DNA of 43,485 nt from Cryobacterium lactosi (GTDB lineage Bacteria; Actinomycetota; Actinomycetes; Actinomycetales; Microbacteriaceae). This document shows, one piece after another, positions 1 to 43,485 of the stretch. Each line of letters starts with the position of its first letter. The first letter of the stretch is position 1. Where the stretch lies: contig NZ_SOHM01000017.1 of assembly GCF_004403945.1 (NCBI RefSeq), positions 1 to 43,485 on the forward strand. The letters run 5' to 3'. The notes under the pieces are model-generated. The model made no database searches. It had not been told where the DNA came from and was given only the letters and a program-made list of their open reading frames with translations. The position numbers and the translations under genes are program-made.

Positions 1-100
1 CCGGCTCAAAAGCCACCAGCCGACGCCCGATACGGCATAGTAGAAACACACATAGTGGTCCTGTTTTCAAACGGCACTATTGGCCCTGTTTTGGGTCGGC
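1..100. repeat. probable terminal region of the IS21-type remnant
   Basis: Two similar short segments, GGTCCTGTTTT near 57-67 and GGCCCTGTTTT near 81-92, lie at and just beyond the 3' end of the transposase remnant. Short repeated blocks near the ends are typical of IS21-type elements, so this is probably one end of the element. No intact istB-like ATPase frame is visible before the window edge. Element boundaries are inferred. Confidence 0.35.
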
Positions 101-654
101 GTTAACACCGCCGGCGCTGAGGAGGGAGGCGTGGTCGCCAGTCGCGAAGCGACCATAGGTCGCCGCTTGGTCGAGGGCCTTGTCGACTCGGGCGGTGCCG
201 CCGATCTTGGCCAGCGCCTCGTCCTCGGCCATCTTCACGTTCATCCTCGCGGTGTCGGCCTCAGCGGCCTCAAGCAACCAGGCGTGCGCGCCGGGAACTC
301 CGCTTCCGCGGTGGTGCGCGGTGTGATCGTGGGGTCGCCTGGGATTCCCCCGGTGATCGGGGAAGTGGGCGTCGTCCATGCGAGGGCTGGCGGGCCGGGC
401 CCGGTTGTGCCGGGCGACCTCGACGTGGCCCTCGCAGCCTACGGGGATGATGACGACATACTCCTCAGCCCCAACCCGACTGCGGAGTAACAAACGCCCA
501 GCAGGTGTGCGGGACGAAGTACTGTCCGGTGTCGAACGTGACCATCGGCGTGCTCTCCGGAACCGCCCGGGTCAGGCCGAGCGCGCCGGTCGGTTCTACT
601 GGCTGTCAGTGGGCAGTTCCGTGGCCGCCTACGGACAGTAGGGCACGGCCGCAA
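77..654 (-). pseudogene. IS21-family transposase (IstA) C-terminal remnant, frameshifted
   Basis: The reading frame ending at 77 contains a stretch that resembles the C-terminal region of IS21-type IstA transposases: EEYVVIIPVG, HVEVARHNRARP, then TARMNVKMAEDEALAKIG and ATYGRFATGDHASLLSAGG. The homologous sequence upstream (PESTPMVTFDTGQY, FVPHTCWAFV) is in another frame, so there is at least one frameshift near 480-500. The N-terminal HTH and the DDE catalytic core are absent. The element is therefore dead or only a fragment. It lies just downstream of the sugar operon and may mark an old insertion boundary. The family call rests on recalled family sequence and the upstream limit is approximate. 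Confidence 0.7.
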
Positions 655-971
655 ACAATCTCTACAACTCGCGGTAACTCCGCCGTTCCCGACAGCACCA
701 ATATTTTTTCATGGTCCGATATGAATTCGCCCTTACTTATGAAACGCGACGCCTTATCCGTTGTCCCTCTACAGCAGGGCAGTACACCGTCCGCCAGCGC
801 TACCGTGGTCCCGGAAACGTGCCACCAGCTGGCCGGACTGCCGCGAACATCGCTACCCGCCGATTATTGGGCTCAATAGCTCAACGCACGACGGGGGCGC
901 CGTAGCGGCGACCAATGCAGAAGGACGGAGACACACCCGCTGGATGCATCTCCATCCTGTAAATGTGCTCG
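655..971. other. intergenic region downstream of the sugar operon
   Basis: No convincing gene was found on either strand. The only structure seen is an imperfect inverted repeat, AGGACGGAG at 922-930 and CTCCATCCT at 950-958 with a 19-base loop. It lies just past the permease stop and could serve as a weak terminator for the leftward operon. The rest looks like decayed sequence next to the IS remnant. Confidence 0.4.
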
Positions 972-1880
972 TTACTTGAGACTGCCCATAGACAGCCCGC
1001 CCTGCCAATATTTCTGGAGCGAAAGGAAAGCGATGATGAGGGGAATGACCGAAACCAGTGCCCCTATGATGATCAGATTCCAAAGAGATGTCCCGCCACC
1101 GTTGTTTGCCGAGGCCAAGCCTTGCCACAAACCAAGTCCAGTCGTGACTGGGAACAACTGCGAGTTGGACAACATCACGAGCGGCAGGAAGTAGTTATTC
1201 CAGTTCGCAACGACTGACAGAAGTAGAACAGTGACTACCGCCGGCTTCATCAAAGGGAGCGCTACCTGGATGAAGGTTCGGAACTCGCTCGCACCGTCAA
1301 CCCGAGCAGCGTCCATCAGTTCTGTCGGCACGGCATCAGCTATGTAGACACGCATTAGATAGACGCCGAACGGATTCAAGAATGAAGGCAGGATGACTGC
1401 CCACATGGTGTCCGTCAGACTAGCAGTGGAGAACAGCACGAAGGTCGGGATCACCAATGCCGTTGCAGGGACCATTACTGAACCCAGCAAGAGAGCGAAT
1501 GTGAAGTTGCGTCCCCGGAATGCAAACTTGGCAAAACCATATCCTGCCAGAACGGCGATAACGGTAGCCCCCACTCCCCCGCCAATTGCGTAGAGGGCAG
1601 AGTTGGCCATCCACTGAAGGTAAATCCCATCGTTGTACGTAAATAGGAGACTGAGGTTTCCTACGTAGTCGATTGTCTGGTCAAACCACAGTGCACCGCC
1701 GGTGCCGTCGAAAAGGCCCTGGACATTCTTGGAGCTCGCTACGACCAACCACCAGAGGGGGACGAGGAAATATATGATCAGCGCGACGAGGAAGAGGTGA
1801 GAGACGACGGAGGAGGGTCGCCTCGCTCCTCGTTGGTTGCTTTGGCGGAGGGTCCCGCGACTTTCAATAACAGCGGTCAT
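972..1880 (-). CDS. carbohydrate ABC transporter permease (MalG/LacG type)
   Basis: Inner-membrane permease of a CUT1-type sugar importer, 302 residues, the usual length for MalG-type subunits. A hydrophobic helix lies near residues 28-50, followed by five more membrane segments. The EAA loop that contacts the ATPase is visible as MDAARVDGASEFRTFIQVAL. The start overlaps the stop of the MalF-type gene by four bases, indicating translational coupling. It is the last gene of the leftward order binding protein, MalF, MalG. No ATPase is encoded nearby; in actinobacteria such importers often borrow a shared MsiK/MsmK-type ATPase. The substrate cannot be read from the sequence. Confidence 0.93.
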   Translation of the reverse strand: MTAVIESRGTLRQSNQRGARRPSSVVSHLFLVALIIYFLVPLWWLVVASSKNVQGLFDGTGGALWFDQTIDYVGNLSLLFTYNDGIYLQWMANSALYAIGGGVGATVIAVLAGYGFAKFAFRGRNFTFALLLGSVMVPATALVIPTFVLFSTASLTDTMWAVILPSFLNPFGVYLMRVYIADAVPTELMDAARVDGASEFRTFIQVALPLMKPAVVTVLLLSVVANWNNYFLPLVMLSNSQLFPVTTGLGLWQGLASANNGGGTSLWNLIIIGALVSVIPLIIAFLSLQKYWQGGLSMGSLK

Positions 1881-2833
1881 GCGAAGACGCTCCCTCGTTT
1901 ACGGGTGAAGAACAAGAACACGTATACCGCGATAAAAATCACGATGCCCAGCGCGAATGAGATCGCCGATGCATAGTTGAATTGGGCATAGGTGAAAGCA
2001 AGGTTGTACGCGTAGATATTCGGCGTGAAATCTGGAGTCACCGTTCCGTTGGCGACTGGCGCGAGTATTTGCGGTTCTGTGAAGAACTGCAATGTACCGA
2101 TGACAGCAAAGACGAGGATCAGGACGAGGGCGTTCGACACCATAGGCAGCTTCACGCGAAGGGCAATCTGCCAAGAATTCGCACCATCGAGTCGGGCAGC
2201 TTCGTAGATCGATGGATCTATGCCTTGCAACGCCGCGAAAACGATGATCATGTAGTAGCCGGCCCATTGCCAGGTGACGACGTTGATCAAAGATCCGAAG
2301 ATACTGTCGGGCCCGAGAAGGAGCGGAGCTTGTGCGCCGAAGAAGCCGAAAATTCCATCGAGTGGTCCGAATGTCGGGCTGTATAGAAACCCCCACATTA
2401 GGGCGCCGATGACGGCTGGGATTGCGTAGGGAAGAAAGATTGCCAGACGCGCGAGACGCGCGAATCGGGAAGCGAGCTCATCTAGTACTAGCGCTGCGGC
2501 CACCGACACGATCATTTGGACAGGGACGAGAACCGCTGTGAAAGCGAGTACAAAACCAGCGCCTTTCAGAAAGGACGGGTCCGTAAATGCCTTCACGTAG
2601 TTATCTATGCCTGAGAAAGTTGTACCCGTTGCGAGTCCCTTTGTAAAAAGGCTGAGGTATAGCGCATACCCAAGCGGAATTACGAGAAAGAGCAGAAACA
2701 CTGCGAGAAACGGGGAGATAAAGATCCACCCGATGGCGCCTTTTTGCCGAATCCCTTGTCGGTTTGGTTTGTTTTTTGACTTCGTTCCGCGCGTCGTCGG
2801 ATGCGCGGGACGTGGCAAAGTCTCGGTAGTCAT
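1877..2833 (-). CDS. carbohydrate ABC transporter permease (MalF type)
   Basis: Partner permease of the same importer, 318 residues. After a basic cytoplasmic N-terminus of about 35 residues, the first membrane helix is near residues 33-58, with about six helices in all. The EAA loop is YEAARLDGANSWQIALRVKL. The ATG at 2833 follows a strong AAGGAGG ribosome site. The gene follows the binding-protein gene after a 72-base gap holding a strong hairpin, and runs directly into the MalG-type gene. It should form a heterodimer with that protein. Confidence 0.93.
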   Translation of the reverse strand: MTTETLPRPAHPTTRGTKSKNKPNRQGIRQKGAIGWIFISPFLAVFLLFLVIPLGYALYLSLFTKGLATGTTFSGIDNYVKAFTDPSFLKGAGFVLAFTAVLVPVQMIVSVAAALVLDELASRFARLARLAIFLPYAIPAVIGALMWGFLYSPTFGPLDGIFGFFGAQAPLLLGPDSIFGSLINVVTWQWAGYYMIIVFAALQGIDPSIYEAARLDGANSWQIALRVKLPMVSNALVLILVFAVIGTLQFFTEPQILAPVANGTVTPDFTPNIYAYNLAFTYAQFNYASAISFALGIVIFIAVYVFLFFTRKRGSVFA

Positions 2834-2867
2834 CGGATCGTCCTCCTTGTCGATCTAGGGAATGCAT

Positions 2868-2896
2868 TGTGGGCCGGTCCTAGCGGCCGGCCCACA
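2868..2896 (-). promoter_or_regulatory. intercistronic hairpin between binding protein and permeases
   Basis: A perfect 10-bp inverted repeat (TGTGGGCCGG, nine-base loop, CCGGCCCACA) lies between the binding-protein stop and the ribosome site of the MalF-type gene. It has no U-tract. Hairpins here in sugar operons commonly act as leaky terminators or mRNA stabilisers that keep the binding protein in excess over the permeases; that role is inferred. Confidence 0.6.
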
Positions 2897-2905
2897 CGTT
2901 ATTGA

Positions 2906-4288
2906 TTATTCGGTGACAGTGAAGCCCTGACTCTTTGCGTACTTCACCACGCTTTTCTGGAGTGCTTCTGCCGCTTCGTCGCCGGATCGGCCCGAGGTAT
3001 TGATGGCTGCGATCTGCTTTTGCAGCTCAGCGTAGTAATACGCGGTAAAGGGAGGAAGCGTTGCGCCGGTGTATGCATTCGCTGCCGGTACGTAGATCTC
3101 TTTGTTCGCGAGCTGGCCACCGAAGAACGCGGAGCCACCCTCGAGAAAGTCTGGATCTTCGAGCCCGACCTTGCTCAGGGGGAAGATGACCTGCTTCGAC
3201 CATCCGTCTTTGACCGACTCCTGATCGGCGTAGAGCTCGAGAGCAACCTGCGCGGAAAGCTTCTTATCCGTTGCCTGCGTCGTCACGGCGAACGTTGATC
3301 CGCCCCAGTTCACCTGAACAGGATTGGACGCGTCCCACTGCGGGAGGGGAGCAGCGGCCAAGCGGCCCGCATCTTCGCCCTGGCCTACCCCGGCTCCAGT
3401 CAGGTAACCGGGGCCCCATGCCGCCCCAATGTATGTCGCGTAGTCGCCCTTGATGAAACCGGAAATGTAGTCCGTCGTAAACTGGTCCTGTTTGCCGATC
3501 AGTCCCTTTTGGGAGAGGTCAGCCCAGTAGTTGAGAACGTCAACGGACGCTGGATCGTTCAATTCAATCCCGATCGTCTTCGGGTCCTCCGAGTAGTTGT
3601 AGACGAAGGGGATCGCACCCTTCTGGGACTGGAGTGCGAGTGTAGCGGCTGGGGTATTACTCGCCAGGTCGCCGAAAAGGGGGCCGCCCGCATCTTTCAT
3701 CTTTTGAGCGGCCGCAGCGTATTCTTCCCAGGTGGTCGGCACTTCGATGTCGTACTTATCGAAAATGTCGGTCCGGTAGATCATTCCCATTGGGCCGCCG
3801 TCGACAGGTACCGCGTAAACGCCGTCGCCCGCAGAGACGTCCTTAATGGCGCCTTCGCTGAAGTTTGCTTTTACATCGTCCCAGCCGAGACCGCTGATGT
3901 CTACAAGCGAGTCCTGAATTTCATATGAAGTCAGCTGATCGCCCTCGAGCATGATGACATCGGGTGCGCCCTTTTTTGCAGCGATAGCAGTCTGAAACTT
4001 GCTGTACTCCGCCTGGCCCTGGCCCACGTTTCGCCAGCAAACCTGAACGTCCGTGTGACTATTGTTGAAGTTGTCGACGACCGTAGCGGCGTTGGGGTAC
4101 CATGCCCAAACGGTGACCAGCGGGGCACCTTTTTCAACAATTTTGTTGGTGCAATCGCTCGCCTTAGCTGGTCCGTTTGGGCCCGCCGCGAGTGCATCGC
4201 CGGATGATACGCCGCCGGAACTGCACGCAGTCATCCCAACTGCTAGCGCCGCGGTTGCCGCGATCGCGAGGACGGATTTGAATCTCAC
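2906..4288 (-). CDS. extracellular sugar-binding lipoprotein of an ABC importer
   Basis: Family 1 solute-binding protein, 460 residues, which captures the sugar outside the cell and delivers it to the MalF/MalG pair. The N-terminus is a lipoprotein signal: basic start, hydrophobic stretch SVLAIAATAALAVGM, then a TAC lipobox-type cysteine near residue 21. The GTG at 4288 is chosen because it follows AAAGGAG and starts exactly at the signal peptide; the frame stays open upstream to 4375 but adds a non-signal extension. First gene of the importer operon, preceded by two LacI-type operators. Confidence 0.92.
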   Translation of the reverse strand: MRFKSVLAIAATAALAVGMTACSSGGVSSGDALAAGPNGPAKASDCTNKIVEKGAPLVTVWAWYPNAATVVDNFNNSHTDVQVCWRNVGQGQAEYSKFQTAIAAKKGAPDVIMLEGDQLTSYEIQDSLVDISGLGWDDVKANFSEGAIKDVSAGDGVYAVPVDGGPMGMIYRTDIFDKYDIEVPTTWEEYAAAAQKMKDAGGPLFGDLASNTPAATLALQSQKGAIPFVYNYSEDPKTIGIELNDPASVDVLNYWADLSQKGLIGKQDQFTTDYISGFIKGDYATYIGAAWGPGYLTGAGVGQGEDAGRLAAAPLPQWDASNPVQVNWGGSTFAVTTQATDKKLSAQVALELYADQESVKDGWSKQVIFPLSKVGLEDPDFLEGGSAFFGGQLANKEIYVPAANAYTGATLPPFTAYYYAELQKQIAAINTSGRSGDEAAEALQKSVVKYAKSQGFTVTE

Positions 4289-4355
4289 TGTGTTCTCCTT
4301 TGAACTGGTTGGATGCGAGGAAATGTGATGAACGCTGCTCGTGTCAGGCATTTCT

Positions 4356-4390
4356 ACAACGTTGTGCATTTGCAATTTGCAACGTTGTGT
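4356..4390. promoter_or_regulatory. two tandem LacI-type operators upstream of the sugar operon
   Basis: Two copies of the palindrome CAACGTTG, each flanked as (G/A)CAACGTTGTG, lie at 4357-4364 and 4380-4387, with centres 23 bp apart, within 100 bp upstream of the binding-protein start. The same palindrome occurs upstream of the repressor gene. CG-centred palindromes are typical LacI-family operators, so both are probably bound by the adjacent repressor. Confidence 0.8.
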
Positions 4391-4407
4391 TAATTGCCCT
4401 GCGATGG

Positions 4408-4436
4408 ATGCTTGTATAACTTGGACGGAATGTCAA
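4408..4436 (-). promoter_or_regulatory. possible promoter of the sugar importer operon
   Basis: On the minus strand a perfect TTGACA (4436-4431) lies upstream of the operators. At 17-bp spacing only a weak AAGCAT is present; a better TATACA lies too close (12 bp). The operators sit just downstream, where a bound repressor would block transcription. The -10 assignment is uncertain. Confidence 0.35.
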
Positions 4437-4455
4437 GCAGATGCTGCCGATTGCG

Positions 4456-5472
4456 TCACGAATGAGACCTCGGCATGACCGACTTTCGTACCACCAAATG
4501 GAAGTCCGGTTCAGAGAGATGTGGCACAGCCCCCCGGTCAGCAATACGTCTGGCCAGCGCAGTCACGGCAAGTTCGGCGATGCTGGACCTGCCGGGATTG
4601 ATTGTTGTCAACTCTGGAAACGAGTATTGCGCTTCCTCAATATCGTCAAAACCAACAACCGATACGTCAAATGGGACACGAAGACCCACTTCTTGAAGCG
4701 CATGTATTGCGCCGAGCGCCAAAGTGTCATTGAACGCGAATACGGCGTCGGGAGGGTCCCCCCGCCCAAGGACGTGCCGCATGGACCGCGCCCCATCCAA
4801 TCGGTGCCAAGGGGTCGCCTCCCCCACGAGATTGAGATCAAAGGCTATGCCTGCTGCTTGTAACGCCTGCCGGTAGCCTTCGAGCCTGAAATGAGGAGAT
4901 CCTCCGGGCTTAGAAAGATCAGCTCCAATTGCCGCGATGCGTTTATGACCGGTCTCGAGTAGGTACTCGGTCGCATAACGCGATGCTTCGACATTGCGCA
5001 TGACGACCTGATCCATCGTCCCGGGGAATAACGCTTCTCCCAAGAGCACCACAGGCCCCGCTGCCTCTAGTTGAGGAATGTCTCTGTCTTCCAACCAAAG
5101 TGGATTGAAGATTAGACCGTCGGTCATGCGCCGTCGTGGACTAGATAAGATTTCGAGTTCGCCTGCGCGACTTGGAATGCTCTGTTCTGTCAGCACCGTC
5201 AGGTCATGCCGCTGCGCAGCCTCGATAACCTGGGCGGCCAATTCGGCGAAATACGGAAGGCTCAACTCCGGCACTGCGAAGCCGATCATTCCCGTTCTGC
5301 CGAGGCGAAGGGATCTGGCTTGGAGATTCGGCCGGTAATCCAGCTCCTCTATAGCCGCCAACACCTTGCTTCGCGTTTGATCGCGGACAAACGGATAATC
5401 ATTAACAACGTTAGAGACAGTCTTGAAAGAGACGCCGGCCAGCTTTGCAACGTCGTGCAGGGTGGATGCCAC
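4456..5472 (-). CDS. LacI-family transcriptional repressor of the sugar operon
   Basis: Sugar-responsive repressor of 338 residues, the usual length for the family. The N-terminal HTH and hinge helix are clear (TLHDVAKLAGVSFKTVSNVV, then RPNLQARSLRLGRTGMIG). A periplasmic-binding-protein-like effector domain follows, ending with the typical DVSVVGFDDIEEAQYSFPELTTI. The GTG at 5472 is chosen because GGGAGAGAGG precedes it and the protein then begins at the HTH. It lies upstream of the importer operon on the same strand. A CAACGTTG site upstream of its own start suggests autoregulation. The inducer is unknown. Confidence 0.93.
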   Translation of the reverse strand: MASTLHDVAKLAGVSFKTVSNVVNDYPFVRDQTRSKVLAAIEELDYRPNLQARSLRLGRTGMIGFAVPELSLPYFAELAAQVIEAAQRHDLTVLTEQSIPSRAGELEILSSPRRRMTDGLIFNPLWLEDRDIPQLEAAGPVVLLGEALFPGTMDQVVMRNVEASRYATEYLLETGHKRIAAIGADLSKPGGSPHFRLEGYRQALQAAGIAFDLNLVGEATPWHRLDGARSMRHVLGRGDPPDAVFAFNDTLALGAIHALQEVGLRVPFDVSVVGFDDIEEAQYSFPELTTINPGRSSIAELAVTALARRIADRGAVPHLSEPDFHLVVRKSVMPRSHS

Positions 5473-5556
5473 TGAAGCCTCTCTCCCGATCGCGATGCAG
5501 TGCTCGTGTTTATCCAACCTACGCTAAGCGGAAGCATCAGCGTCGTTTCAGGTGAT

Positions 5557-5564
5557 CAACGTTG
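5557..5564. promoter_or_regulatory. LacI-type operator upstream of the repressor gene
   Basis: Third copy of the CAACGTTG palindrome, 85 bp upstream of the repressor GTG start. Presence at both units of one locus supports negative autoregulation. From here to 5764 no gene or other convincing site was seen. Confidence 0.65.
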
Positions 5565-5764
5565 TAATTCAGAACAAAATTGCTATGTTTTGGGTCATGA
5601 AGACACCACCACTGCGTCGGCGCTCGGTTTGAAATCCTTGCCATACCAGCATACGACTGGGAACGCCACGCAACGGTGATCTTCGGCAATGCTCGGGTGA
5701 ATGGGTCTACGTGTCGTTGCTGATCGAGACTCGATCTAAGCCGACCTGTCGATTCAAATAGCCG

Positions 5765-6618
5765 CTAGCGGCTGAGTCCACCACGTTCCCGCTGCAAGCC
5801 GGGACTCTGAGAGCCGTTGCGGGCCTTGGCCTGCTTGCCTGGCTTAGTCGCCACGGCCGCGTTGGGGTGGGTACCGTTCTCTCGATCGGCAACCAAGCGG
5901 ACTCTCTGTAGCTGGGGATCGACGCTCGACTTTTCCATGTCGGCGGCGTACGACTCGCGGCGCCCTGCGCTGTCGTAGGTGTTCGCGGCGTCGTCACGAG
6001 TGACGTCTGCCCTGCCGGTCAGTTGCTCCCGTGACAAACCCTCCGCGGGCTCGTCGCTTGTGTTCTCGGCGCGTTCCTGGCCGCGGTCGCGTTCTTCGGC
6101 TTTGCGGTCCAGCTGGTCGGCTACCGTGAGCAGCGCTGCCGCTTCGGCGTAGTCCGTGCCGCTCTCGCCTCGGCTCTCCGCGGAAGCGCTGCGGTCCTGC
6201 TGGGCACGGGCTAGTGCCTCTCGTACTGCGGTGGGGTCGGCGTCCAGGTTGTTCACGTCGATGCCGTACAGGCCGCGCAGTTCCTCGCGCATGCGATCGG
6301 AGGTGCGCGCAATGTCGGGATCCACGGTGCGCCATGCGTCGGCCGTCTCGTAAGCCGTGGCAATGTCGTCGATCCCCGCAGTGTTCCACCACTCCTGCTG
6401 CTGCACGGGAGCCAGGCTGGCTCGTGCTGCGTTCCGCTCCGCATCGAACCGAACCGAACCTGCAGTTCCTTGGTCTGTTGCTCGGTGCGCACCTGGGCGT
6501 TCCTGGCCAGCTCCTCACGGAGCCGGGCGAAACGCTCGGCCATCTGCGTGGCAACGGTCAGAGCAACACGCATCTGCCCGTCGAACTCGTCGCCGATGCC
6601 GTCTGATTCTTCGGCCAT
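5765..6618 (-). pseudogene. conjugation-associated protein, frameshifted by a 5-bp repeat expansion
   Basis: One gene is split over two frames. Residues MAEESDGIGDEFDGQMRVAL to ELQVRF are read from 6618. The continuation, DAERNAARASLAPVQQQEWW and onward to 5765, is in another frame. The break coincides with three tandem GAACC units at 6446-6460; two units would restore one frame of about 282 residues. The protein is charged and probably helical, with a DUF-type look known from actinobacterial mobilisation regions; its function is not established. Its last 50 residues begin DPQLQRV, similar to the tails of three other proteins here. The 3' part could start from GTG 6406, though no good ribosome site is seen. 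Confidence 0.7.
6446..6460. repeat. three tandem GAACC units inside a coding region
   Basis: GAACC is repeated exactly three times on the plus strand (GGTTC in the gene's sense). Removing one unit rejoins the two halves of the surrounding gene: the first-frame start at 6618 and the GAT codon at 6445 then differ by a multiple of three. Such tracts change length by slipped-strand replication. Confidence 0.85.
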
Positions 6619-6633
6619 TGTGGTGCCCCCTCG

Positions 6634-6936
6634 TTATCTCTCGTGACCGTCGCGCCCGTTCGGCGTGACGGTGGTCTGTGGCTTGTGGGACTCGATACGT
6701 GTCGGCACGGGCGAGCCAGTTCCGGGGACGACCTGGCCGCGCTGTGCGGCTTGGACGATCTTCGCTAGCTCCGGGTCAAGGCCTTCGGCCGGCGTCGGCA
6801 TCGCGCTGCCTGTCTGTCCGGTTTCGGCGCGGACGATGGCCGGCAAACGGTCACGTACCTGCGAGTACTGCTCCCGCAACGTGCGGTCGAGCTGCGATGC
6901 GCGCTGGGCTTCACCGATGGCCGTGTGCATGTCCAT
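6634..6936 (-). CDS. small mobilisation-region protein, possible relaxase C-terminal remnant
   Basis: 100 residues starting MDMHTAIGEAQRASQLDRTL, amphipathic and charged, then a Pro/Gly-rich tail. The segment EGLDPELAKIVQAAQRGQ starts a 46-residue tail like those of the Fic toxin and two other proteins in this window. It lies 15 bases upstream of the frameshifted conjugation-associated gene, where large relaxases are often found in related plasmids, so it may be the surviving C-terminus of one. No relaxase His triad or catalytic Tyr region remains nearby. The function is unproven; it could also be a complete small gene. Confidence 0.5.
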   Translation of the reverse strand: MDMHTAIGEAQRASQLDRTLREQYSQVRDRLPAIVRAETGQTGSAMPTPAEGLDPELAKIVQAAQRGQVVPGTGSPVPTRIESHKPQTTVTPNGRDGHER

Positions 6937-7034
6937 GACCGCTTTGACGGTCGATGCTAGCTGGCATCGTCGGCAGTCTCCTCGAAGGTCTGGTCACCGA
7001 CCCTCGATGGACAAGGGCGACGGTGCTCGTGGGT

Positions 7035-7062
7035 GGTGCCCGACCGTGAACGATCGGGCACC
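7035..7062. repeat. 12-bp inverted repeat with TGAA loop
   Basis: GGTGCCCGACCG (7035-7046) and CGATCGGGCACC (7051-7062) form a hairpin with a four-base loop and one C/A mismatch. It has no U-tract on either side. It could be an origin-of-transfer hairpin or an operator for the adjacent mobilisation remnants; neither is proven. Confidence 0.45.
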
Positions 7063-7232
7063 ATCCTCCGCCGGGCATGGACGTACCATCGTTGGGCCAT
7101 CCGAACTGGCGGAGTGATTTCCACGCTACGTCGACCAGCGGGATCGCTCCACCAACCACGGCCTGTCGAGCAGACGTGTCCACGTCAACATGCCCGCGCA
7201 GGCACCATATCTGCACCATCGAGCGTGTCTCG

Positions 7233-7252
7233 TATCCCTAGGGATATAAGAC
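7233..7252 (-). promoter_or_regulatory. palindrome with motif shared with the tra operon leader
   Basis: TATCCCTAGGGATA at 7233-7246 is a perfect 14-bp palindrome, continuing into AGGGATATAAGAC (7240-7252). Nearly the same 13-mer (AGGGATATAGGAC) occurs at 22772-22784, about 40 bp upstream of the tra operon start. On the minus strand it reads GTCYTATATCCCT and may hold a -10 element or regulator site. Confidence 0.4.
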
Positions 7253-7386
7253 GTGTCACGGCCGTGACCTGCACTTTCTCAGAGTCGGCGGAATCTTGCG
7301 GCCCGGCGAGTCTCATAACTACGTCGCACAACCTCCTGCTTGAATTGCGGTACTCACCGTTAGTTATCAGACACCCTAAGCACGCC

Positions 7387-7667
7387 GTGACGAAGCTGAT
7401 CGGCCACGCGCGCGTATCGACGCGCCAGCAGCCCCCGACCGGCAAGAGGTGGATCTTTTGGCCGCTGGTGTCCGACGTGATGACCTCTACGTCGACAACA
7501 GCGTTTCCGGCGCTCGAGCGCCTCGAGGCCGGACTTCGATCGCGCGCTCAACGCCCTCGAGGCCGGCGACACTCTCATCATCACGACTCTGGACCGGCTG
7601 GGGCGATCGACACAGAACATGCTCTGCGGTCGATACACAATGAATGTCGAGGTCAGCGTTGGCTAAT
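7387..7667 (+). pseudogene. truncated, frameshifted serine recombinase (resolvase/invertase)
   Basis: Three frames together give the N-terminal catalytic domain of a Pin-type serine recombinase. KLIGHARVSTRQQ carries the catalytic Ser. EVDLLAAGVRRDDLYVDNSV follows in the next frame, and RPDFDRALNALEAGDTLIIT plus TLDRLGRSTQNML in a third. Two frameshifts, near 7432 and 7530, and loss of everything after the LDRLGRS region make it inactive. It abuts the 3' end of the AbiEii gene, so arrival of the toxin-antitoxin cargo may have truncated it. An intact but different serine recombinase lies at 40882-41463. Confidence 0.8.
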
Positions 7668-8583
7668 TGTGGGGAATCCACTCCTGCTGGGTCGGGTCCC
7701 ATTGTCCGTCGGTAATCTCGCCGGTGAGAGCCGGACGCAGCATCCTATTAACCAGATCAACGGCGTCGTCCGGATTGAGGAGATCGTGAAGGACCGCCAC
7801 GTCCTTTGCGCCGTTGGGATACGGGTCAGTCATTGATCGGGGCACCGCGAGCGCCATGAACGCGGGCAAATGCCGGTGGGCCGCTTCTGTAAAGACGCTG
7901 CTGCGGGGTTGGCGGGCATCGATACGCACTGTTCGGGCGAGGATGGCCAGGTCGATGAGGTCTTTCGATCGGGTGGAGGGAAGGCCGCCGTAGATCGACA
8001 TCGTGGCGCAGGCCTTGTCCGCGATCTGGTCCTCAACGGCGATCGCTTGGTAGGCATAGACGGTACCGAGGCGAGGCAGGTCGAGCCGGAACGCTGGGAC
8101 GATGCTCTCCAGCGGTGCGGTCGGCGTGCGCTTATGAATGGCCAGGTCGACCTTGATCGGGTTCCGAGTGCCGGCACCTCGGACGGTGACGCTGTAGGTG
8201 ACCTCAGCAGCCTGCAGACCCGGCTGGTTGGGTCCACCCGTATCGCGGTGATGAAGATATCGGAACTCGAGATGATCGCCTAGATCGGCGCTGGCGGCTT
8301 GTGTGAGCTGGGTGATGGCCTCATCGATGCTCATCTCTGCTGTTTCGAGGTCAACGTCGGTTGTTCTCCGGGCTCCGGGCAGACGCGCGAGCATGCTCGT
8401 TCCGCCTTTCAGCGCGAACGGGCAATCGTCCACGGAGAAGACCCGGCAAAGAAAGCGGTCGAAGATGGCCAGATCCTGGAGGCTCTGGATCGAAGTCCCC
8501 AGTCCAGCGCGGTGCGCGGAGCGTGCCTTCTCTTTGAGAGCGGCGAGCATCGCCCGTCCGTCTGGGTAGGGATCATTTGCCAT
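7663..8583 (-). CDS. abiEii: AbiEii-type nucleotidyltransferase toxin
   Basis: Toxin of a type IV toxin-antitoxin pair first known from phage abortive infection; family members are nucleotidyltransferases that inhibit growth. 306 residues. Motif I is FALKGGTSMLARLP (residues 57-69) and the metal-binding motif is RRTTDVDLE (72-80) with Asp76 and Asp78. The ATG at 8583 overlaps the antitoxin gene by 11 bases and follows GAGGAA, indicating coupled translation. Antitoxin upstream and toxin downstream is the standard abiE order. The 3' end meets a broken recombinase gene. Confidence 0.88.
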   Translation of the reverse strand: MANDPYPDGRAMLAALKEKARSAHRAGLGTSIQSLQDLAIFDRFLCRVFSVDDCPFALKGGTSMLARLPGARRTTDVDLETAEMSIDEAITQLTQAASADLGDHLEFRYLHHRDTGGPNQPGLQAAEVTYSVTVRGAGTRNPIKVDLAIHKRTPTAPLESIVPAFRLDLPRLGTVYAYQAIAVEDQIADKACATMSIYGGLPSTRSKDLIDLAILARTVRIDARQPRSSVFTEAAHRHLPAFMALAVPRSMTDPYPNGAKDVAVLHDLLNPDDAVDLVNRMLRPALTGEITDGQWDPTQQEWIPHN

Positions 8584-9685
8584 CGGTCGTTTCCTCTTCG
8601 GTGGTCGGTTCCTGGCCGCGGCGTGACTCTCCAGCGCCTGGATCTTTGGGCGCGATGGCGGAGGACGCGGGCACTGCGTGTGTCGTGGTCATGATGGGGA
8701 CAGCCCCGCCGAAGTTCATGGTTGGAACCGAGATCTTCGGCATCGTGAAGGTAGGCATCTGGTCCGCGATTCCCTTGGTGATCTGCTCCATCTGCTCCCG
8801 ATGGAGTTCCAGGAAGGGGGACGGCACGGCGTCCGCGATCCCGGAAGCCAGGCGACTCTGCGCTTCTCTCACCGGCGCAAGCAGTTGTTCGAGCTGTTCG
8901 TTGAGCTGGGTGCTTCCATGCAGCTGGAACTGAAGCCGCTCAGCAAGGATCCTGAGCTGTTCCCCTGCTGCGCGGGTGATGACCTGCTCGAGGGCGGCGC
9001 CGACAGCGGGTCGCCGAATGAGCGCGAGAGTTGCGGTGACGTCGTCGATGCCGGCACTCCGGCGTATTTGTTCGAGAAGCGCCGTGCCGTCCCGTCGAGG
9101 ATGGCCGTACCTTGCCGCGAAAGGGGCAAGGAGAAGTCCTAGGTGATCCAGGTCGACGGCGCGCTCTCCTCGGGTTGCGTCGGCCAGAACATCCCCAACC
9201 AGGGAGAGGTCGCCCACCTCATCGACAAGATCAGCGACGGTGCGCTCAATGCTCGTCACCGGGAGACCCTCGACAACGACGACGTCTCGCGGTTCCAGTT
9301 GGCGACGCGAGTATGCGATGTCTGGTCGTTGGGTCTGGCGACGCTCGCTGGTGATCATCCGATACGGGGCTGGCTCGATATCGCCAGCCTCATGCACCGC
9401 GGCCGCAGCCGCACCGCCGATCACCACGTGCGGGTTCTCGAGCCGTTCCCAGGCCAGCAGTTCCGGAACAGTGGACATCCATGCGGCACGAAGATCATCC
9501 AGCGGTGCTACCGGAACGCCGCCGAGCCGGTACACGCCGTGAACGAGACGCTCCAGACGCCCATCCCGTTCCCGATGCGAGAGATTGGCTCGACTAACCC
9601 CGCGAGCCCTCGCCTGCGCGGCCGTGAACAGACCCCACTGGCCCGAGGCCAGTTCCTCCAGAATCGGCTCAACAATTACGCTCAT
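8573..9685 (-). CDS. abiEi: AbiEi-type antitoxin and autorepressor
   Basis: Antitoxin partner of AbiEii. 370 residues with an N-terminal winged-helix domain (residues about 15-50, GLFTAAQARARGVSRANLSH and RLERLVHGVYRL) and the AbiEi-type domain to about 200. The helical C-terminal region is longer than usual and ends in a low-complexity Pro/Glu/Thr tail. Family members bind inverted repeats in their own promoter; a matching perfect repeat lies at 9708-9722. The ATG at 9685 starts directly before the HTH. The pair could stabilise the plasmid and protect against phage. Confidence 0.85.
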   Translation of the reverse strand: MSVIVEPILEELASGQWGLFTAAQARARGVSRANLSHRERDGRLERLVHGVYRLGGVPVAPLDDLRAAWMSTVPELLAWERLENPHVVIGGAAAAAVHEAGDIEPAPYRMITSERRQTQRPDIAYSRRQLEPRDVVVVEGLPVTSIERTVADLVDEVGDLSLVGDVLADATRGERAVDLDHLGLLLAPFAARYGHPRRDGTALLEQIRRSAGIDDVTATLALIRRPAVGAALEQVITRAAGEQLRILAERLQFQLHGSTQLNEQLEQLLAPVREAQSRLASGIADAVPSPFLELHREQMEQITKGIADQMPTFTMPKISVPTMNFGGAVPIMTTTHAVPASSAIAPKDPGAGESRRGQEPTTEEETTDGK

Positions 9686-9707
9686 ACTTGAAAAGTATAC
9701 GTTATGT

Positions 9708-9722
9708 ACGCTTTCAAAGCGT
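9708..9722. promoter_or_regulatory. inverted repeat operator of the abiE promoter
   Basis: ACGCTTT-C-AAAGCGT is a perfect 15-bp palindrome 23 bp upstream of the antitoxin start. A TATACT hexamer on the minus strand lies between it and the ATG (near 9700-9695). The arrangement fits AbiEi autorepression. Confidence 0.6.
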
Positions 9723-9732
9723 TTGGGGTGTT

Positions 9733-10725
9733 CTAGGTGGTCGCCCAGAGTTTTGCGCGGACCCCACTACGTATGAGCCGGAACCGTTGGTATGGCCCAT
9801 GCATCCCGGTCGTGATCAGTAGATCATCCAGCCGCCACCCTGCGTCGACAGCTCCGTCGTGCAATTGTGCGAGCACTTCACCCTGAGCAGTGAAAGCCGT
9901 TTCGGTTATCGCGTCGACCCCCACTAAGTTGCATGTGGCGTCCCAATCTTCTCCGCCAGCATTGAATTTCTCGAATACTCGGATCTTCGATGCTTGCGCA
10001 CCGGTGAAGAGGTGGTCGCCCCAGGGGAACTGGGACACGGATCCGAAATCATCCATCTCTGTCAGCAACTCGATGAGCGGGGCCCTCCACTGTGCCTTCG
10101 GGATGCCAGCGAGCCCGAGCCAGCAGAGAAACCGTGGCGCACCCCACCCTTCCCCGACGGCTAGGTAGTTCCCGCCATCCATCGCAACCATCCGTTCGAT
10201 AGTGTTCCCTTCTCCGATCCAGGAGACGTGGAAGGCATTCTCGGTGTACTTGTGGGGGGAGATAGCCCCAAGCCGGGAAGGCGTTTTCGTGCTCTTCGGG
10301 CGAACCGCCTTTGCTATGTGCCGAACCGTCCCGGGCCTGCCAGTGACAGCATCTCGGATCGCCTCAATGAGGGCGTTGATCGACGCCTTAGTGGGACCAG
10401 AGGACTCGGAGATGACGTCGTGTGGTCCGACTTCGCTGAGGCCGCCGAGCCGCAGGCGAACAACTGTCCAACCCACCTCCCCCAACAGCTGGTTTCGGAG
10501 CTGATCTTTCATGAATTCGTCCGCATGGGTGTAATCGGAATCAATCTCCACAGCAACTTTGGCGCTCTTGATGAGGATGTCCGGAGAAAGCACCGGGTGA
10601 TTATCTCTGGAAGCTTCGTGCCCGCACTGGATGGCCGAGCGGCCTTTGTGGAGCTTTAGCCCGGCGTCGAGAAGTTTCTGTCGGACGTCCTCTTCCATCT
10701 TGGACGTACTCGGGTTCTTGGACAT
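9733..10725 (-). CDS. protein with PD-(D/E)xK-like nuclease domain, unknown C-terminal domain
   Basis: About 330 residues. The first 100 resemble Vsr/DUF559-type nucleases: SPDILIKSAKVAVEIDSDYT places an Asp near 49 and an E-x-D near 60-62. A basic, hydrophobic strand then follows, GWTVVRLRLGG, as in that fold. The remaining 230 residues (WIGEGNTIERMVAMDGGNYL and onward) match nothing I recognise. ATG 10725 (SKNPSTSK) is preferred over GTG 10770 because GGGG precedes it at usable distance. It sits with abiE and a NERD gene, so a defence role is plausible but inferred. Confidence 0.6.
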   Translation of the reverse strand: MSKNPSTSKMEEDVRQKLLDAGLKLHKGRSAIQCGHEASRDNHPVLSPDILIKSAKVAVEIDSDYTHADEFMKDQLRNQLLGEVGWTVVRLRLGGLSEVGPHDVISESSGPTKASINALIEAIRDAVTGRPGTVRHIAKAVRPKSTKTPSRLGAISPHKYTENAFHVSWIGEGNTIERMVAMDGGNYLAVGEGWGAPRFLCWLGLAGIPKAQWRAPLIELLTEMDDFGSVSQFPWGDHLFTGAQASKIRVFEKFNAGGEDWDATCNLVGVDAITETAFTAQGEVLAQLHDGAVDAGWRLDDLLITTGMHGPYQRFRLIRSGVRAKLWATT

Positions 10726-10939
10726 GACAACTGCCCCAATTTCGTACCTCGCGCTGCGCACCACGGACACCCCTCAGTAATAGTTGCTCGGAGGGTATCG
10801 ACGGCCACCGACACAGGAACACTCTCCTTGGTTGGCCGCGGTGCTTCAGGTGACGATGTGCGGGCCCCCACCAAGTCGGGATAGTCGGCCGTGCTTTACG
10901 CGATCCGGCTGATGTGGTCGCCGTCGATAGACTCCGACT

Positions 10940-11281
10940 ATGCCGCGCGATCTGACCTTTCTCCTGATCGGCATCGCTATTTTCGTGATCACCTTTTGGT
11001 GGCGCGCTAAGGCGTTGTTCGCCCGGTCCCAGAGGAGAGCGGCCGAACGGAAATGGGTCGAGGCGACAACGAGGGCCATTGCCACCACTCCGGACTTGCT
11101 TGACACAATCGGGCCACTCAGCGAGGAAGAGCTGCGTGAATTGCTCAAGCAGATCGTGTTCGAGATCACCCGCTCAGGTGCTGTGAACTGGTCGGATCTA
11201 GTGGGGACCGTCGGATGGGTCCGTAAGAGAGTGCGGGAGCAGGCAGAGAATCCCGAGACAGAGCCAGCCGCCGAGCTGTAG
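10940..11281 (+). CDS. small membrane-anchored protein, unknown
   Basis: 113 residues. One clear membrane helix at about residues 5-22 (LTFLLIGIAIFVITFWW) is followed by a basic stretch and a helical, acidic cytoplasmic part (LSEEELRELLKQIVFEI). No family recognised. The neighbours are a nuclease-like gene on the opposite strand and the NERD gene about 160 bp downstream. Codon use is like the surroundings and a real gene is likely. Confidence 0.55.
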   Translation: MPRDLTFLLIGIAIFVITFWWRAKALFARSQRRAAERKWVEATTRAIATTPDLLDTIGPLSEEELRELLKQIVFEITRSGAVNWSDLVGTVGWVRKRVREQAENPETEPAAEL

Positions 11282-11440
11282 GCGTCGACAAATGAAACCG
11301 CGACTCCGCACAGCGGGAGAGGACCGAAAAGAGAATGTGGCGACATTCGTTGGCCCAGTTCCGAATCGATACGGACGACGCCCCAATCCTGGCTACACCG
11401 CCCCAGCGTCTCCGTCTCTTGCGGTCCAGCGGCTCCTAGT

Positions 11441-12361
11441 GTGTCTAACGTGAGCGGTGACGCGGCGTTGCCGCCCAAGACAATGCGCCTTCGGTACGCG
11501 GGGCGCTGCCGAATTTGCGCTTGCGAAATCTCTGCTGGGACGATGGCGGTGTACGAGCGGGAGACCAAGACCGTCGCCTGCTTGGAGTGCCCTGCGGATC
11601 CGCCCGCCGCTGCTCCGATGATCGCCAGCACCACGGCTGCCCTGCCTCCGGAGGCCACCACGGCCGCAGGTTCGAAACCACGATCAGAGCAGTCCGCGGT
11701 CTTCACGGGCATCGCCGGTGCCTCGGCCCAACGGGAATACGACCGACGCAAGGATAAACGCGAGGCGAGGATCCTGGACGACCACCCCTACGTGGGCAAG
11801 TTCATACTCACGCTGAGCGATGATCCGCAGAGCACCCGGGCGTGGGCCACCGGAGCGCGAGGAGAGGAAGTCCTGGGCCAACGCCTCGACAGGCTCACTG
11901 GACGTGGCGTTCACGTTCTCCACGACCGTCGCATCCCTCGCACCAGAGCCAATATCGATCACATCGCTGTCTGCCCCTCGGGGGTCTTCGTCATCGACGC
12001 CAAGAAATATCAAGGCCGTCGTCCCAGTTTGAGAGTCGACGGAGGCCTTTTCCGTCCCCGCACGGAGAAACTGATGGTCGGATCGCGCGACTGTACCAAG
12101 CTGGTCGACGGCGCCCGCAAGCAGATCGACCTCGTCAGATCTGCACTCGAAGACGCAGACCTCGAGGGGATTCCCGTGCGCGGGGTGCTCTGTTTCGTGG
12201 ACGCCGACTGGCCACTCTTCGGTGGCGACTTCACGAGTGATGGCGTCCAGGTTTCATGGCCGAAGAAGGCGCTCGAGAACCTGCTGAAACCCGGCCCAGT
12301 AAGCGATGAGACCGCGAGACACGTTCATCGCCTACTCGCGTCATCGTTCCCACCCGCCTAA
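11441..12361 (+). CDS. NERD-domain nuclease-related protein with N-terminal Cys motifs
   Basis: 306 residues. The N-terminus has a possible zinc knuckle (CRICAC near 23-28, CLEC near 47-50). After a low-complexity linker comes a NERD domain at about 135-280: GARGEEVLGQRL, RANIDHIAVCPSGVFVIDAKKY, then a core ending CFVDADWPLF. NERD domains belong to the restriction-endonuclease-like fold; the Asp (173) and D-A-K (186-188) residues match the active-site pattern. The usual inference is DNA processing or defence. GTG 11441 is taken as start, ATG 11483 being an alternative; neither has a strong ribosome site. Confidence 0.75.
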   Translation: MSNVSGDAALPPKTMRLRYAGRCRICACEISAGTMAVYERETKTVACLECPADPPAAAPMIASTTAALPPEATTAAGSKPRSEQSAVFTGIAGASAQREYDRRKDKREARILDDHPYVGKFILTLSDDPQSTRAWATGARGEEVLGQRLDRLTGRGVHVLHDRRIPRTRANIDHIAVCPSGVFVIDAKKYQGRRPSLRVDGGLFRPRTEKLMVGSRDCTKLVDGARKQIDLVRSALEDADLEGIPVRGVLCFVDADWPLFGGDFTSDGVQVSWPKKALENLLKPGPVSDETARHVHRLLASSFPPA

Positions 12362-12500
12362 GCGTTCCTCCGACGGCTTCTCCGACCGCAGCCGCCCAAT
12401 ACTCTTTTTTGAGAAATCGTCGTTTAATGATTAATTTGTGTCGGTGCACGTTCTTGACCACGTGGCTGACGGGACAAGCCTGTTCCAGCGGTGCGTGCCG

Positions 12501-12908
12501 CTACAGCTCCACGTTGTCCGGCGGCATCGATGCGGGCACAATCCTGACCGTTCCGTTTTTGCGGCGGTGGAAGTGCCCTTGGTCGGGGTCGCAGTCGCGG
12601 AAGGGACCGTTTGACTTGTCGAAGATGACGGCGGCGTGGCGGTCCCAGTGGTTGATCCACCAGGACGAGACGGCGCCGGCGTCGCCGTCCATGACGCTGG
12701 CGTCTGCTTGCATGCTGGCGTGCCAGAGCGCTTTGAACCGGGCGACGACCTCCGGATGTAGCCACCATTGGTCGCACCACGGTGTCGGTTTAGTGCCGAC
12801 GACCTCGACGGTGCTGAGGTGGCTGGTTAACCAGTCGAGGAACATCTGGCGGACGTCAACCACATCCTCCCCAGTGTCGGCTGCGTCGTAGTCGTCGTAC
12901 TCAGCCAC
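12501..12908 (-). CDS. DUF4913 family protein of the conjugation operon
   Basis: 135 residues starting at GTG 12908, overlapping the coupling-protein stop by eight bases. The diagnostic DUF4913 signature is present: PWCDQWWLHPEVVARFKALW, SSWWINHWDRHAAVIF, then GPFRDCDPDQGHF. The family is found in actinobacterial conjugative elements next to VirD4-type genes; its biochemical role is not known. An acidic N-terminus (EYDDYDAADTGEDVVD) may contact the coupling protein. It is the last gene of the leftward operon in this window. Confidence 0.82.
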   Translation of the reverse strand: MAEYDDYDAADTGEDVVDVRQMFLDWLTSHLSTVEVVGTKPTPWCDQWWLHPEVVARFKALWHASMQADASVMDGDAGAVSSWWINHWDRHAAVIFDKSNGPFRDCDPDQGHFHRRKNGTVRIVPASMPPDNVEL

Positions 12909-14622
12909 GTGCTGCCGCTTCCGCTGCAGCGGTGCGGACGGGTGCCGGTGTCTTGGCCGGCGGGGTGCGGTTGATGGTGGCGGTAAGGGTTTTGTCGCGG
13001 AACCAGGGGACGGTGTTGACCATGACGGGCCGGCATTTGGAGCTGAACAAGACTGCGCGCCATTCAGGGAGGGAGCCGAGGGCGGCGATGTCGAGGGTGT
13101 TGACCTTGCGTGTGTTGGTCGACGTGGACGTGTGGCCGTCTTTGCCAGTGGAGCTGCCGTAGGTGATCTCGTCGTGTTCACCGATCAGCGCGGCAAGCGA
13201 CCGGAGGAAGTCATCGTCGCCGGATCCGCCGCCGAAGACGCGGGTAGCGGCGGCGTCCCAGAGAGTTTGCCAGCCGTCTTTGCCGAACGCGTCGATCGCT
13301 TGGGCGCGGGATTGGAAGTAGGAGTTCAAGATGATGCCCATCGACCCGTAGTAGGAGTACACCGAGGGCAGTTCTGGCCAGCGGACGATGTTGGCGCATT
13401 CGTCGAGTTCCATCACCAGCGGCACGGTGAGCCGGCCGCCGTTGCCTTGCGCGGCGTGCTCGGCGGTTTTGCAGATCGCACGGATGAGGGCGGTGAGGAT
13501 GGCGCCGCCGGATCCTTCGCCGTCTTTGGAGAGCAGCACGAGGGTATCGGTGCTGCGGATGAACTCGTCCGGATTGAATCGACGGACCCTATCGGCGCTC
13601 GTCCAGGCCAAGAGATCATCGTCAGCGAGGGCAGAAGCCATCCGCTGCGCGGTGGCGTAGACACTGCCCTTGGTCTTCTCGGGCCAGCTCAGGATGCCCT
13701 CGATTGTCGAGGACGGCCCGGTTTTCCCGTGCCGGGCGAGGATCCGCTGTACCTCGTGTCCTTCGGCGCGGGCGATCCAGGCGAATACCTGTGAGAGGGG
13801 ATCGTGCTCGAGCGCGGCGGCGAGGAAGAAATAGGCGAGCATGTCGCGGCCGGCGGTGTCGAACTGGGAGTCTCCGCCTCGGTCGGAGGCTTTCCGGGTG
13901 GAAGCTTCAAAGATGGCCGCGAGCTCGCGGGCGTCGGCTGCGCTCTGCACGTAGTCGAGCGGGTTGAAGACGAAGTCGGGGCGGGTATCTCGGCGGTAGA
14001 TGCGGTTGGGGTCGAAGATGAACGTCTGTCCGTGGCCGGCCCGGCCGGCGAGGGTTTCGCGAACGCCGTCGACCTTGTTGGACGTCATGATCGCCGCTCC
14101 CGGGGCTTCGAGCATGTGGCGGATGACCAATGCTGAGGTTTTGCCGCGGCCGGTGCCGCACACGTACACGCCCAAATCCCGCCATCCCTGATACACCCAC
14201 CGGTTCCCGCGGCCGACGAGCTGGCCGACCCGCTCCCCCGCCGGCAGGTTCACCGCGGCCGGGTGCAACTGCGCGGCTTCCTTCGTCCGGGCTGTTTCGC
14301 GCAACACGGCGGACTGTTTGCGCGTGGCCATGTGTTTGAGGGCGATGTTGTTGCGTTTGAGTGACGCCCGCTGTGCCTGCTTGGCCAGGACGAACGCGAA
14401 CACCGCCACCACGAGGACCAGTGCCACGAGGGACGTCCAGGTCGCGGCCGGCGGCCAGGGTGCGTCGAAGAAGAGGAAGTCGCCTGCCAGGGCGGCCGGG
14501 TTCCACGGGTACGTGACACCCGTGGGTGTGAGGGCGGCGCCGGCGTGCACGGAGACGAGCAACCCGAGGATGGTCATGAGGGCGAGGAGGCCGGTCATGA
14601 TGCGGGCTTTCCAGTCGATCAT
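12901..14622 (-). CDS. type IV coupling protein (VirD4/TraG-like ATPase)
   Basis: DNA-transfer coupling ATPase, 573 residues, which recruits relaxase-DNA and protein substrates to the secretion channel. Two membrane helices (about 10-30 and 62-80) are followed by a cytoplasmic motor. Walker A is CGTGRGKTSA (156-163). Walker B is VPLVMELDECANI, with a Q-rich segment SYFQSRAQAI after it. ATG 14622 follows AGGAGACTCCG. It is the eighth gene of the operon, just after the cell-wall hydrolase. A protein that selects substrates by C-terminal signals is of interest here because four proteins in the window share a tail motif. Confidence 0.9.
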   Translation of the reverse strand: MIDWKARIMTGLLALMTILGLLVSVHAGAALTPTGVTYPWNPAALAGDFLFFDAPWPPAATWTSLVALVLVVAVFAFVLAKQAQRASLKRNNIALKHMATRKQSAVLRETARTKEAAQLHPAAVNLPAGERVGQLVGRGNRWVYQGWRDLGVYVCGTGRGKTSALVIRHMLEAPGAAIMTSNKVDGVRETLAGRAGHGQTFIFDPNRIYRRDTRPDFVFNPLDYVQSAADARELAAIFEASTRKASDRGGDSQFDTAGRDMLAYFFLAAALEHDPLSQVFAWIARAEGHEVQRILARHGKTGPSSTIEGILSWPEKTKGSVYATAQRMASALADDDLLAWTSADRVRRFNPDEFIRSTDTLVLLSKDGEGSGGAILTALIRAICKTAEHAAQGNGGRLTVPLVMELDECANIVRWPELPSVYSYYGSMGIILNSYFQSRAQAIDAFGKDGWQTLWDAAATRVFGGGSGDDDFLRSLAALIGEHDEITYGSSTGKDGHTSTSTNTRKVNTLDIAALGSLPEWRAVLFSSKCRPVMVNTVPWFRDKTLTATINRTPPAKTPAPVRTAAAEAAARG

Positions 14623-14668
14623 CGGAGTCTCCTTGCGACCTGCAGCGCAGGCGTAGTCAGGTGGGGCA

Positions 14669-15742
14669 TTAGGTGCCGAGTTTGAGGGGGTCGGTGCTGT
14701 ACGGGTCGACGGCGATGTGGACGTGGTTGCAGTAGTCGTTGAACTGCGTCATCGACAGATCCAGCGTCACGCCGGCGTCGGCACGGCACTGGGATTGCCC
14801 GGTGCCGGACCCTTCCGGCATGACCGGGCTGAGCGCTTTGAGTAGTTTCAACGCGTTCGGGTCTGCGCCGGTGGTGGGCATCCGGTCGAAGGAGTAGAAG
14901 TCGACGGCATGGCCGCCTCCGTTCGCCGAGTGCGGTGACGTCAATCCGGAGCCGAGGATCTGGCCGGTGCAGGCCCGGTTGATGTCGGAGATCCCGACGC
15001 TGCCAAACGTGTTGGTGGCGATGGTGATCACTTGCAGGATCCGCGTGTCGATGCCGCAGTTCTCTCTGGTTTCGCCGTCGGCGATCCAGCGGATCTCGCG
15101 GAGGTGATCCGGCGACAACCCGGTGATGTTGCCCGCGTCGATCTTGACGACCAGGCCGGCCGCGAGGGCTCTGGCGTCCCCGCCGATCCCGGCCGCGCAG
15201 GCCGCATCCCCCGTGGTGAGCGCGGTGACCACGGCTTCCGCACCGTTGAAGTACTTCGTGTAGTGGTTGGGGTCGGCGTTGATCTGCACGGCGTGCGCTG
15301 CGGCCGTGGGTGTCATCGTCTCCCAGTTCGACACCCGCAGGAGACGTTCGAAGAAGAACGACGCCGCCTGGGTCGGGTTCATCCGTTCGGACAGGGTTCC
15401 CCAGGTGTCGCGTTGCTGGAACAGGCCGCGGGAGTCGGGGCCGGCCAGGTCGCCGTATTCAATGTTGCGCAGCGTGGATTCGCCCATGGCTGTCATCACG
15501 GCGATGGTTTGCCCGTGCACGTTGACGCCCAGCGTTGCCCCGGCGTTCATGATCAGGGCCGCGTTCACCAGCTGGTCCCCGTGGTACCCGGCGACCGCGC
15601 TGCGTTCGGCGGCGCCTTGAGGGTTCGCCGCGACCGCCGCGCACGCGTTGGTGCCGGGGCCTCCACCCGTGATCAGCAGTAGCCCGGTGAAGATGACTAC
15701 CAGGAGCACGACGGCCCCGGTCCCCCAGATAGCTTTCTGCAT
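14669..15742 (-). CDS. T4SS cell-wall hydrolase: lysozyme-like plus M15-like domains
   Basis: 357 residues. A membrane anchor (about 8-26, VVLLVVIFTGLLLITG) is followed by a transglycosylase-like region (60-180; MTAMGESTLRNIEYGD with a candidate catalytic Glu, and DSRGLFQQRDTWGT). The C-terminal region (about 255-357) resembles M15/VanY-type metallopeptidases: SPHSANGGGHAVDFYS and CNHVHIAVD supply the expected H-x-D-x-H ligands. Together they would open peptidoglycan for the secretion channel, the VirB1-type role. It lies seven bases after the VirB4-like gene. The two-domain reading is from motifs only. Confidence 0.8.
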   Translation of the reverse strand: MQKAIWGTGAVVLLVVIFTGLLLITGGGPGTNACAAVAANPQGAAERSAVAGYHGDQLVNAALIMNAGATLGVNVHGQTIAVMTAMGESTLRNIEYGDLAGPDSRGLFQQRDTWGTLSERMNPTQAASFFFERLLRVSNWETMTPTAAAHAVQINADPNHYTKYFNGAEAVVTALTTGDAACAAGIGGDARALAAGLVVKIDAGNITGLSPDHLREIRWIADGETRENCGIDTRILQVITIATNTFGSVGISDINRACTGQILGSGLTSPHSANGGGHAVDFYSFDRMPTTGADPNALKLLKALSPVMPEGSGTGQSQCRADAGVTLDLSMTQFNDYCNHVHIAVDPYSTDPLKLGT

Positions 15743-15749
15743 ACCGGTG

Positions 15750-17285
15750 TCAGGTGGGGGTGTCGCCGGCGGCCATGGCGGAGTCGGTGTTGGTGACCTC
15801 GATCTCCCAGTCCGAGCGGATGTGGCGGATGTGGGTTTCCGGGTTCGACCCGTACTTGAACACGCAGTTGCCCGGGTTCAAGCCCATGAGTGTGGCGGTG
15901 GTGTCGGGGGCGAAGTTAAACGTCTCTTGCGCCCACCGGGCGTCTTCGGGGCGGTCCTGCCGGAACGCGTACACCGTCTGTGCTTCCTGGACGACGGTGT
16001 AGCCGGGGCTGTCGGCGGGGATGTCGGTGCCTTTGTGCATGACGAAAACGTTGGAGATGCCGAGGGAGCGGGAGAGTTTCTGGTTGGATTTCACGAGCTG
16101 GGCGGAGGGGCCGCCGATCATGTGCCAGCCCTCTTCGTAGATCACGTTGGTGATGAACCCGCGCTCCTGGCGGAGCCGGCCCATCAGCCACATGTTCCCG
16201 ATCGCCATCACCGTCGGAATCGCCGGCCCCGAATCCGGCAACTGGGAAATATCGAACGTCGTCAGCTTGTGAGAAAGATCCACATGCCGACTGGTCTCGC
16301 CGTCGAAGACACCGGCGTAGGTCTCCAGCAGGTTCTGCAGCCCGAACCGAATCGACAGCCCAGCCTGGTGAAACCGCTCCGACGCCTCCCCTGACAGTCC
16401 CTGATCGGTGGGCACCATGCCCAGGTACGGCATCAGGTCCGTCGTCGTCGCAGCCCTTTCGGTGTCTTGGAACTTGTCGAAGAGCAGCTGTAGGGCGTGC
16501 CGGGTGGCTTTTTCTTCCCATTCGGTGGCGGCGGTGTCGTCGCGGGCGATGCGGGCGACCGCGTTGATGAGCAGCATCTGCCCCTGCAGCCCGGTGCCCT
16601 GCGCGATGTGGGGGTCCATGAGGTTGAACCTGGTCCCGGTGCCGTCCGGGTCGAACCGGAGTGGTTCGGTGCCCATCCGTCGGGTCAGGGCCGCGTATTC
16701 GCCTTCGCCGCCCTCGTCCTTCTTGTCGAACACCACCGCACGGTGGTTTTTCAGCAGTAGCGGCCGCATCACCATCACCGTTTTCGTAAACGAGGACTTC
16801 CCCGACCCGACGGTGCCGATGATGAGCACGTTCGGTGAGGTCAACTTCCTTGGGGACGCGTTGTACGCAGTTGGGGCGTCGTGGCTGATCATCGTCGAGG
16901 AGAGGTTGTCGGTGCCGTTGACGACGCCCTCGATCCCCGTTGGGGCACCGATGATGCCGGTGTTCAGGATTTCGGCTTGCCGTGTCGTCGTCGGCGCCCC
17001 GGCCAGCTTCGGCGCATACCAACCCCGTGCCGCCGCGCCCGGTGAGGCACGCAGCACGGCTCCGGGGCGAGAGAACGGGGGCACGTCTACCGGTCGGGCG
17101 GTCGGCCCGACCTGGTCGTTAGCGGCCGCGTCCTCTTCACCGGTGAGGACGGGCGGGACGCTCTCTGTGGGCGAGAGGAAGATTCGCAGGCCCGGCACGG
17201 ACGCGTACCAAGGCTTCTTCACCGCCGCGTGGGTGCGGTTGCCGGCAACGGTCTCGACGCCTGGTGTGGCGGGTTTGTGGGTCAT
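15750..17285 (-). CDS. VirB4-like conjugation ATPase
   Basis: Energy-providing ATPase of the T4SS, 511 residues. After a Pro-rich N-terminus it has Walker A IIGTVGSGKSSFTK (157-165), then FDKKDEGGEGEYAALTRR. The Walker B-like strand is TNVIYEEGWHMI, as in VirB4/TraC proteins. It is shorter than classical VirB4, whose N-terminal part is probably supplied by the upstream SCO6880-like protein. ATG 17285 is chosen because it overlaps the upstream TGA by four bases; the frame is open further upstream but inside the other gene. Confidence 0.87.
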   Translation of the reverse strand: MTHKPATPGVETVAGNRTHAAVKKPWYASVPGLRIFLSPTESVPPVLTGEEDAAANDQVGPTARPVDVPPFSRPGAVLRASPGAAARGWYAPKLAGAPTTTRQAEILNTGIIGAPTGIEGVVNGTDNLSSTMISHDAPTAYNASPRKLTSPNVLIIGTVGSGKSSFTKTVMVMRPLLLKNHRAVVFDKKDEGGEGEYAALTRRMGTEPLRFDPDGTGTRFNLMDPHIAQGTGLQGQMLLINAVARIARDDTAATEWEEKATRHALQLLFDKFQDTERAATTTDLMPYLGMVPTDQGLSGEASERFHQAGLSIRFGLQNLLETYAGVFDGETSRHVDLSHKLTTFDISQLPDSGPAIPTVMAIGNMWLMGRLRQERGFITNVIYEEGWHMIGGPSAQLVKSNQKLSRSLGISNVFVMHKGTDIPADSPGYTVVQEAQTVYAFRQDRPEDARWAQETFNFAPDTTATLMGLNPGNCVFKYGSNPETHIRHIRSDWEIEVTNTDSAMAAGDTPT

Positions 17286-18982
17286 GAGAGGGCTTCTTTC
17301 TCGGTGCGGCCGGCGAGCCGGTTGATCGCCCGGGACGTCAATGTTGGGCTTGCGGGGCGAAGGCCCCGGCCGATGGGCCAGGTCGTGCCGGACGCGGCGG
17401 ACTGGAACGAGTCCTGCCAATCAAGCCGCTCGATACCCAGCCCGGTCGCGCAGGCTTCCTCGAGCTGCCGGGACGCTTGGGCGAGGTCATCGCGGGTGGG
17501 CGCGGAGATGGTGATGAACCCGATCCAGTCGACGCCATGGTGGTGGGAGCCGGCGGCTAGGTCTGCGGAGCGGCGTTGCGCGGCCGACATTCGTGTGGTC
17601 GAGTCGTCGGACACCAGGCGGCCTTTCTGCTGGTCGGCCAGGACCCCGGCGAGGTCACGGACAACGTCCGCACGGGCCTTCGCTTTGGCCTGTCCGGCGG
17701 GGACCAGGTGCAGGTGGAAGGACACGGACCGGACGAAGGTGAGTTCTCGGCCGATGAGTAGGTCCAGGCACCAGAGTGGGCTGCGGCCGGCGACGGCGAG
17801 GTTCTGGCCGTGTATCGCGGCCGTCCGGTGCCACCAGGTCACCGGGGGTGACACCGGGCCGTCGTCCCCCATGATCAGCGCTGTCGGGTCGACGTCTTCG
17901 ACGACGTGTGCGGAGAACTCATCGTGCGAGCGGAGTCCGGCCTGGAGGGGGTCGACGGTGCGGGTGAGGTCGATGGGCAGGTGCGGGTTCTGCTGGTGCA
18001 GCATCAACGCGGTCGTCTGCTTCGCCGTCAGGGCACGCACGTCGCCCATCTTCGCGTCGTTCAGGCCCCGTTCGGTGGCTAGGATCTGGTCGGCCATGAG
18101 AGCTCGCCAGGCGTCGCGGCCGCGGCCGAACTTGGTGGCGGCGTCGATGAACTGCTGATCCAACGGCCACGACACGACAACGTAGTGGCGTTGCACCATC
18201 GCGTCAGCACTAGATTTGCGGATCACTTCGTCATAGGAGAGCTTCTGCGCCTCAAACGACTCCCGCTGCGCGGCCGTCCACTCCTCGTGAACAGGCTCAA
18301 GGCGGGTCTTCACCCACTGCTGTTGCCGGGCAGAGTCCGGCGGCAACACGCGGGTGAGAGTCTGCACGTCCCGGATCAACGACGACGGTGCCGCCCGGCG
18401 GGCCAGGAACTTCCCCCAGGCATTAGCCGCCCGGGTCAGCGCGGCCGCGGTCTCCATCCCGCGCAACTGCCCTGACACGGAGAACGCCACCGATAGGTAC
18501 GGTTGTTCACCGATCGGAGCATGCCAGGCGATGCCGGGCATATTCGAGGCGTATTGCAGCCAGCCCATACCGTCGGCGCCGTCCGGGTTTGCTCGCATCT
18601 TCAGTGCGGTGCGCTCCGCTGCCCGTTTCTCCGTCTTGGTTCCCTGGTTGATGGCTTCTTGCAGCTGGTCCCACGCCCCGACTTCGTAGGGCAGGAACTC
18701 GTCGGTGCCGAGCCGGCGGCGAGCCCTGGTGCGGGCCCGCTTCCGGCGGCGCTCGAGCACCGTGCCCCGGTGCGTGCGTGCGGTCGTGAGCATCGTGATG
18801 CCCACCCCGGCCACAGCCACGAGCAGGGCCGGCCAGCCCAAACCCATGACCATGCCGACCATGCCGCCGCCAATGAACACGGCCAACAGGAATACGCGGG
18901 TCTTGGAGGCGGTGCCGCCAAAGAATCCGCGGTGACCCGTCTCACCACCCAGGTGCCGGACGTAGGACTCCGCGTTACTCAT
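17282..18982 (-). CDS. SCO6880-family T4SS component
   Basis: 566 residues. Two membrane helices lie near 28-65 (VFLLAVFIGGGMVGMVMGLG and the following WPALLVAVAGVGITML). A large cytoplasmic region then follows with GMGWLQYASNMPGIAWHAP, YLSVAFSVSGQLRGME and VSWPLDQQFIDAATKFG. This pattern matches SCO6880-type proteins that always precede a VirB4-like ATPase in actinobacterial conjugation operons and probably act with it like VirB3/VirB4. ATG 18982 is preferred over 19000 because AAAGGA is then correctly spaced; it overlaps the previous gene by eight bases. Confidence 0.82.
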   Translation of the reverse strand: MSNAESYVRHLGGETGHRGFFGGTASKTRVFLLAVFIGGGMVGMVMGLGWPALLVAVAGVGITMLTTARTHRGTVLERRRKRARTRARRRLGTDEFLPYEVGAWDQLQEAINQGTKTEKRAAERTALKMRANPDGADGMGWLQYASNMPGIAWHAPIGEQPYLSVAFSVSGQLRGMETAAALTRAANAWGKFLARRAAPSSLIRDVQTLTRVLPPDSARQQQWVKTRLEPVHEEWTAAQRESFEAQKLSYDEVIRKSSADAMVQRHYVVVSWPLDQQFIDAATKFGRGRDAWRALMADQILATERGLNDAKMGDVRALTAKQTTALMLHQQNPHLPIDLTRTVDPLQAGLRSHDEFSAHVVEDVDPTALIMGDDGPVSPPVTWWHRTAAIHGQNLAVAGRSPLWCLDLLIGRELTFVRSVSFHLHLVPAGQAKAKARADVVRDLAGVLADQQKGRLVSDDSTTRMSAAQRRSADLAAGSHHHGVDWIGFITISAPTRDDLAQASRQLEEACATGLGIERLDWQDSFQSAASGTTWPIGRGLRPASPTLTSRAINRLAGRTEKEALS

Positions 18983-20447
18983 GGGTGGAGTCCTTTCCAT
19001 AGTGCTGCTCGTGGTCTTCCACCGGAGCGACCGCAGCGTCCGTCACCGAATCAGTGACCTTCTTTGTCGTATCGAAACCAGCCTTCGCTCCGGCGGCGAT
19101 CATCGTGGGAATCCCGATCGCCGCCCCGACACCAGTCGCCGACTCCGCCGCCCCAGCTGCCGCCATCCCGGTCTCCGCGGCGGCGGCGCTCCCACCAGCG
19201 GTGGCAGTCGCGCCGCCTGCAGTGGCGCCGGCGGTCGTCCCGCCAGCCGTGCCGCCGAGTGAGGCGGCTTCCGAGATCGACGACGTCGCTGTGTCGCCTT
19301 CGGCTGCAGCCGAAGCGCCGCCTCCGGAGCTGCTACCCGTGCTGCCGGTGCCGCCGGTGGTGACCGGTGAGTTATCCGACTCGTCGGATGCCGACGAGCT
19401 GTCATCGCTCTTGCTGCTCGCCGAACTACTGGGGCTGCTGCCGCCGTACTTCGCGTCGGCCTGCTGCATCGACTGGGACCCAATTGTCGGGCCCGCAACC
19501 GCCGCGCCGCCGCCACCGGTGGGGATGACGGGGGCGAACTTCGTCAATGCCAGCGGCGACAGCCCGGCCATGAACAACGCCAGGATCGATACCACCAACG
19601 TCACCGTCTTCGCAAGCGTAGGCGACCCGGAGAACACGTCGACCTGCGCGGACATCATGCTGTACGCGATCGCGAGCAGGAAGAACAGCAGCGGATGGGA
19701 CGCGAGGATCCCGAACCATAGGTAGGCGATCTTGGACCCGAACTTCCGCTTCTGCGGGTCAACAATCCACACGAACCCCAACGGAAACAGCACCCCAGAG
19801 AAGTAGAGGGTGATGAGCTGCACGATTAGCATCAGCAGCACAATCAACAAGCCCAGGATCATGAAGAACATCAAGATCACCCCGAGAACGGCGCCGCCGG
19901 CCAAACCGTCACTGTTCTCCTCCGAGAGCATCACGGAGAACTTGTCCACGATCGTTTGTGCGTTGTTCGTCACACCCCACGAGATCAGCGAATCCGACAG
20001 GGCACCAAAGAATGACACGAGGAACGCGCCGAGCGCAGGCCCGAACATGGCACCGAGAATGAACGCCGGCCCGTACAACGCGAGCGATTCGCCCAACTCG
20101 CGGCCTGACTGGTGCCCGCGCGCGGTACGCACAATCTGAGGAATCAGCAAAGCGACAAACACGAAAATCGCCAGGGCGAACGACACCCGATACGCCTGCA
20201 GGAACCAATCCGCGGTCAGATCCGGCAGGGTCGCGTGCGTCAGCGCCGGCAGCACGTTATCGGCCAGGCCCTTGGCCCCGTTCTGCATCATCTTGAACGA
20301 ATTCCCCGCTGGATCCGACCAGAAGTTCGCGACACCCGCAGCCGTATTCACGGCGTTATTCACACCGCCAACTGCATCTCTGATTCCTCCCGTTGCGCCG
20401 TCCCATGCGCAGGTGGCGATGTTGGTGCAGCCGTCTCCCGCTGCCAT
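18975..20447 (-). CDS. TrbL/VirB6-like polytopic channel protein
   Basis: 490 residues. The N-terminal region has a conserved-looking start (CTNIATCAWDGATGGIRDAV). Then come about seven hydrophobic segments between residues 80 and 310, including ALAIFVFVALLIPQIV, VILMFFMILGLLIVLLMLIV and FGILASHPLLFFLLAIAY. The C-terminal 150 residues are Ser/Gly/Ala/Thr-rich and probably disordered. This is the layout of VirB6/TrbL proteins that line the translocation channel. The start ATG shares one base with the stop of the upstream gene. Confidence 0.82.
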   Translation of the reverse strand: MAAGDGCTNIATCAWDGATGGIRDAVGGVNNAVNTAAGVANFWSDPAGNSFKMMQNGAKGLADNVLPALTHATLPDLTADWFLQAYRVSFALAIFVFVALLIPQIVRTARGHQSGRELGESLALYGPAFILGAMFGPALGAFLVSFFGALSDSLISWGVTNNAQTIVDKFSVMLSEENSDGLAGGAVLGVILMFFMILGLLIVLLMLIVQLITLYFSGVLFPLGFVWIVDPQKRKFGSKIAYLWFGILASHPLLFFLLAIAYSMMSAQVDVFSGSPTLAKTVTLVVSILALFMAGLSPLALTKFAPVIPTGGGGAAVAGPTIGSQSMQQADAKYGGSSPSSSASSKSDDSSSASDESDNSPVTTGGTGSTGSSSGGGASAAAEGDTATSSISEAASLGGTAGGTTAGATAGGATATAGGSAAAAETGMAAAGAAESATGVGAAIGIPTMIAAGAKAGFDTTKKVTDSVTDAAVAPVEDHEQHYGKDSTHE

Positions 20448-21169
20448 CAGCAGCCCCCGGTGTAGCGGTTGCCGCCAGCAGTGAGTTTCTCTGCGTCAGG
20501 CTGTTCGCCCTCGGCCACATGCCATGCGCCGTCTTCCCAGACCATGACGAAGGCCTGAGCTGTGACCTTAGTTGGGCTCAGTTCTCCATTCACTACGTAG
20601 CCGGCGGCAATATTTACCGTTACGCGGTCAGCCTTCGAGTTCTCACCGACGAGCCAGAGCCCGTTCGTGGTTGACAGATGGAAGGGGGCACCAGGTTCAA
20701 CCTCACCGTTTGTGAGGTCGTCAGTGGAGGCATAGGTGCCAGCGAGGTCCCGATACGATTCCGGCGTGCCGGTAGACATGATGGCGTCGCTTACAGCGAT
20801 CGCATCTGCTGAGGCTGGGTAGGGCGATTGCCAGACGAATCGATAGAAGGCCGTGGCGACTTCTACAGCTCCGTAGGCGCTATGTTTGGCCGCTTTCTGG
20901 GCGCTGAGAACCATGTTGACGTCGCGGTCCAGGCCACCGAGACAGCCGGTGGGTGCGACGTCATCTTCGTTGTCACCGCTGCCGGACGCGCCACCTGTGG
21001 CGGTCGGTGTCGGTGTTGCTGTGGGCACGCTCGGGGTGGGTGTTGTGGCCGGTTCGGTCGCCGGCTGTGTCGCTGTGTAGGCGATACCGCCGCCGATAGC
21101 GAGGACCAGGAGGCCGCCACCGATGACGAGAGGCCACCGGCTGCGGCCTGATGCGGTAACCATTCGCAT
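20447..21169 (-). CDS. membrane-anchored T4SS protein, VirB8-like topology
   Basis: 240 residues. Basic N-terminus, one membrane helix (about 13-33, LVIGGGLLVLAIGGGIAY), a Pro/Thr linker (TTPTPSVPTATPTPTATGG) and an external domain of about 170 residues ending NRYTGGC. This is the topology of VirB8/TcpC-type proteins; the fold itself cannot be proven by eye. ATG 21169 follows AAGGAG and gives a normal anchored protein. The frame is open to 21271 but overlaps the upstream gene. Confidence 0.7.
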   Translation of the reverse strand: MRMVTASGRSRWPLVIGGGLLVLAIGGGIAYTATQPATEPATTPTPSVPTATPTPTATGGASGSGDNEDDVAPTGCLGGLDRDVNMVLSAQKAAKHSAYGAVEVATAFYRFVWQSPYPASADAIAVSDAIMSTGTPESYRDLAGTYASTDDLTNGEVEPGAPFHLSTTNGLWLVGENSKADRVTVNIAAGYVVNGELSPTKVTAQAFVMVWEDGAWHVAEGEQPDAEKLTAGGNRYTGGC

Positions 21170-21195
21170 GAGGGGACTCCTTGGGTGAGGGGCGG

Positions 21196-21510
21196 TTAGC
21201 CGGCGAACGAGAGGACGGCGCCGACGATGATCGCTAGGCCTGCCAGGGCGGCTAAGGCGATGCCTGCCCACACCGCTTTGCGTCGCCCTTGGGCGTGGGC
21301 TTGTGGGTTGGGGTTGGTGTCTCCGGAGGCCCCGGCCATGGCGACGATTCCGAAGATCAGGTATCCGATGGAGACGAGGATCCCGATGGCCCAGAGGGCG
21401 GCGATGAGTTTTTGCCAGAGGGCGGTGAACTCGGCTCCGCCGAATGAGAAGTCAGGCAGGATCCCGTCGAGGGGATTGTCGATCGCCGCGCGGAGCATGA
21501 GGTCGTGCAT
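21196..21510 (-). CDS. pilin-like T4SS membrane protein
   Basis: 104 residues with two membrane helices (about 34-60, LIAALWAIGILVSIGYLIFG, and 80-102, AVWAGIALAALAGLAIIVGA) joined by a short polar basic loop. Size, two-helix hairpin and position second in the operon fit VirB2/TrbC-type pilins or the corresponding Gram-positive channel component. No signal peptidase site is obvious. ATG 21510 follows AAGG in the seven-base gap after the ATPase gene. Confidence 0.65.
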   Translation of the reverse strand: MHDLMLRAAIDNPLDGILPDFSFGGAEFTALWQKLIAALWAIGILVSIGYLIFGIVAMAGASGDTNPNPQAHAQGRRKAVWAGIALAALAGLAIIVGAVLSFAG

Positions 21511-21516
21511 GGTGGG

Positions 21517-22734
21517 TTAGGCCTTTCGGTTCTGTGTGGGGGCGGTGGAGACCGCGGATTGCAGTGCTCGGACCACGCTCGCGGCCGCGGCCACGAATGC
21601 TTCTCTGGTCGCGGGCTGGAGCTGGGCGAGAGTCAGTTGTCCGCGCTCGGCGATGTGCGCGTCGTAGGGGATGTCGTGCAGGGCGGTGACGCCGGCTTGG
21701 TTGAGGAGGCGTTCGACTTCCTGGCGGACGGCGTCGTTCTCGGGGCGTCCGTCGGTGAGTCGGATAGCGATCGCCCGGTTGGCCAGTCCGGCGGAGTCGC
21801 CACCTGCAGCGCGGAGCTCCTCGAGCAGCTGGATGGCTTCCAGGACCGAGTCTCCAGCGTTCATGACGGGGATCACGAGGACGTCGGCTACAGACACGGC
21901 GCCCTGGAATGCGGAGGAGGTGGGGACATTGCCGGAGTCCATGACGCGGATGGCGTAGAACTCGTCGATGACGTTGGACACGGCCACGACGGAGTCGCCG
22001 GTGAGGCGTTCACGTCGCCCGGTGGATCCGATCACGGACGCGAACGAAGTTTGCGGGGCGGTGTATCCGGCGAGGCGGCCGACGGTGCCGACCTGGTCGA
22101 CGTCGCGGACCAGCTCGCCCAAGCCGAGCTGCGGGTTCCCCTCAGCCCGGAAGTTCAAGGCGCCGGGGTCGTCGGAGACTTCCAAAATCGCGACAGACCC
22201 GCCACGAATCGCGGCGAGCACTCCCCCAAGCAACAACGCGGTCGGAGTCTTCCCGGTGCCGCCCTTCGGGTTGTTCACTAGCACCGACACCGCACGTGTC
22301 CACGTCGCCTGGCGCACGGTGGTCTCATGGGCTGTGCGCTGCTCTTGCAGGCGCCGCTCCCCCAGTTCCGCGGCACTGGGCCCGACCGGCAGGCCCAGAT
22401 TCGCCAGGGCGCCCCGGAACCCTGTGGTGGCCTTGGCTGGGTTCGTCATTCGCGACCCGGCGACCAGGGCGGTCGCCGACCCACCAAACAGTACCGAGGT
22501 GCTGGCCAGGTTCACGGTGGCCGGCCCCTCAGGTGCGAGCTCCACATGCACCGGTGTCATGACGGGTTCTGCGTCAATCCCCGCTGGGAGGCGCGTGGGG
22601 GCACCATCAGTTGTTTCCGCTCGACGGCGAGGCGTCGGCGGGGCTATGTGGGTGGTGTCTTCCTCGATGTAATCTCCGGCGCGGTCAGCCGCGCCGAAGA
22701 CATCGCGGGTGCTGCGGTGACTGGTGTCACTCAT
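21517..22734 (-). CDS. ParA/MinD-like ATPase heading the conjugation operon
   Basis: 405 residues. A long polar N-terminal region (1-145) precedes a P-loop domain. The deviant Walker A, VNNPKGGTGKTPTALLLG (KGGTGKT at 157-163), is of MinD/ParA type with the signature lysine, and VMDSGNV forms the Walker A' region. Such ATPases open many actinobacterial conjugation operons and may position the machinery at the membrane. It differs from the partition ParA at 32382, which lacks the signature lysine. ATG 22734 follows AGAGGAG. Confidence 0.82.
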   Translation of the reverse strand: MSDTSHRSTRDVFGAADRAGDYIEEDTTHIAPPTPRRRAETTDGAPTRLPAGIDAEPVMTPVHVELAPEGPATVNLASTSVLFGGSATALVAGSRMTNPAKATTGFRGALANLGLPVGPSAAELGERRLQEQRTAHETTVRQATWTRAVSVLVNNPKGGTGKTPTALLLGGVLAAIRGGSVAILEVSDDPGALNFRAEGNPQLGLGELVRDVDQVGTVGRLAGYTAPQTSFASVIGSTGRRERLTGDSVVAVSNVIDEFYAIRVMDSGNVPTSSAFQGAVSVADVLVIPVMNAGDSVLEAIQLLEELRAAGGDSAGLANRAIAIRLTDGRPENDAVRQEVERLLNQAGVTALHDIPYDAHIAERGQLTLAQLQPATREAFVAAAASVVRALQSAVSTAPTQNRKA

Positions 22735-22771
22735 GTGCGGTATCTCCTCTCGAACTCTTGCTACGCATCCG

Positions 22772-22784
22772 AGGGATATAGGAC
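22772..22784 (-). promoter_or_regulatory. probable tra operon promoter motif
   Basis: AGGGATATAGGAC (minus strand GTCCTATATCCCT) lies about 40 bp upstream of the first operon gene. It repeats the 13-mer at 7240-7252 with one difference. The CTATAT core could be a -10 region; no clear -35 is seen. Confidence 0.4.
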
Positions 22785-22984
22785 GCCCCCCAAAGGCCCT
22801 GACTAGTCTCTACTTTTTCGCCCCCAAATGCCACCTGAACGAGGGGTGTGTCCGGACTGTGTGTCCGCTCAAATTCCCTGAATTTCGGTGACTGTTCATG
22901 TGGTCACGCAAACGGGTCGATTCGAAACCCTATGTGCGACCACCGACATTGGGAGTCTTGTTGATTTACACACGTAATTAGATG

Positions 22985-23005
22985 CGTTTGCATTAACCGC
23001 AAACG
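22985..23005. promoter_or_regulatory. inverted repeat CGTTTGC-N7-GCAAACG
   Basis: Perfect 7-bp arms with a seven-base AT-rich spacer, 49 bp upstream of the winged-helix gene. The right arm is part of the 12-mer GCAAACGAGTCG, which occurs again with one change at 22908-22919. Probably a regulator-binding site. Confidence 0.5.
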
Positions 23006-23053
23006 AGTCGTGTTGCGGCCGGAAATGCGCGGATCCACGCCAGAATTGAGCGC

Positions 23054-23377
23054 ATGGCACGCGACGACAATCTGATGAAACATGCCCCTGACCGGGTGGC
23101 ACTGTTCCAAGAGCTCTTCTCCGCGCCTTCCCGCGTGCTTGTGCTCCGCGTGTTGCTTCCCAGGCCCTTGAGCTTTAACGCACTGTTCGACGCGATTGGC
23201 GACACGATGAGCCGCCCCGCAGTCCACGCCGCGCTCATCGATCTCCGATCGATGGGCTACGTCGAGGATGATGCCCCCGACGACGTTCTCCGCCGGCCTG
23301 CTGGGACCGTTTTCACCGCTCGTCGAGATCTCGTCACCCGTGACTTCGGCCAGGTCCTGGAATTCGTCCTGGGTTAA
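23054..23377 (+). CDS. winged-helix transcriptional regulator (ArsR/MarR-like)
   Basis: 107 residues forming essentially one winged-helix domain: ALFQELFSAPSRVLVLRVLL, SFNALFDAIGDTMSRPAVHA as recognition region, then a wing before the C-terminal helix. Divergent from the tra operon with operator-like repeats between, so it is a candidate tra repressor. No metal-binding or redox Cys is present. The exact family is uncertain. Confidence 0.65.
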   Translation: MARDDNLMKHAPDRVALFQELFSAPSRVLVLRVLLPRPLSFNALFDAIGDTMSRPAVHAALIDLRSMGYVEDDAPDDVLRRPAGTVFTARRDLVTRDFGQVLEFVLG

Positions 23378-23450
23378 TCGCTGGCGCTGTTGTGCCGGCC
23401 AGTGCCAAGGTCTTGTCTTAATCGTCTGCGTCACGCCAGCACCTCTAATT

Positions 23451-23482
23451 CGACTCTAACATTAAGTGTTAGTGTAGAGTCG
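23451..23482. promoter_or_regulatory. nested inverted repeat upstream of the second winged-helix gene
   Basis: Outer arms CGACTCTA (23451-23458) and TAGAGTCG (23475-23482) enclose CTAACA (23456-23461) and TGTTAG (23467-23472). The whole lies 31 bp upstream of the start at 23513 and includes a TAGAGT that may be the -10 hexamer. Likely an autoregulatory operator. Confidence 0.55.
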
Positions 23483-23512
23483 TGAATTGTTCAGCTGCGG
23501 CAGAATGAGGGG

Positions 23513-23836
23513 ATGCCACGCTATGCGTCCCCTGAAGAACCTCTGCCGCCATCGGCCGAGAGGGCGACAGTGGTGTTTGGTGCGAATCCCCTTCGAGGTG
23601 CGATCATCCGCTTACTGGCGCTCAACCCAGAAGGGATGACGTCTGGTGCAATCCAGCGAGAGCTCAACACCACCTACCAAACCGTGTTCCGCCACCTCCA
23701 GGAAATGGAATCGACAGGCATCGTCACTTCGGACGCCGGCGAGAAGCGGCAAGGCCAGCGAGTCATCTATGCGCTCGATTCCAGCGCACTCCGGACGGCG
23801 CTCCAGGGTTACGAGGCGTACCTCCTCGGCAGTTAA
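23513..23836 (+). CDS. winged-helix transcriptional regulator (ArsR-like)
   Basis: 107 residues. NPLRGAIIRLLALNPEGMTS, GAIQRELNTTYQTVFRHLQE and ESTGIVTSDAGEKRQGQRVI form a canonical ArsR-type HTH followed by a beta-wing. No Cys ligands, so not an obvious metal sensor. It follows the first winged-helix gene on the same strand, preceded by a nested palindrome. A GAGGGG run touches the ATG, so ribosome-site spacing is poor and a leaderless start is possible. Probable plasmid regulator of replication or transfer. Confidence 0.65.
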   Translation: MPRYASPEEPLPPSAERATVVFGANPLRGAIIRLLALNPEGMTSGAIQRELNTTYQTVFRHLQEMESTGIVTSDAGEKRQGQRVIYALDSSALRTALQGYEAYLLGS

Positions 23837-23894
23837 TCCGACACGCCGCCGGGTGAATGTATTAATAGCGATGTGTTCTGCCACCCTTGGCTCC

Positions 23895-24131
23895 ATGGCC
23901 ATGGAACCAGGACGCAGACGCCGCCAGGACAACGCACCAACTGTCCTCTTGCAGGTCCGGGTTGACCCGGAAATCTTCGCCCTCGTGAACGAGGCGGCAG
24001 CAGCAAGTGGCGCGGCGAAGGCCCTGTACATGCAGACTCTGCTTCGGTCACTTGCGGAGAACGGCGGGCACCTCCCGGTGCTCGACATCGGCCGCCCCCA
24101 ACTCGAGGAGCTGCCCATACCAGCCGCTTAA
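23895..24131 (+). CDS. small basic/helical protein, possible DNA-binding
   Basis: 78 residues from ATG 23895 (a second ATG lies at 23901). Basic start EPGRRRRQDN, then a strand-helix-helix pattern VLLQVRVDPEIFALVNEAAA and KALYMQTLLRSLAENGG, which resembles a ribbon-helix-helix domain. It ends three bases before a strong terminator hairpin and lies directly upstream of the replication gene, so it may be a copy-control or accessory factor. Inference only. Confidence 0.55.
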   Translation: MAMEPGRRRRQDNAPTVLLQVRVDPEIFALVNEAAAASGAAKALYMQTLLRSLAENGGHLPVLDIGRPQLEELPIPAA

Positions 24132-24138
24132 ACGAAAG

Positions 24139-24162
24139 AGCCCGTCGCTTTCGCGACGGGCT
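24139..24162 (+). terminator. intrinsic terminator hairpin
   Basis: AGCCCGTCGC and GCGACGGGCT form a perfect 10-bp stem with a TTTC loop, followed by TCT on the plus strand and preceded by an A-rich run. It separates the small gene at 23895 from the replication gene and could work in either direction. Confidence 0.75.
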
Positions 24163-24253
24163 TCTGCAAGTTTCGTAGCTCAAACCCTCTCAGCTTCCCG
24201 GCGGTAGAGGTTCGAGCTAATCCAGATCACCAGCCCTCACGGGAGGTTTCTCT

Positions 24254-26266
24254 ATGCCACAGAGCATAGCTGATTTCATGCCGAATGCACCCAGAAAGGT
24301 GTTCGGCGTGTCTACGGAGCAGCGGACAGCGTGGGATTTGACGCGCCGTATTAGTCCGCGCGACCAGGTCCGGGTGATGAAACGCGATGCGTATGGCCGT
24401 CTGGATGAGAACAACTACCCCTTGATTCACCGGGTCGGACCGGTTGAGCCCACGACGCCGTGGGCGATGAACCTGGCCGATGACACGGGCTTGTTTCGGT
24501 TCCTTTGCTTCGACTTCGACGGCAAAATCCAGGGCGCGGTCGACGCTGAGCTGATGGAGCAAGCCGCCGACCAGTGCGATGCCCTTTCCCGCATCCTCGA
24601 CGAGCTGTCGATCGAGCACGTCGTCTGCCAGTCTTCAGGCACTGGCGGCCGCCACCTCTGGATCGCCCTCCAGGACGGGGCAGCTAAGAGCAACGTGGCT
24701 CCTGTTGCCCGGGTTGCCCAGGTCACGTATAGCCAGTTGGACTTCGGCATGCTCCTGAACACTGTCACCGGCGCCGCCCGGCCGCCGCTGTCCCCACACC
24801 GCGACGGTAGCCACTCCACCGTGCTCCGCGGCTCCCTGGCCGCCCTGGCTGCCCCGTCGACGACGACCGCCGACCTAGCGGCCCTGGCCCGGTTGCTTGA
24901 GGAGCGGAAGCCTGCGCTGCGGGCGCAGGAGAGCCGCCCGTCCGGGCCCGTAGACACCCACCACCGGGGCCACCGCGCACTGAGCGCCGCAGGTGCTGCG
25001 CACATGGCCACCATTGACGGCGGCAGCAACCCGTCCTGGACGGGGTTCATGTGCCTGCTCTCGGTCGCGAATGCCGGCTGGACTCTCCAGGACGTCGAAC
25101 ACGCTGTGAAGAGTGCGCCGGGGATGGAGCATTACCGGACGAAGAACACCGGCCGTGGCGGCCGCCGCCCCCGCTCTGCCGGCGAGGCCCGCGCCCGCCT
25201 GGAGCGCCAGTGGAACGTCGCCGTGCAGTACGCGGCCCTGCAACGCCCCCTGCCGGCACAGAAACCCCCGGAGGACCTCACGGAGCTGGACGCCATCGTC
25301 ACCGGTGTGGCGGACCTGCTGGAGCGGTTCCGGGTCAACCCCGGCCGGTGGGGTGCAACGGAGGCTACGTCGAACCAGCAAACGATTCTCCGGGCCCTGG
25401 CGTACCTGACGCTGCAGACCGGCAAACGCGTTGTCGCCGCCTCGATCCGGGACCTGGGCCCCATGGCAGGCCTGGGCCGTACCACCGCGGCCAACGCGCT
25501 CATCGCCCTCACAGAGGCCGGCTACGTCGAGAAGGTCACGGCCAGCGACGAGGGAAACGCAGCGGAATGGCGGCTAGTCTCCACGTTTTCCACAACCCCA
25601 CGTACAGTCCGGTCACAACCACTACATAACCCCCGCCCCCCCGCCGCCGATCTGCCTGTCGTCACGCGTAGCGCTGACGAGCTTTTCAACACCCGCGCCG
25701 CTCTCGTGGCCCAGCTCGAGGCGCAACTCACCGACCAACGTCACGACCTCTTCACTCGCCGCGGTCTGGGTCACCTCGCTGGCAAGCTCTACGCCCTCCT
25801 GAAGCAGCATTCCTCCGTCACCGTTGAGACCGCCGCCCGCCTTCTGGGCGTCACTGCCCGGCATACCGCGACGATCCTGGGCCGGCTGCGCCGACACAAA
25901 CTCCTCGTCAGCCACCGTGACGGGTGGGCCAGGTCCAAGCAGGACCTCCGTGACCAGGCGGCGAAGATCCTCGGTGTGGCCGGGACGCTGTTGGCCCGTT
26001 TGGAGCGGTATCGGGTGGAGCGGGAGGTGTGGGCGTGGTGGCAAGCCGAAGTCACCACCATGAACACCCACCCCCGGCACCGGCCTAAGCGCCCTCACGT
26101 GTCGAGCCGGCCCTTATTCGAAGCCAGCAACGCCGGAGAACGGGTCTGGCCGCGCTATCCACGCTCGAGTGACAACCTGGCCGACCACCGATGCGCGCTC
26201 GAGCTCGTCGCAGCTGGCAACCTCAATCCAGAGAGCCGCTGGCAGTACCTCGGCGACGCCGCGTAA
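24254..26266 (+). CDS. primase-like plasmid replication protein (AEP-type N-terminus plus winged helices)
   Basis: 670 residues. The N-terminal 240 residues look like an archaeo-eukaryotic primase domain: LCFDFDGK with catalytic Asp 87 and 89, QSSGTGGRHLWI (128-137) as motif II, and PHRDGS as a possible motif III. The middle (250-340) resembles the helical region after such primases. Winged-helix stretches follow: SIRDLGPMAGLGRTTAANAL near 400-425 and TAARLLGVTARHTATILGRL near 530. Combined primase and DNA-binding parts are usual in actinobacterial plasmid initiators. ATG 24254 follows GGGAGG. It probably starts plasmid replication, but the origin is not identified. Confidence 0.8.
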   Translation: MPQSIADFMPNAPRKVFGVSTEQRTAWDLTRRISPRDQVRVMKRDAYGRLDENNYPLIHRVGPVEPTTPWAMNLADDTGLFRFLCFDFDGKIQGAVDAELMEQAADQCDALSRILDELSIEHVVCQSSGTGGRHLWIALQDGAAKSNVAPVARVAQVTYSQLDFGMLLNTVTGAARPPLSPHRDGSHSTVLRGSLAALAAPSTTTADLAALARLLEERKPALRAQESRPSGPVDTHHRGHRALSAAGAAHMATIDGGSNPSWTGFMCLLSVANAGWTLQDVEHAVKSAPGMEHYRTKNTGRGGRRPRSAGEARARLERQWNVAVQYAALQRPLPAQKPPEDLTELDAIVTGVADLLERFRVNPGRWGATEATSNQQTILRALAYLTLQTGKRVVAASIRDLGPMAGLGRTTAANALIALTEAGYVEKVTASDEGNAAEWRLVSTFSTTPRTVRSQPLHNPRPPAADLPVVTRSADELFNTRAALVAQLEAQLTDQRHDLFTRRGLGHLAGKLYALLKQHSSVTVETAARLLGVTARHTATILGRLRRHKLLVSHRDGWARSKQDLRDQAAKILGVAGTLLARLERYRVEREVWAWWQAEVTTMNTHPRHRPKRPHVSSRPLFEASNAGERVWPRYPRSSDNLADHRCALELVAAGNLNPESRWQYLGDAA

Positions 26267-26311
26267 ACGCGGCCACGCCACGCTCAGCTGGAGTGGGTGT
26301 GCGACTGCGGC

Positions 26312-26497
26312 TCAGTGCTGGAAGACGGCGAGGACCTCGGTGGCTAACGAGTTGGTGAGGACCCACGGTTGGTGCTTTTCGACGCCGGGACGCGGGTGAT
26401 GTAGCCGCAACCATCCTCGAATCGCTCGACCGTTATCGGTGTGGCCCAGTTGACGGGCTAGATCAATGGGGGTGGTCGTACTCTCGGTCGCCGGCAT
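26312..26497 (-). CDS. small conserved-looking protein, unknown
   Basis: 61 residues (MPATESTTTPIDLARQLGHT, RAIRGWLRLHHPRPGVEKHQ, PWVLTNSLATEVLAVF). The core RAIRGWLR-N-HPRP-N-PWVLT resembles a small domain seen in actinobacterial phage and plasmid proteins, but I cannot name it. It is convergent with the replication gene. Third-codon-position GC supports coding. Confidence 0.5.
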   Translation of the reverse strand: MPATESTTTPIDLARQLGHTDNGRAIRGWLRLHHPRPGVEKHQPWVLTNSLATEVLAVFQH

Positions 26498-26546
26498 GCC
26501 CGCAGCCTACCGACGCCACCACCTTCACAAACGCGAACCCTGTGGA

Positions 26547-26729
26547 GCCGCTTTGCGGCCGGCTTTGGTTCAGGCACTTTTTTGTCTGTCTGGCCGGTCA
26601 TCGTAGTTCGCTCCCGCGCCTGCGCCCACACTCTCGGACGCGGTCGCAGGCTCCCTTATTTCGCCCGAGACTGCGGGCACTTCGGCGCTTCCGCTCTCAA
26701 TCGATTCTCTTGCCAGACAGGCAAAAAAA
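26547..26729 (+). ncRNA. repeated structured element, copy 1
   Basis: Non-coding element found four times. It begins with a hairpin (GCCGC-TTT-GCGGC, 26547-26559). The long outer stem pairs 26578-26594 (TTTTTTGTCTGTCTGGC) with 26712-26728 (GCCAGACAGGCAAAAAA), 17 bp including one G-U. Inside are GCGCC/GGCGC and TCTCGG/CCGAGA helices and the conserved single strands GTAGTTCGCT, TATTTCGC and CTCTCAATCGATTCTCTT. Pairing is kept while sequence differs between copies. It ends 20 bases before the ATG of the 26750 gene. It may act as an RNA leader or as a folded single-strand promoter. Confidence 0.75.
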
Positions 26730-26749
26730 TCAGTTGAGCGGAGAGTCTC

Positions 26750-27403
26750 ATGTATCTGTCCCACGTCGTTGTCACCGGGCCTGTACGCAGCAGTGATGAC
26801 ATTGCAGCCGACCGGAAAGCCGCGAACGCGTTCTTCGCCCGGTACGCCATCCCGGGGTGGAAGACGGTTCGGGATCTGGAGCGGTTGGTGGAGTTCTACA
26901 GTTACGACTGGAATCTGGTGTGCTGTGTTCTCGATGCTCGGGTGTGGACGTTGGATCATGGCCACGACAACGCGGTAGCCCGCGTTCACGCCAAAGCTGC
27001 CCGGGCCTCGCTCCAAGCGATGGATGCGATTCCTGCCCGGGACGACTCGAAGCTGCGCCCGTACGTGCACTACACGACCACCCGGCGGATGCCCGCCCCC
27101 GGCCTGACAGCCAGCCCGATCGGCGAACGACTCACCGGGCGGCGCGAAGCGGCCCGGTTCTGGGCGCTGTGCCAGAACCCCACCCCTGTGTTCATCGACA
27201 AGGTCTTGCACGCGGGGCACCCCTTCACCAGGTGGGCCTTGTTGAACCCGGGCTACGGTCCCCTGCACGAGGCCCCGGATAACTACCAGGGCACCATGCG
27301 CACACCTAAAGAGCTGCGGTTCAGAAAGGGCACCATCCGCCCCGGCGGTATGAGCTACGACCGTGCCCTCGAGATCGCGTTGCAGGCACTGCCGGTCAAA
27401 TGA
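26750..27403 (+). CDS. unknown 217-residue protein behind structured element 1
   Basis: 217 residues starting MYLSHVVVTGPVRSSDDIAA; ATG 26750 follows GGAGAG. Mixed alpha/beta, no signal or membrane segment. Segments such as LERLVEFYSYDWNLVCCVLD, RREAARFWALCQNPTPVFID and GHPFTRWALLNPGYGPL look like a folded enzyme-type domain but match no family I recognise. As the first gene of a unit opened by the structured element and closed by the two-hairpin element, it is a candidate early-expressed leading-region protein. Confidence 0.75.
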   Translation: MYLSHVVVTGPVRSSDDIAADRKAANAFFARYAIPGWKTVRDLERLVEFYSYDWNLVCCVLDARVWTLDHGHDNAVARVHAKAARASLQAMDAIPARDDSKLRPYVHYTTTRRMPAPGLTASPIGERLTGRREAARFWALCQNPTPVFIDKVLHAGHPFTRWALLNPGYGPLHEAPDNYQGTMRTPKELRFRKGTIRPGGMSYDRALEIALQALPVK

Positions 27404-27414
27404 GTGCGGGCCGC

Positions 27415-27475
27415 GGCCGCCCCGTGACCGGGGCGACCGCGGGTGAGGGGCCCCCGCCCCCTCACACTCCCCCAC
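27415..27475 (+). terminator. two-hairpin 3' element, copy a
   Basis: A first stem, GGCCGCCCC with GGGGCGACC (27415-27438, one mismatch), is followed by GTGAGGGG/CCCCTCAC (27443-27465) and the tail ACTCCCCCACC. The same two stems and tail follow three other genes here. Position after the stop suggests termination or 3'-end protection; there is no U-tract. Confidence 0.6.
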
Positions 27476-27569
27476 CCCGGCAAGTTCTCCACAGGACCCA
27501 AAGCCAACCGTCACCCTGGCGGCGGCCCGGCTTAGCGTTCGAGGACCCGCTACTCGAAAGGACGCCCTT

Positions 27570-27929
27570 ATGCGCTTCATCAAACTTGCCGTGACCACCT
27601 ACGAGCACGACCGGACCCGCCCCGTGGTCGGCGCCGACGACGTGTGGATCAACCTCGACCAGGTTGTCTCCATCCAGGAGCAGCTGGACAGCAACACCTT
27701 CGCCGACGCCGTCCGGATGGGCATCACCCCAGAAGAGCACTACCCCTGCGTGGAGCTCAGCATGTCCAACGGCACCAGCCACCTGGTGTCCTTGGGGGTG
27801 TACGGCAGCCAGGCGGCGGGGTTTGACGCGATCGCCCGGTTCATGCCCGCCCTCATTAGCGCCGGCGCCACGACGGAGGACCAGTTCGAGCAGCTCCTGA
27901 CCGAATCGCCGTCGGTCAGGGCGAACTAA
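27570..27929 (+). CDS. unknown small protein (119 residues)
   Basis: Starts MRFIKLAVTTYEHDRTRPVV at ATG 27570 after GAAAGGAC. Alternating strands and a helix (VVSIQEQLDSNTFADAVRMG, YPCVELSMSNGTSHLVSLGV); cytoplasmic and acidic. No recognised family. It follows the first two-hairpin element in the same direction and is probably part of the leading-region gene set. Confidence 0.7.
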   Translation: MRFIKLAVTTYEHDRTRPVVGADDVWINLDQVVSIQEQLDSNTFADAVRMGITPEEHYPCVELSMSNGTSHLVSLGVYGSQAAGFDAIARFMPALISAGATTEDQFEQLLTESPSVRAN

Positions 27930-28174
27930 ACCAATCCCGCCGAGAACGCATTGGCCAGTTTCGTCGACCAACGCCGACCGCCAGGGTACGACTGCCTGCC
28001 GCGAAACCGAGGACGTTCTCCAGGAGTAACGTCTGCTCCAACCCGGCGTGACAGTCCCCCACTGCCACGCCGGGCCCACCCACGCAGCGACCCCAAGAAT
28101 TTGTGGCACGGAACCCTGGCAACGATGATGTCGAAAGCCTCAACCTGGACGCTTTGCGCGCGTGGGGAGCCGGA

Positions 28175-28408
28175 TCACCAAGCGAGACGGGGCGGGATCC
28201 ACCCCCACTGCGCCAAGAACTGCGTGGTCTTATCGAGCAGGCTCAGAAGATTCCGGGAAACCGAAATCACGGCCAGTGACCGCTCCAAGACCGTGAAGAA
28301 GACCGCAGAACGGCGCCCACCCGACCCCCGCGGACCCACACTCTCTGAAGCCCCTGAGGTATCGTGGCTGGCGTACTCGCTCATACCATTTGACAGATCG
28401 ATCGTCAT
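28175..28408 (-). CDS. possible small protein with strong ribosome site
   Basis: 77 residues from ATG 28408, which follows AAGGAGAATTG, a strong, well-spaced ribosome site. It begins MTIDLSNGMSEYASHDTSGA and has a hydrophobic C-terminal part (AVFFTVLERSLAVISVSRNL). No family recognised. The plus strand carries a competing 58-residue frame (28103-28279), so which is real is uncertain. The leader of this gene is covered by a possible plus-strand transcript ending at the 28466 terminator. Confidence 0.35.
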   Translation of the reverse strand: MTIDLSNGMSEYASHDTSGASESVGPRGSGGRRSAVFFTVLERSLAVISVSRNLLSLLDKTTQFLAQWGWIPPRLAW

Positions 28409-28465
28409 CAATTCTCCTTACGTGCAGTTTGGGTTATTGCGGATCGGTGAGTGCTTTCTTGGATT

Positions 28466-28497
28466 GGCCCCGGTTGCACCCGGGGCCATTTCTTTTT
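28466..28497 (+). terminator. intrinsic terminator, plus strand
   Basis: GGCCCCGG (28466-28473) and CCGGGGCC (28480-28487) form an 8-bp GC stem with a six-base loop, followed by ATTTCTTTTT. This is a textbook intrinsic terminator on the plus strand. No clear plus-strand gene ends here, so it may end a small RNA antisense to the leader of the minus-strand frame starting at 28408. Confidence 0.75.
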
Positions 28498-29076
28498 CGT
28501 ATGAAGTCGTTTCACACGAGTCGTTTCACAAGCACGTCGCCGTAGGCACAACGCTACGCGAACACGCCGACAGCAAAACGGTTCAAATGCTTCTCGTCAC
28601 GAATGAATGGTTTCCGGTCGGTGTGACCTAACTTTTGCGAAGTGTCCCCTAGCACCACGTGACCTCCGCCCCAGTCGGCCACGCGGAGGAATGGGTGCCG
28701 CGTCCTAAGTGCTCGTTTACGAGTGAGATTTGATTCACCCTGAAAGTGAAACGAACGACGTCTGAGCGCCGTTAGCAGCGGATTACTAAATGCCTGGTAG
28801 CGGAAATATTCGCTGTCGAATATTGCCTGAATACAGCCTGATCATTGTGTTGTTTACTCGATTCCCGGGCGTGTTGCGTGCGGTAGTGGGCGGACCGGCC
28901 ACGAAATGCGCCAACGAACACGTCGCCATGACCAGGTACCCGCCCCTAACGGGCCGTGACCGAACAGCGGCGCGGCCGCTGTACCCCTCCCCCAATTTGA
29001 GCCGCTGCGCGGCCGGGGCTATCAGAGTGACATCACTCTGAAACCAAGACGGCGCTGCCGTCACAAGCGAATCGGA
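28498..29076. other. long non-coding, repeat-rich region, candidate origin
   Basis: No gene was found in almost 580 bp. It holds a direct repeat AGTCGTTTCACA (28505-28516 and 28519-28530) with an inverted match GTGAAACGA (28746-28754). It also holds several inverted repeats: AATATTCG-CTGT-CGAATATT (28805-28824), ACAGCGGC-GCG-GCCGCTGT (28964-28982), GCCGC-TGC-GCGGC (29001-29013) and CAGAGTGA-CA-TCACTCTG (29023-29040). This density fits an origin of replication or transfer, or a single-strand initiation site. No nic site was identified. Confidence 0.5.
29023..29040. repeat. perfect 8-bp inverted repeat with CA centre
   Basis: CAGAGTGA (29023-29030) and TCACTCTG (29033-29040) are separated by only two bases, a geometry typical of recombinase or nickase sites and of dimeric repressor operators. 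It is the last of a row of hairpins just before structured element copy 2. Confidence 0.6.
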
Positions 29077-29258
29077 GCCGCTGCGCGGCACTGTCCAATG
29101 GGGCTTTTTGTCCTTTCTGGCGTTTCACCGTAGCTCCCTCCCGTGCCTCCGTCACCCAAATTCTCGGACGCGCCCTGCGGGCATATTTCGCCCGAGAATC
29201 CGTGCACTACGGCACTCCCGGTCGCTATCGATTTCTCTTGCCAGATAGGGCAAAAAAA
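29077..29258 (+). ncRNA. repeated structured element, copy 2
   Basis: The 5' hairpin is GCCGC-TGC-GCGGC (29077-29089). The outer stem pairs 29105-29121 (TTTTTGTCCTTTCTGGC) with GCCAGATAGGGCAAAAA (29240-29256), with one T-T mismatch and one G-U. The inner helix ATTCTCGG/CCGAGAAT is perfect over 8 bp, and GTGCC/GGCAC replaces the GCGCC/GGCGC of copy 1. Conserved loops GTAG, TATTTCGC and ATCGATTTCTCTT are present. It ends 25 bases before the ATG at 29284. Confidence 0.75.
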
Positions 29259-29283
29259 CAGTTGTTCAAGAGGAAGAGAACCG

Positions 29284-29436
29284 ATGGCTGAGACCGATTA
29301 CCCGTACGAGAACACCTACCCCGGGGAGCGCTACGCCAGCGGGTGCGCCTGCAGCGGTTGCCGGTCCGAAGGTGCCGCAGACACTCAGCCGGGCGAAACC
29401 TGCACCGCCACCCGTTGCGCCGACAGCTTCGCCTAG
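29284..29436 (+). CDS. 50-residue cysteine-rich protein behind structured element 2
   Basis: ATG 29284 follows AGAGGAAGAG. The acidic, aromatic start (MAETDYPYENTYPGERYASG) precedes five cysteines, in CACSGC (three), TC and TRC. They could bind one zinc ion. No family recognised. It lies 16 bases upstream of the DUF3560 gene and is probably cotranscribed. Small size leaves some doubt, but ribosome site, spacing and repeated context support it. Confidence 0.6.
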   Translation: MAETDYPYENTYPGERYASGCACSGCRSEGAADTQPGETCTATRCADSFA

Positions 29437-29452
29437 ATCGAGGGAAGAACTC

Positions 29453-30388
29453 ATGCTCACCATCACCCACACCCACGAAGCCGGAACGATGATCGATGGG
29501 ACCAGCCGAGGCGACGGAACCGCCGAAGTCCTCAAGTCCACCGGATGGCGCTGGGGCCGCAGCATCAGCGCTTGGTTCGTCCCCCAGTCCCGGGACCGCC
29601 TGCCGAAGCTGCACACCATCACCCGCACCAAGTCGGCACTTGAAGCCGCCGGGTTTGAGGTCACAACCGAAATCGACAACGGCCACCGCACAACCGCCGA
29701 CGTCGAGGCCGGAAAGATCGAGCGCCAGGCCGACCGGGTCGACGCCCTGGCCGCGAAAGCAGCGCGCAAGACCAGCGCGGAAGATGCCGCCTACGACAAG
29801 GCCCGCGCAGCGCTGGACCGGCTGCCCGAGGGAGGCGAGCCGATCAAGGTCGGCCACCACTCAGAAGGCCGCCACCGCAACGCGATCGCCAAAGCAGACA
29901 CGGCCATGCGTAAATCAGTCGAAGCCAGCGCAGAGGCCACCGTCGCCCAGGCCCGCGCCGACGCGGCCACCCACACCACAGACGCCCGTTACAACCCGGT
30001 CACCGTGGCCAACCGCATCGAAACGTTGGGCGCTGAGCTCCGCAAGCTCGAACGCCGCATAACCGCGCAGTGCTACGACGACACACGCGGCTACATCGAC
30101 GCCACCGCCGAGCAGATCCAGGCCCGCACGGCCCGCCTCGCTCCGCACCTCGACGAGAAGCGCGACCAGATCGCCTATTGGGAAGCCGTACGCGCCGCCC
30201 AGGTCGAAAGCGGCAAAGCCACCGGCTACGACCGCGCCACCGTCAAGAAGGGCGACCGGGTGAAGATCCGCGGCCAGTGGCGCGAAGTCGTGCGCGCCAA
30301 CCTCAAAACAGTCAGCGTCACCACCGGCTACACCTGGACCGACACCGCCCCATACGCCGAGATTCAGCAGCTCGTGCGGCCCGAGTAA
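29453..30388 (+). CDS. DUF3560 family protein
   Basis: 311 residues. The N-terminus (ITHTHEAGTMIDGTSRGDGT, STGWRWGRSISAWFVPQSRD) and the helical region with VDALAAKAARKTSAEDAAYD and EPIKVGHHSEGRHRNAIAKA match DUF3560, a family common on actinobacterial plasmids. A long coiled-coil stretch covers about 90-270, and a small beta domain (KGDRVKIRGQWREVVRANLK) ends the protein. The molecular role is unknown. It is the second gene after structured element 2 and is closed by a two-hairpin element 12 bases after the stop, so the unit is complete. Confidence 0.85.
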   Translation: MLTITHTHEAGTMIDGTSRGDGTAEVLKSTGWRWGRSISAWFVPQSRDRLPKLHTITRTKSALEAAGFEVTTEIDNGHRTTADVEAGKIERQADRVDALAAKAARKTSAEDAAYDKARAALDRLPEGGEPIKVGHHSEGRHRNAIAKADTAMRKSVEASAEATVAQARADAATHTTDARYNPVTVANRIETLGAELRKLERRITAQCYDDTRGYIDATAEQIQARTARLAPHLDEKRDQIAYWEAVRAAQVESGKATGYDRATVKKGDRVKIRGQWREVVRANLKTVSVTTGYTWTDTAPYAEIQQLVRPE

Positions 30389-30399
30389 TCCCGCCCCAG

Positions 30400-30453
30400 C
30401 GGCCGGCCCACCCAGGGCCGGCCGTGAGAGGGCACCCCCTCACACTCCCCCAC
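30400..30453 (+). terminator. two-hairpin 3' element, copy b
   Basis: CGGCCGGCCC and GGGCCGGCCG form a perfect 10-bp stem (30400-30424). It overlaps a second stem GTGAGAGGG/CCCCTCAC (30424-30443, one bulge), then the tail ACTCCCCCACC. It lies 12 bases after the DUF3560 stop. Same layout as copies a, c and d. Confidence 0.65.
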
Positions 30454-30526
30454 CAGCTGCAGCCGGCCCCGCCCGGCACCCACCCTCGAGAACGGTCCCG
30501 ACACAGGGACCACAGGAGATCCGGCC

Positions 30527-30964
30527 ATGATCATCACCTACCAACGCCCCGCCACGCTCGAGGCGCACCAGGTCGACCAGGACGCCCCCGCCGCCGACCT
30601 CAGCCCCACCGGGGCCACGTGCGGAACCACGACCGTCGACGTTATCGGGATCCCGTGGAGCTGCAGCCGAGCACCCCACCTCGGCCAGGACGAACACCGC
30701 GCCGCCATCACGGCCGCAGGCGACGGCCCGACCGGCGCCGTGGCCATCGCGTGGACGTACCAATACGCCACCGACGCGCAGCACGGCGACGTCGACCAGG
30801 CTGCCCCCACCCAGAGCATCACCGTCACCCTGTCGTTTCCCGACCGAGCTGCACACGGCATCAATGCGGCCGCGCTGATCCGAAGCATGGTCGACGCAGG
30901 ACTAGGCCACTTCTGGGAAGGCGACCAAGACGACGTAACCGCCAGCTCAACCGCCACCACCTGA
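30527..30964 (+). CDS. unknown 145-residue protein between two-hairpin elements
   Basis: ATG 30527 follows ACAGGAGATCCGGCC. The protein (MIITYQRPATLEAHQVDQDA onward) looks like an all-beta domain with a helix near the end (AHGINAAALIRSMVDAGLGH). No recognised family, no membrane segment. It sits between two-hairpin elements b and c as a single-gene unit. Candidate accessory or anti-defence protein by position only. Confidence 0.7.
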   Translation: MIITYQRPATLEAHQVDQDAPAADLSPTGATCGTTTVDVIGIPWSCSRAPHLGQDEHRAAITAAGDGPTGAVAIAWTYQYATDAQHGDVDQAAPTQSITVTLSFPDRAAHGINAAALIRSMVDAGLGHFWEGDQDDVTASSTATT

Positions 30965-30971
30965 CCGGTCG

Positions 30972-31026
30972 GGCCGACCCTCACGGGGTCGGCCGTGAGG
31001 GGGACGGCGCCCCCTCACACTCCCCC
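30972..31026 (+). terminator. two-hairpin 3' element, copy c
   Basis: GGCCGACCC and GGGTCGGCC (30972-30994) form a 9-bp stem that differs in sequence from copies b and d but pairs fully. A second stem GTGAGGGGG/CCCCCTCAC (30995-31018) and the tail ACTCCCCCAGG follow. Confidence 0.65.
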
Positions 31027-31062
31027 AGGTGAATCCGGCACGGAGGCCGTATCCACGCGGAA

Positions 31063-31249
31063 CCGGCTGCGCCGGCCTGACCTGATAGAACTTTTCTTCC
31101 CTTGGTGGCCGGTCATCGTAGTTCGCTTGCGTGCCTTCGTCACCCACAATCTGGCACGCGGTCGCAAGCTCCCTTATTTCGCACCAGATTGCGTGCACTA
31201 CGGCACTCCCGCTCTCAATCGATTTCTCTTGCCACCAAGGGCAGAAAAA
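31063..31249 (+). ncRNA. repeated structured element, copy 3
   Basis: The most informative copy for covariation. The 5' hairpin is CCGGC-TGC-GCCGG (31063-31075), where the others have GCCGC/GCGGC. The outer stem pairs CCCTTGGTGGC (31099-31109) with GCCACCAAGGG (31231-31241), fully changed yet fully paired, and extends through TTTTC/GAAAA. The inner helix is CAATCTGG/CCAGATTG. The conserved strands GTAGTTCGCT, TTATTTCGC and CTCTCAATCGATTTCTCTT are intact. It lies 77 bases upstream of the DUF3846 gene ATG; an in-frame GTG sits right after it at 31252. Confidence 0.8.
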
Positions 31250-31326
31250 CGGTGGACGACTACACAACCACTGCCCACGAGAGCCCGGGACCCCGCGTAT
31301 CTCACCATCCTTGGAGAGGGAACACA

Positions 31327-31749
31327 ATGACCACCACCACCATCCGCAGCGTCAAGATCAAACCGACCGAAACCATCACCACACTCGACCTGGACGGTCA
31401 GAACAGCGGAACGGATATAGCCGCCGCCATCGACTGCCGCATGTTTGCCGTTGTCGACCTGGCCGACGGCATCGACCTATTCGTGGACGATGAAGGACTC
31501 ATCAACGGGTCGACCCTGAACCTGCCCGCAACCGTGCTCGCCCACCTGCTCGGCAACCCGACCGTGATCTTTGGAACCGCCATCGCAGTCGGCACCACCC
31601 CAGACGGCAAAACCGTGGGGCTGACAGACCGCCAGCTCGCGCGGGTCCAGAAGTCATTCGCGCAGAAGCCCGACCCGGGAACCGTCGACACCCTCGTTGA
31701 GAGCCTGTCCCCGTTCCCCACGGTCGTGAGCATGCTCCGCAACATCTAG
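31327..31749 (+). CDS. DUF3846-like protein behind structured element 3
   Basis: 140 residues from ATG 31327, which follows GGAGAGGG; an in-frame GTG at 31252 is an alternative without a ribosome site. The central part (VDLADGIDLFVDDEGLINGS, TLNLPATVLAHLLGNPTVIF, GTAIAVGTTPDGKTVGLTDR) matches DUF3846, a family of small proteins on phages and plasmids with unknown role. It is followed at short distance by two more small genes in the same direction. Confidence 0.8.
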   Translation: MTTTTIRSVKIKPTETITTLDLDGQNSGTDIAAAIDCRMFAVVDLADGIDLFVDDEGLINGSTLNLPATVLAHLLGNPTVIFGTAIAVGTTPDGKTVGLTDRQLARVQKSFAQKPDPGTVDTLVESLSPFPTVVSMLRNI

Positions 31750-31767
31750 CGAACGGGAGGAAGAGCA

Positions 31768-31971
31768 ATGGCCACCATGAGCATCCAGACAATCGAGACG
31801 CCCATCACCAAAGGCGACGACGACACATGGAGCCGTACCCGTCAGCTCGCCAAGCGCAGTGAGGATCTGCACAACCACGCACAAGCCGGGTACACCCTGG
31901 CGCACACGGCAACGATCGACAGCGCCGGATAGGTGATCTTCGTCGACACTCTCACCCGCGTCAACGACTAA
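31768..31971 (+). pseudogene. small gene interrupted by in-frame TAG
   Basis: ATG 31768 follows GGGAGGAAGAG. The frame encodes MATMSIQTIETPITKGDDDT to ATIDSAG, then TAG at 31930-31932, then VIFVDTLTRVND and TAA at 31969. The downstream residues look coding, so a single substitution (for example CAG to TAG) may have truncated a 67-residue protein to 54. Readthrough is possible but unsupported. No family recognised. Confidence 0.5.
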
Positions 31972-31979
31972 CCATCCGG

Positions 31980-32001
31980 AGGGGCGGCCACGGCCGCCCC
32001 T
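31980..32001 (+). repeat. 10-bp GC hairpin between small genes
   Basis: AGGGGCGGCC and GGCCGCCCCT pair perfectly around a two-base AC centre, just past the TAA at 31971 and upstream of the next ribosome site. It may be an intercistronic processing or attenuation hairpin. No U-tract follows. Confidence 0.5.
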
Positions 32002-32023
32002 CCCCCAGCCGGAAGGCAACACC

Positions 32024-32140
32024 ATGACCGAACGATTCTCCGCCTGCGCGGGCCACCAGAGCTTGCACCGCATGGACGACTTCAACCGCGCCCTGTCAAT
32101 CGCCAAGAGCTGCCCCCAGTGCCTCGTCGAGGCCGACTAG
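32024..32140 (+). CDS. 38-residue putative zinc-knuckle peptide
   Basis: MTERFSACAGHQSLHRMDDF continues to AKSCPQCLVEAD. ATG 32024 follows GGAAGG. Cys-x2-His near the start plus CPQC form a plausible zinc site. Small zinc peptides of this kind are frequent on actinobacterial plasmids. It is followed after 16 bases by two-hairpin element d, marking the end of the unit. Function unknown. Confidence 0.55.
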   Translation: MTERFSACAGHQSLHRMDDFNRALSIAKSCPQCLVEAD

Positions 32141-32156
32141 CCAGAACCAACTGTCA

Positions 32157-32206
32157 GCCGGCCCTCGTGGGCCGGCCGGTGAGGGGCGACCCCCTCACAC
32201 TCCCCC
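32157..32206 (+). terminator. two-hairpin 3' element, copy d
   Basis: GCCGGCCC/GGGCCGGC (32157-32176) is followed by GTGAGGGG/CCCCTCAC (32179-32198) and the tail ACTCCCCC. It closes the element 3 transcription unit. Confidence 0.65.
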
Positions 32207-32263
32207 GGTAGGCGCGATAGCGAGAGTTGCCCGTTCTTCCAGGCGGATAATTAATGCATGAAA

Positions 32264-32375
32264 GACAGAAAGACAGAATGCAGGAATGATGGACAGACGG
32301 AATGCAAGCAGGAATCCTTGACAGAAGGAATGCAAGCAGGAATCATTGACAGAAGGAATGCAAGCAGGAATGATT
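32264..32375. repeat. 28-bp direct repeats (iterons) upstream of parA
   Basis: Three head-to-tail 28-bp units lie at 32292-32319, 32320-32347 and 32348-32375. Each starts GACAGA(A/C)GGAATGCAAGC and ends AGGAAT(C/G)(A/C)TT, with two to three differences between units. A shortened unit (32272-32291) and a GACAGAAA stub (32264-32271) precede them. 28 bp is between two and three helical turns. Position and tandem form fit a partition centromere bound by the ribbon-helix-helix protein at 33149, which could also repress parA. Confidence 0.85.
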
Positions 32376-32381
32376 GAAAGC

Positions 32382-33152
32382 ATGCAAATATTAATGGTCT
32401 ACAGCGAATCGGGCGGCGTCTCGAAAACGACTACCGCCGTATCGATCGCAATGACCGCCGCCGAGCAAGGCCGGCGGACGGTCCTGGTTGATCTTGACCC
32501 CCGTGCAGCAGCGACCAAATGGCTCGACGTCGCACCCTCCGGTGAAGGCCTCCACGTCGGCGCGATTCTCGGAGACGAAGACCCGCAAGGATGGGGCGAG
32601 GACTTGGCCGTGCAGTCCACCTGGTCAAAGAATCTCCGCGTGATTCCCTCCGCTCGCAACGTCTCCAACCGTGAGGCCGATCGAGCAGACCACGCCGAAT
32701 TGAGACTACGAACGGCACTTGTCGGTATCTCCGCTGACCTGGTGGTTATCGACTGCCCCAACAGGCAGGGCGGCCCGCTCATCCTGTCAGCCTTGAACGC
32801 TGCCGACTCGATTGTTTATGCCGCCACGGCCTCCAGTGACGGCGTGGACGGCGTTGCAGGCGCACGGCGCACTGTCGAACAGTTCCGCCTCAGCAGAACA
32901 CGCATCGCCGCACCCATCACGCTCTCCGAGGCCGGGATCGTCCTCGGCAGGGTACAAGAGACAATCCCCTCCCGCCCAGCCGTAGCCAGCACGGACGAGC
33001 TGCGCGCCACCGGAATGCTTCTCATGCCCCTAGTACCCGAAAGGGCCATCATTCAAGAAGTTCGCCTCACGGGGGAGTGGTACGGCAACTATAGAAAGGG
33101 CGCGCCCGTCGTGGCCGCGTACACCAAGATCGTGAACCAGGTGATTCGATGA
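32382..33152 (+). CDS. parA: ParA-type plasmid partition ATPase
   Basis: 256 residues. The P-loop is SESGGVSKTTTAVSIA. Compared with canonical KGGVGKTT, the signature lysine is Ser and the second loop Gly is Ser. I recall similar ESGGVTKTT-type loops in other actinobacterial plasmid ParAs. Walker A' is VLVDLDPRAAATKW and Walker B is LVVIDCPNRQGG. ATG 32382 is used; in-frame starts at 32346, 32358 and 32370 lie within the iterons and lack spacing for a ribosome site. The stop overlaps the next gene by four bases. Upstream iterons are the probable centromere. Confidence 0.85.
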   Translation: MQILMVYSESGGVSKTTTAVSIAMTAAEQGRRTVLVDLDPRAAATKWLDVAPSGEGLHVGAILGDEDPQGWGEDLAVQSTWSKNLRVIPSARNVSNREADRADHAELRLRTALVGISADLVVIDCPNRQGGPLILSALNAADSIVYAATASSDGVDGVAGARRTVEQFRLSRTRIAAPITLSEAGIVLGRVQETIPSRPAVASTDELRATGMLLMPLVPERAIIQEVRLTGEWYGNYRKGAPVVAAYTKIVNQVIR

Positions 33153-33472
33153 GCGACCAGCAGCAAGACCGACCAGACCTCAGCCGCCGCCGCAAGCCGC
33201 AGGCGGCACCCGACGAGCGCGTAGACCCGGTGGACTACCGCCAGAGTGCGCCGGTTCCTCAGGTCACGCCAGTGGCCTCGGAGCCACCCGCGGCTACGGC
33301 TGGCGCCGCACCGCGTCGCGGCCGGCCGCGCCGAGAGGCCACGGTGCCGTTCAGTACCCGGCTGGCCCCCGATGTTCTCGAACTCATCGACGCAGCTTCG
33401 GCCGCGGAAGACGGCGCAACGATCCGTAGCGTTGTCGAGGCCGCCATACGCGAGAAGTACCAAACAAAATAG
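33149..33472 (+). CDS. ribbon-helix-helix partition partner (ParB-type, centromere binding)
   Basis: 107 residues. The disordered, Pro-rich and basic N-terminal 65 residues include APRRGRPRRE. The C-terminal ribbon-helix-helix domain is ATVPFSTRLAPDVLELIDAA, then DGATIRSVVEAAIREKY. Translation is coupled to parA through an ATGA overlap. Small RHH proteins paired with ParA bind direct-repeat centromeres (type Ib partition), which fits the iterons upstream. The N-terminal tail may stimulate the ATPase. Confidence 0.8.
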   Translation: MSDQQQDRPDLSRRRKPQAAPDERVDPVDYRQSAPVPQVTPVASEPPAATAGAAPRRGRPRREATVPFSTRLAPDVLELIDAASAAEDGATIRSVVEAAIREKYQTK

Positions 33473-33515
33473 CCATGCAAGACGGTCACCGGCACGGAGG
33501 CCGGCTCCTAGAGGA

Positions 33516-33702
33516 GCCGCTGCGCGGCACTGTAGAGCCTGTGATGCTTGCACCTGTCTGGCCGTTCACCGTAGTTCGCTCCGCGCCTTCCATTCCAGGC
33601 TTTCGCGGCATATCCTCGCTCGCTGCTCTCGCTCCGGTATTCCACGACCCTGCACAACGGCACTCCCGCTCTCAATCGATTCCCTTTGCCAGACAGGCAC
33701 AA
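33516..33702 (+). ncRNA. repeated structured element, copy 4 (most divergent)
   Basis: The 5' hairpin is GCCGC-TGC-GCGGC (33516-33528). The outer stem pairs CCTGTCTGGC (33553-33562) with GCCAGACAGG (33688-33697), extended by TTG/CAA beyond a two-base mismatch. Strands CACCGTAGTTCGCTC and CTCCCGCTCTCAATCGATT are conserved, but the central helix region is replaced by unrelated sequence. It ends 29 bases before the redoxin ATG at 33732 and upstream of ssb. Confidence 0.7.
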
Positions 33703-33731
33703 AGAATTGTTGGTGGGGAAGGGACAGGGAC

Positions 33732-33962
33732 ATGAATGCGTCAGTGGTCGTCTATACGTTGCCGGAGTGCCAGCCGTGTCGAATGACGAAGATGAAGCTT
33801 GACCAGGAGAGCATCAGCTACGCGGTCGTCGACTTGTCCCAGGACGAAGCCGCGCTCGAGCACATACGGGCGCTCGGACACCTGCAGGCACCCGTCGTTG
33901 AGACGGCATTCACCAGCTGGTCCGGATTTCGACCAGAACTCATCACCGCACTTGCCGAATAG
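33732..33962 (+). CDS. NrdH/glutaredoxin-like redoxin (first copy)
   Basis: 76 residues of thioredoxin fold. VVVYTLPECQPCRMTKMKLD carries the CxxC redox pair, followed by ISYAVVDLSQDEAALEHIRA, the cis-Pro region APVVET and SGFRPELI. The SGFRP motif is typical of NrdH-redoxins, which reduce class Ib ribonucleotide reductase. It lies between structured element 4 and ssb, so it may support nucleotide supply during plasmid establishment. A second redoxin lies at 42183-42470. ATG 33732 follows GGGAAGGGACAGG. Confidence 0.85.
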   Translation: MNASVVVYTLPECQPCRMTKMKLDQESISYAVVDLSQDEAALEHIRALGHLQAPVVETAFTSWSGFRPELITALAE

Positions 33963-34008
33963 CTCGAAACCGTACCTAACCGCACAACCCATCGAAGGAG
34001 CAGAACCC

Positions 34009-34377
34009 ATGTCAATTCAGCGCACGATCACTGGGAACCTCGCCGCCGACGTCGACGTAGTGAAGGCTGGCAGTCTCAACATCACGAAATTTCGAGTCAT
34101 CGAGAACACGGGGGAGTACCGCGCCGGAAGGTACATGGAACACGTTGACGCCACGACGCATTTCGTTGAGGCCAAGTTCGAGCTGGGCGAGAACGCAGCG
34201 GCAACGCTCCACAAGGGAGATGCCGTGATTGTCGTCGGCCGAGAGCACACCAACAGCTGGGGCCCCGAAGGATCCAAGACCTACGGCCGCGTCATCGACG
34301 CCGACTACATCGGCGCCGAGCTCAGCCGCGCCGTCGCCCAGATCCGCCGCAACAGCAAGCCCGACGACCAGGCATAA
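34009..34377 (+). CDS. ssb: single-stranded DNA-binding protein
   Basis: 122 residues forming an OB-fold SSB domain: SIQRTITGNLAADVDVVKAG, FRVIENTGEYRAG, THFVEAKFELGENAAATLHK, GDAVIVVGREHTNSW. It lacks the long Gly/Pro tail and acidic tip of chromosomal SSBs, as is common for plasmid versions. ATG 34009 follows GAAGGAG. ssb genes in leading regions coat the incoming strand in the recipient; here the gene lies behind structured element 4, which strengthens the leading-region interpretation. Confidence 0.88.
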   Translation: MSIQRTITGNLAADVDVVKAGSLNITKFRVIENTGEYRAGRYMEHVDATTHFVEAKFELGENAAATLHKGDAVIVVGREHTNSWGPEGSKTYGRVIDADYIGAELSRAVAQIRRNSKPDDQA

Positions 34378-34434
34378 CACCCGTAGGCCGCCAGCCGGCG
34401 GCCATACCGAACGCGATCAACAGGAGCAGCGGAC

Positions 34435-34803
34435 ATGACCAGCAGCGACGACGTAGCACCAGCAGTCCAGTACGCGGACAACGCGGCCGAAGCCATCCGG
34501 TCACTGACCGACGCAACGTTTGCAGCAAAGCTGCCAGCGCCCCTCGTCTGCGACATTTTGGGCAACGTCAAATGGGTCGGCCACCGGCTCCCGCAGGCCC
34601 TCGAACAGCTCGCAAGCGGCCTAGGCCGCTCACTCGACCAGTTCGACGTCAAGGAAGACGACGGGGGAGATCCCGTGCAGAGCATCGCAACGGCGGTTGA
34701 TCACCTGACCCGTGTCGCGCAGCTGGCCGACCAGCTCGGAGACGAGCTGGACAAAGCCCAGACCGCGATCAACGGCCAGGGATACCGCCCGCCCACTCAG
34801 TAA
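34435..34803 (+). CDS. unknown helical plasmid protein after ssb
   Basis: 122 residues, almost entirely helical (AVQYADNAAEAIRSLTDATF, LPQALEQLASGLGRSLDQFD, AVDHLTRVAQLADQLGDELD) with an acidic patch KEDDGGD. ATG 34435 follows AGGAGCAGCGGAC. It is cotranscribed with redoxin and ssb and closed by a strong terminator. No named family; it may be an SSB-associated or structural accessory. Confidence 0.72.
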   Translation: MTSSDDVAPAVQYADNAAEAIRSLTDATFAAKLPAPLVCDILGNVKWVGHRLPQALEQLASGLGRSLDQFDVKEDDGGDPVQSIATAVDHLTRVAQLADQLGDELDKAQTAINGQGYRPPTQ

Positions 34804-34847
34804 CCATCCTCGATCGACCCGCTCCGCCAGGTCACGAGCCCCCAAGC

Positions 34848-34883
34848 ACGCCCCCGGCCGCCCTCTCTCCCGGCCGGGGGCGT
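34848..34883 (+). terminator. strong intrinsic terminator
   Basis: ACGCCCCCGGCCG (34848-34860) pairs perfectly with CGGCCGGGGGCGT (34871-34883) over 13 bp, followed by TTCTC. It ends the redoxin-ssb-unknown unit; the convergent gene at 34903 may share it. Confidence 0.8.
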
Positions 34884-34902
34884 TTCTCTGCCCACCGAAC
34901 GG

Positions 34903-35157
34903 CTATGGCCGCACGGCGCGGTCGCGCACGAGCACCACGAGCTGCAGCAGGATCCCAACAACCAGGAACACGCCCGCCTCGACGCACGCCTGCAGCAGGA
35001 ACGACGCCCAGCCCTCGCGCACCAGGTGCACGAGCACCAGGCCCGCCATCACGACGCCGGCCAGGAGGGCGACGATGCGCAGGAACACAGCGGCCCGATA
35101 GGTGAACTCACCCCAGGGGGACGCCCAGCGGCTATGTGCGCGACGTTGCGGCTCCAT
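34903..35157 (-). CDS. small two-helix membrane protein, unknown
   Basis: 84 residues from ATG 35157 (open further to 35220, but no better start). After a polar N-terminus with WASPWGEFTYRAAVF come two membrane helices (RIVALLAGVVMAGLVLVHLV and VEAGVFLVVGILLQLVVLV), then a basic end DRAVRP. No family recognised. Convergent with the ssb unit. Confidence 0.5.
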   Translation of the reverse strand: MEPQRRAHSRWASPWGEFTYRAAVFLRIVALLAGVVMAGLVLVHLVREGWASFLLQACVEAGVFLVVGILLQLVVLVRDRAVRP

Positions 35158-35260
35158 CGAACCATTGTGAGCGGACTCGCTGGCATCCGCCAGGAGCCCG
35201 GCTACATGGCCGGCGCTCACCGCCCGAGGCCGTGTCAGCGGGTCTTGTTAGTTTGTGCAG

Positions 35261-35491
35261 ATGACTAGCGGACCAGAGACAGGCAGTGTGCACGGCCGGG
35301 CTTGCGAAGTCTGCACGTTCGACGAGTCGGTGACGTCGTTCGAGGACATTGACCAGTTCGTTTTCGATCCGCTGCCGTCCGACTTCGGTCCCGCAACTCG
35401 TTGCACGAACTGCAGCGCCGTGTACGGTCCCGACGACGCATACGACCGGGAACGCACGGCCATCTACGCTGCGCGCCTAGCCCGGATCTAA
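35261..35491 (+). CDS. small zinc-ribbon-like protein
   Basis: 76 residues. CEVC near residue 15 and CTNC near 47 give a four-cysteine ribbon separated by an acidic segment (FDESVTSFEDIDQFVFDPLP). It ends with a helix YDRERTAIYAARLARI. ATG 35261 is chosen as the first ATG; ribosome site weak. Function unknown. Confidence 0.5.
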   Translation: MTSGPETGSVHGRACEVCTFDESVTSFEDIDQFVFDPLPSDFGPATRCTNCSAVYGPDDAYDRERTAIYAARLARI

Positions 35492-35499
35492 CTCACCGG

Positions 35500-35787
35500 C
35501 TAGCTGGCGTCAGCTGCCTCGATCAGGTGGTCGAGCGCAGCTCGCCAATCGTCGGTAGTGGGGACGGTAGTGGCCTCATCACCAGCGCTTTGCGCGGTGT
35601 AGTGAGGCCAGGGTCCGGCCGACGTCGCGTCAGTCTCGGTGACGATCCCGATGTACGTCTCACCCTCATAGACCCGCCACACCTGAGAGTCGACCTCAGC
35701 TAGGAATCCCTCGCAACGCTCGTTGGGCCAATGCTCGCAGGCTAAATACGCGAACGAGGCTGCACCGAAAAAGGTGCAGCCTCGCAA
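35500..35787 (-). CDS. small acidic protein, unknown, start uncertain
   Basis: The coding-looking part is QVWRVYEGETYIGIVTETDA, SAGPWPHYTAQSAG, DDWRAALDHLIEAADA. The frame is open to 35787, but the first residues lie inside the 35755-35784 hairpin that seems to terminate the upstream minus-strand gene. The real start may be an internal GTG before TGGCGGGTC. No family recognised. Confidence 0.4.
   Translation of the reverse strand: MRGCTFFGAASFAYLACEHWPNERCEGFLAEVDSQVWRVYEGETYIGIVTETDATSAGPWPHYTAQSAGDEATTVPTTDDWRAALDHLIEAADAS
35755..35784 (-). terminator. 12-bp perfect hairpin
   Basis: CGAGGCTGCACC and GGTGCAGCCTCG pair perfectly around a six-base GAAAAA loop. It lies downstream of the minus-strand ribbon-helix-helix gene; the minus-strand sequence after it (TTCGCGTATTT) is only moderately U-rich. 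Probable terminator for that gene. Confidence 0.6.
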
Positions 35788-35833
35788 GGTGCCGGCTCAG
35801 TCGAACGTCCAGCAAATATCCGCTCAGCGGCTA

Positions 35834-36097
35834 TTAGATGAGAACTAGCTCCGTGACTGTTTTGTTTACTTTGTCGGCGATTTGGACCTTATGACCCGCG
35901 CTCACTTCATCCTCGATGTACTTATAAACCGAGATGGCGCGGCGAACGGCTTCCGTCACGGAGATTCCTCGTTCCTCAGCAAGGTCTTTGAGGGCTTCGG
36001 CGGTGTCGCTATTTAGGTTCACGTTGAGGCGAACGATTTTTTCCGCGCTCTGACGGCGAGAAGATTTTGTGTCGTTTCTGGGGTGGATAGATGTCAT
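35834..36097 (-). CDS. ribbon-helix-helix DNA-binding protein
   Basis: 87 residues from ATG 36097, with AAGGA about ten bases upstream; ATG 36115 is an alternative. EKIVRLNVNLNSDTAEALKD, then LAEERGISVTEAVRRAISVY, is a CopG/Arc-type ribbon-helix-helix domain. The C-terminal part (KVQIADKVNKTVTELVLI) may bind a partner. It could be an orphan antitoxin or a repressor of the divergent gene at 36395. Confidence 0.7.
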   Translation of the reverse strand: MTSIHPRNDTKSSRRQSAEKIVRLNVNLNSDTAEALKDLAEERGISVTEAVRRAISVYKYIEDEVSAGHKVQIADKVNKTVTELVLI

Positions 36098-36394
36098 GAT
36101 CCACTGTTCCTTCATGGGGTTAGGAGTTGTGCTGAGTAACCCCAAAGCAATTGTGCTTGGGGTCTACTACTACCCGGCCAATTGGGCCGGCGGTGAGGGC
36201 TCCGGGAGTGCAGCTCACGGAGTGCGATCGAGGTCGTTTGGGTGGTGTCAAAACGGCTTCATACCGTCACTATACCCTTTTGGCACGCTTAATGTGCAAA
36301 AAATGTGCATGGACTGCGCATCATTGTGTATACTGTGAGGAATGCGGGACGAACTGTCGGCCCGAAAAACAAACTCAACATGGAAGGAGATCCA
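36098..36394. other. divergent control region
   Basis: No gene is supported. A promoter-like TGTGTATACTGTG (TATACT near 36330) points toward the gene at 36395. Just upstream TGTGCA is repeated (near 36292 and 36302) and TGCGCA follows, suggesting an operator. The adjacent ribbon-helix-helix protein is the likely regulator. Confidence 0.4.
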
Positions 36395-36652
36395 GTGACA
36401 GGAAAAGCCTTCCAGGAGTTTCACCAGGACAGCAGCTTTGAACTCACCATTTCCGATTCGGATCGGACCATCGTGAAGCAATTCATCGCCGCATGCAGCG
36501 CGGAAGCTGCTGCCGAGATGTACCGACGCACTCTCCTGCTCGACCCGGTCCTGGAACTCGTTGATGACGAGCGTCCGTTGTACCCGGGGCTGACGGGCTT
36601 TTTCGTTTTGATGCCCTCCGAGCCTCCGTGCTTCGAAGCGCGCAATGGCTGA
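36395..36652 (+). CDS. unknown 85-residue protein
   Basis: GTG 36395 follows GGAAGGAGATCCA, a strong ribosome site. The sequence VTGKAFQEFHQDSSFELTIS, DRTIVKQFIAACSAEAAAEM, YRRTLLLDPVLELVDDERPL is soluble, mixed alpha/beta. No family recognised. It overlaps the following membrane-protein gene by eight bases, so the two probably act together. Confidence 0.65.
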   Translation: MTGKAFQEFHQDSSFELTISDSDRTIVKQFIAACSAEAAAEMYRRTLLLDPVLELVDDERPLYPGLTGFFVLMPSEPPCFEARNG

Positions 36653-36986
36653 TTCCGCCGCGCCCCTGACGGCGCTTTCTGGCCACGATGAGTTCGACGA
36701 GAACATTTCCGAACTCGCTACGCCGGCGGCAGGCCCATACAAGTTCAAGAAGAAGCGCAGCAAGTGGCCCAAGGGCACCCACGATCAGGTCACGCGTCAG
36801 TTCCTGACGTTTGCAGTGCTCGGAATTTTGACTGTTCTTTACTTCATGGTGATGCTTGCTCTTGTTTGTGGCTGGATCGACGGGGAGAAGTTCACCATGG
36901 CGGTGGCGGCGATCTCTGGACCGCAGGCGTTGGCGGCAGCTGTCATTGGTTTCTACTACGGCAAGAACGGCTCAAACGATTCCTAA
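36645..36986 (+). CDS. small two-helix membrane protein
   Basis: 113 residues. Polar N-terminal half with a basic patch (KFKKKRSKWPKG), then two membrane helices: FLTFAVLGILTVLYFMVMLA and, after GWIDGEKFT, MAVAAISGPQALAAAVIGFY. Coupled to the upstream gene by overlap. No family recognised; the pair resembles small soluble plus membrane two-gene cassettes, but a defence or toxin role is speculation. Confidence 0.65.
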   Translation: MADSAAPLTALSGHDEFDENISELATPAAGPYKFKKKRSKWPKGTHDQVTRQFLTFAVLGILTVLYFMVMLALVCGWIDGEKFTMAVAAISGPQALAAAVIGFYYGKNGSNDS

Positions 36987-36998
36987 CGGGGCTAAACG

Positions 36999-37505
36999 TC
37001 AGGTGGGGTCGAGTAGGTCTATCGCCGCAGCCCAGCCGTAAGACTCAATCGCTTCCTCAAATGTCTGAGCGGGGCACCCGTCAGCTAGAACTTCCGTCTT
37101 GCTCACCAAAAGGACCGTGCCCTTGGCCGTTACCACTGCCGCCCGCGGCCGCTCCGGGGCGGCTGCGGCGGCCTCCTGGTCGGCGGAAGTGCGCTCGACG
37201 GCCGAGGCCCACACCCACGCCCGGTGGATGCCGCAATCCTCCCACTCGACGTAGACGGCGCGAGGCGGCCAGGCGAGGGCCAGGGCGCGCACGTGGTCAG
37301 CGGTGGCGGGGTATCTCACCCAGGCGAGGACGCGCGTCGGTTCGCCGGCCATGGCCACCGACAATTCGCCCAGCTCCGGGGGAGTGAGGCTGTATGGGCG
37401 CACGACGAACTCGCCCCCGCGGTCGGGCTCGACCTGCCCGAGGGTGTCGGCCCGCACCGCCTGGTGCGGGTTCGAGCTGCTGGCGCGTTCGGTGTCCGAG
37501 GCCAT
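36999..37505 (-). CDS. unknown protein behind a LexA-type box
   Basis: 168 residues from ATG 37505. RPYSLTPPELGELSVAMAGE, TRVLAWVRYPATADHVRALA and RAVYVEWEDCGIHRAWVWAS form one soluble domain; the last third is Ala-rich, then VVTAKGTVLLVSKTEVLADG and EEAIESYGWAAAIDLLD. No family recognised. An SOS-type palindrome is centred about 20 bases upstream of the start, so DNA-damage induction is likely. Confidence 0.6.
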   Translation of the reverse strand: MASDTERASSSNPHQAVRADTLGQVEPDRGGEFVVRPYSLTPPELGELSVAMAGEPTRVLAWVRYPATADHVRALALAWPPRAVYVEWEDCGIHRAWVWASAVERTSADQEAAAAAPERPRAAVVTAKGTVLLVSKTEVLADGCPAQTFEEAIESYGWAAAIDLLDPT

Positions 37506-37515
37506 AAACAACCAT

Positions 37516-37531
37516 TAGAACATAGGTTCGA
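37516..37531. promoter_or_regulatory. LexA (SOS) box
   Basis: On the minus strand TCGAAC-CTAT-GTTCTA matches the actinobacterial SOS consensus TCGAAC-N4-GTTCGA at 11 of 12 fixed positions. It lies 11 bases upstream of the ATG at 37505, in the promoter or leader. A LexA-repressed, damage-induced gene is expected. Confidence 0.65.
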
Positions 37532-37567
37532 ATGAGTGGGGAGGGCCCAGGGTCGGCTACCTGGTCG

Positions 37568-37717
37568 CTACCGCCCCGGCCTGACGTACAGCACCAGGTG
37601 ATCGGCGGGGATCGTGCCGCGCAGCTGCTCGACGGCCGCCCAGCTATTCGGCGCTTCGACCGTGGCCGGCGTGGACTCATCCGCGTCTCGCGGCCGGTGT
37701 GCCAGGTCCCACTTCAT
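37568..37717 (-). CDS. 49-residue small protein
   Basis: MKWDLAHRPRDADESTPATV continues to NSWAAVEQLRGTIPADHLVL and YVRPGR. ATG 37717 follows a GGGGGG run. The sequence looks like a small folded domain (helix, strand) and codon use is GC3-rich. No family recognised. It is upstream of the LexA-type box gene on the same strand. Confidence 0.5.
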   Translation of the reverse strand: MKWDLAHRPRDADESTPATVEAPNSWAAVEQLRGTIPADHLVLYVRPGR

Positions 37718-37753
37718 CCCCCCATTATCCGCCACCGGTCGCAGCGTTTCGAG

Positions 37754-37888
37754 CTAGACCAGGCGCACCAGCTCACACGATGGGCACTGCCAGAACGGGT
37801 TAGTCGGCGACCCGGCGGCCAGCATCGGGACTAGGCATCGCTCGCAGTTCGGGGGAGCGCCCAGGGAGTCCGGTTCCATGCCGGCACG
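37754..37888 (-). CDS. 44-residue zinc-knuckle protein
   Basis: From GTG 37888 the frame reads PAWNRTPWGAPPNCERCLVP, AAGSPTNPFWQCPSCELVRL. CERC and CPSC, 16 residues apart, are a clear four-cysteine zinc knuckle. A nearby ATG at 37880 is in another frame and gives no Cys motif. No good ribosome site is seen. Small zinc proteins of this type recur in the window (32024, 35261). Confidence 0.45.
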   Translation of the reverse strand, partial: RAGMEPDSLGAPPNCERCLVPMLAAGSPTNPFWQCPSCELVRLV

Positions 37889-37958
37889 ATAGCCCGTCCC
37901 ACGTGCCCAGCGGCCCGCTGTGCAGCCAAACATTCAGCAGGACTGTAGCGTCGCGAAT

Positions 37959-38429
37959 ATGGAACAAGTAGAGGTTGCACTATGGATTCAAGTGGCCGCA
38001 GTTCTCGCCGCGGTTGCAGCTGTCATTATTGCGATGTTCGCTGCTGTGGCTGCGTCCGTTGTGGCGCTGGTGTTGGGGTGGCTCGACAGGAGGACTGCCC
38101 TGGCCATCTCAACCGCTGATCAACAGTTTCAGCGGCTCTTTCGTGAGCAGGAGTTGCTGCAAAGACTGCTTGAAAATTACAACCGGGGAGGATCCAAAGA
38201 CTCCGACGAAGCGGGCCGTATGGGCAGTGAAGCACTCACCCTTTTCGGCGCCATCGGTCCTGAACGTCTCCCCGAACTCTGGGAGAGCCACGTCAGTTCA
38301 GACGTCTCTTTCCACGCTCATCTTGAGGATCCAGAAATGCCGCCGTACAAGAAAGAAGCCATAAAGGTTCAGCTTGCGTTGAACGCTTCTCGGCGCGCTC
38401 TCGACGCACATTTGCGGACTGGCCGATAG
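37959..38429 (+). CDS. membrane-anchored coiled-coil protein, unknown
   Basis: 156 residues from ATG 37959. An N-terminal membrane helix (about 6-40, VAAVLAAVAAVIIAMFAAVA then ASVVALVLGW) is followed by a helical segment LAISTADQQFQRLFREQELL and an alpha-helical C-terminal region (ERLPELWESHVSSDVSFHAH, EAIKVQLALNASRRALDAHL). No family recognised. Base composition is slightly lower in GC than neighbouring genes, suggesting cargo. Confidence 0.6.
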   Translation: MEQVEVALWIQVAAVLAAVAAVIIAMFAAVAASVVALVLGWLDRRTALAISTADQQFQRLFREQELLQRLLENYNRGGSKDSDEAGRMGSEALTLFGAIGPERLPELWESHVSSDVSFHAHLEDPEMPPYKKEAIKVQLALNASRRALDAHLRTGR

Positions 38430-38540
38430 TGATCGTCTGCAGTGGGGCACGATCACGTGGTGAATCGGCGGGCTGTATGAACGGCGAGGTCATGCCTACG
38501 GCCGCATTGCGGTGTCGGTGAGGATCCCTATCATTCACGT

Positions 38541-39224
38541 ATGTCAGAGATTCCAGGTGCACCTCCAGAACGTCAGTCTTCTCGAATGCAGGTCGCGTGG
38601 GGCTGGTATCTCGATCACCGTTTCAAAGATCCGGCGCAGCGTGCATCGCAGTGTCATATTCATGACGACCTGACTCAAACGGCAGCAAGAGTGCGCTCCT
38701 TCCTTGCCGAGGATGAAGCGGTGAAAGTCCAAGTGATGATGGAACTTCGCTATCGAATTGAACGGAACGCAGCCGGGAACGCGGCGCCGGCACTGTCGGG
38801 GATTCTCGGTGCCGTCACTGTGGCGGCGACGCTGCTAGGGACTCTTGTCCTCGCTGTAGCCAACGGCTGGTTCGGCATCATGATCAAGATGACGGACCCA
38901 GAGACCGGAATTGTGAGAGGAATCACGCAGCAGCAACTCGGATCGACTCTGGGCTCGGTCGCGATACCGCTCGTGGTCATTGCAGTGGTAGCGCTGATGG
39001 TGGCCCTGTGGGCCGCCTGGCATGCCTCTGGCAAAGATTACCGACGGGCAGTGACCCTGAGTTGGATGGAGGAATACTCAAGAGCCCGCGTGCAGAATGC
39101 CGCGGTTGACGTCCAGATTCCGGAGAGGGGGAGCGGGTCGTCTAGGTTGTCGGACCGGGGCACGGGACGCCTCCGGTCAATGCTCAGTTTTGGGGATACG
39201 TTTTCAAGAAGCAGCGCCCAATAA
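38541..39224 (+). CDS. two-helix membrane protein, unknown
   Basis: 227 residues. A soluble N-terminal part (residues 1-80, WGWYLDHRFKDPAQRASQCH) precedes two membrane helices: about 90-112 (ILGAVTVAATLLGTLVLAVA) and 140-162 (VAIPLVVIAVVALMVALWAA). A polar C-terminal tail follows. No family recognised. Lies 110 bp after the membrane coiled-coil gene, possibly the same cargo unit. Confidence 0.62.
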   Translation: MSEIPGAPPERQSSRMQVAWGWYLDHRFKDPAQRASQCHIHDDLTQTAARVRSFLAEDEAVKVQVMMELRYRIERNAAGNAAPALSGILGAVTVAATLLGTLVLAVANGWFGIMIKMTDPETGIVRGITQQQLGSTLGSVAIPLVVIAVVALMVALWAAWHASGKDYRRAVTLSWMEEYSRARVQNAAVDVQIPERGSGSSRLSDRGTGRLRSMLSFGDTFSRSSAQ

Positions 39225-39409
39225 CGATCGTTTATGGGCACGTCGAGGGCTGCGCCAAAGAGCGATCAAAGATCGCCGCCATTTAGCGATAACAGCAATC
39301 GCCGCTACCTGTCCAAAACTCATTGCCGGAATCATAATTACCGAAAGCTACCTCTAGACGTTTTCGGTTGAATCCTGTAAAATGGGAGGAACTGTCGAAA
39401 GGGCTTCTT

Positions 39410-39646
39410 ATGACCGCTGGCTATGACGTTCAAGCGCTTTACCCCGGCCTGTTCGAGGGTGTCGACCCGGACCTGACGCAGCAGATCGCGAGCAACTTCG
39501 CGAGCGATGCGCAGGAAGGCTACGAGGCGACCCGGCGCGACGTCGAGCTGATGGTGCTCCTGTCCACGGACCAGATTTCCACCGAGCAGTTCAAGGCACT
39601 TGCGCGAGCTGAAATCGGGCTGCCGGCCTCGGACGTCGAAAGCTGA
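39410..39646 (+). CDS. VbhA-like Fic antitoxin (class I)
   Basis: 78 residues from ATG 39410, which follows GAAAGGG. The diagnostic class I inhibitory motif (S/T)xxxE(G/N) is present as SDAQEG (Ser32, Glu36, Gly37), followed by a helix YEATRRDVELMVLLSTDQIS and TEQFKALARAEIGLP, as in VbhA. The Glu would occupy the Fic active site and block ATP gamma-phosphate placement. The stop shares a base with the Fic start, so both are translated together. A possible promoter (TAAAAT -10) lies about 30 bases upstream. Confidence 0.82.
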   Translation: MTAGYDVQALYPGLFEGVDPDLTQQIASNFASDAQEGYEATRRDVELMVLLSTDQISTEQFKALARAEIGLPASDVES

Positions 39647-40485
39647 TGCCCCGCGCGGAGCAGTTCGATACGGCGTACCCGGACTTTCAATCGACGCTGT
39701 ATCCGCTCACGGAAACAGGCAACAAGCACGTCATGCGAAACACTGCGGGGATCCGCGACCCTGCTCACCTGCAGCGGCTCGAGAATTCTCTTTCCGGTGC
39801 TGCCCGCCGCGACATTCTGCGGGGCGCCATCCCGATCAACAAGACGTTTGACCTGGCTCACGCCAAGCAGCTGCACGCCGCTCTGTTTTCAGAGCTGTAC
39901 CCGAACTGGGCGGGCAAGGTGAGGCCGTTCGGAATGCACAAAGGCGGCGGTAAGCCATTCGCTCAGCCGAACCAGATCGAGGACTACTGGCGAAACGCCA
40001 CCGGCGCGATCCGCAACGCGGATCTACCCGCTCTGGGGCGCGATGACTTCGTGTCAACGCTCGCCAACGTTTACGCGAATATCAATCAGGCGCATTTCGG
40101 CCGTGAGGGAAACGGCCGGACAGGCAAGCTGTTCCTCGACCAGGTTGCCGAGCAGTCGGCATTCAAACTGGACCACCGCCTGATCGACAAGGCTGTGTGG
40201 AACGAACAGTCAGAGCGATCACGCCCCCCAGTCGGCTACCTCGCGGTTCGCCCGGCGGAGCTGGTGGCAGTGTTCGACAAGATCACGGTGGATCGAGTTC
40301 AGCCCGCGCCGGCCCAGACACTCCCGCTTAGCCCGGAGCTGCAGCGGATCATCGACGTGAACAAGCGGAATTTTCCGACGAGCGCAACGGCGATCATCCG
40401 GCCCGGGGAGGCAAGCCCGGCGGAGGGCCGGGGTTACCAGGCGCGGGGACAAGAGCGCAGCAACGATCAGGGATATGGGAGGTAG
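39646..40485 (+). CDS. fic: Fic-domain AMP-transferase toxin with C-terminal tail module
   Basis: 279 residues. The Fic core covers about 60-220, with FDLAHAKQLHAALFSELYPN and WAGKVRPF. The active-site loop HFGREGNGRTGK holds His150, Glu154, Asn156 and Arg158. Canonical HPFREGNGRxxR is altered: Phe is at position 2, Gly at 3 and Lys in place of the last Arg. Bacterial FicT-type enzymes adenylylate DNA gyrase and topoisomerase IV. The last 50 residues (PELQRIIDVNKRNFPTSATA to GYGR) are Gly/Arg-rich and shared with the 41460 protein at the same distance from the end, suggesting a secretion signal. Confidence 0.9.
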   Translation: MPRAEQFDTAYPDFQSTLYPLTETGNKHVMRNTAGIRDPAHLQRLENSLSGAARRDILRGAIPINKTFDLAHAKQLHAALFSELYPNWAGKVRPFGMHKGGGKPFAQPNQIEDYWRNATGAIRNADLPALGRDDFVSTLANVYANINQAHFGREGNGRTGKLFLDQVAEQSAFKLDHRLIDKAVWNEQSERSRPPVGYLAVRPAELVAVFDKITVDRVQPAPAQTLPLSPELQRIIDVNKRNFPTSATAIIRPGEASPAEGRGYQARGQERSNDQGYGR

Positions 40486-40489
40486 TGAA

Positions 40490-40885
40490 GTGCTTTCTCG
40501 AGATTTCGTCCTGGACGAGGAACCGATGGACGACGAAGATCTGCGGCGCTGGCGCCGTGCCAGGGGCCAGACCGCTCCCGACAGTCTCAGCTGGCTCCGA
40601 GGGCCGGCGACGGGCCATGTATGGCTACCTGCATGGATTGCGGGCGTACTGGACCCCACCATCGACGTGTCAGCCAACATTGGGAAGGAATTCGCCGTCG
40701 ATCTAACGTTCGACGCGACCGTGGTAGCTGCCTACCAACAGGTCATTACCCGCTCAGATGCCGCGGCTCAAATCGAGGCGCTTAACCGTGATCTGCTCAT
40801 TCGGATCTGGCCGCAGTTGACTCTGCCTGATTCCATCCGAGAGGTGTGGGAGACGAGCTTCCCTGAGCTGACGGCCGGCGTATGA
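40490..40885 (+). CDS. unknown protein between fic and resolvase
   Basis: 131 residues. GTG 40490 is chosen because GGGAGG precedes it at eight bases; ATG 40475 inside the fic end is an alternative. An acidic N-terminus (DFVLDEEPMDDEDLRRWRRA) is followed by a compact domain (SLSWLRGPATGHVWLPAWIA, VVAAYQQVITRSDAAAQIEA, LTLPDSIREVWETSFPEL). No family recognised. It overlaps the resolvase gene by four bases, so it belongs to the fic operon. Possible substrate adaptor or second immunity factor by position only. Confidence 0.68.
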   Translation: MLSRDFVLDEEPMDDEDLRRWRRARGQTAPDSLSWLRGPATGHVWLPAWIAGVLDPTIDVSANIGKEFAVDLTFDATVVAAYQQVITRSDAAAQIEALNRDLLIRIWPQLTLPDSIREVWETSFPELTAGV

Positions 40886-41463
40886 GTGTCGTCGGCTATA
40901 CCCGCGTTTCGACGCAGGACCAGAACTTGAATTCGCAGAGCGATGCGCTTCGCGCGGCTGGTGCGGAGTTCATTTACTCGGACAAGTTGACGGGGAAGAA
41001 CGCGGCCCGGCCGGGCCTGGTCGAGTGCATGAAGTTCTTGCGCCGTGGTGACACTCTGCTGGTCTACAGCACGGACCGGCTGGGCCGGTCGATGACCGAC
41101 GTCGTGACGATTGTCGCTGACCTGGGGGAGCGCGGCGTGGAGTTCAAGTCGCTCACGGAGCCGTTCGACACCACTACCCCCGGCGGTGAGTTGTTCTTCC
41201 ACATCTGTGCGGCGTTCGCGCAGATGAATGGCCGCATCATCTCCGACCGCACCCGCGCCGGCCTCGCGTCCGCGAGGGCCCGCGGCCGGCTCGGCGGCCG
41301 GCCAAGCGTGATGACTGCCGAACGCGTCGCGGTGGCCCGGCGCATGCGCGCCGAGAAAGCGACTTGGGCGACCATCGCCCACACGCTGCAGGTCGGGGCG
41401 TCGAGCGTGCGCCGAGCCCTCGCTGACGACGCCGACCAGCACGAATCGAAGGAGGCACGATGA
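40882..41463 (+). CDS. serine recombinase (resolvase/invertase)
   Basis: 193 residues, the normal size of Tn3/Pin-type resolvases. The catalytic domain starts VVGYTRVSTQDQNLNSQ (Ser nucleophile near residue 10), with LLVYSTDRLGRSMTDVV and GGELFFHICAAFAQMNGRII. The C-terminal HTH is ERVAVARRMRAEKATWATIA, QVGASSVRRAL. It probably resolves plasmid multimers or drove insertion of this cassette. Coupled by ATGA-type overlaps to the genes on both sides. No matching res repeats were found nearby. Confidence 0.92.
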   Translation: MSVVGYTRVSTQDQNLNSQSDALRAAGAEFIYSDKLTGKNAARPGLVECMKFLRRGDTLLVYSTDRLGRSMTDVVTIVADLGERGVEFKSLTEPFDTTTPGGELFFHICAAFAQMNGRIISDRTRAGLASARARGRLGGRPSVMTAERVAVARRMRAEKATWATIAHTLQVGASSVRRALADDADQHESKEAR

Positions 41464-41957
41464 CCGACGCTGCCGCCAGCAACGACGACGGGTTTGACGC
41501 CATCGCGGGCGGGATGCTCGCGGATGAGTTTCGCGCAACCGAGCAAGATCGCAGGTTCAACCAGATGCTCGATGACCATATCGACGGCGTGACTTACGTC
41601 GAGGTCGACGGGGTGACCTACACCGATGACGGACGGCTCTATGAGCCGATGGACGATGCCCCGCGACCAGGTGCAGCGGAAGGATATTTCGCGGAGGTAC
41701 GCGCGCGAGCGATCTCTGCCGGGGAGACGCCGCCAGCGTCGATCGAAGAGTTGCACGCGCGGTCGGCGCTGCCCGTGGTCGAGCCGGCCCCGGCCGCGCT
41801 GGATCCAGAGCTGCAGCGCATAGTTGACCTGAACTCCCGCACGTACCCGACGAGCGCGACAGAGATTCGTGCCCCAGAAAAGCACGCCGCACCGGCCGGG
41901 CCCCGGCATCGTACCGAGAGCCCTGAGCATAACCGGAGCCACGACGCCGGCCGGTGA
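41460..41957 (+). CDS. unknown protein with the shared C-terminal tail module
   Basis: 165 residues. Acidic N-terminal half with a strand-rich repeat (YVEVDGVTYTDDGRLYEPMD) and an Ala/Pro-rich middle. The C-terminus reads DPELQRIVDLNSRTYPTSAT and onward to DAGR. From PEL to the end is exactly 50 residues, as in the Fic protein, with 12 of the first 19 positions identical. Coupled to the resolvase by an ATGA overlap. No known enzymatic motif. It may be a second exported protein or an accessory to Fic export. Confidence 0.72.
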   Translation: MTDAAASNDDGFDAIAGGMLADEFRATEQDRRFNQMLDDHIDGVTYVEVDGVTYTDDGRLYEPMDDAPRPGAAEGYFAEVRARAISAGETPPASIEELHARSALPVVEPAPAALDPELQRIVDLNSRTYPTSATEIRAPEKHAAPAGPRHRTESPEHNRSHDAGR

Positions 41958-41958
41958 C

Positions 41959-42192
41959 CTATGCGGGGCGGTCGCCGTTCCAGGTGGTGTGCCGGGACTC
42001 CCACTCGTCGACGCTTGACCGCAGGTAGCGCACAGTCTTTCTCGACAGAGCGACGAAGGCTGGCCCCTCGCCGCGGTGCCTAAGCCGCGCGAGATCCCGG
42101 TTGCTCAGTCGCAGCCGCTCCGCGGTTTCTGAGGGCGTGAGTGCGCGTCGCTTTGGCTCCGCGACCTGCGGCCGGCTCTTGGCTACTCCCAT
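41959..42192 (-). CDS. AlpA/excisionase-type helix-turn-helix protein
   Basis: 77 residues. ALTPSETAERLRLSNRDLAR, LRHRGEGPAFVALSRKTVRY and LRSSVDEWESRHT form the MerR-like HTH_17 domain found in excisionases and AlpA regulators, with the typical GPAFVALSRKTVRYLRSSV segment. The ATG at 42192 overlaps the redoxin stop by ten bases. It may regulate the divergent or neighbouring fic operon, with which it is convergent. Confidence 0.8.
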   Translation of the reverse strand: MGVAKSRPQVAEPKRRALTPSETAERLRLSNRDLARLRHRGEGPAFVALSRKTVRYLRSSVDEWESRHTTWNGDRPA

Positions 42193-42470
42193 GAGTCGTC
42201 CCCCGGCTCATCAGTCGATGCGGCCGGCACAGTGGCCGGTGCCTTGGCCAGGGCTTTGATTCTGTCGGGTCGGAATCCTGACCAGCTGGCGGCGCCGACT
42301 ACGACGACTGGTGCGGATGCGTAGCCGAGCTGTTTCACAGCGTCGACCGCGTGCGGGTTCGTGGCCAGGTCGACCACGATGTACGGCAGTCCCGCGTCGT
42401 CAAGCACTCGCTTGGTCAGGTCGCATTGCATGCACCCCGGCAGCGTGTATACGGTCAGTGAGTCATTCAC
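42183..42470 (-). CDS. NrdH/glutaredoxin-like redoxin (second copy)
   Basis: 95 residues. LTVYTLPGCMQCDLTKRVLD has the CxxC pair; LPYIVVDLATNPHAVDAVKQ, then APVVVVG, the cis-Pro region, and SWSGFRPDRIKAL follow. The C-terminal extension (KAPATVPAASTDEPGDDSWE) is absent from the copy at 33732. Clearly homologous to that copy but diverged, so not a recent duplication. Cotranscribed with the HTH gene. Confidence 0.85.
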   Translation of the reverse strand: MNDSLTVYTLPGCMQCDLTKRVLDDAGLPYIVVDLATNPHAVDAVKQLGYASAPVVVVGAASWSGFRPDRIKALAKAPATVPAASTDEPGDDSWE

Positions 42471-42736
42471 GGTCGTTCCCCTTCTCAGTCCGGAAGTCCA
42501 TCGACGTCAGATCACAGGTGGCCTGAACTATTTCGATGTATCGGCTATCAGCCGATGGCTTGCCATCTGCTGGTACCTGAGCCCGTTGTACGCAGCGGAG
42601 CGGGTGTCAAGGGCGACCGGAGGTCGGATTCCGTAGGAATCTGCGCGGCACCCTTTACTCCCGTGGGAGCGAAGTGCAACTAGTTCCACTGCAGAGCACT
42701 TCTTGGTTAAAGCGAAACTCCGGAGGGTACGACAAA
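42471..42736 (-). promoter_or_regulatory. leader region of the redoxin-HTH unit
   Basis: No gene is supported. On the minus strand it has TTGACA near 42615-42610, a hairpin GATTCC-TAC-GGAATC near 42630-42644, and ATCGGCT-GAT-AGCCGAT near 42541-42557. It is unusually long for a simple promoter and partly recalls the repeated structured elements (AGTTGCACTTCGCTCCC), but no outer stem was found, so it is not counted as a fifth copy. Confidence 0.35.
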
Positions 42737-42766
42737 GCCCCGCCGAGCTGCACGCTCTGGCGGGGC
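42737..42766 (-). terminator. terminator of the 42795 gene
   Basis: On the minus strand GCCCCGCC pairs with GGCGGGGC around a 14-base loop, followed by TTTGT. It lies 29 bases after the stop of the minus-strand gene at 42795. Confidence 0.7.
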
Positions 42767-42794
42767 CCACTGTGTCGCTTTTCCTACGAAGTAG

Positions 42795-43133
42795 TCACTC
42801 GCTAGGTGTGTCTGCCACTGCAGGTGCATCGCGGCGCTTACGCATCTTCGGTGCCGAACCCCCGGGCGAACGAACGCCCGTCGCGCGCAGTTCCTTCTCA
42901 GTCCAGCCGGCGCTCAGCGCTGCCTTCCAGGCCGCGGCGTGCGCGTTGCTGGACTCTCTCAGAGCCGCCTCTGCATCCTTCACTACCTGCTTGAGGTGGG
43001 CGTTGGCGGCATCGTTCTGCTTCGCCGCCTCAGCGATGGCCACGACCGCATTCACACGGGCTGACACGTCAGCTTCAATCAAGGCGCGTGCACGCACGGC
43101 CACTTCGTCGTTAGTCACATTTGCATCGCTCAT
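42795..43133 (-). CDS. alanine-rich helical protein, unknown
   Basis: 112 residues. A long predicted helix or coiled coil (DEVAVRARALIEADVSARVN, AVVAIAEAAKQNDAANAHLK, QVVKDAEAALRESSNAHAAA) is followed by a basic C-terminal part with GWTEKELRATGVR and KMRKRRD. The GWTEKELRATG segment looks like a short HTH. ATG 43133 lacks a clear ribosome site. No family recognised; a DNA-binding accessory protein is possible. Confidence 0.6.
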   Translation of the reverse strand: MSDANVTNDEVAVRARALIEADVSARVNAVVAIAEAAKQNDAANAHLKQVVKDAEAALRESSNAHAAAWKAALSAGWTEKELRATGVRSPGGSAPKMRKRRDAPAVADTPSE

Positions 43134-43412
43134 ACAGTCGACGATACCGGGGGTAAGAGCGTTCCCGGTGATACAAGTGCGAGCACTTGCTTTAGTTCAC
43201 ACTCACCTTCGCATTCGCGCCGATGAGGTGAAATTATTTTTGGAGCAAGCTATAGAGTTACCAGGGGTAACTCGCTTTGAATCTGGACGTGGGGCGTCGG
43301 ATTCGGCATACTTGTCGTATGGTTCCCCCGAAATTCGGGGGTTCGCTGCGCTGGGCCAGGGGAGTGGGTGGGACATCGGAATTTGTCAAGGTGAATGAGG
43401 CCAGCGTGAGTT
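43134..43412. other. intergenic region near the right window edge
   Basis: No gene is seen. CAAGTGC-GA-GCACTTG (43174-43189) is a perfect inverted repeat 41 bp upstream of the alanine-rich gene and may be its operator. A second weak repeat, CCCCCGAAATTCGGGGG (43325-43341), is a perfect 8-bp-arm hairpin whose role is unclear. Confidence 0.45.
43174..43189. promoter_or_regulatory. inverted repeat upstream of the alanine-rich gene
   Basis: CAAGTGC and GCACTTG are perfect 7-bp arms with a two-base GA centre, a compact dimer-type operator. It lies within the expected promoter region of the minus-strand gene starting at 43133. Confidence 0.5.
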
Positions 43413-43485
43413 TAGGCGGCTAGTTTCGGTTCGGTCTCCGCGACTGCGGGTTCGGCGGGTTGGTTGATCCAGGCTGGCCCGGGCA
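43413..43485 (-). CDS. partial C-terminus, possibly a transposase
   Basis: A minus-strand frame enters at the window edge and appears to end at TAA near 43413; its last residues read PAWINQPAEPAVAETEPKLA. A WINQP or WINRP segment near the C-terminus is seen in some actinobacterial IS3-type transposases as I recall them, hence the tentative call. Only about 24 codons are visible. Confidence 0.25.

What the first reader, a model, noticed from the sequence alone, without database searches (positions are those of the whole stretch)
26547..33702. Four copies of a ~185-bp structured element with compensatory base changes
Copies lie at 26547-26729, 29077-29258, 31063-31249 and 33516-33702, all on the plus strand and each 20-77 bp upstream of a gene. 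The outer stem is CTGTCTGGC/GCCAGACAG in copy 1, CCTTTCTGGC/GCCAGATAGG in copy 2, CCCTTGGTGGC/GCCACCAAGGG in copy 3 and CCTGTCTGGC/GCCAGACAGG in copy 4. The 5' hairpin changes GCCGC/GCGGC to CCGGC/GCCGG, and the inner helix TTCTCGG/CCGAGAA to AATCTGG/CCAGATT. GCGCC/GGCGC changes to GTGCC/GGCAC. Several helices keeping their pairing while sequence changes is strong evidence of selected secondary structure. Loops GTAGTTCGCT, TATTTCGC and TCAATCGATT are nearly constant. I do not recognise a named RNA class.
Basis: seen in the sequence. Interest (0 to 1): 0.93.

Follow-up and report, generated by a model that had tools for sequence, protein, structure and literature searches.

The report
Plasmid promoters made of single-stranded DNA
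This bacterial plasmid carries four copies of a folded DNA element just in front of genes such as a glutaredoxin gene with a single-strand-binding-protein gene behind it, and the way the base pairs vary between relatives indicates that the fold is kept on the DNA strand opposite the gene message, so it likely lets those genes be switched on from the single strand that enters a new cell during mating.

Summary
In detail: four copies (cores 26577-26730, 29104-29258, 31092-31249, 33545-33706, all +) with a covarying fold and no Rfam match. The implied RNA reading does not hold. Relatives occur in 64 of 398 Microbacteriaceae genomes, often several per contig, and on named plasmids. Among 131 copies, Watson-Crick pairs turn into A-C more often than G-T read on the gene strand (102 v 56), and into G-T more often than A-C on the other strand (127 v 59). 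RNase P, run the same way, behaves as a known RNA should (77 G-T v 14 A-C). So the fold appears selected on the template strand, not in the mRNA. In 19 of 19 plasmids or contigs examined that also hold a relaxase gene, all listed copies lie on the relaxase strand, as in F, which makes the template strand the inferred transferred strand. Best reading: a family of single-stranded-DNA promoters that works like Frpo of F but shows no sequence similarity to it. RNA polymerase use is inferred, not shown.

The parts
26547..26559 (+). 5' side hairpin of copy 1 (GCCGC TTT GCGGC)
   Evidence: sequence; similar hairpin before most of the 28 copies aligned
26577..26730 (+). copy 1, main imperfect hairpin (inner type A), 19 bases before the start codon at 26750
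26750..27403 (+). gene after copy 1, 217 aa, no Pfam family
29077..29089 (+). 5' side hairpin of copy 2
29104..29258 (+). copy 2, main hairpin (type A), 25 bases before the start codon at 29284
29284..29436 (+). small ORF (50 aa, no Pfam family) followed by a DUF3560 gene, 29453-30388
31063..31075 (+). 5' side hairpin of copy 3 (CCGGC TGC GCCGG)
31092..31249 (+). copy 3, main hairpin (type A), 77 bases before the start codon at 31327
31327..31749 (+). DUF3846 gene after copy 3
33516..33528 (+). 5' side hairpin of copy 4
33545..33706 (+). copy 4, main hairpin with a different inner domain (type B), 25 bases before the start codon at 33732
33732..33962 (+). glutaredoxin (NrdH-like) gene, followed by ssb at 34009-34377
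32370..33152 (+). ParA-family gene between copies 3 and 4
12904..14622 (-). coupling protein gene of the transfer system (TraG-D_C), on the strand opposite the elements
27443..27472 (+). GC-rich hairpin GTGAGGGG..CCCCTCACACTCCCC after the gene behind copy 1; similar at 30995-31025 and 32179-32205; possibly a terminator

Best explanation
The four copies belong to a family of ~155-base covarying hairpin elements in front of plasmid genes such as ssb units, ardC and parB, whose fold is kept on the template strand, and they likely act as single-stranded-DNA promoters. Proposed course: during conjugation the transferred strand (here the minus strand) would enter the recipient. Each element would fold into a long imperfect hairpin whose paired base (T-run/A-run plus a TTGnCC-like box) and internal bubble imitate a promoter. 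Host RNA polymerase would then copy the downstream genes (nrdH and ssb, DUF3560, DUF3846 and others) before the second strand is made. Shown: the fold, its covariation, the polarity of its wobble pairs, position, orientation and gene content. Inferred: T-strand identity in this plasmid, polymerase recognition, start site and timing.
For: Covariation: 26 of 38 pairs changed on both sides. Strand: 131 type A copies give WC>GT 56 / WC>AC 102 on the gene strand (p 3e-4) and 127 / 59 on the template strand (p 7e-7); the consensus fold is also deeper on the template strand (-93.7 v -64.5). All 12 random samples of 60 of the 131 agree on both strands (the samples overlap). Both A-C routes (G>A 55 v C>T 35; T>C 41 v A>G 17) are raised, so one directional mutation bias does not explain it; unpaired bases are purine-rich on the template strand (G 0.40, A 0.36). 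Control: RNase P 77 / 14 on its own strand, 15 / 63 on the other. Frpo, the known ssDNA promoter, leans the same way (GT/AC 4/8 on the gene strand, 10/4 on the transferred strand; neither significant). Orientation: in 12 of 12 actinobacterial plasmid stretches holding both (14 fetched), in contig C44 of the own genome, and in 6 of 6 contigs holding both from 12 further genomes, the elements lie on the relaxase strand; F has the same geometry. All 24 full-length copies in annotated stretches are followed by a gene on the same strand, 17 of them after 19-31 bases (my count). IncF plasmids put Frpo before a small ORF plus DUF3560 and before ssb, much as here; the DUF3560 proteins are homologous.
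Against: No transcription data. The -10-like box (TAnnTC) lacks the last T of TATAAT, and the consensus scan finds no sigma-70-like site in the elements. The hand-drawn structure on 44 copies shows the bias in the inner helices (GT 8 v AC 24) but not in the outer stem (8 v 7). The 15 non-A copies show no significant bias (17 v 18; 18 v 11). Copy 4 folds no better than shuffles. The window's own contig has neither of the two relaxase domains searched. Some contigs carry copies in both directions; those checked have no relaxase domain, others were not checked. Chromosomal copies in one genus include divergent pairs. In pP27867_1 cargo seems to put ~89 kb between the presumed oriT and the elements (inferred). 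The plasmids share a backbone, so the orientation counts are not independent.
Confidence: 0.72

Rival explanations
1. A single-strand initiation site (ssi/sso type): the folded transferred strand is used mainly to make primers for the complementary strand, and lying near genes is secondary.
For: The same strand and the same fold would be needed; [quoted passage not shown]
Against: Up to five full copies on one named plasmid (L016), each followed by a gene on the same strand; 17 of 24 lie 19-31 bases from an annotated start codon. Priming alone needs one copy and no gene spacing.
Confidence: 0.13
2. A cis-acting structured mRNA leader (riboswitch, attenuator or protein-binding leader) of the downstream genes.
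For: Lies just before genes, folds well as RNA on the + strand (copy 1, z -4.3), covaries.
Against: Pairs break to A-C more than G-U on the message strand (102 v 56), the opposite of RNase P; the hairpin has its T-run on the 5' side and no terminator-like site lies in or right after a core; no Rfam match.
Confidence: 0.07
3. An antisense RNA transcribed from the other strand of each element.
For: Wobble polarity on the template strand fits any molecule with that sequence, RNA included.
Against: The GT:AC ratio (127:59) is lower than for the RNA control (77:14; Fisher p 0.004); the consensus scan lists no sigma-70-like site on the minus strand in 26300-34100; it does not explain orientation relative to the relaxase.
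Confidence: 0.05
4. A folded recombination or mobility site (attC-like) or a MITE spread as a repeat.
For: Multi-copy, imperfect palindrome, single-strand fold.
Against: attC-like R boxes (consensus recalled) at both ends in 0 of 146 copies on either strand; near-constant spacing to start codons and one orientation on the relaxase-bearing plasmids examined.
Confidence: 0.03

Closest known systems
Frpo / ssi single-stranded-DNA promoters of F and other IncF and IncI plasmids
   Same: Several copies in the leading region, in IncF plasmids before ssb and before a small ORF + DUF3560 unit; long hairpin on the transferred strand; genes read toward oriT on the strand of the transfer genes; wobble counts leaning the same way, though not significantly.
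   Different: No sequence similarity found; ~155 v ~310 bases; other phylum; weaker -10 box; highly conserved inner loop; RNA polymerase use not shown here.
Frpo-like candidates of Samuel et al. 2024 (PMC11541004; passages seen)
   Same: Candidates before leading-region genes, with UP, -35 and -10 parts in the stem.
   Different: Found by BLAST to Frpo or by consensus boxes and fold; the words Actinobact/Actinomycet do not occur in the main text, although one island shown is from Streptomyces sp. DJ (figure not held, so whether it bears a promoter mark is unknown to me).
Single-strand origins (sso) of ICEBs1 and rolling-circle plasmids
   Same: A folded single strand used by host enzymes to start synthesis (start of the abstract of PMC4595007 seen; mechanism recalled).
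   Different: Not placed before each gene (recalled).

Membership tests
Frpo/ssi single-stranded-DNA promoters | Located in the leading region before ssb / anti-defence genes | tested here: met
   ssb or NrdH+ssb, ArdC, DUF3560, ParB units follow copies; oriT itself was not mapped, and cargo can intervene before it
Frpo/ssi single-stranded-DNA promoters | Oriented so that the transferred strand is the template | tested here: met
   relaxase strand in 19 of 19 plasmids/contigs holding both; T-strand polarity rests on the usual lagging place of the relaxase (passage) and on the F geometry
Frpo/ssi single-stranded-DNA promoters | Stable hairpin on the transferred strand | tested here: met
   z -3.8, -3.6, -3.9 for copies 1-3, but +0.46 for copy 4; wobble polarity
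Frpo/ssi single-stranded-DNA promoters | -35 and -10 boxes rebuilt in the fold | tested here: inconclusive
   TAnnTC in 142 of 146; a hexamer with at least 4 of 6 TTGACA bases 15-19 upstream in 84 of 142 v 12% in shuffles; spacer 16-18 in 138 of 142, ties set toward 17; no consensus site by scan
Frpo/ssi single-stranded-DNA promoters | Sequence homology to Frpo | tested here: not met
   profile searches both ways give one chance-level hit each (E 2.2 and 5.1)
Frpo/ssi single-stranded-DNA promoters | RNA polymerase transcribes the single strand; early expression in recipients | not testable with these tools
   needs experiments
cis-regulatory structured RNA (mRNA leader) | Pairs tolerate G-U on the message strand | tested here: not met
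   56 GT v 102 AC; RNase P control 77 v 14
any Rfam family | Score above the gathering cut-off | tested here: not met
   0 matches in the window; two chance-level matches in 26500-33760, neither in a copy
integron attC site | R boxes RYYYAAC / GTTRRRY at the ends (consensus recalled) | tested here: not met
   0 of 146 on either strand

The most novel reading that the evidence does not exclude
Conjugative plasmids of Actinomycetota evolved their own family of single-stranded-DNA promoters, independent of Frpo, repeated before each establishment operon (with a GC-rich hairpin at the end of several of those units), so that the incoming strand itself carries a coordinated first-response regulon.
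Probability: 0.6. Interest if true: 0.82.

Novelty: new variant of a known kind. Interest (0 to 1): 0.76.

Why it matters
As far as the papers seen here tell, single-stranded-DNA promoters rest on one family from enterobacterial plasmids (Frpo/ssi) and on look-alikes found by its sequence or boxes. A second, sequence-unrelated family in Gram-positive actinobacterial plasmids would suggest that early expression from the transferred strand arose more than once, would give a model with over 100 natural variants, and would mark the establishment genes of a poorly known plasmid group. The wobble-polarity test also offers a general way to tell a structured RNA from a structured single DNA strand by sequence alone.

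Tried and rejected
RNA leader, antisense RNA, attC-like site and MITE: see rivals. The TPP riboswitch as control (29 of 30 stored loci used) gave too few informative changes (4 GT v 4 AC over 15 pairs), so it neither supports nor refutes the test; it was replaced by RNase P (28 of 30 stored loci; two dropped for short flanks). A genome-contig scan for an Frpo word found nothing, so Frpo copies were read from F and eight IncF plasmid records instead (22 distinct copies, few changes, not significant). A direct assignment of the -10 box stayed inconclusive. A class-wide search found the family in 3 of 394 genomes, all of the window's genus, so it is concentrated in Microbacteriaceae; one full copy is on an Arthrobacter plasmid. 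For the 131 + 15 set, 177 hit places were reduced to 146 unique full-length copies; partial and duplicate ones were dropped, and type A was set by a loop motif. Literature: searches listed no paper describing this element; I saw listings with the starts of abstracts, and passages of two papers; the library lacks most subscription papers and preprints.
Full report
Observation. Each has a small 5' hairpin, then after 14-17 bases a long imperfect hairpin, with a T-rich 5' base facing an A-rich 3' base (least clear in copy 4), followed by a start codon on the same strand after 19, 25, 77 and 25 bases. Copies 1-3 share an inner hairpin with a related loop (type A); copy 4 has another inner domain (type B) inside the same outer frame. 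Folded as single-stranded DNA of the minus strand, copies 1-3 beat all 200 shuffles (z -3.8, -3.6, -3.9) and copy 4 does not (z +0.46).

Family. A covariance model from 18 type A copies found matches in 64 of 398 Microbacteriaceae genomes (62 of 350 of high quality; 29 of 85 genera), often several per contig, and in 3 of 394 genomes drawn from the class, all of the window's genus. Full-length copies on named plasmids come from Cryobacterium, Mycetocola, Clavibacter, Curtobacterium and Arthrobacter; a Leifsonia and a second Arthrobacter plasmid gave only partial matches. The window is contig C43 of its genome; contig C44 holds three further full copies and C21 one weak one.

The fold is selected. 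On 44 copies (chosen from 69 full-length gene-strand matches) aligned by MAFFT without structure, the hand-drawn structure pairs in 86.9% of cells (shuffles 70.4%, slid partners 38-53%), with both-side changes in 26 of 38 pairs and a covariation score of 0.402 against 0.130. Several pairs take three or four Watson-Crick states.

The fold is kept on the template strand. If the working molecule is the mRNA, a pair in transition should pass through G-U on the message strand; if it is the complementary strand, it should pass through G-T there, which reads as A-C on the message strand. With one pipeline (MAFFT, RNAalifold, FastTree, parsimony) RNase P from 28 genomes of the same family gave 77 GT v 14 AC on its own strand and 15 v 63 on the other. 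The element gave 18 v 40 on the gene strand and 41 v 22 on the template strand with 44 copies, and 56 v 102 and 127 v 59 with 131 type A copies. With the hand structure the bias is in the inner helices (8 v 24, p 0.007) and absent in the outer stem (8 v 7); over all it is 16 v 31 (p 0.04). The 15 remaining copies were not significant (17 v 18; 18 v 11). A TPP-riboswitch control was uninformative (4 v 4). In 12 random, overlapping samples of 60 copies the direction held 12 of 12 times on each strand; both routes to A-C are raised; complementary transition rates in unpaired columns, divided by base content, differ by about 20% or less (my arithmetic); and unpaired bases are purine-rich on the template strand (76%), as in RNase P (69%). 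Frpo copies lean the same way (4 v 8 and 10 v 4, not significant). The p-values treat inferred changes as independent.

Place and orientation. 14 actinobacterial plasmid stretches were read; 12 hold an annotated relaxase, and in 12 of 12 the element matches are on the relaxase strand, whether the relaxase is MOBF or of the MOBP/MobC kind, leaving aside the weaker matches of the same palindromes read backwards. In the other two no relaxase lies in the stretch; the transfer genes are on the strand opposite the elements there, as they are in the twelve. Contig C44 of the own genome agrees. Of 12 further genomes searched for two relaxase domains (12 of the 64 positive, picked by me), six contigs hold both, and all copies listed on them agree (G279:C41, G115:C5, G383:C2, G358:C2, G155:C30, G397:C3). 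Contigs with copies in both directions among these 12 genomes (G141:C18, G078:C10, G155:C34, G205:C2, G011:C4, and G193:C3 with a match cut by the contig end) hold neither domain; further mixed contigs in other genomes (such as G319:C1, G028:C1 and G103:C5) were not searched for relaxases. These plasmids share a backbone, so the 19 are not independent. F shows the same geometry: leading genes and first transfer genes on one strand; relaxase genes typically enter last (passage in PMC11541004). Hence the template strand is inferred to be the transferred strand.

Genes. Genes directly behind copies, or in the unit they open, include NrdH with ssb, DUF3560, DUF3846, ParB, ArdC-like, DprA and unknowns. 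In 24 of 24 full-length copies in annotated stretches a gene follows on the same strand: 17 after 19-31 bases, 6 after 74-82, one after 195 where a small ORF annotated in relatives is not annotated (my count). In IncF plasmids Frpo copies precede ssb and a small ORF + DUF3560 unit; the window has a small ORF + DUF3560 behind copy 2 and glutaredoxin + ssb behind copy 4, and the two DUF3560 proteins align at 30% over 114 aa (E 6e-10).

Mechanism. Samuel et al. (passages) and Couturier et al. (passages) describe Frpo as a hairpin of the transferred strand that rebuilds promoter boxes. Here the T/A-run could be the UP part, TTGnCC at the stem base the -35 and TAnnTC in an internal bubble the -10: TAnnTC occurs in 142 of 146 copies, a hexamer with at least 4 of 6 TTGACA bases lies upstream in 84 of 142 (12% in shuffles), with spacer 16-18 in 138 of 142, ties set toward 17. 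This is suggestive only; copies are related and the -10 is weak. What reads the conserved loop is unknown.

Comparison. It works like Frpo in place, orientation, fold and gene content, while the boxes are inconclusive and no sequence similarity was found. It is therefore not filed as a member of the Frpo sequence family but as a new variant of the ssDNA-promoter kind. No Rfam family fits. In the searched library no description was found (listings).

Caveats. No expression data; the window's own contig has neither relaxase domain searched; oriT was not mapped and cargo can lie between it and the elements; chromosomal and mixed-direction copies are unexplained.

Noticed in passing
window 27443-27472, 30995-31025, 32179-32205; also L009, L010, L011, L012, L014, L016: A repeated GC-rich hairpin GTGAGGGG..CCCCTCACACTCCCC, without a T-run, lies on the element strand after genes of the units that the elements open; possibly a terminator. 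Not found by the same pattern in L013, L015 and L047-L052.
   Followed up: partly
window 32280-32377: A 28-base tandem repeat (3.5 copies) just before parA holds two adjoining TTGACA-17-AATSAT promoter-like sites.
   Followed up: no
L066-L075 (contigs of one genus, g56, mostly chromosome-sized): Weaker copies scattered in these contigs precede an unknown 134-aa family, ArdC-like and ParB-like genes, sometimes as divergent pairs; no TraG found in three of the four genomes.
   Followed up: partly
inner loop of type A copies, alignment A3: The inner loop comes in two main exchangeable forms (GGTCGCAAGCTCCC or GCCC-loop-GGGC) between near-constant ends ACGCG and TTATTTCGC; the core alone is conserved on more distant plasmids.
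   Followed up: no
window 7666-9685 (-) and 39646-40485 (+): AbiEi/AbiEii-type and Fic-domain genes on the same contig.
   Followed up: no
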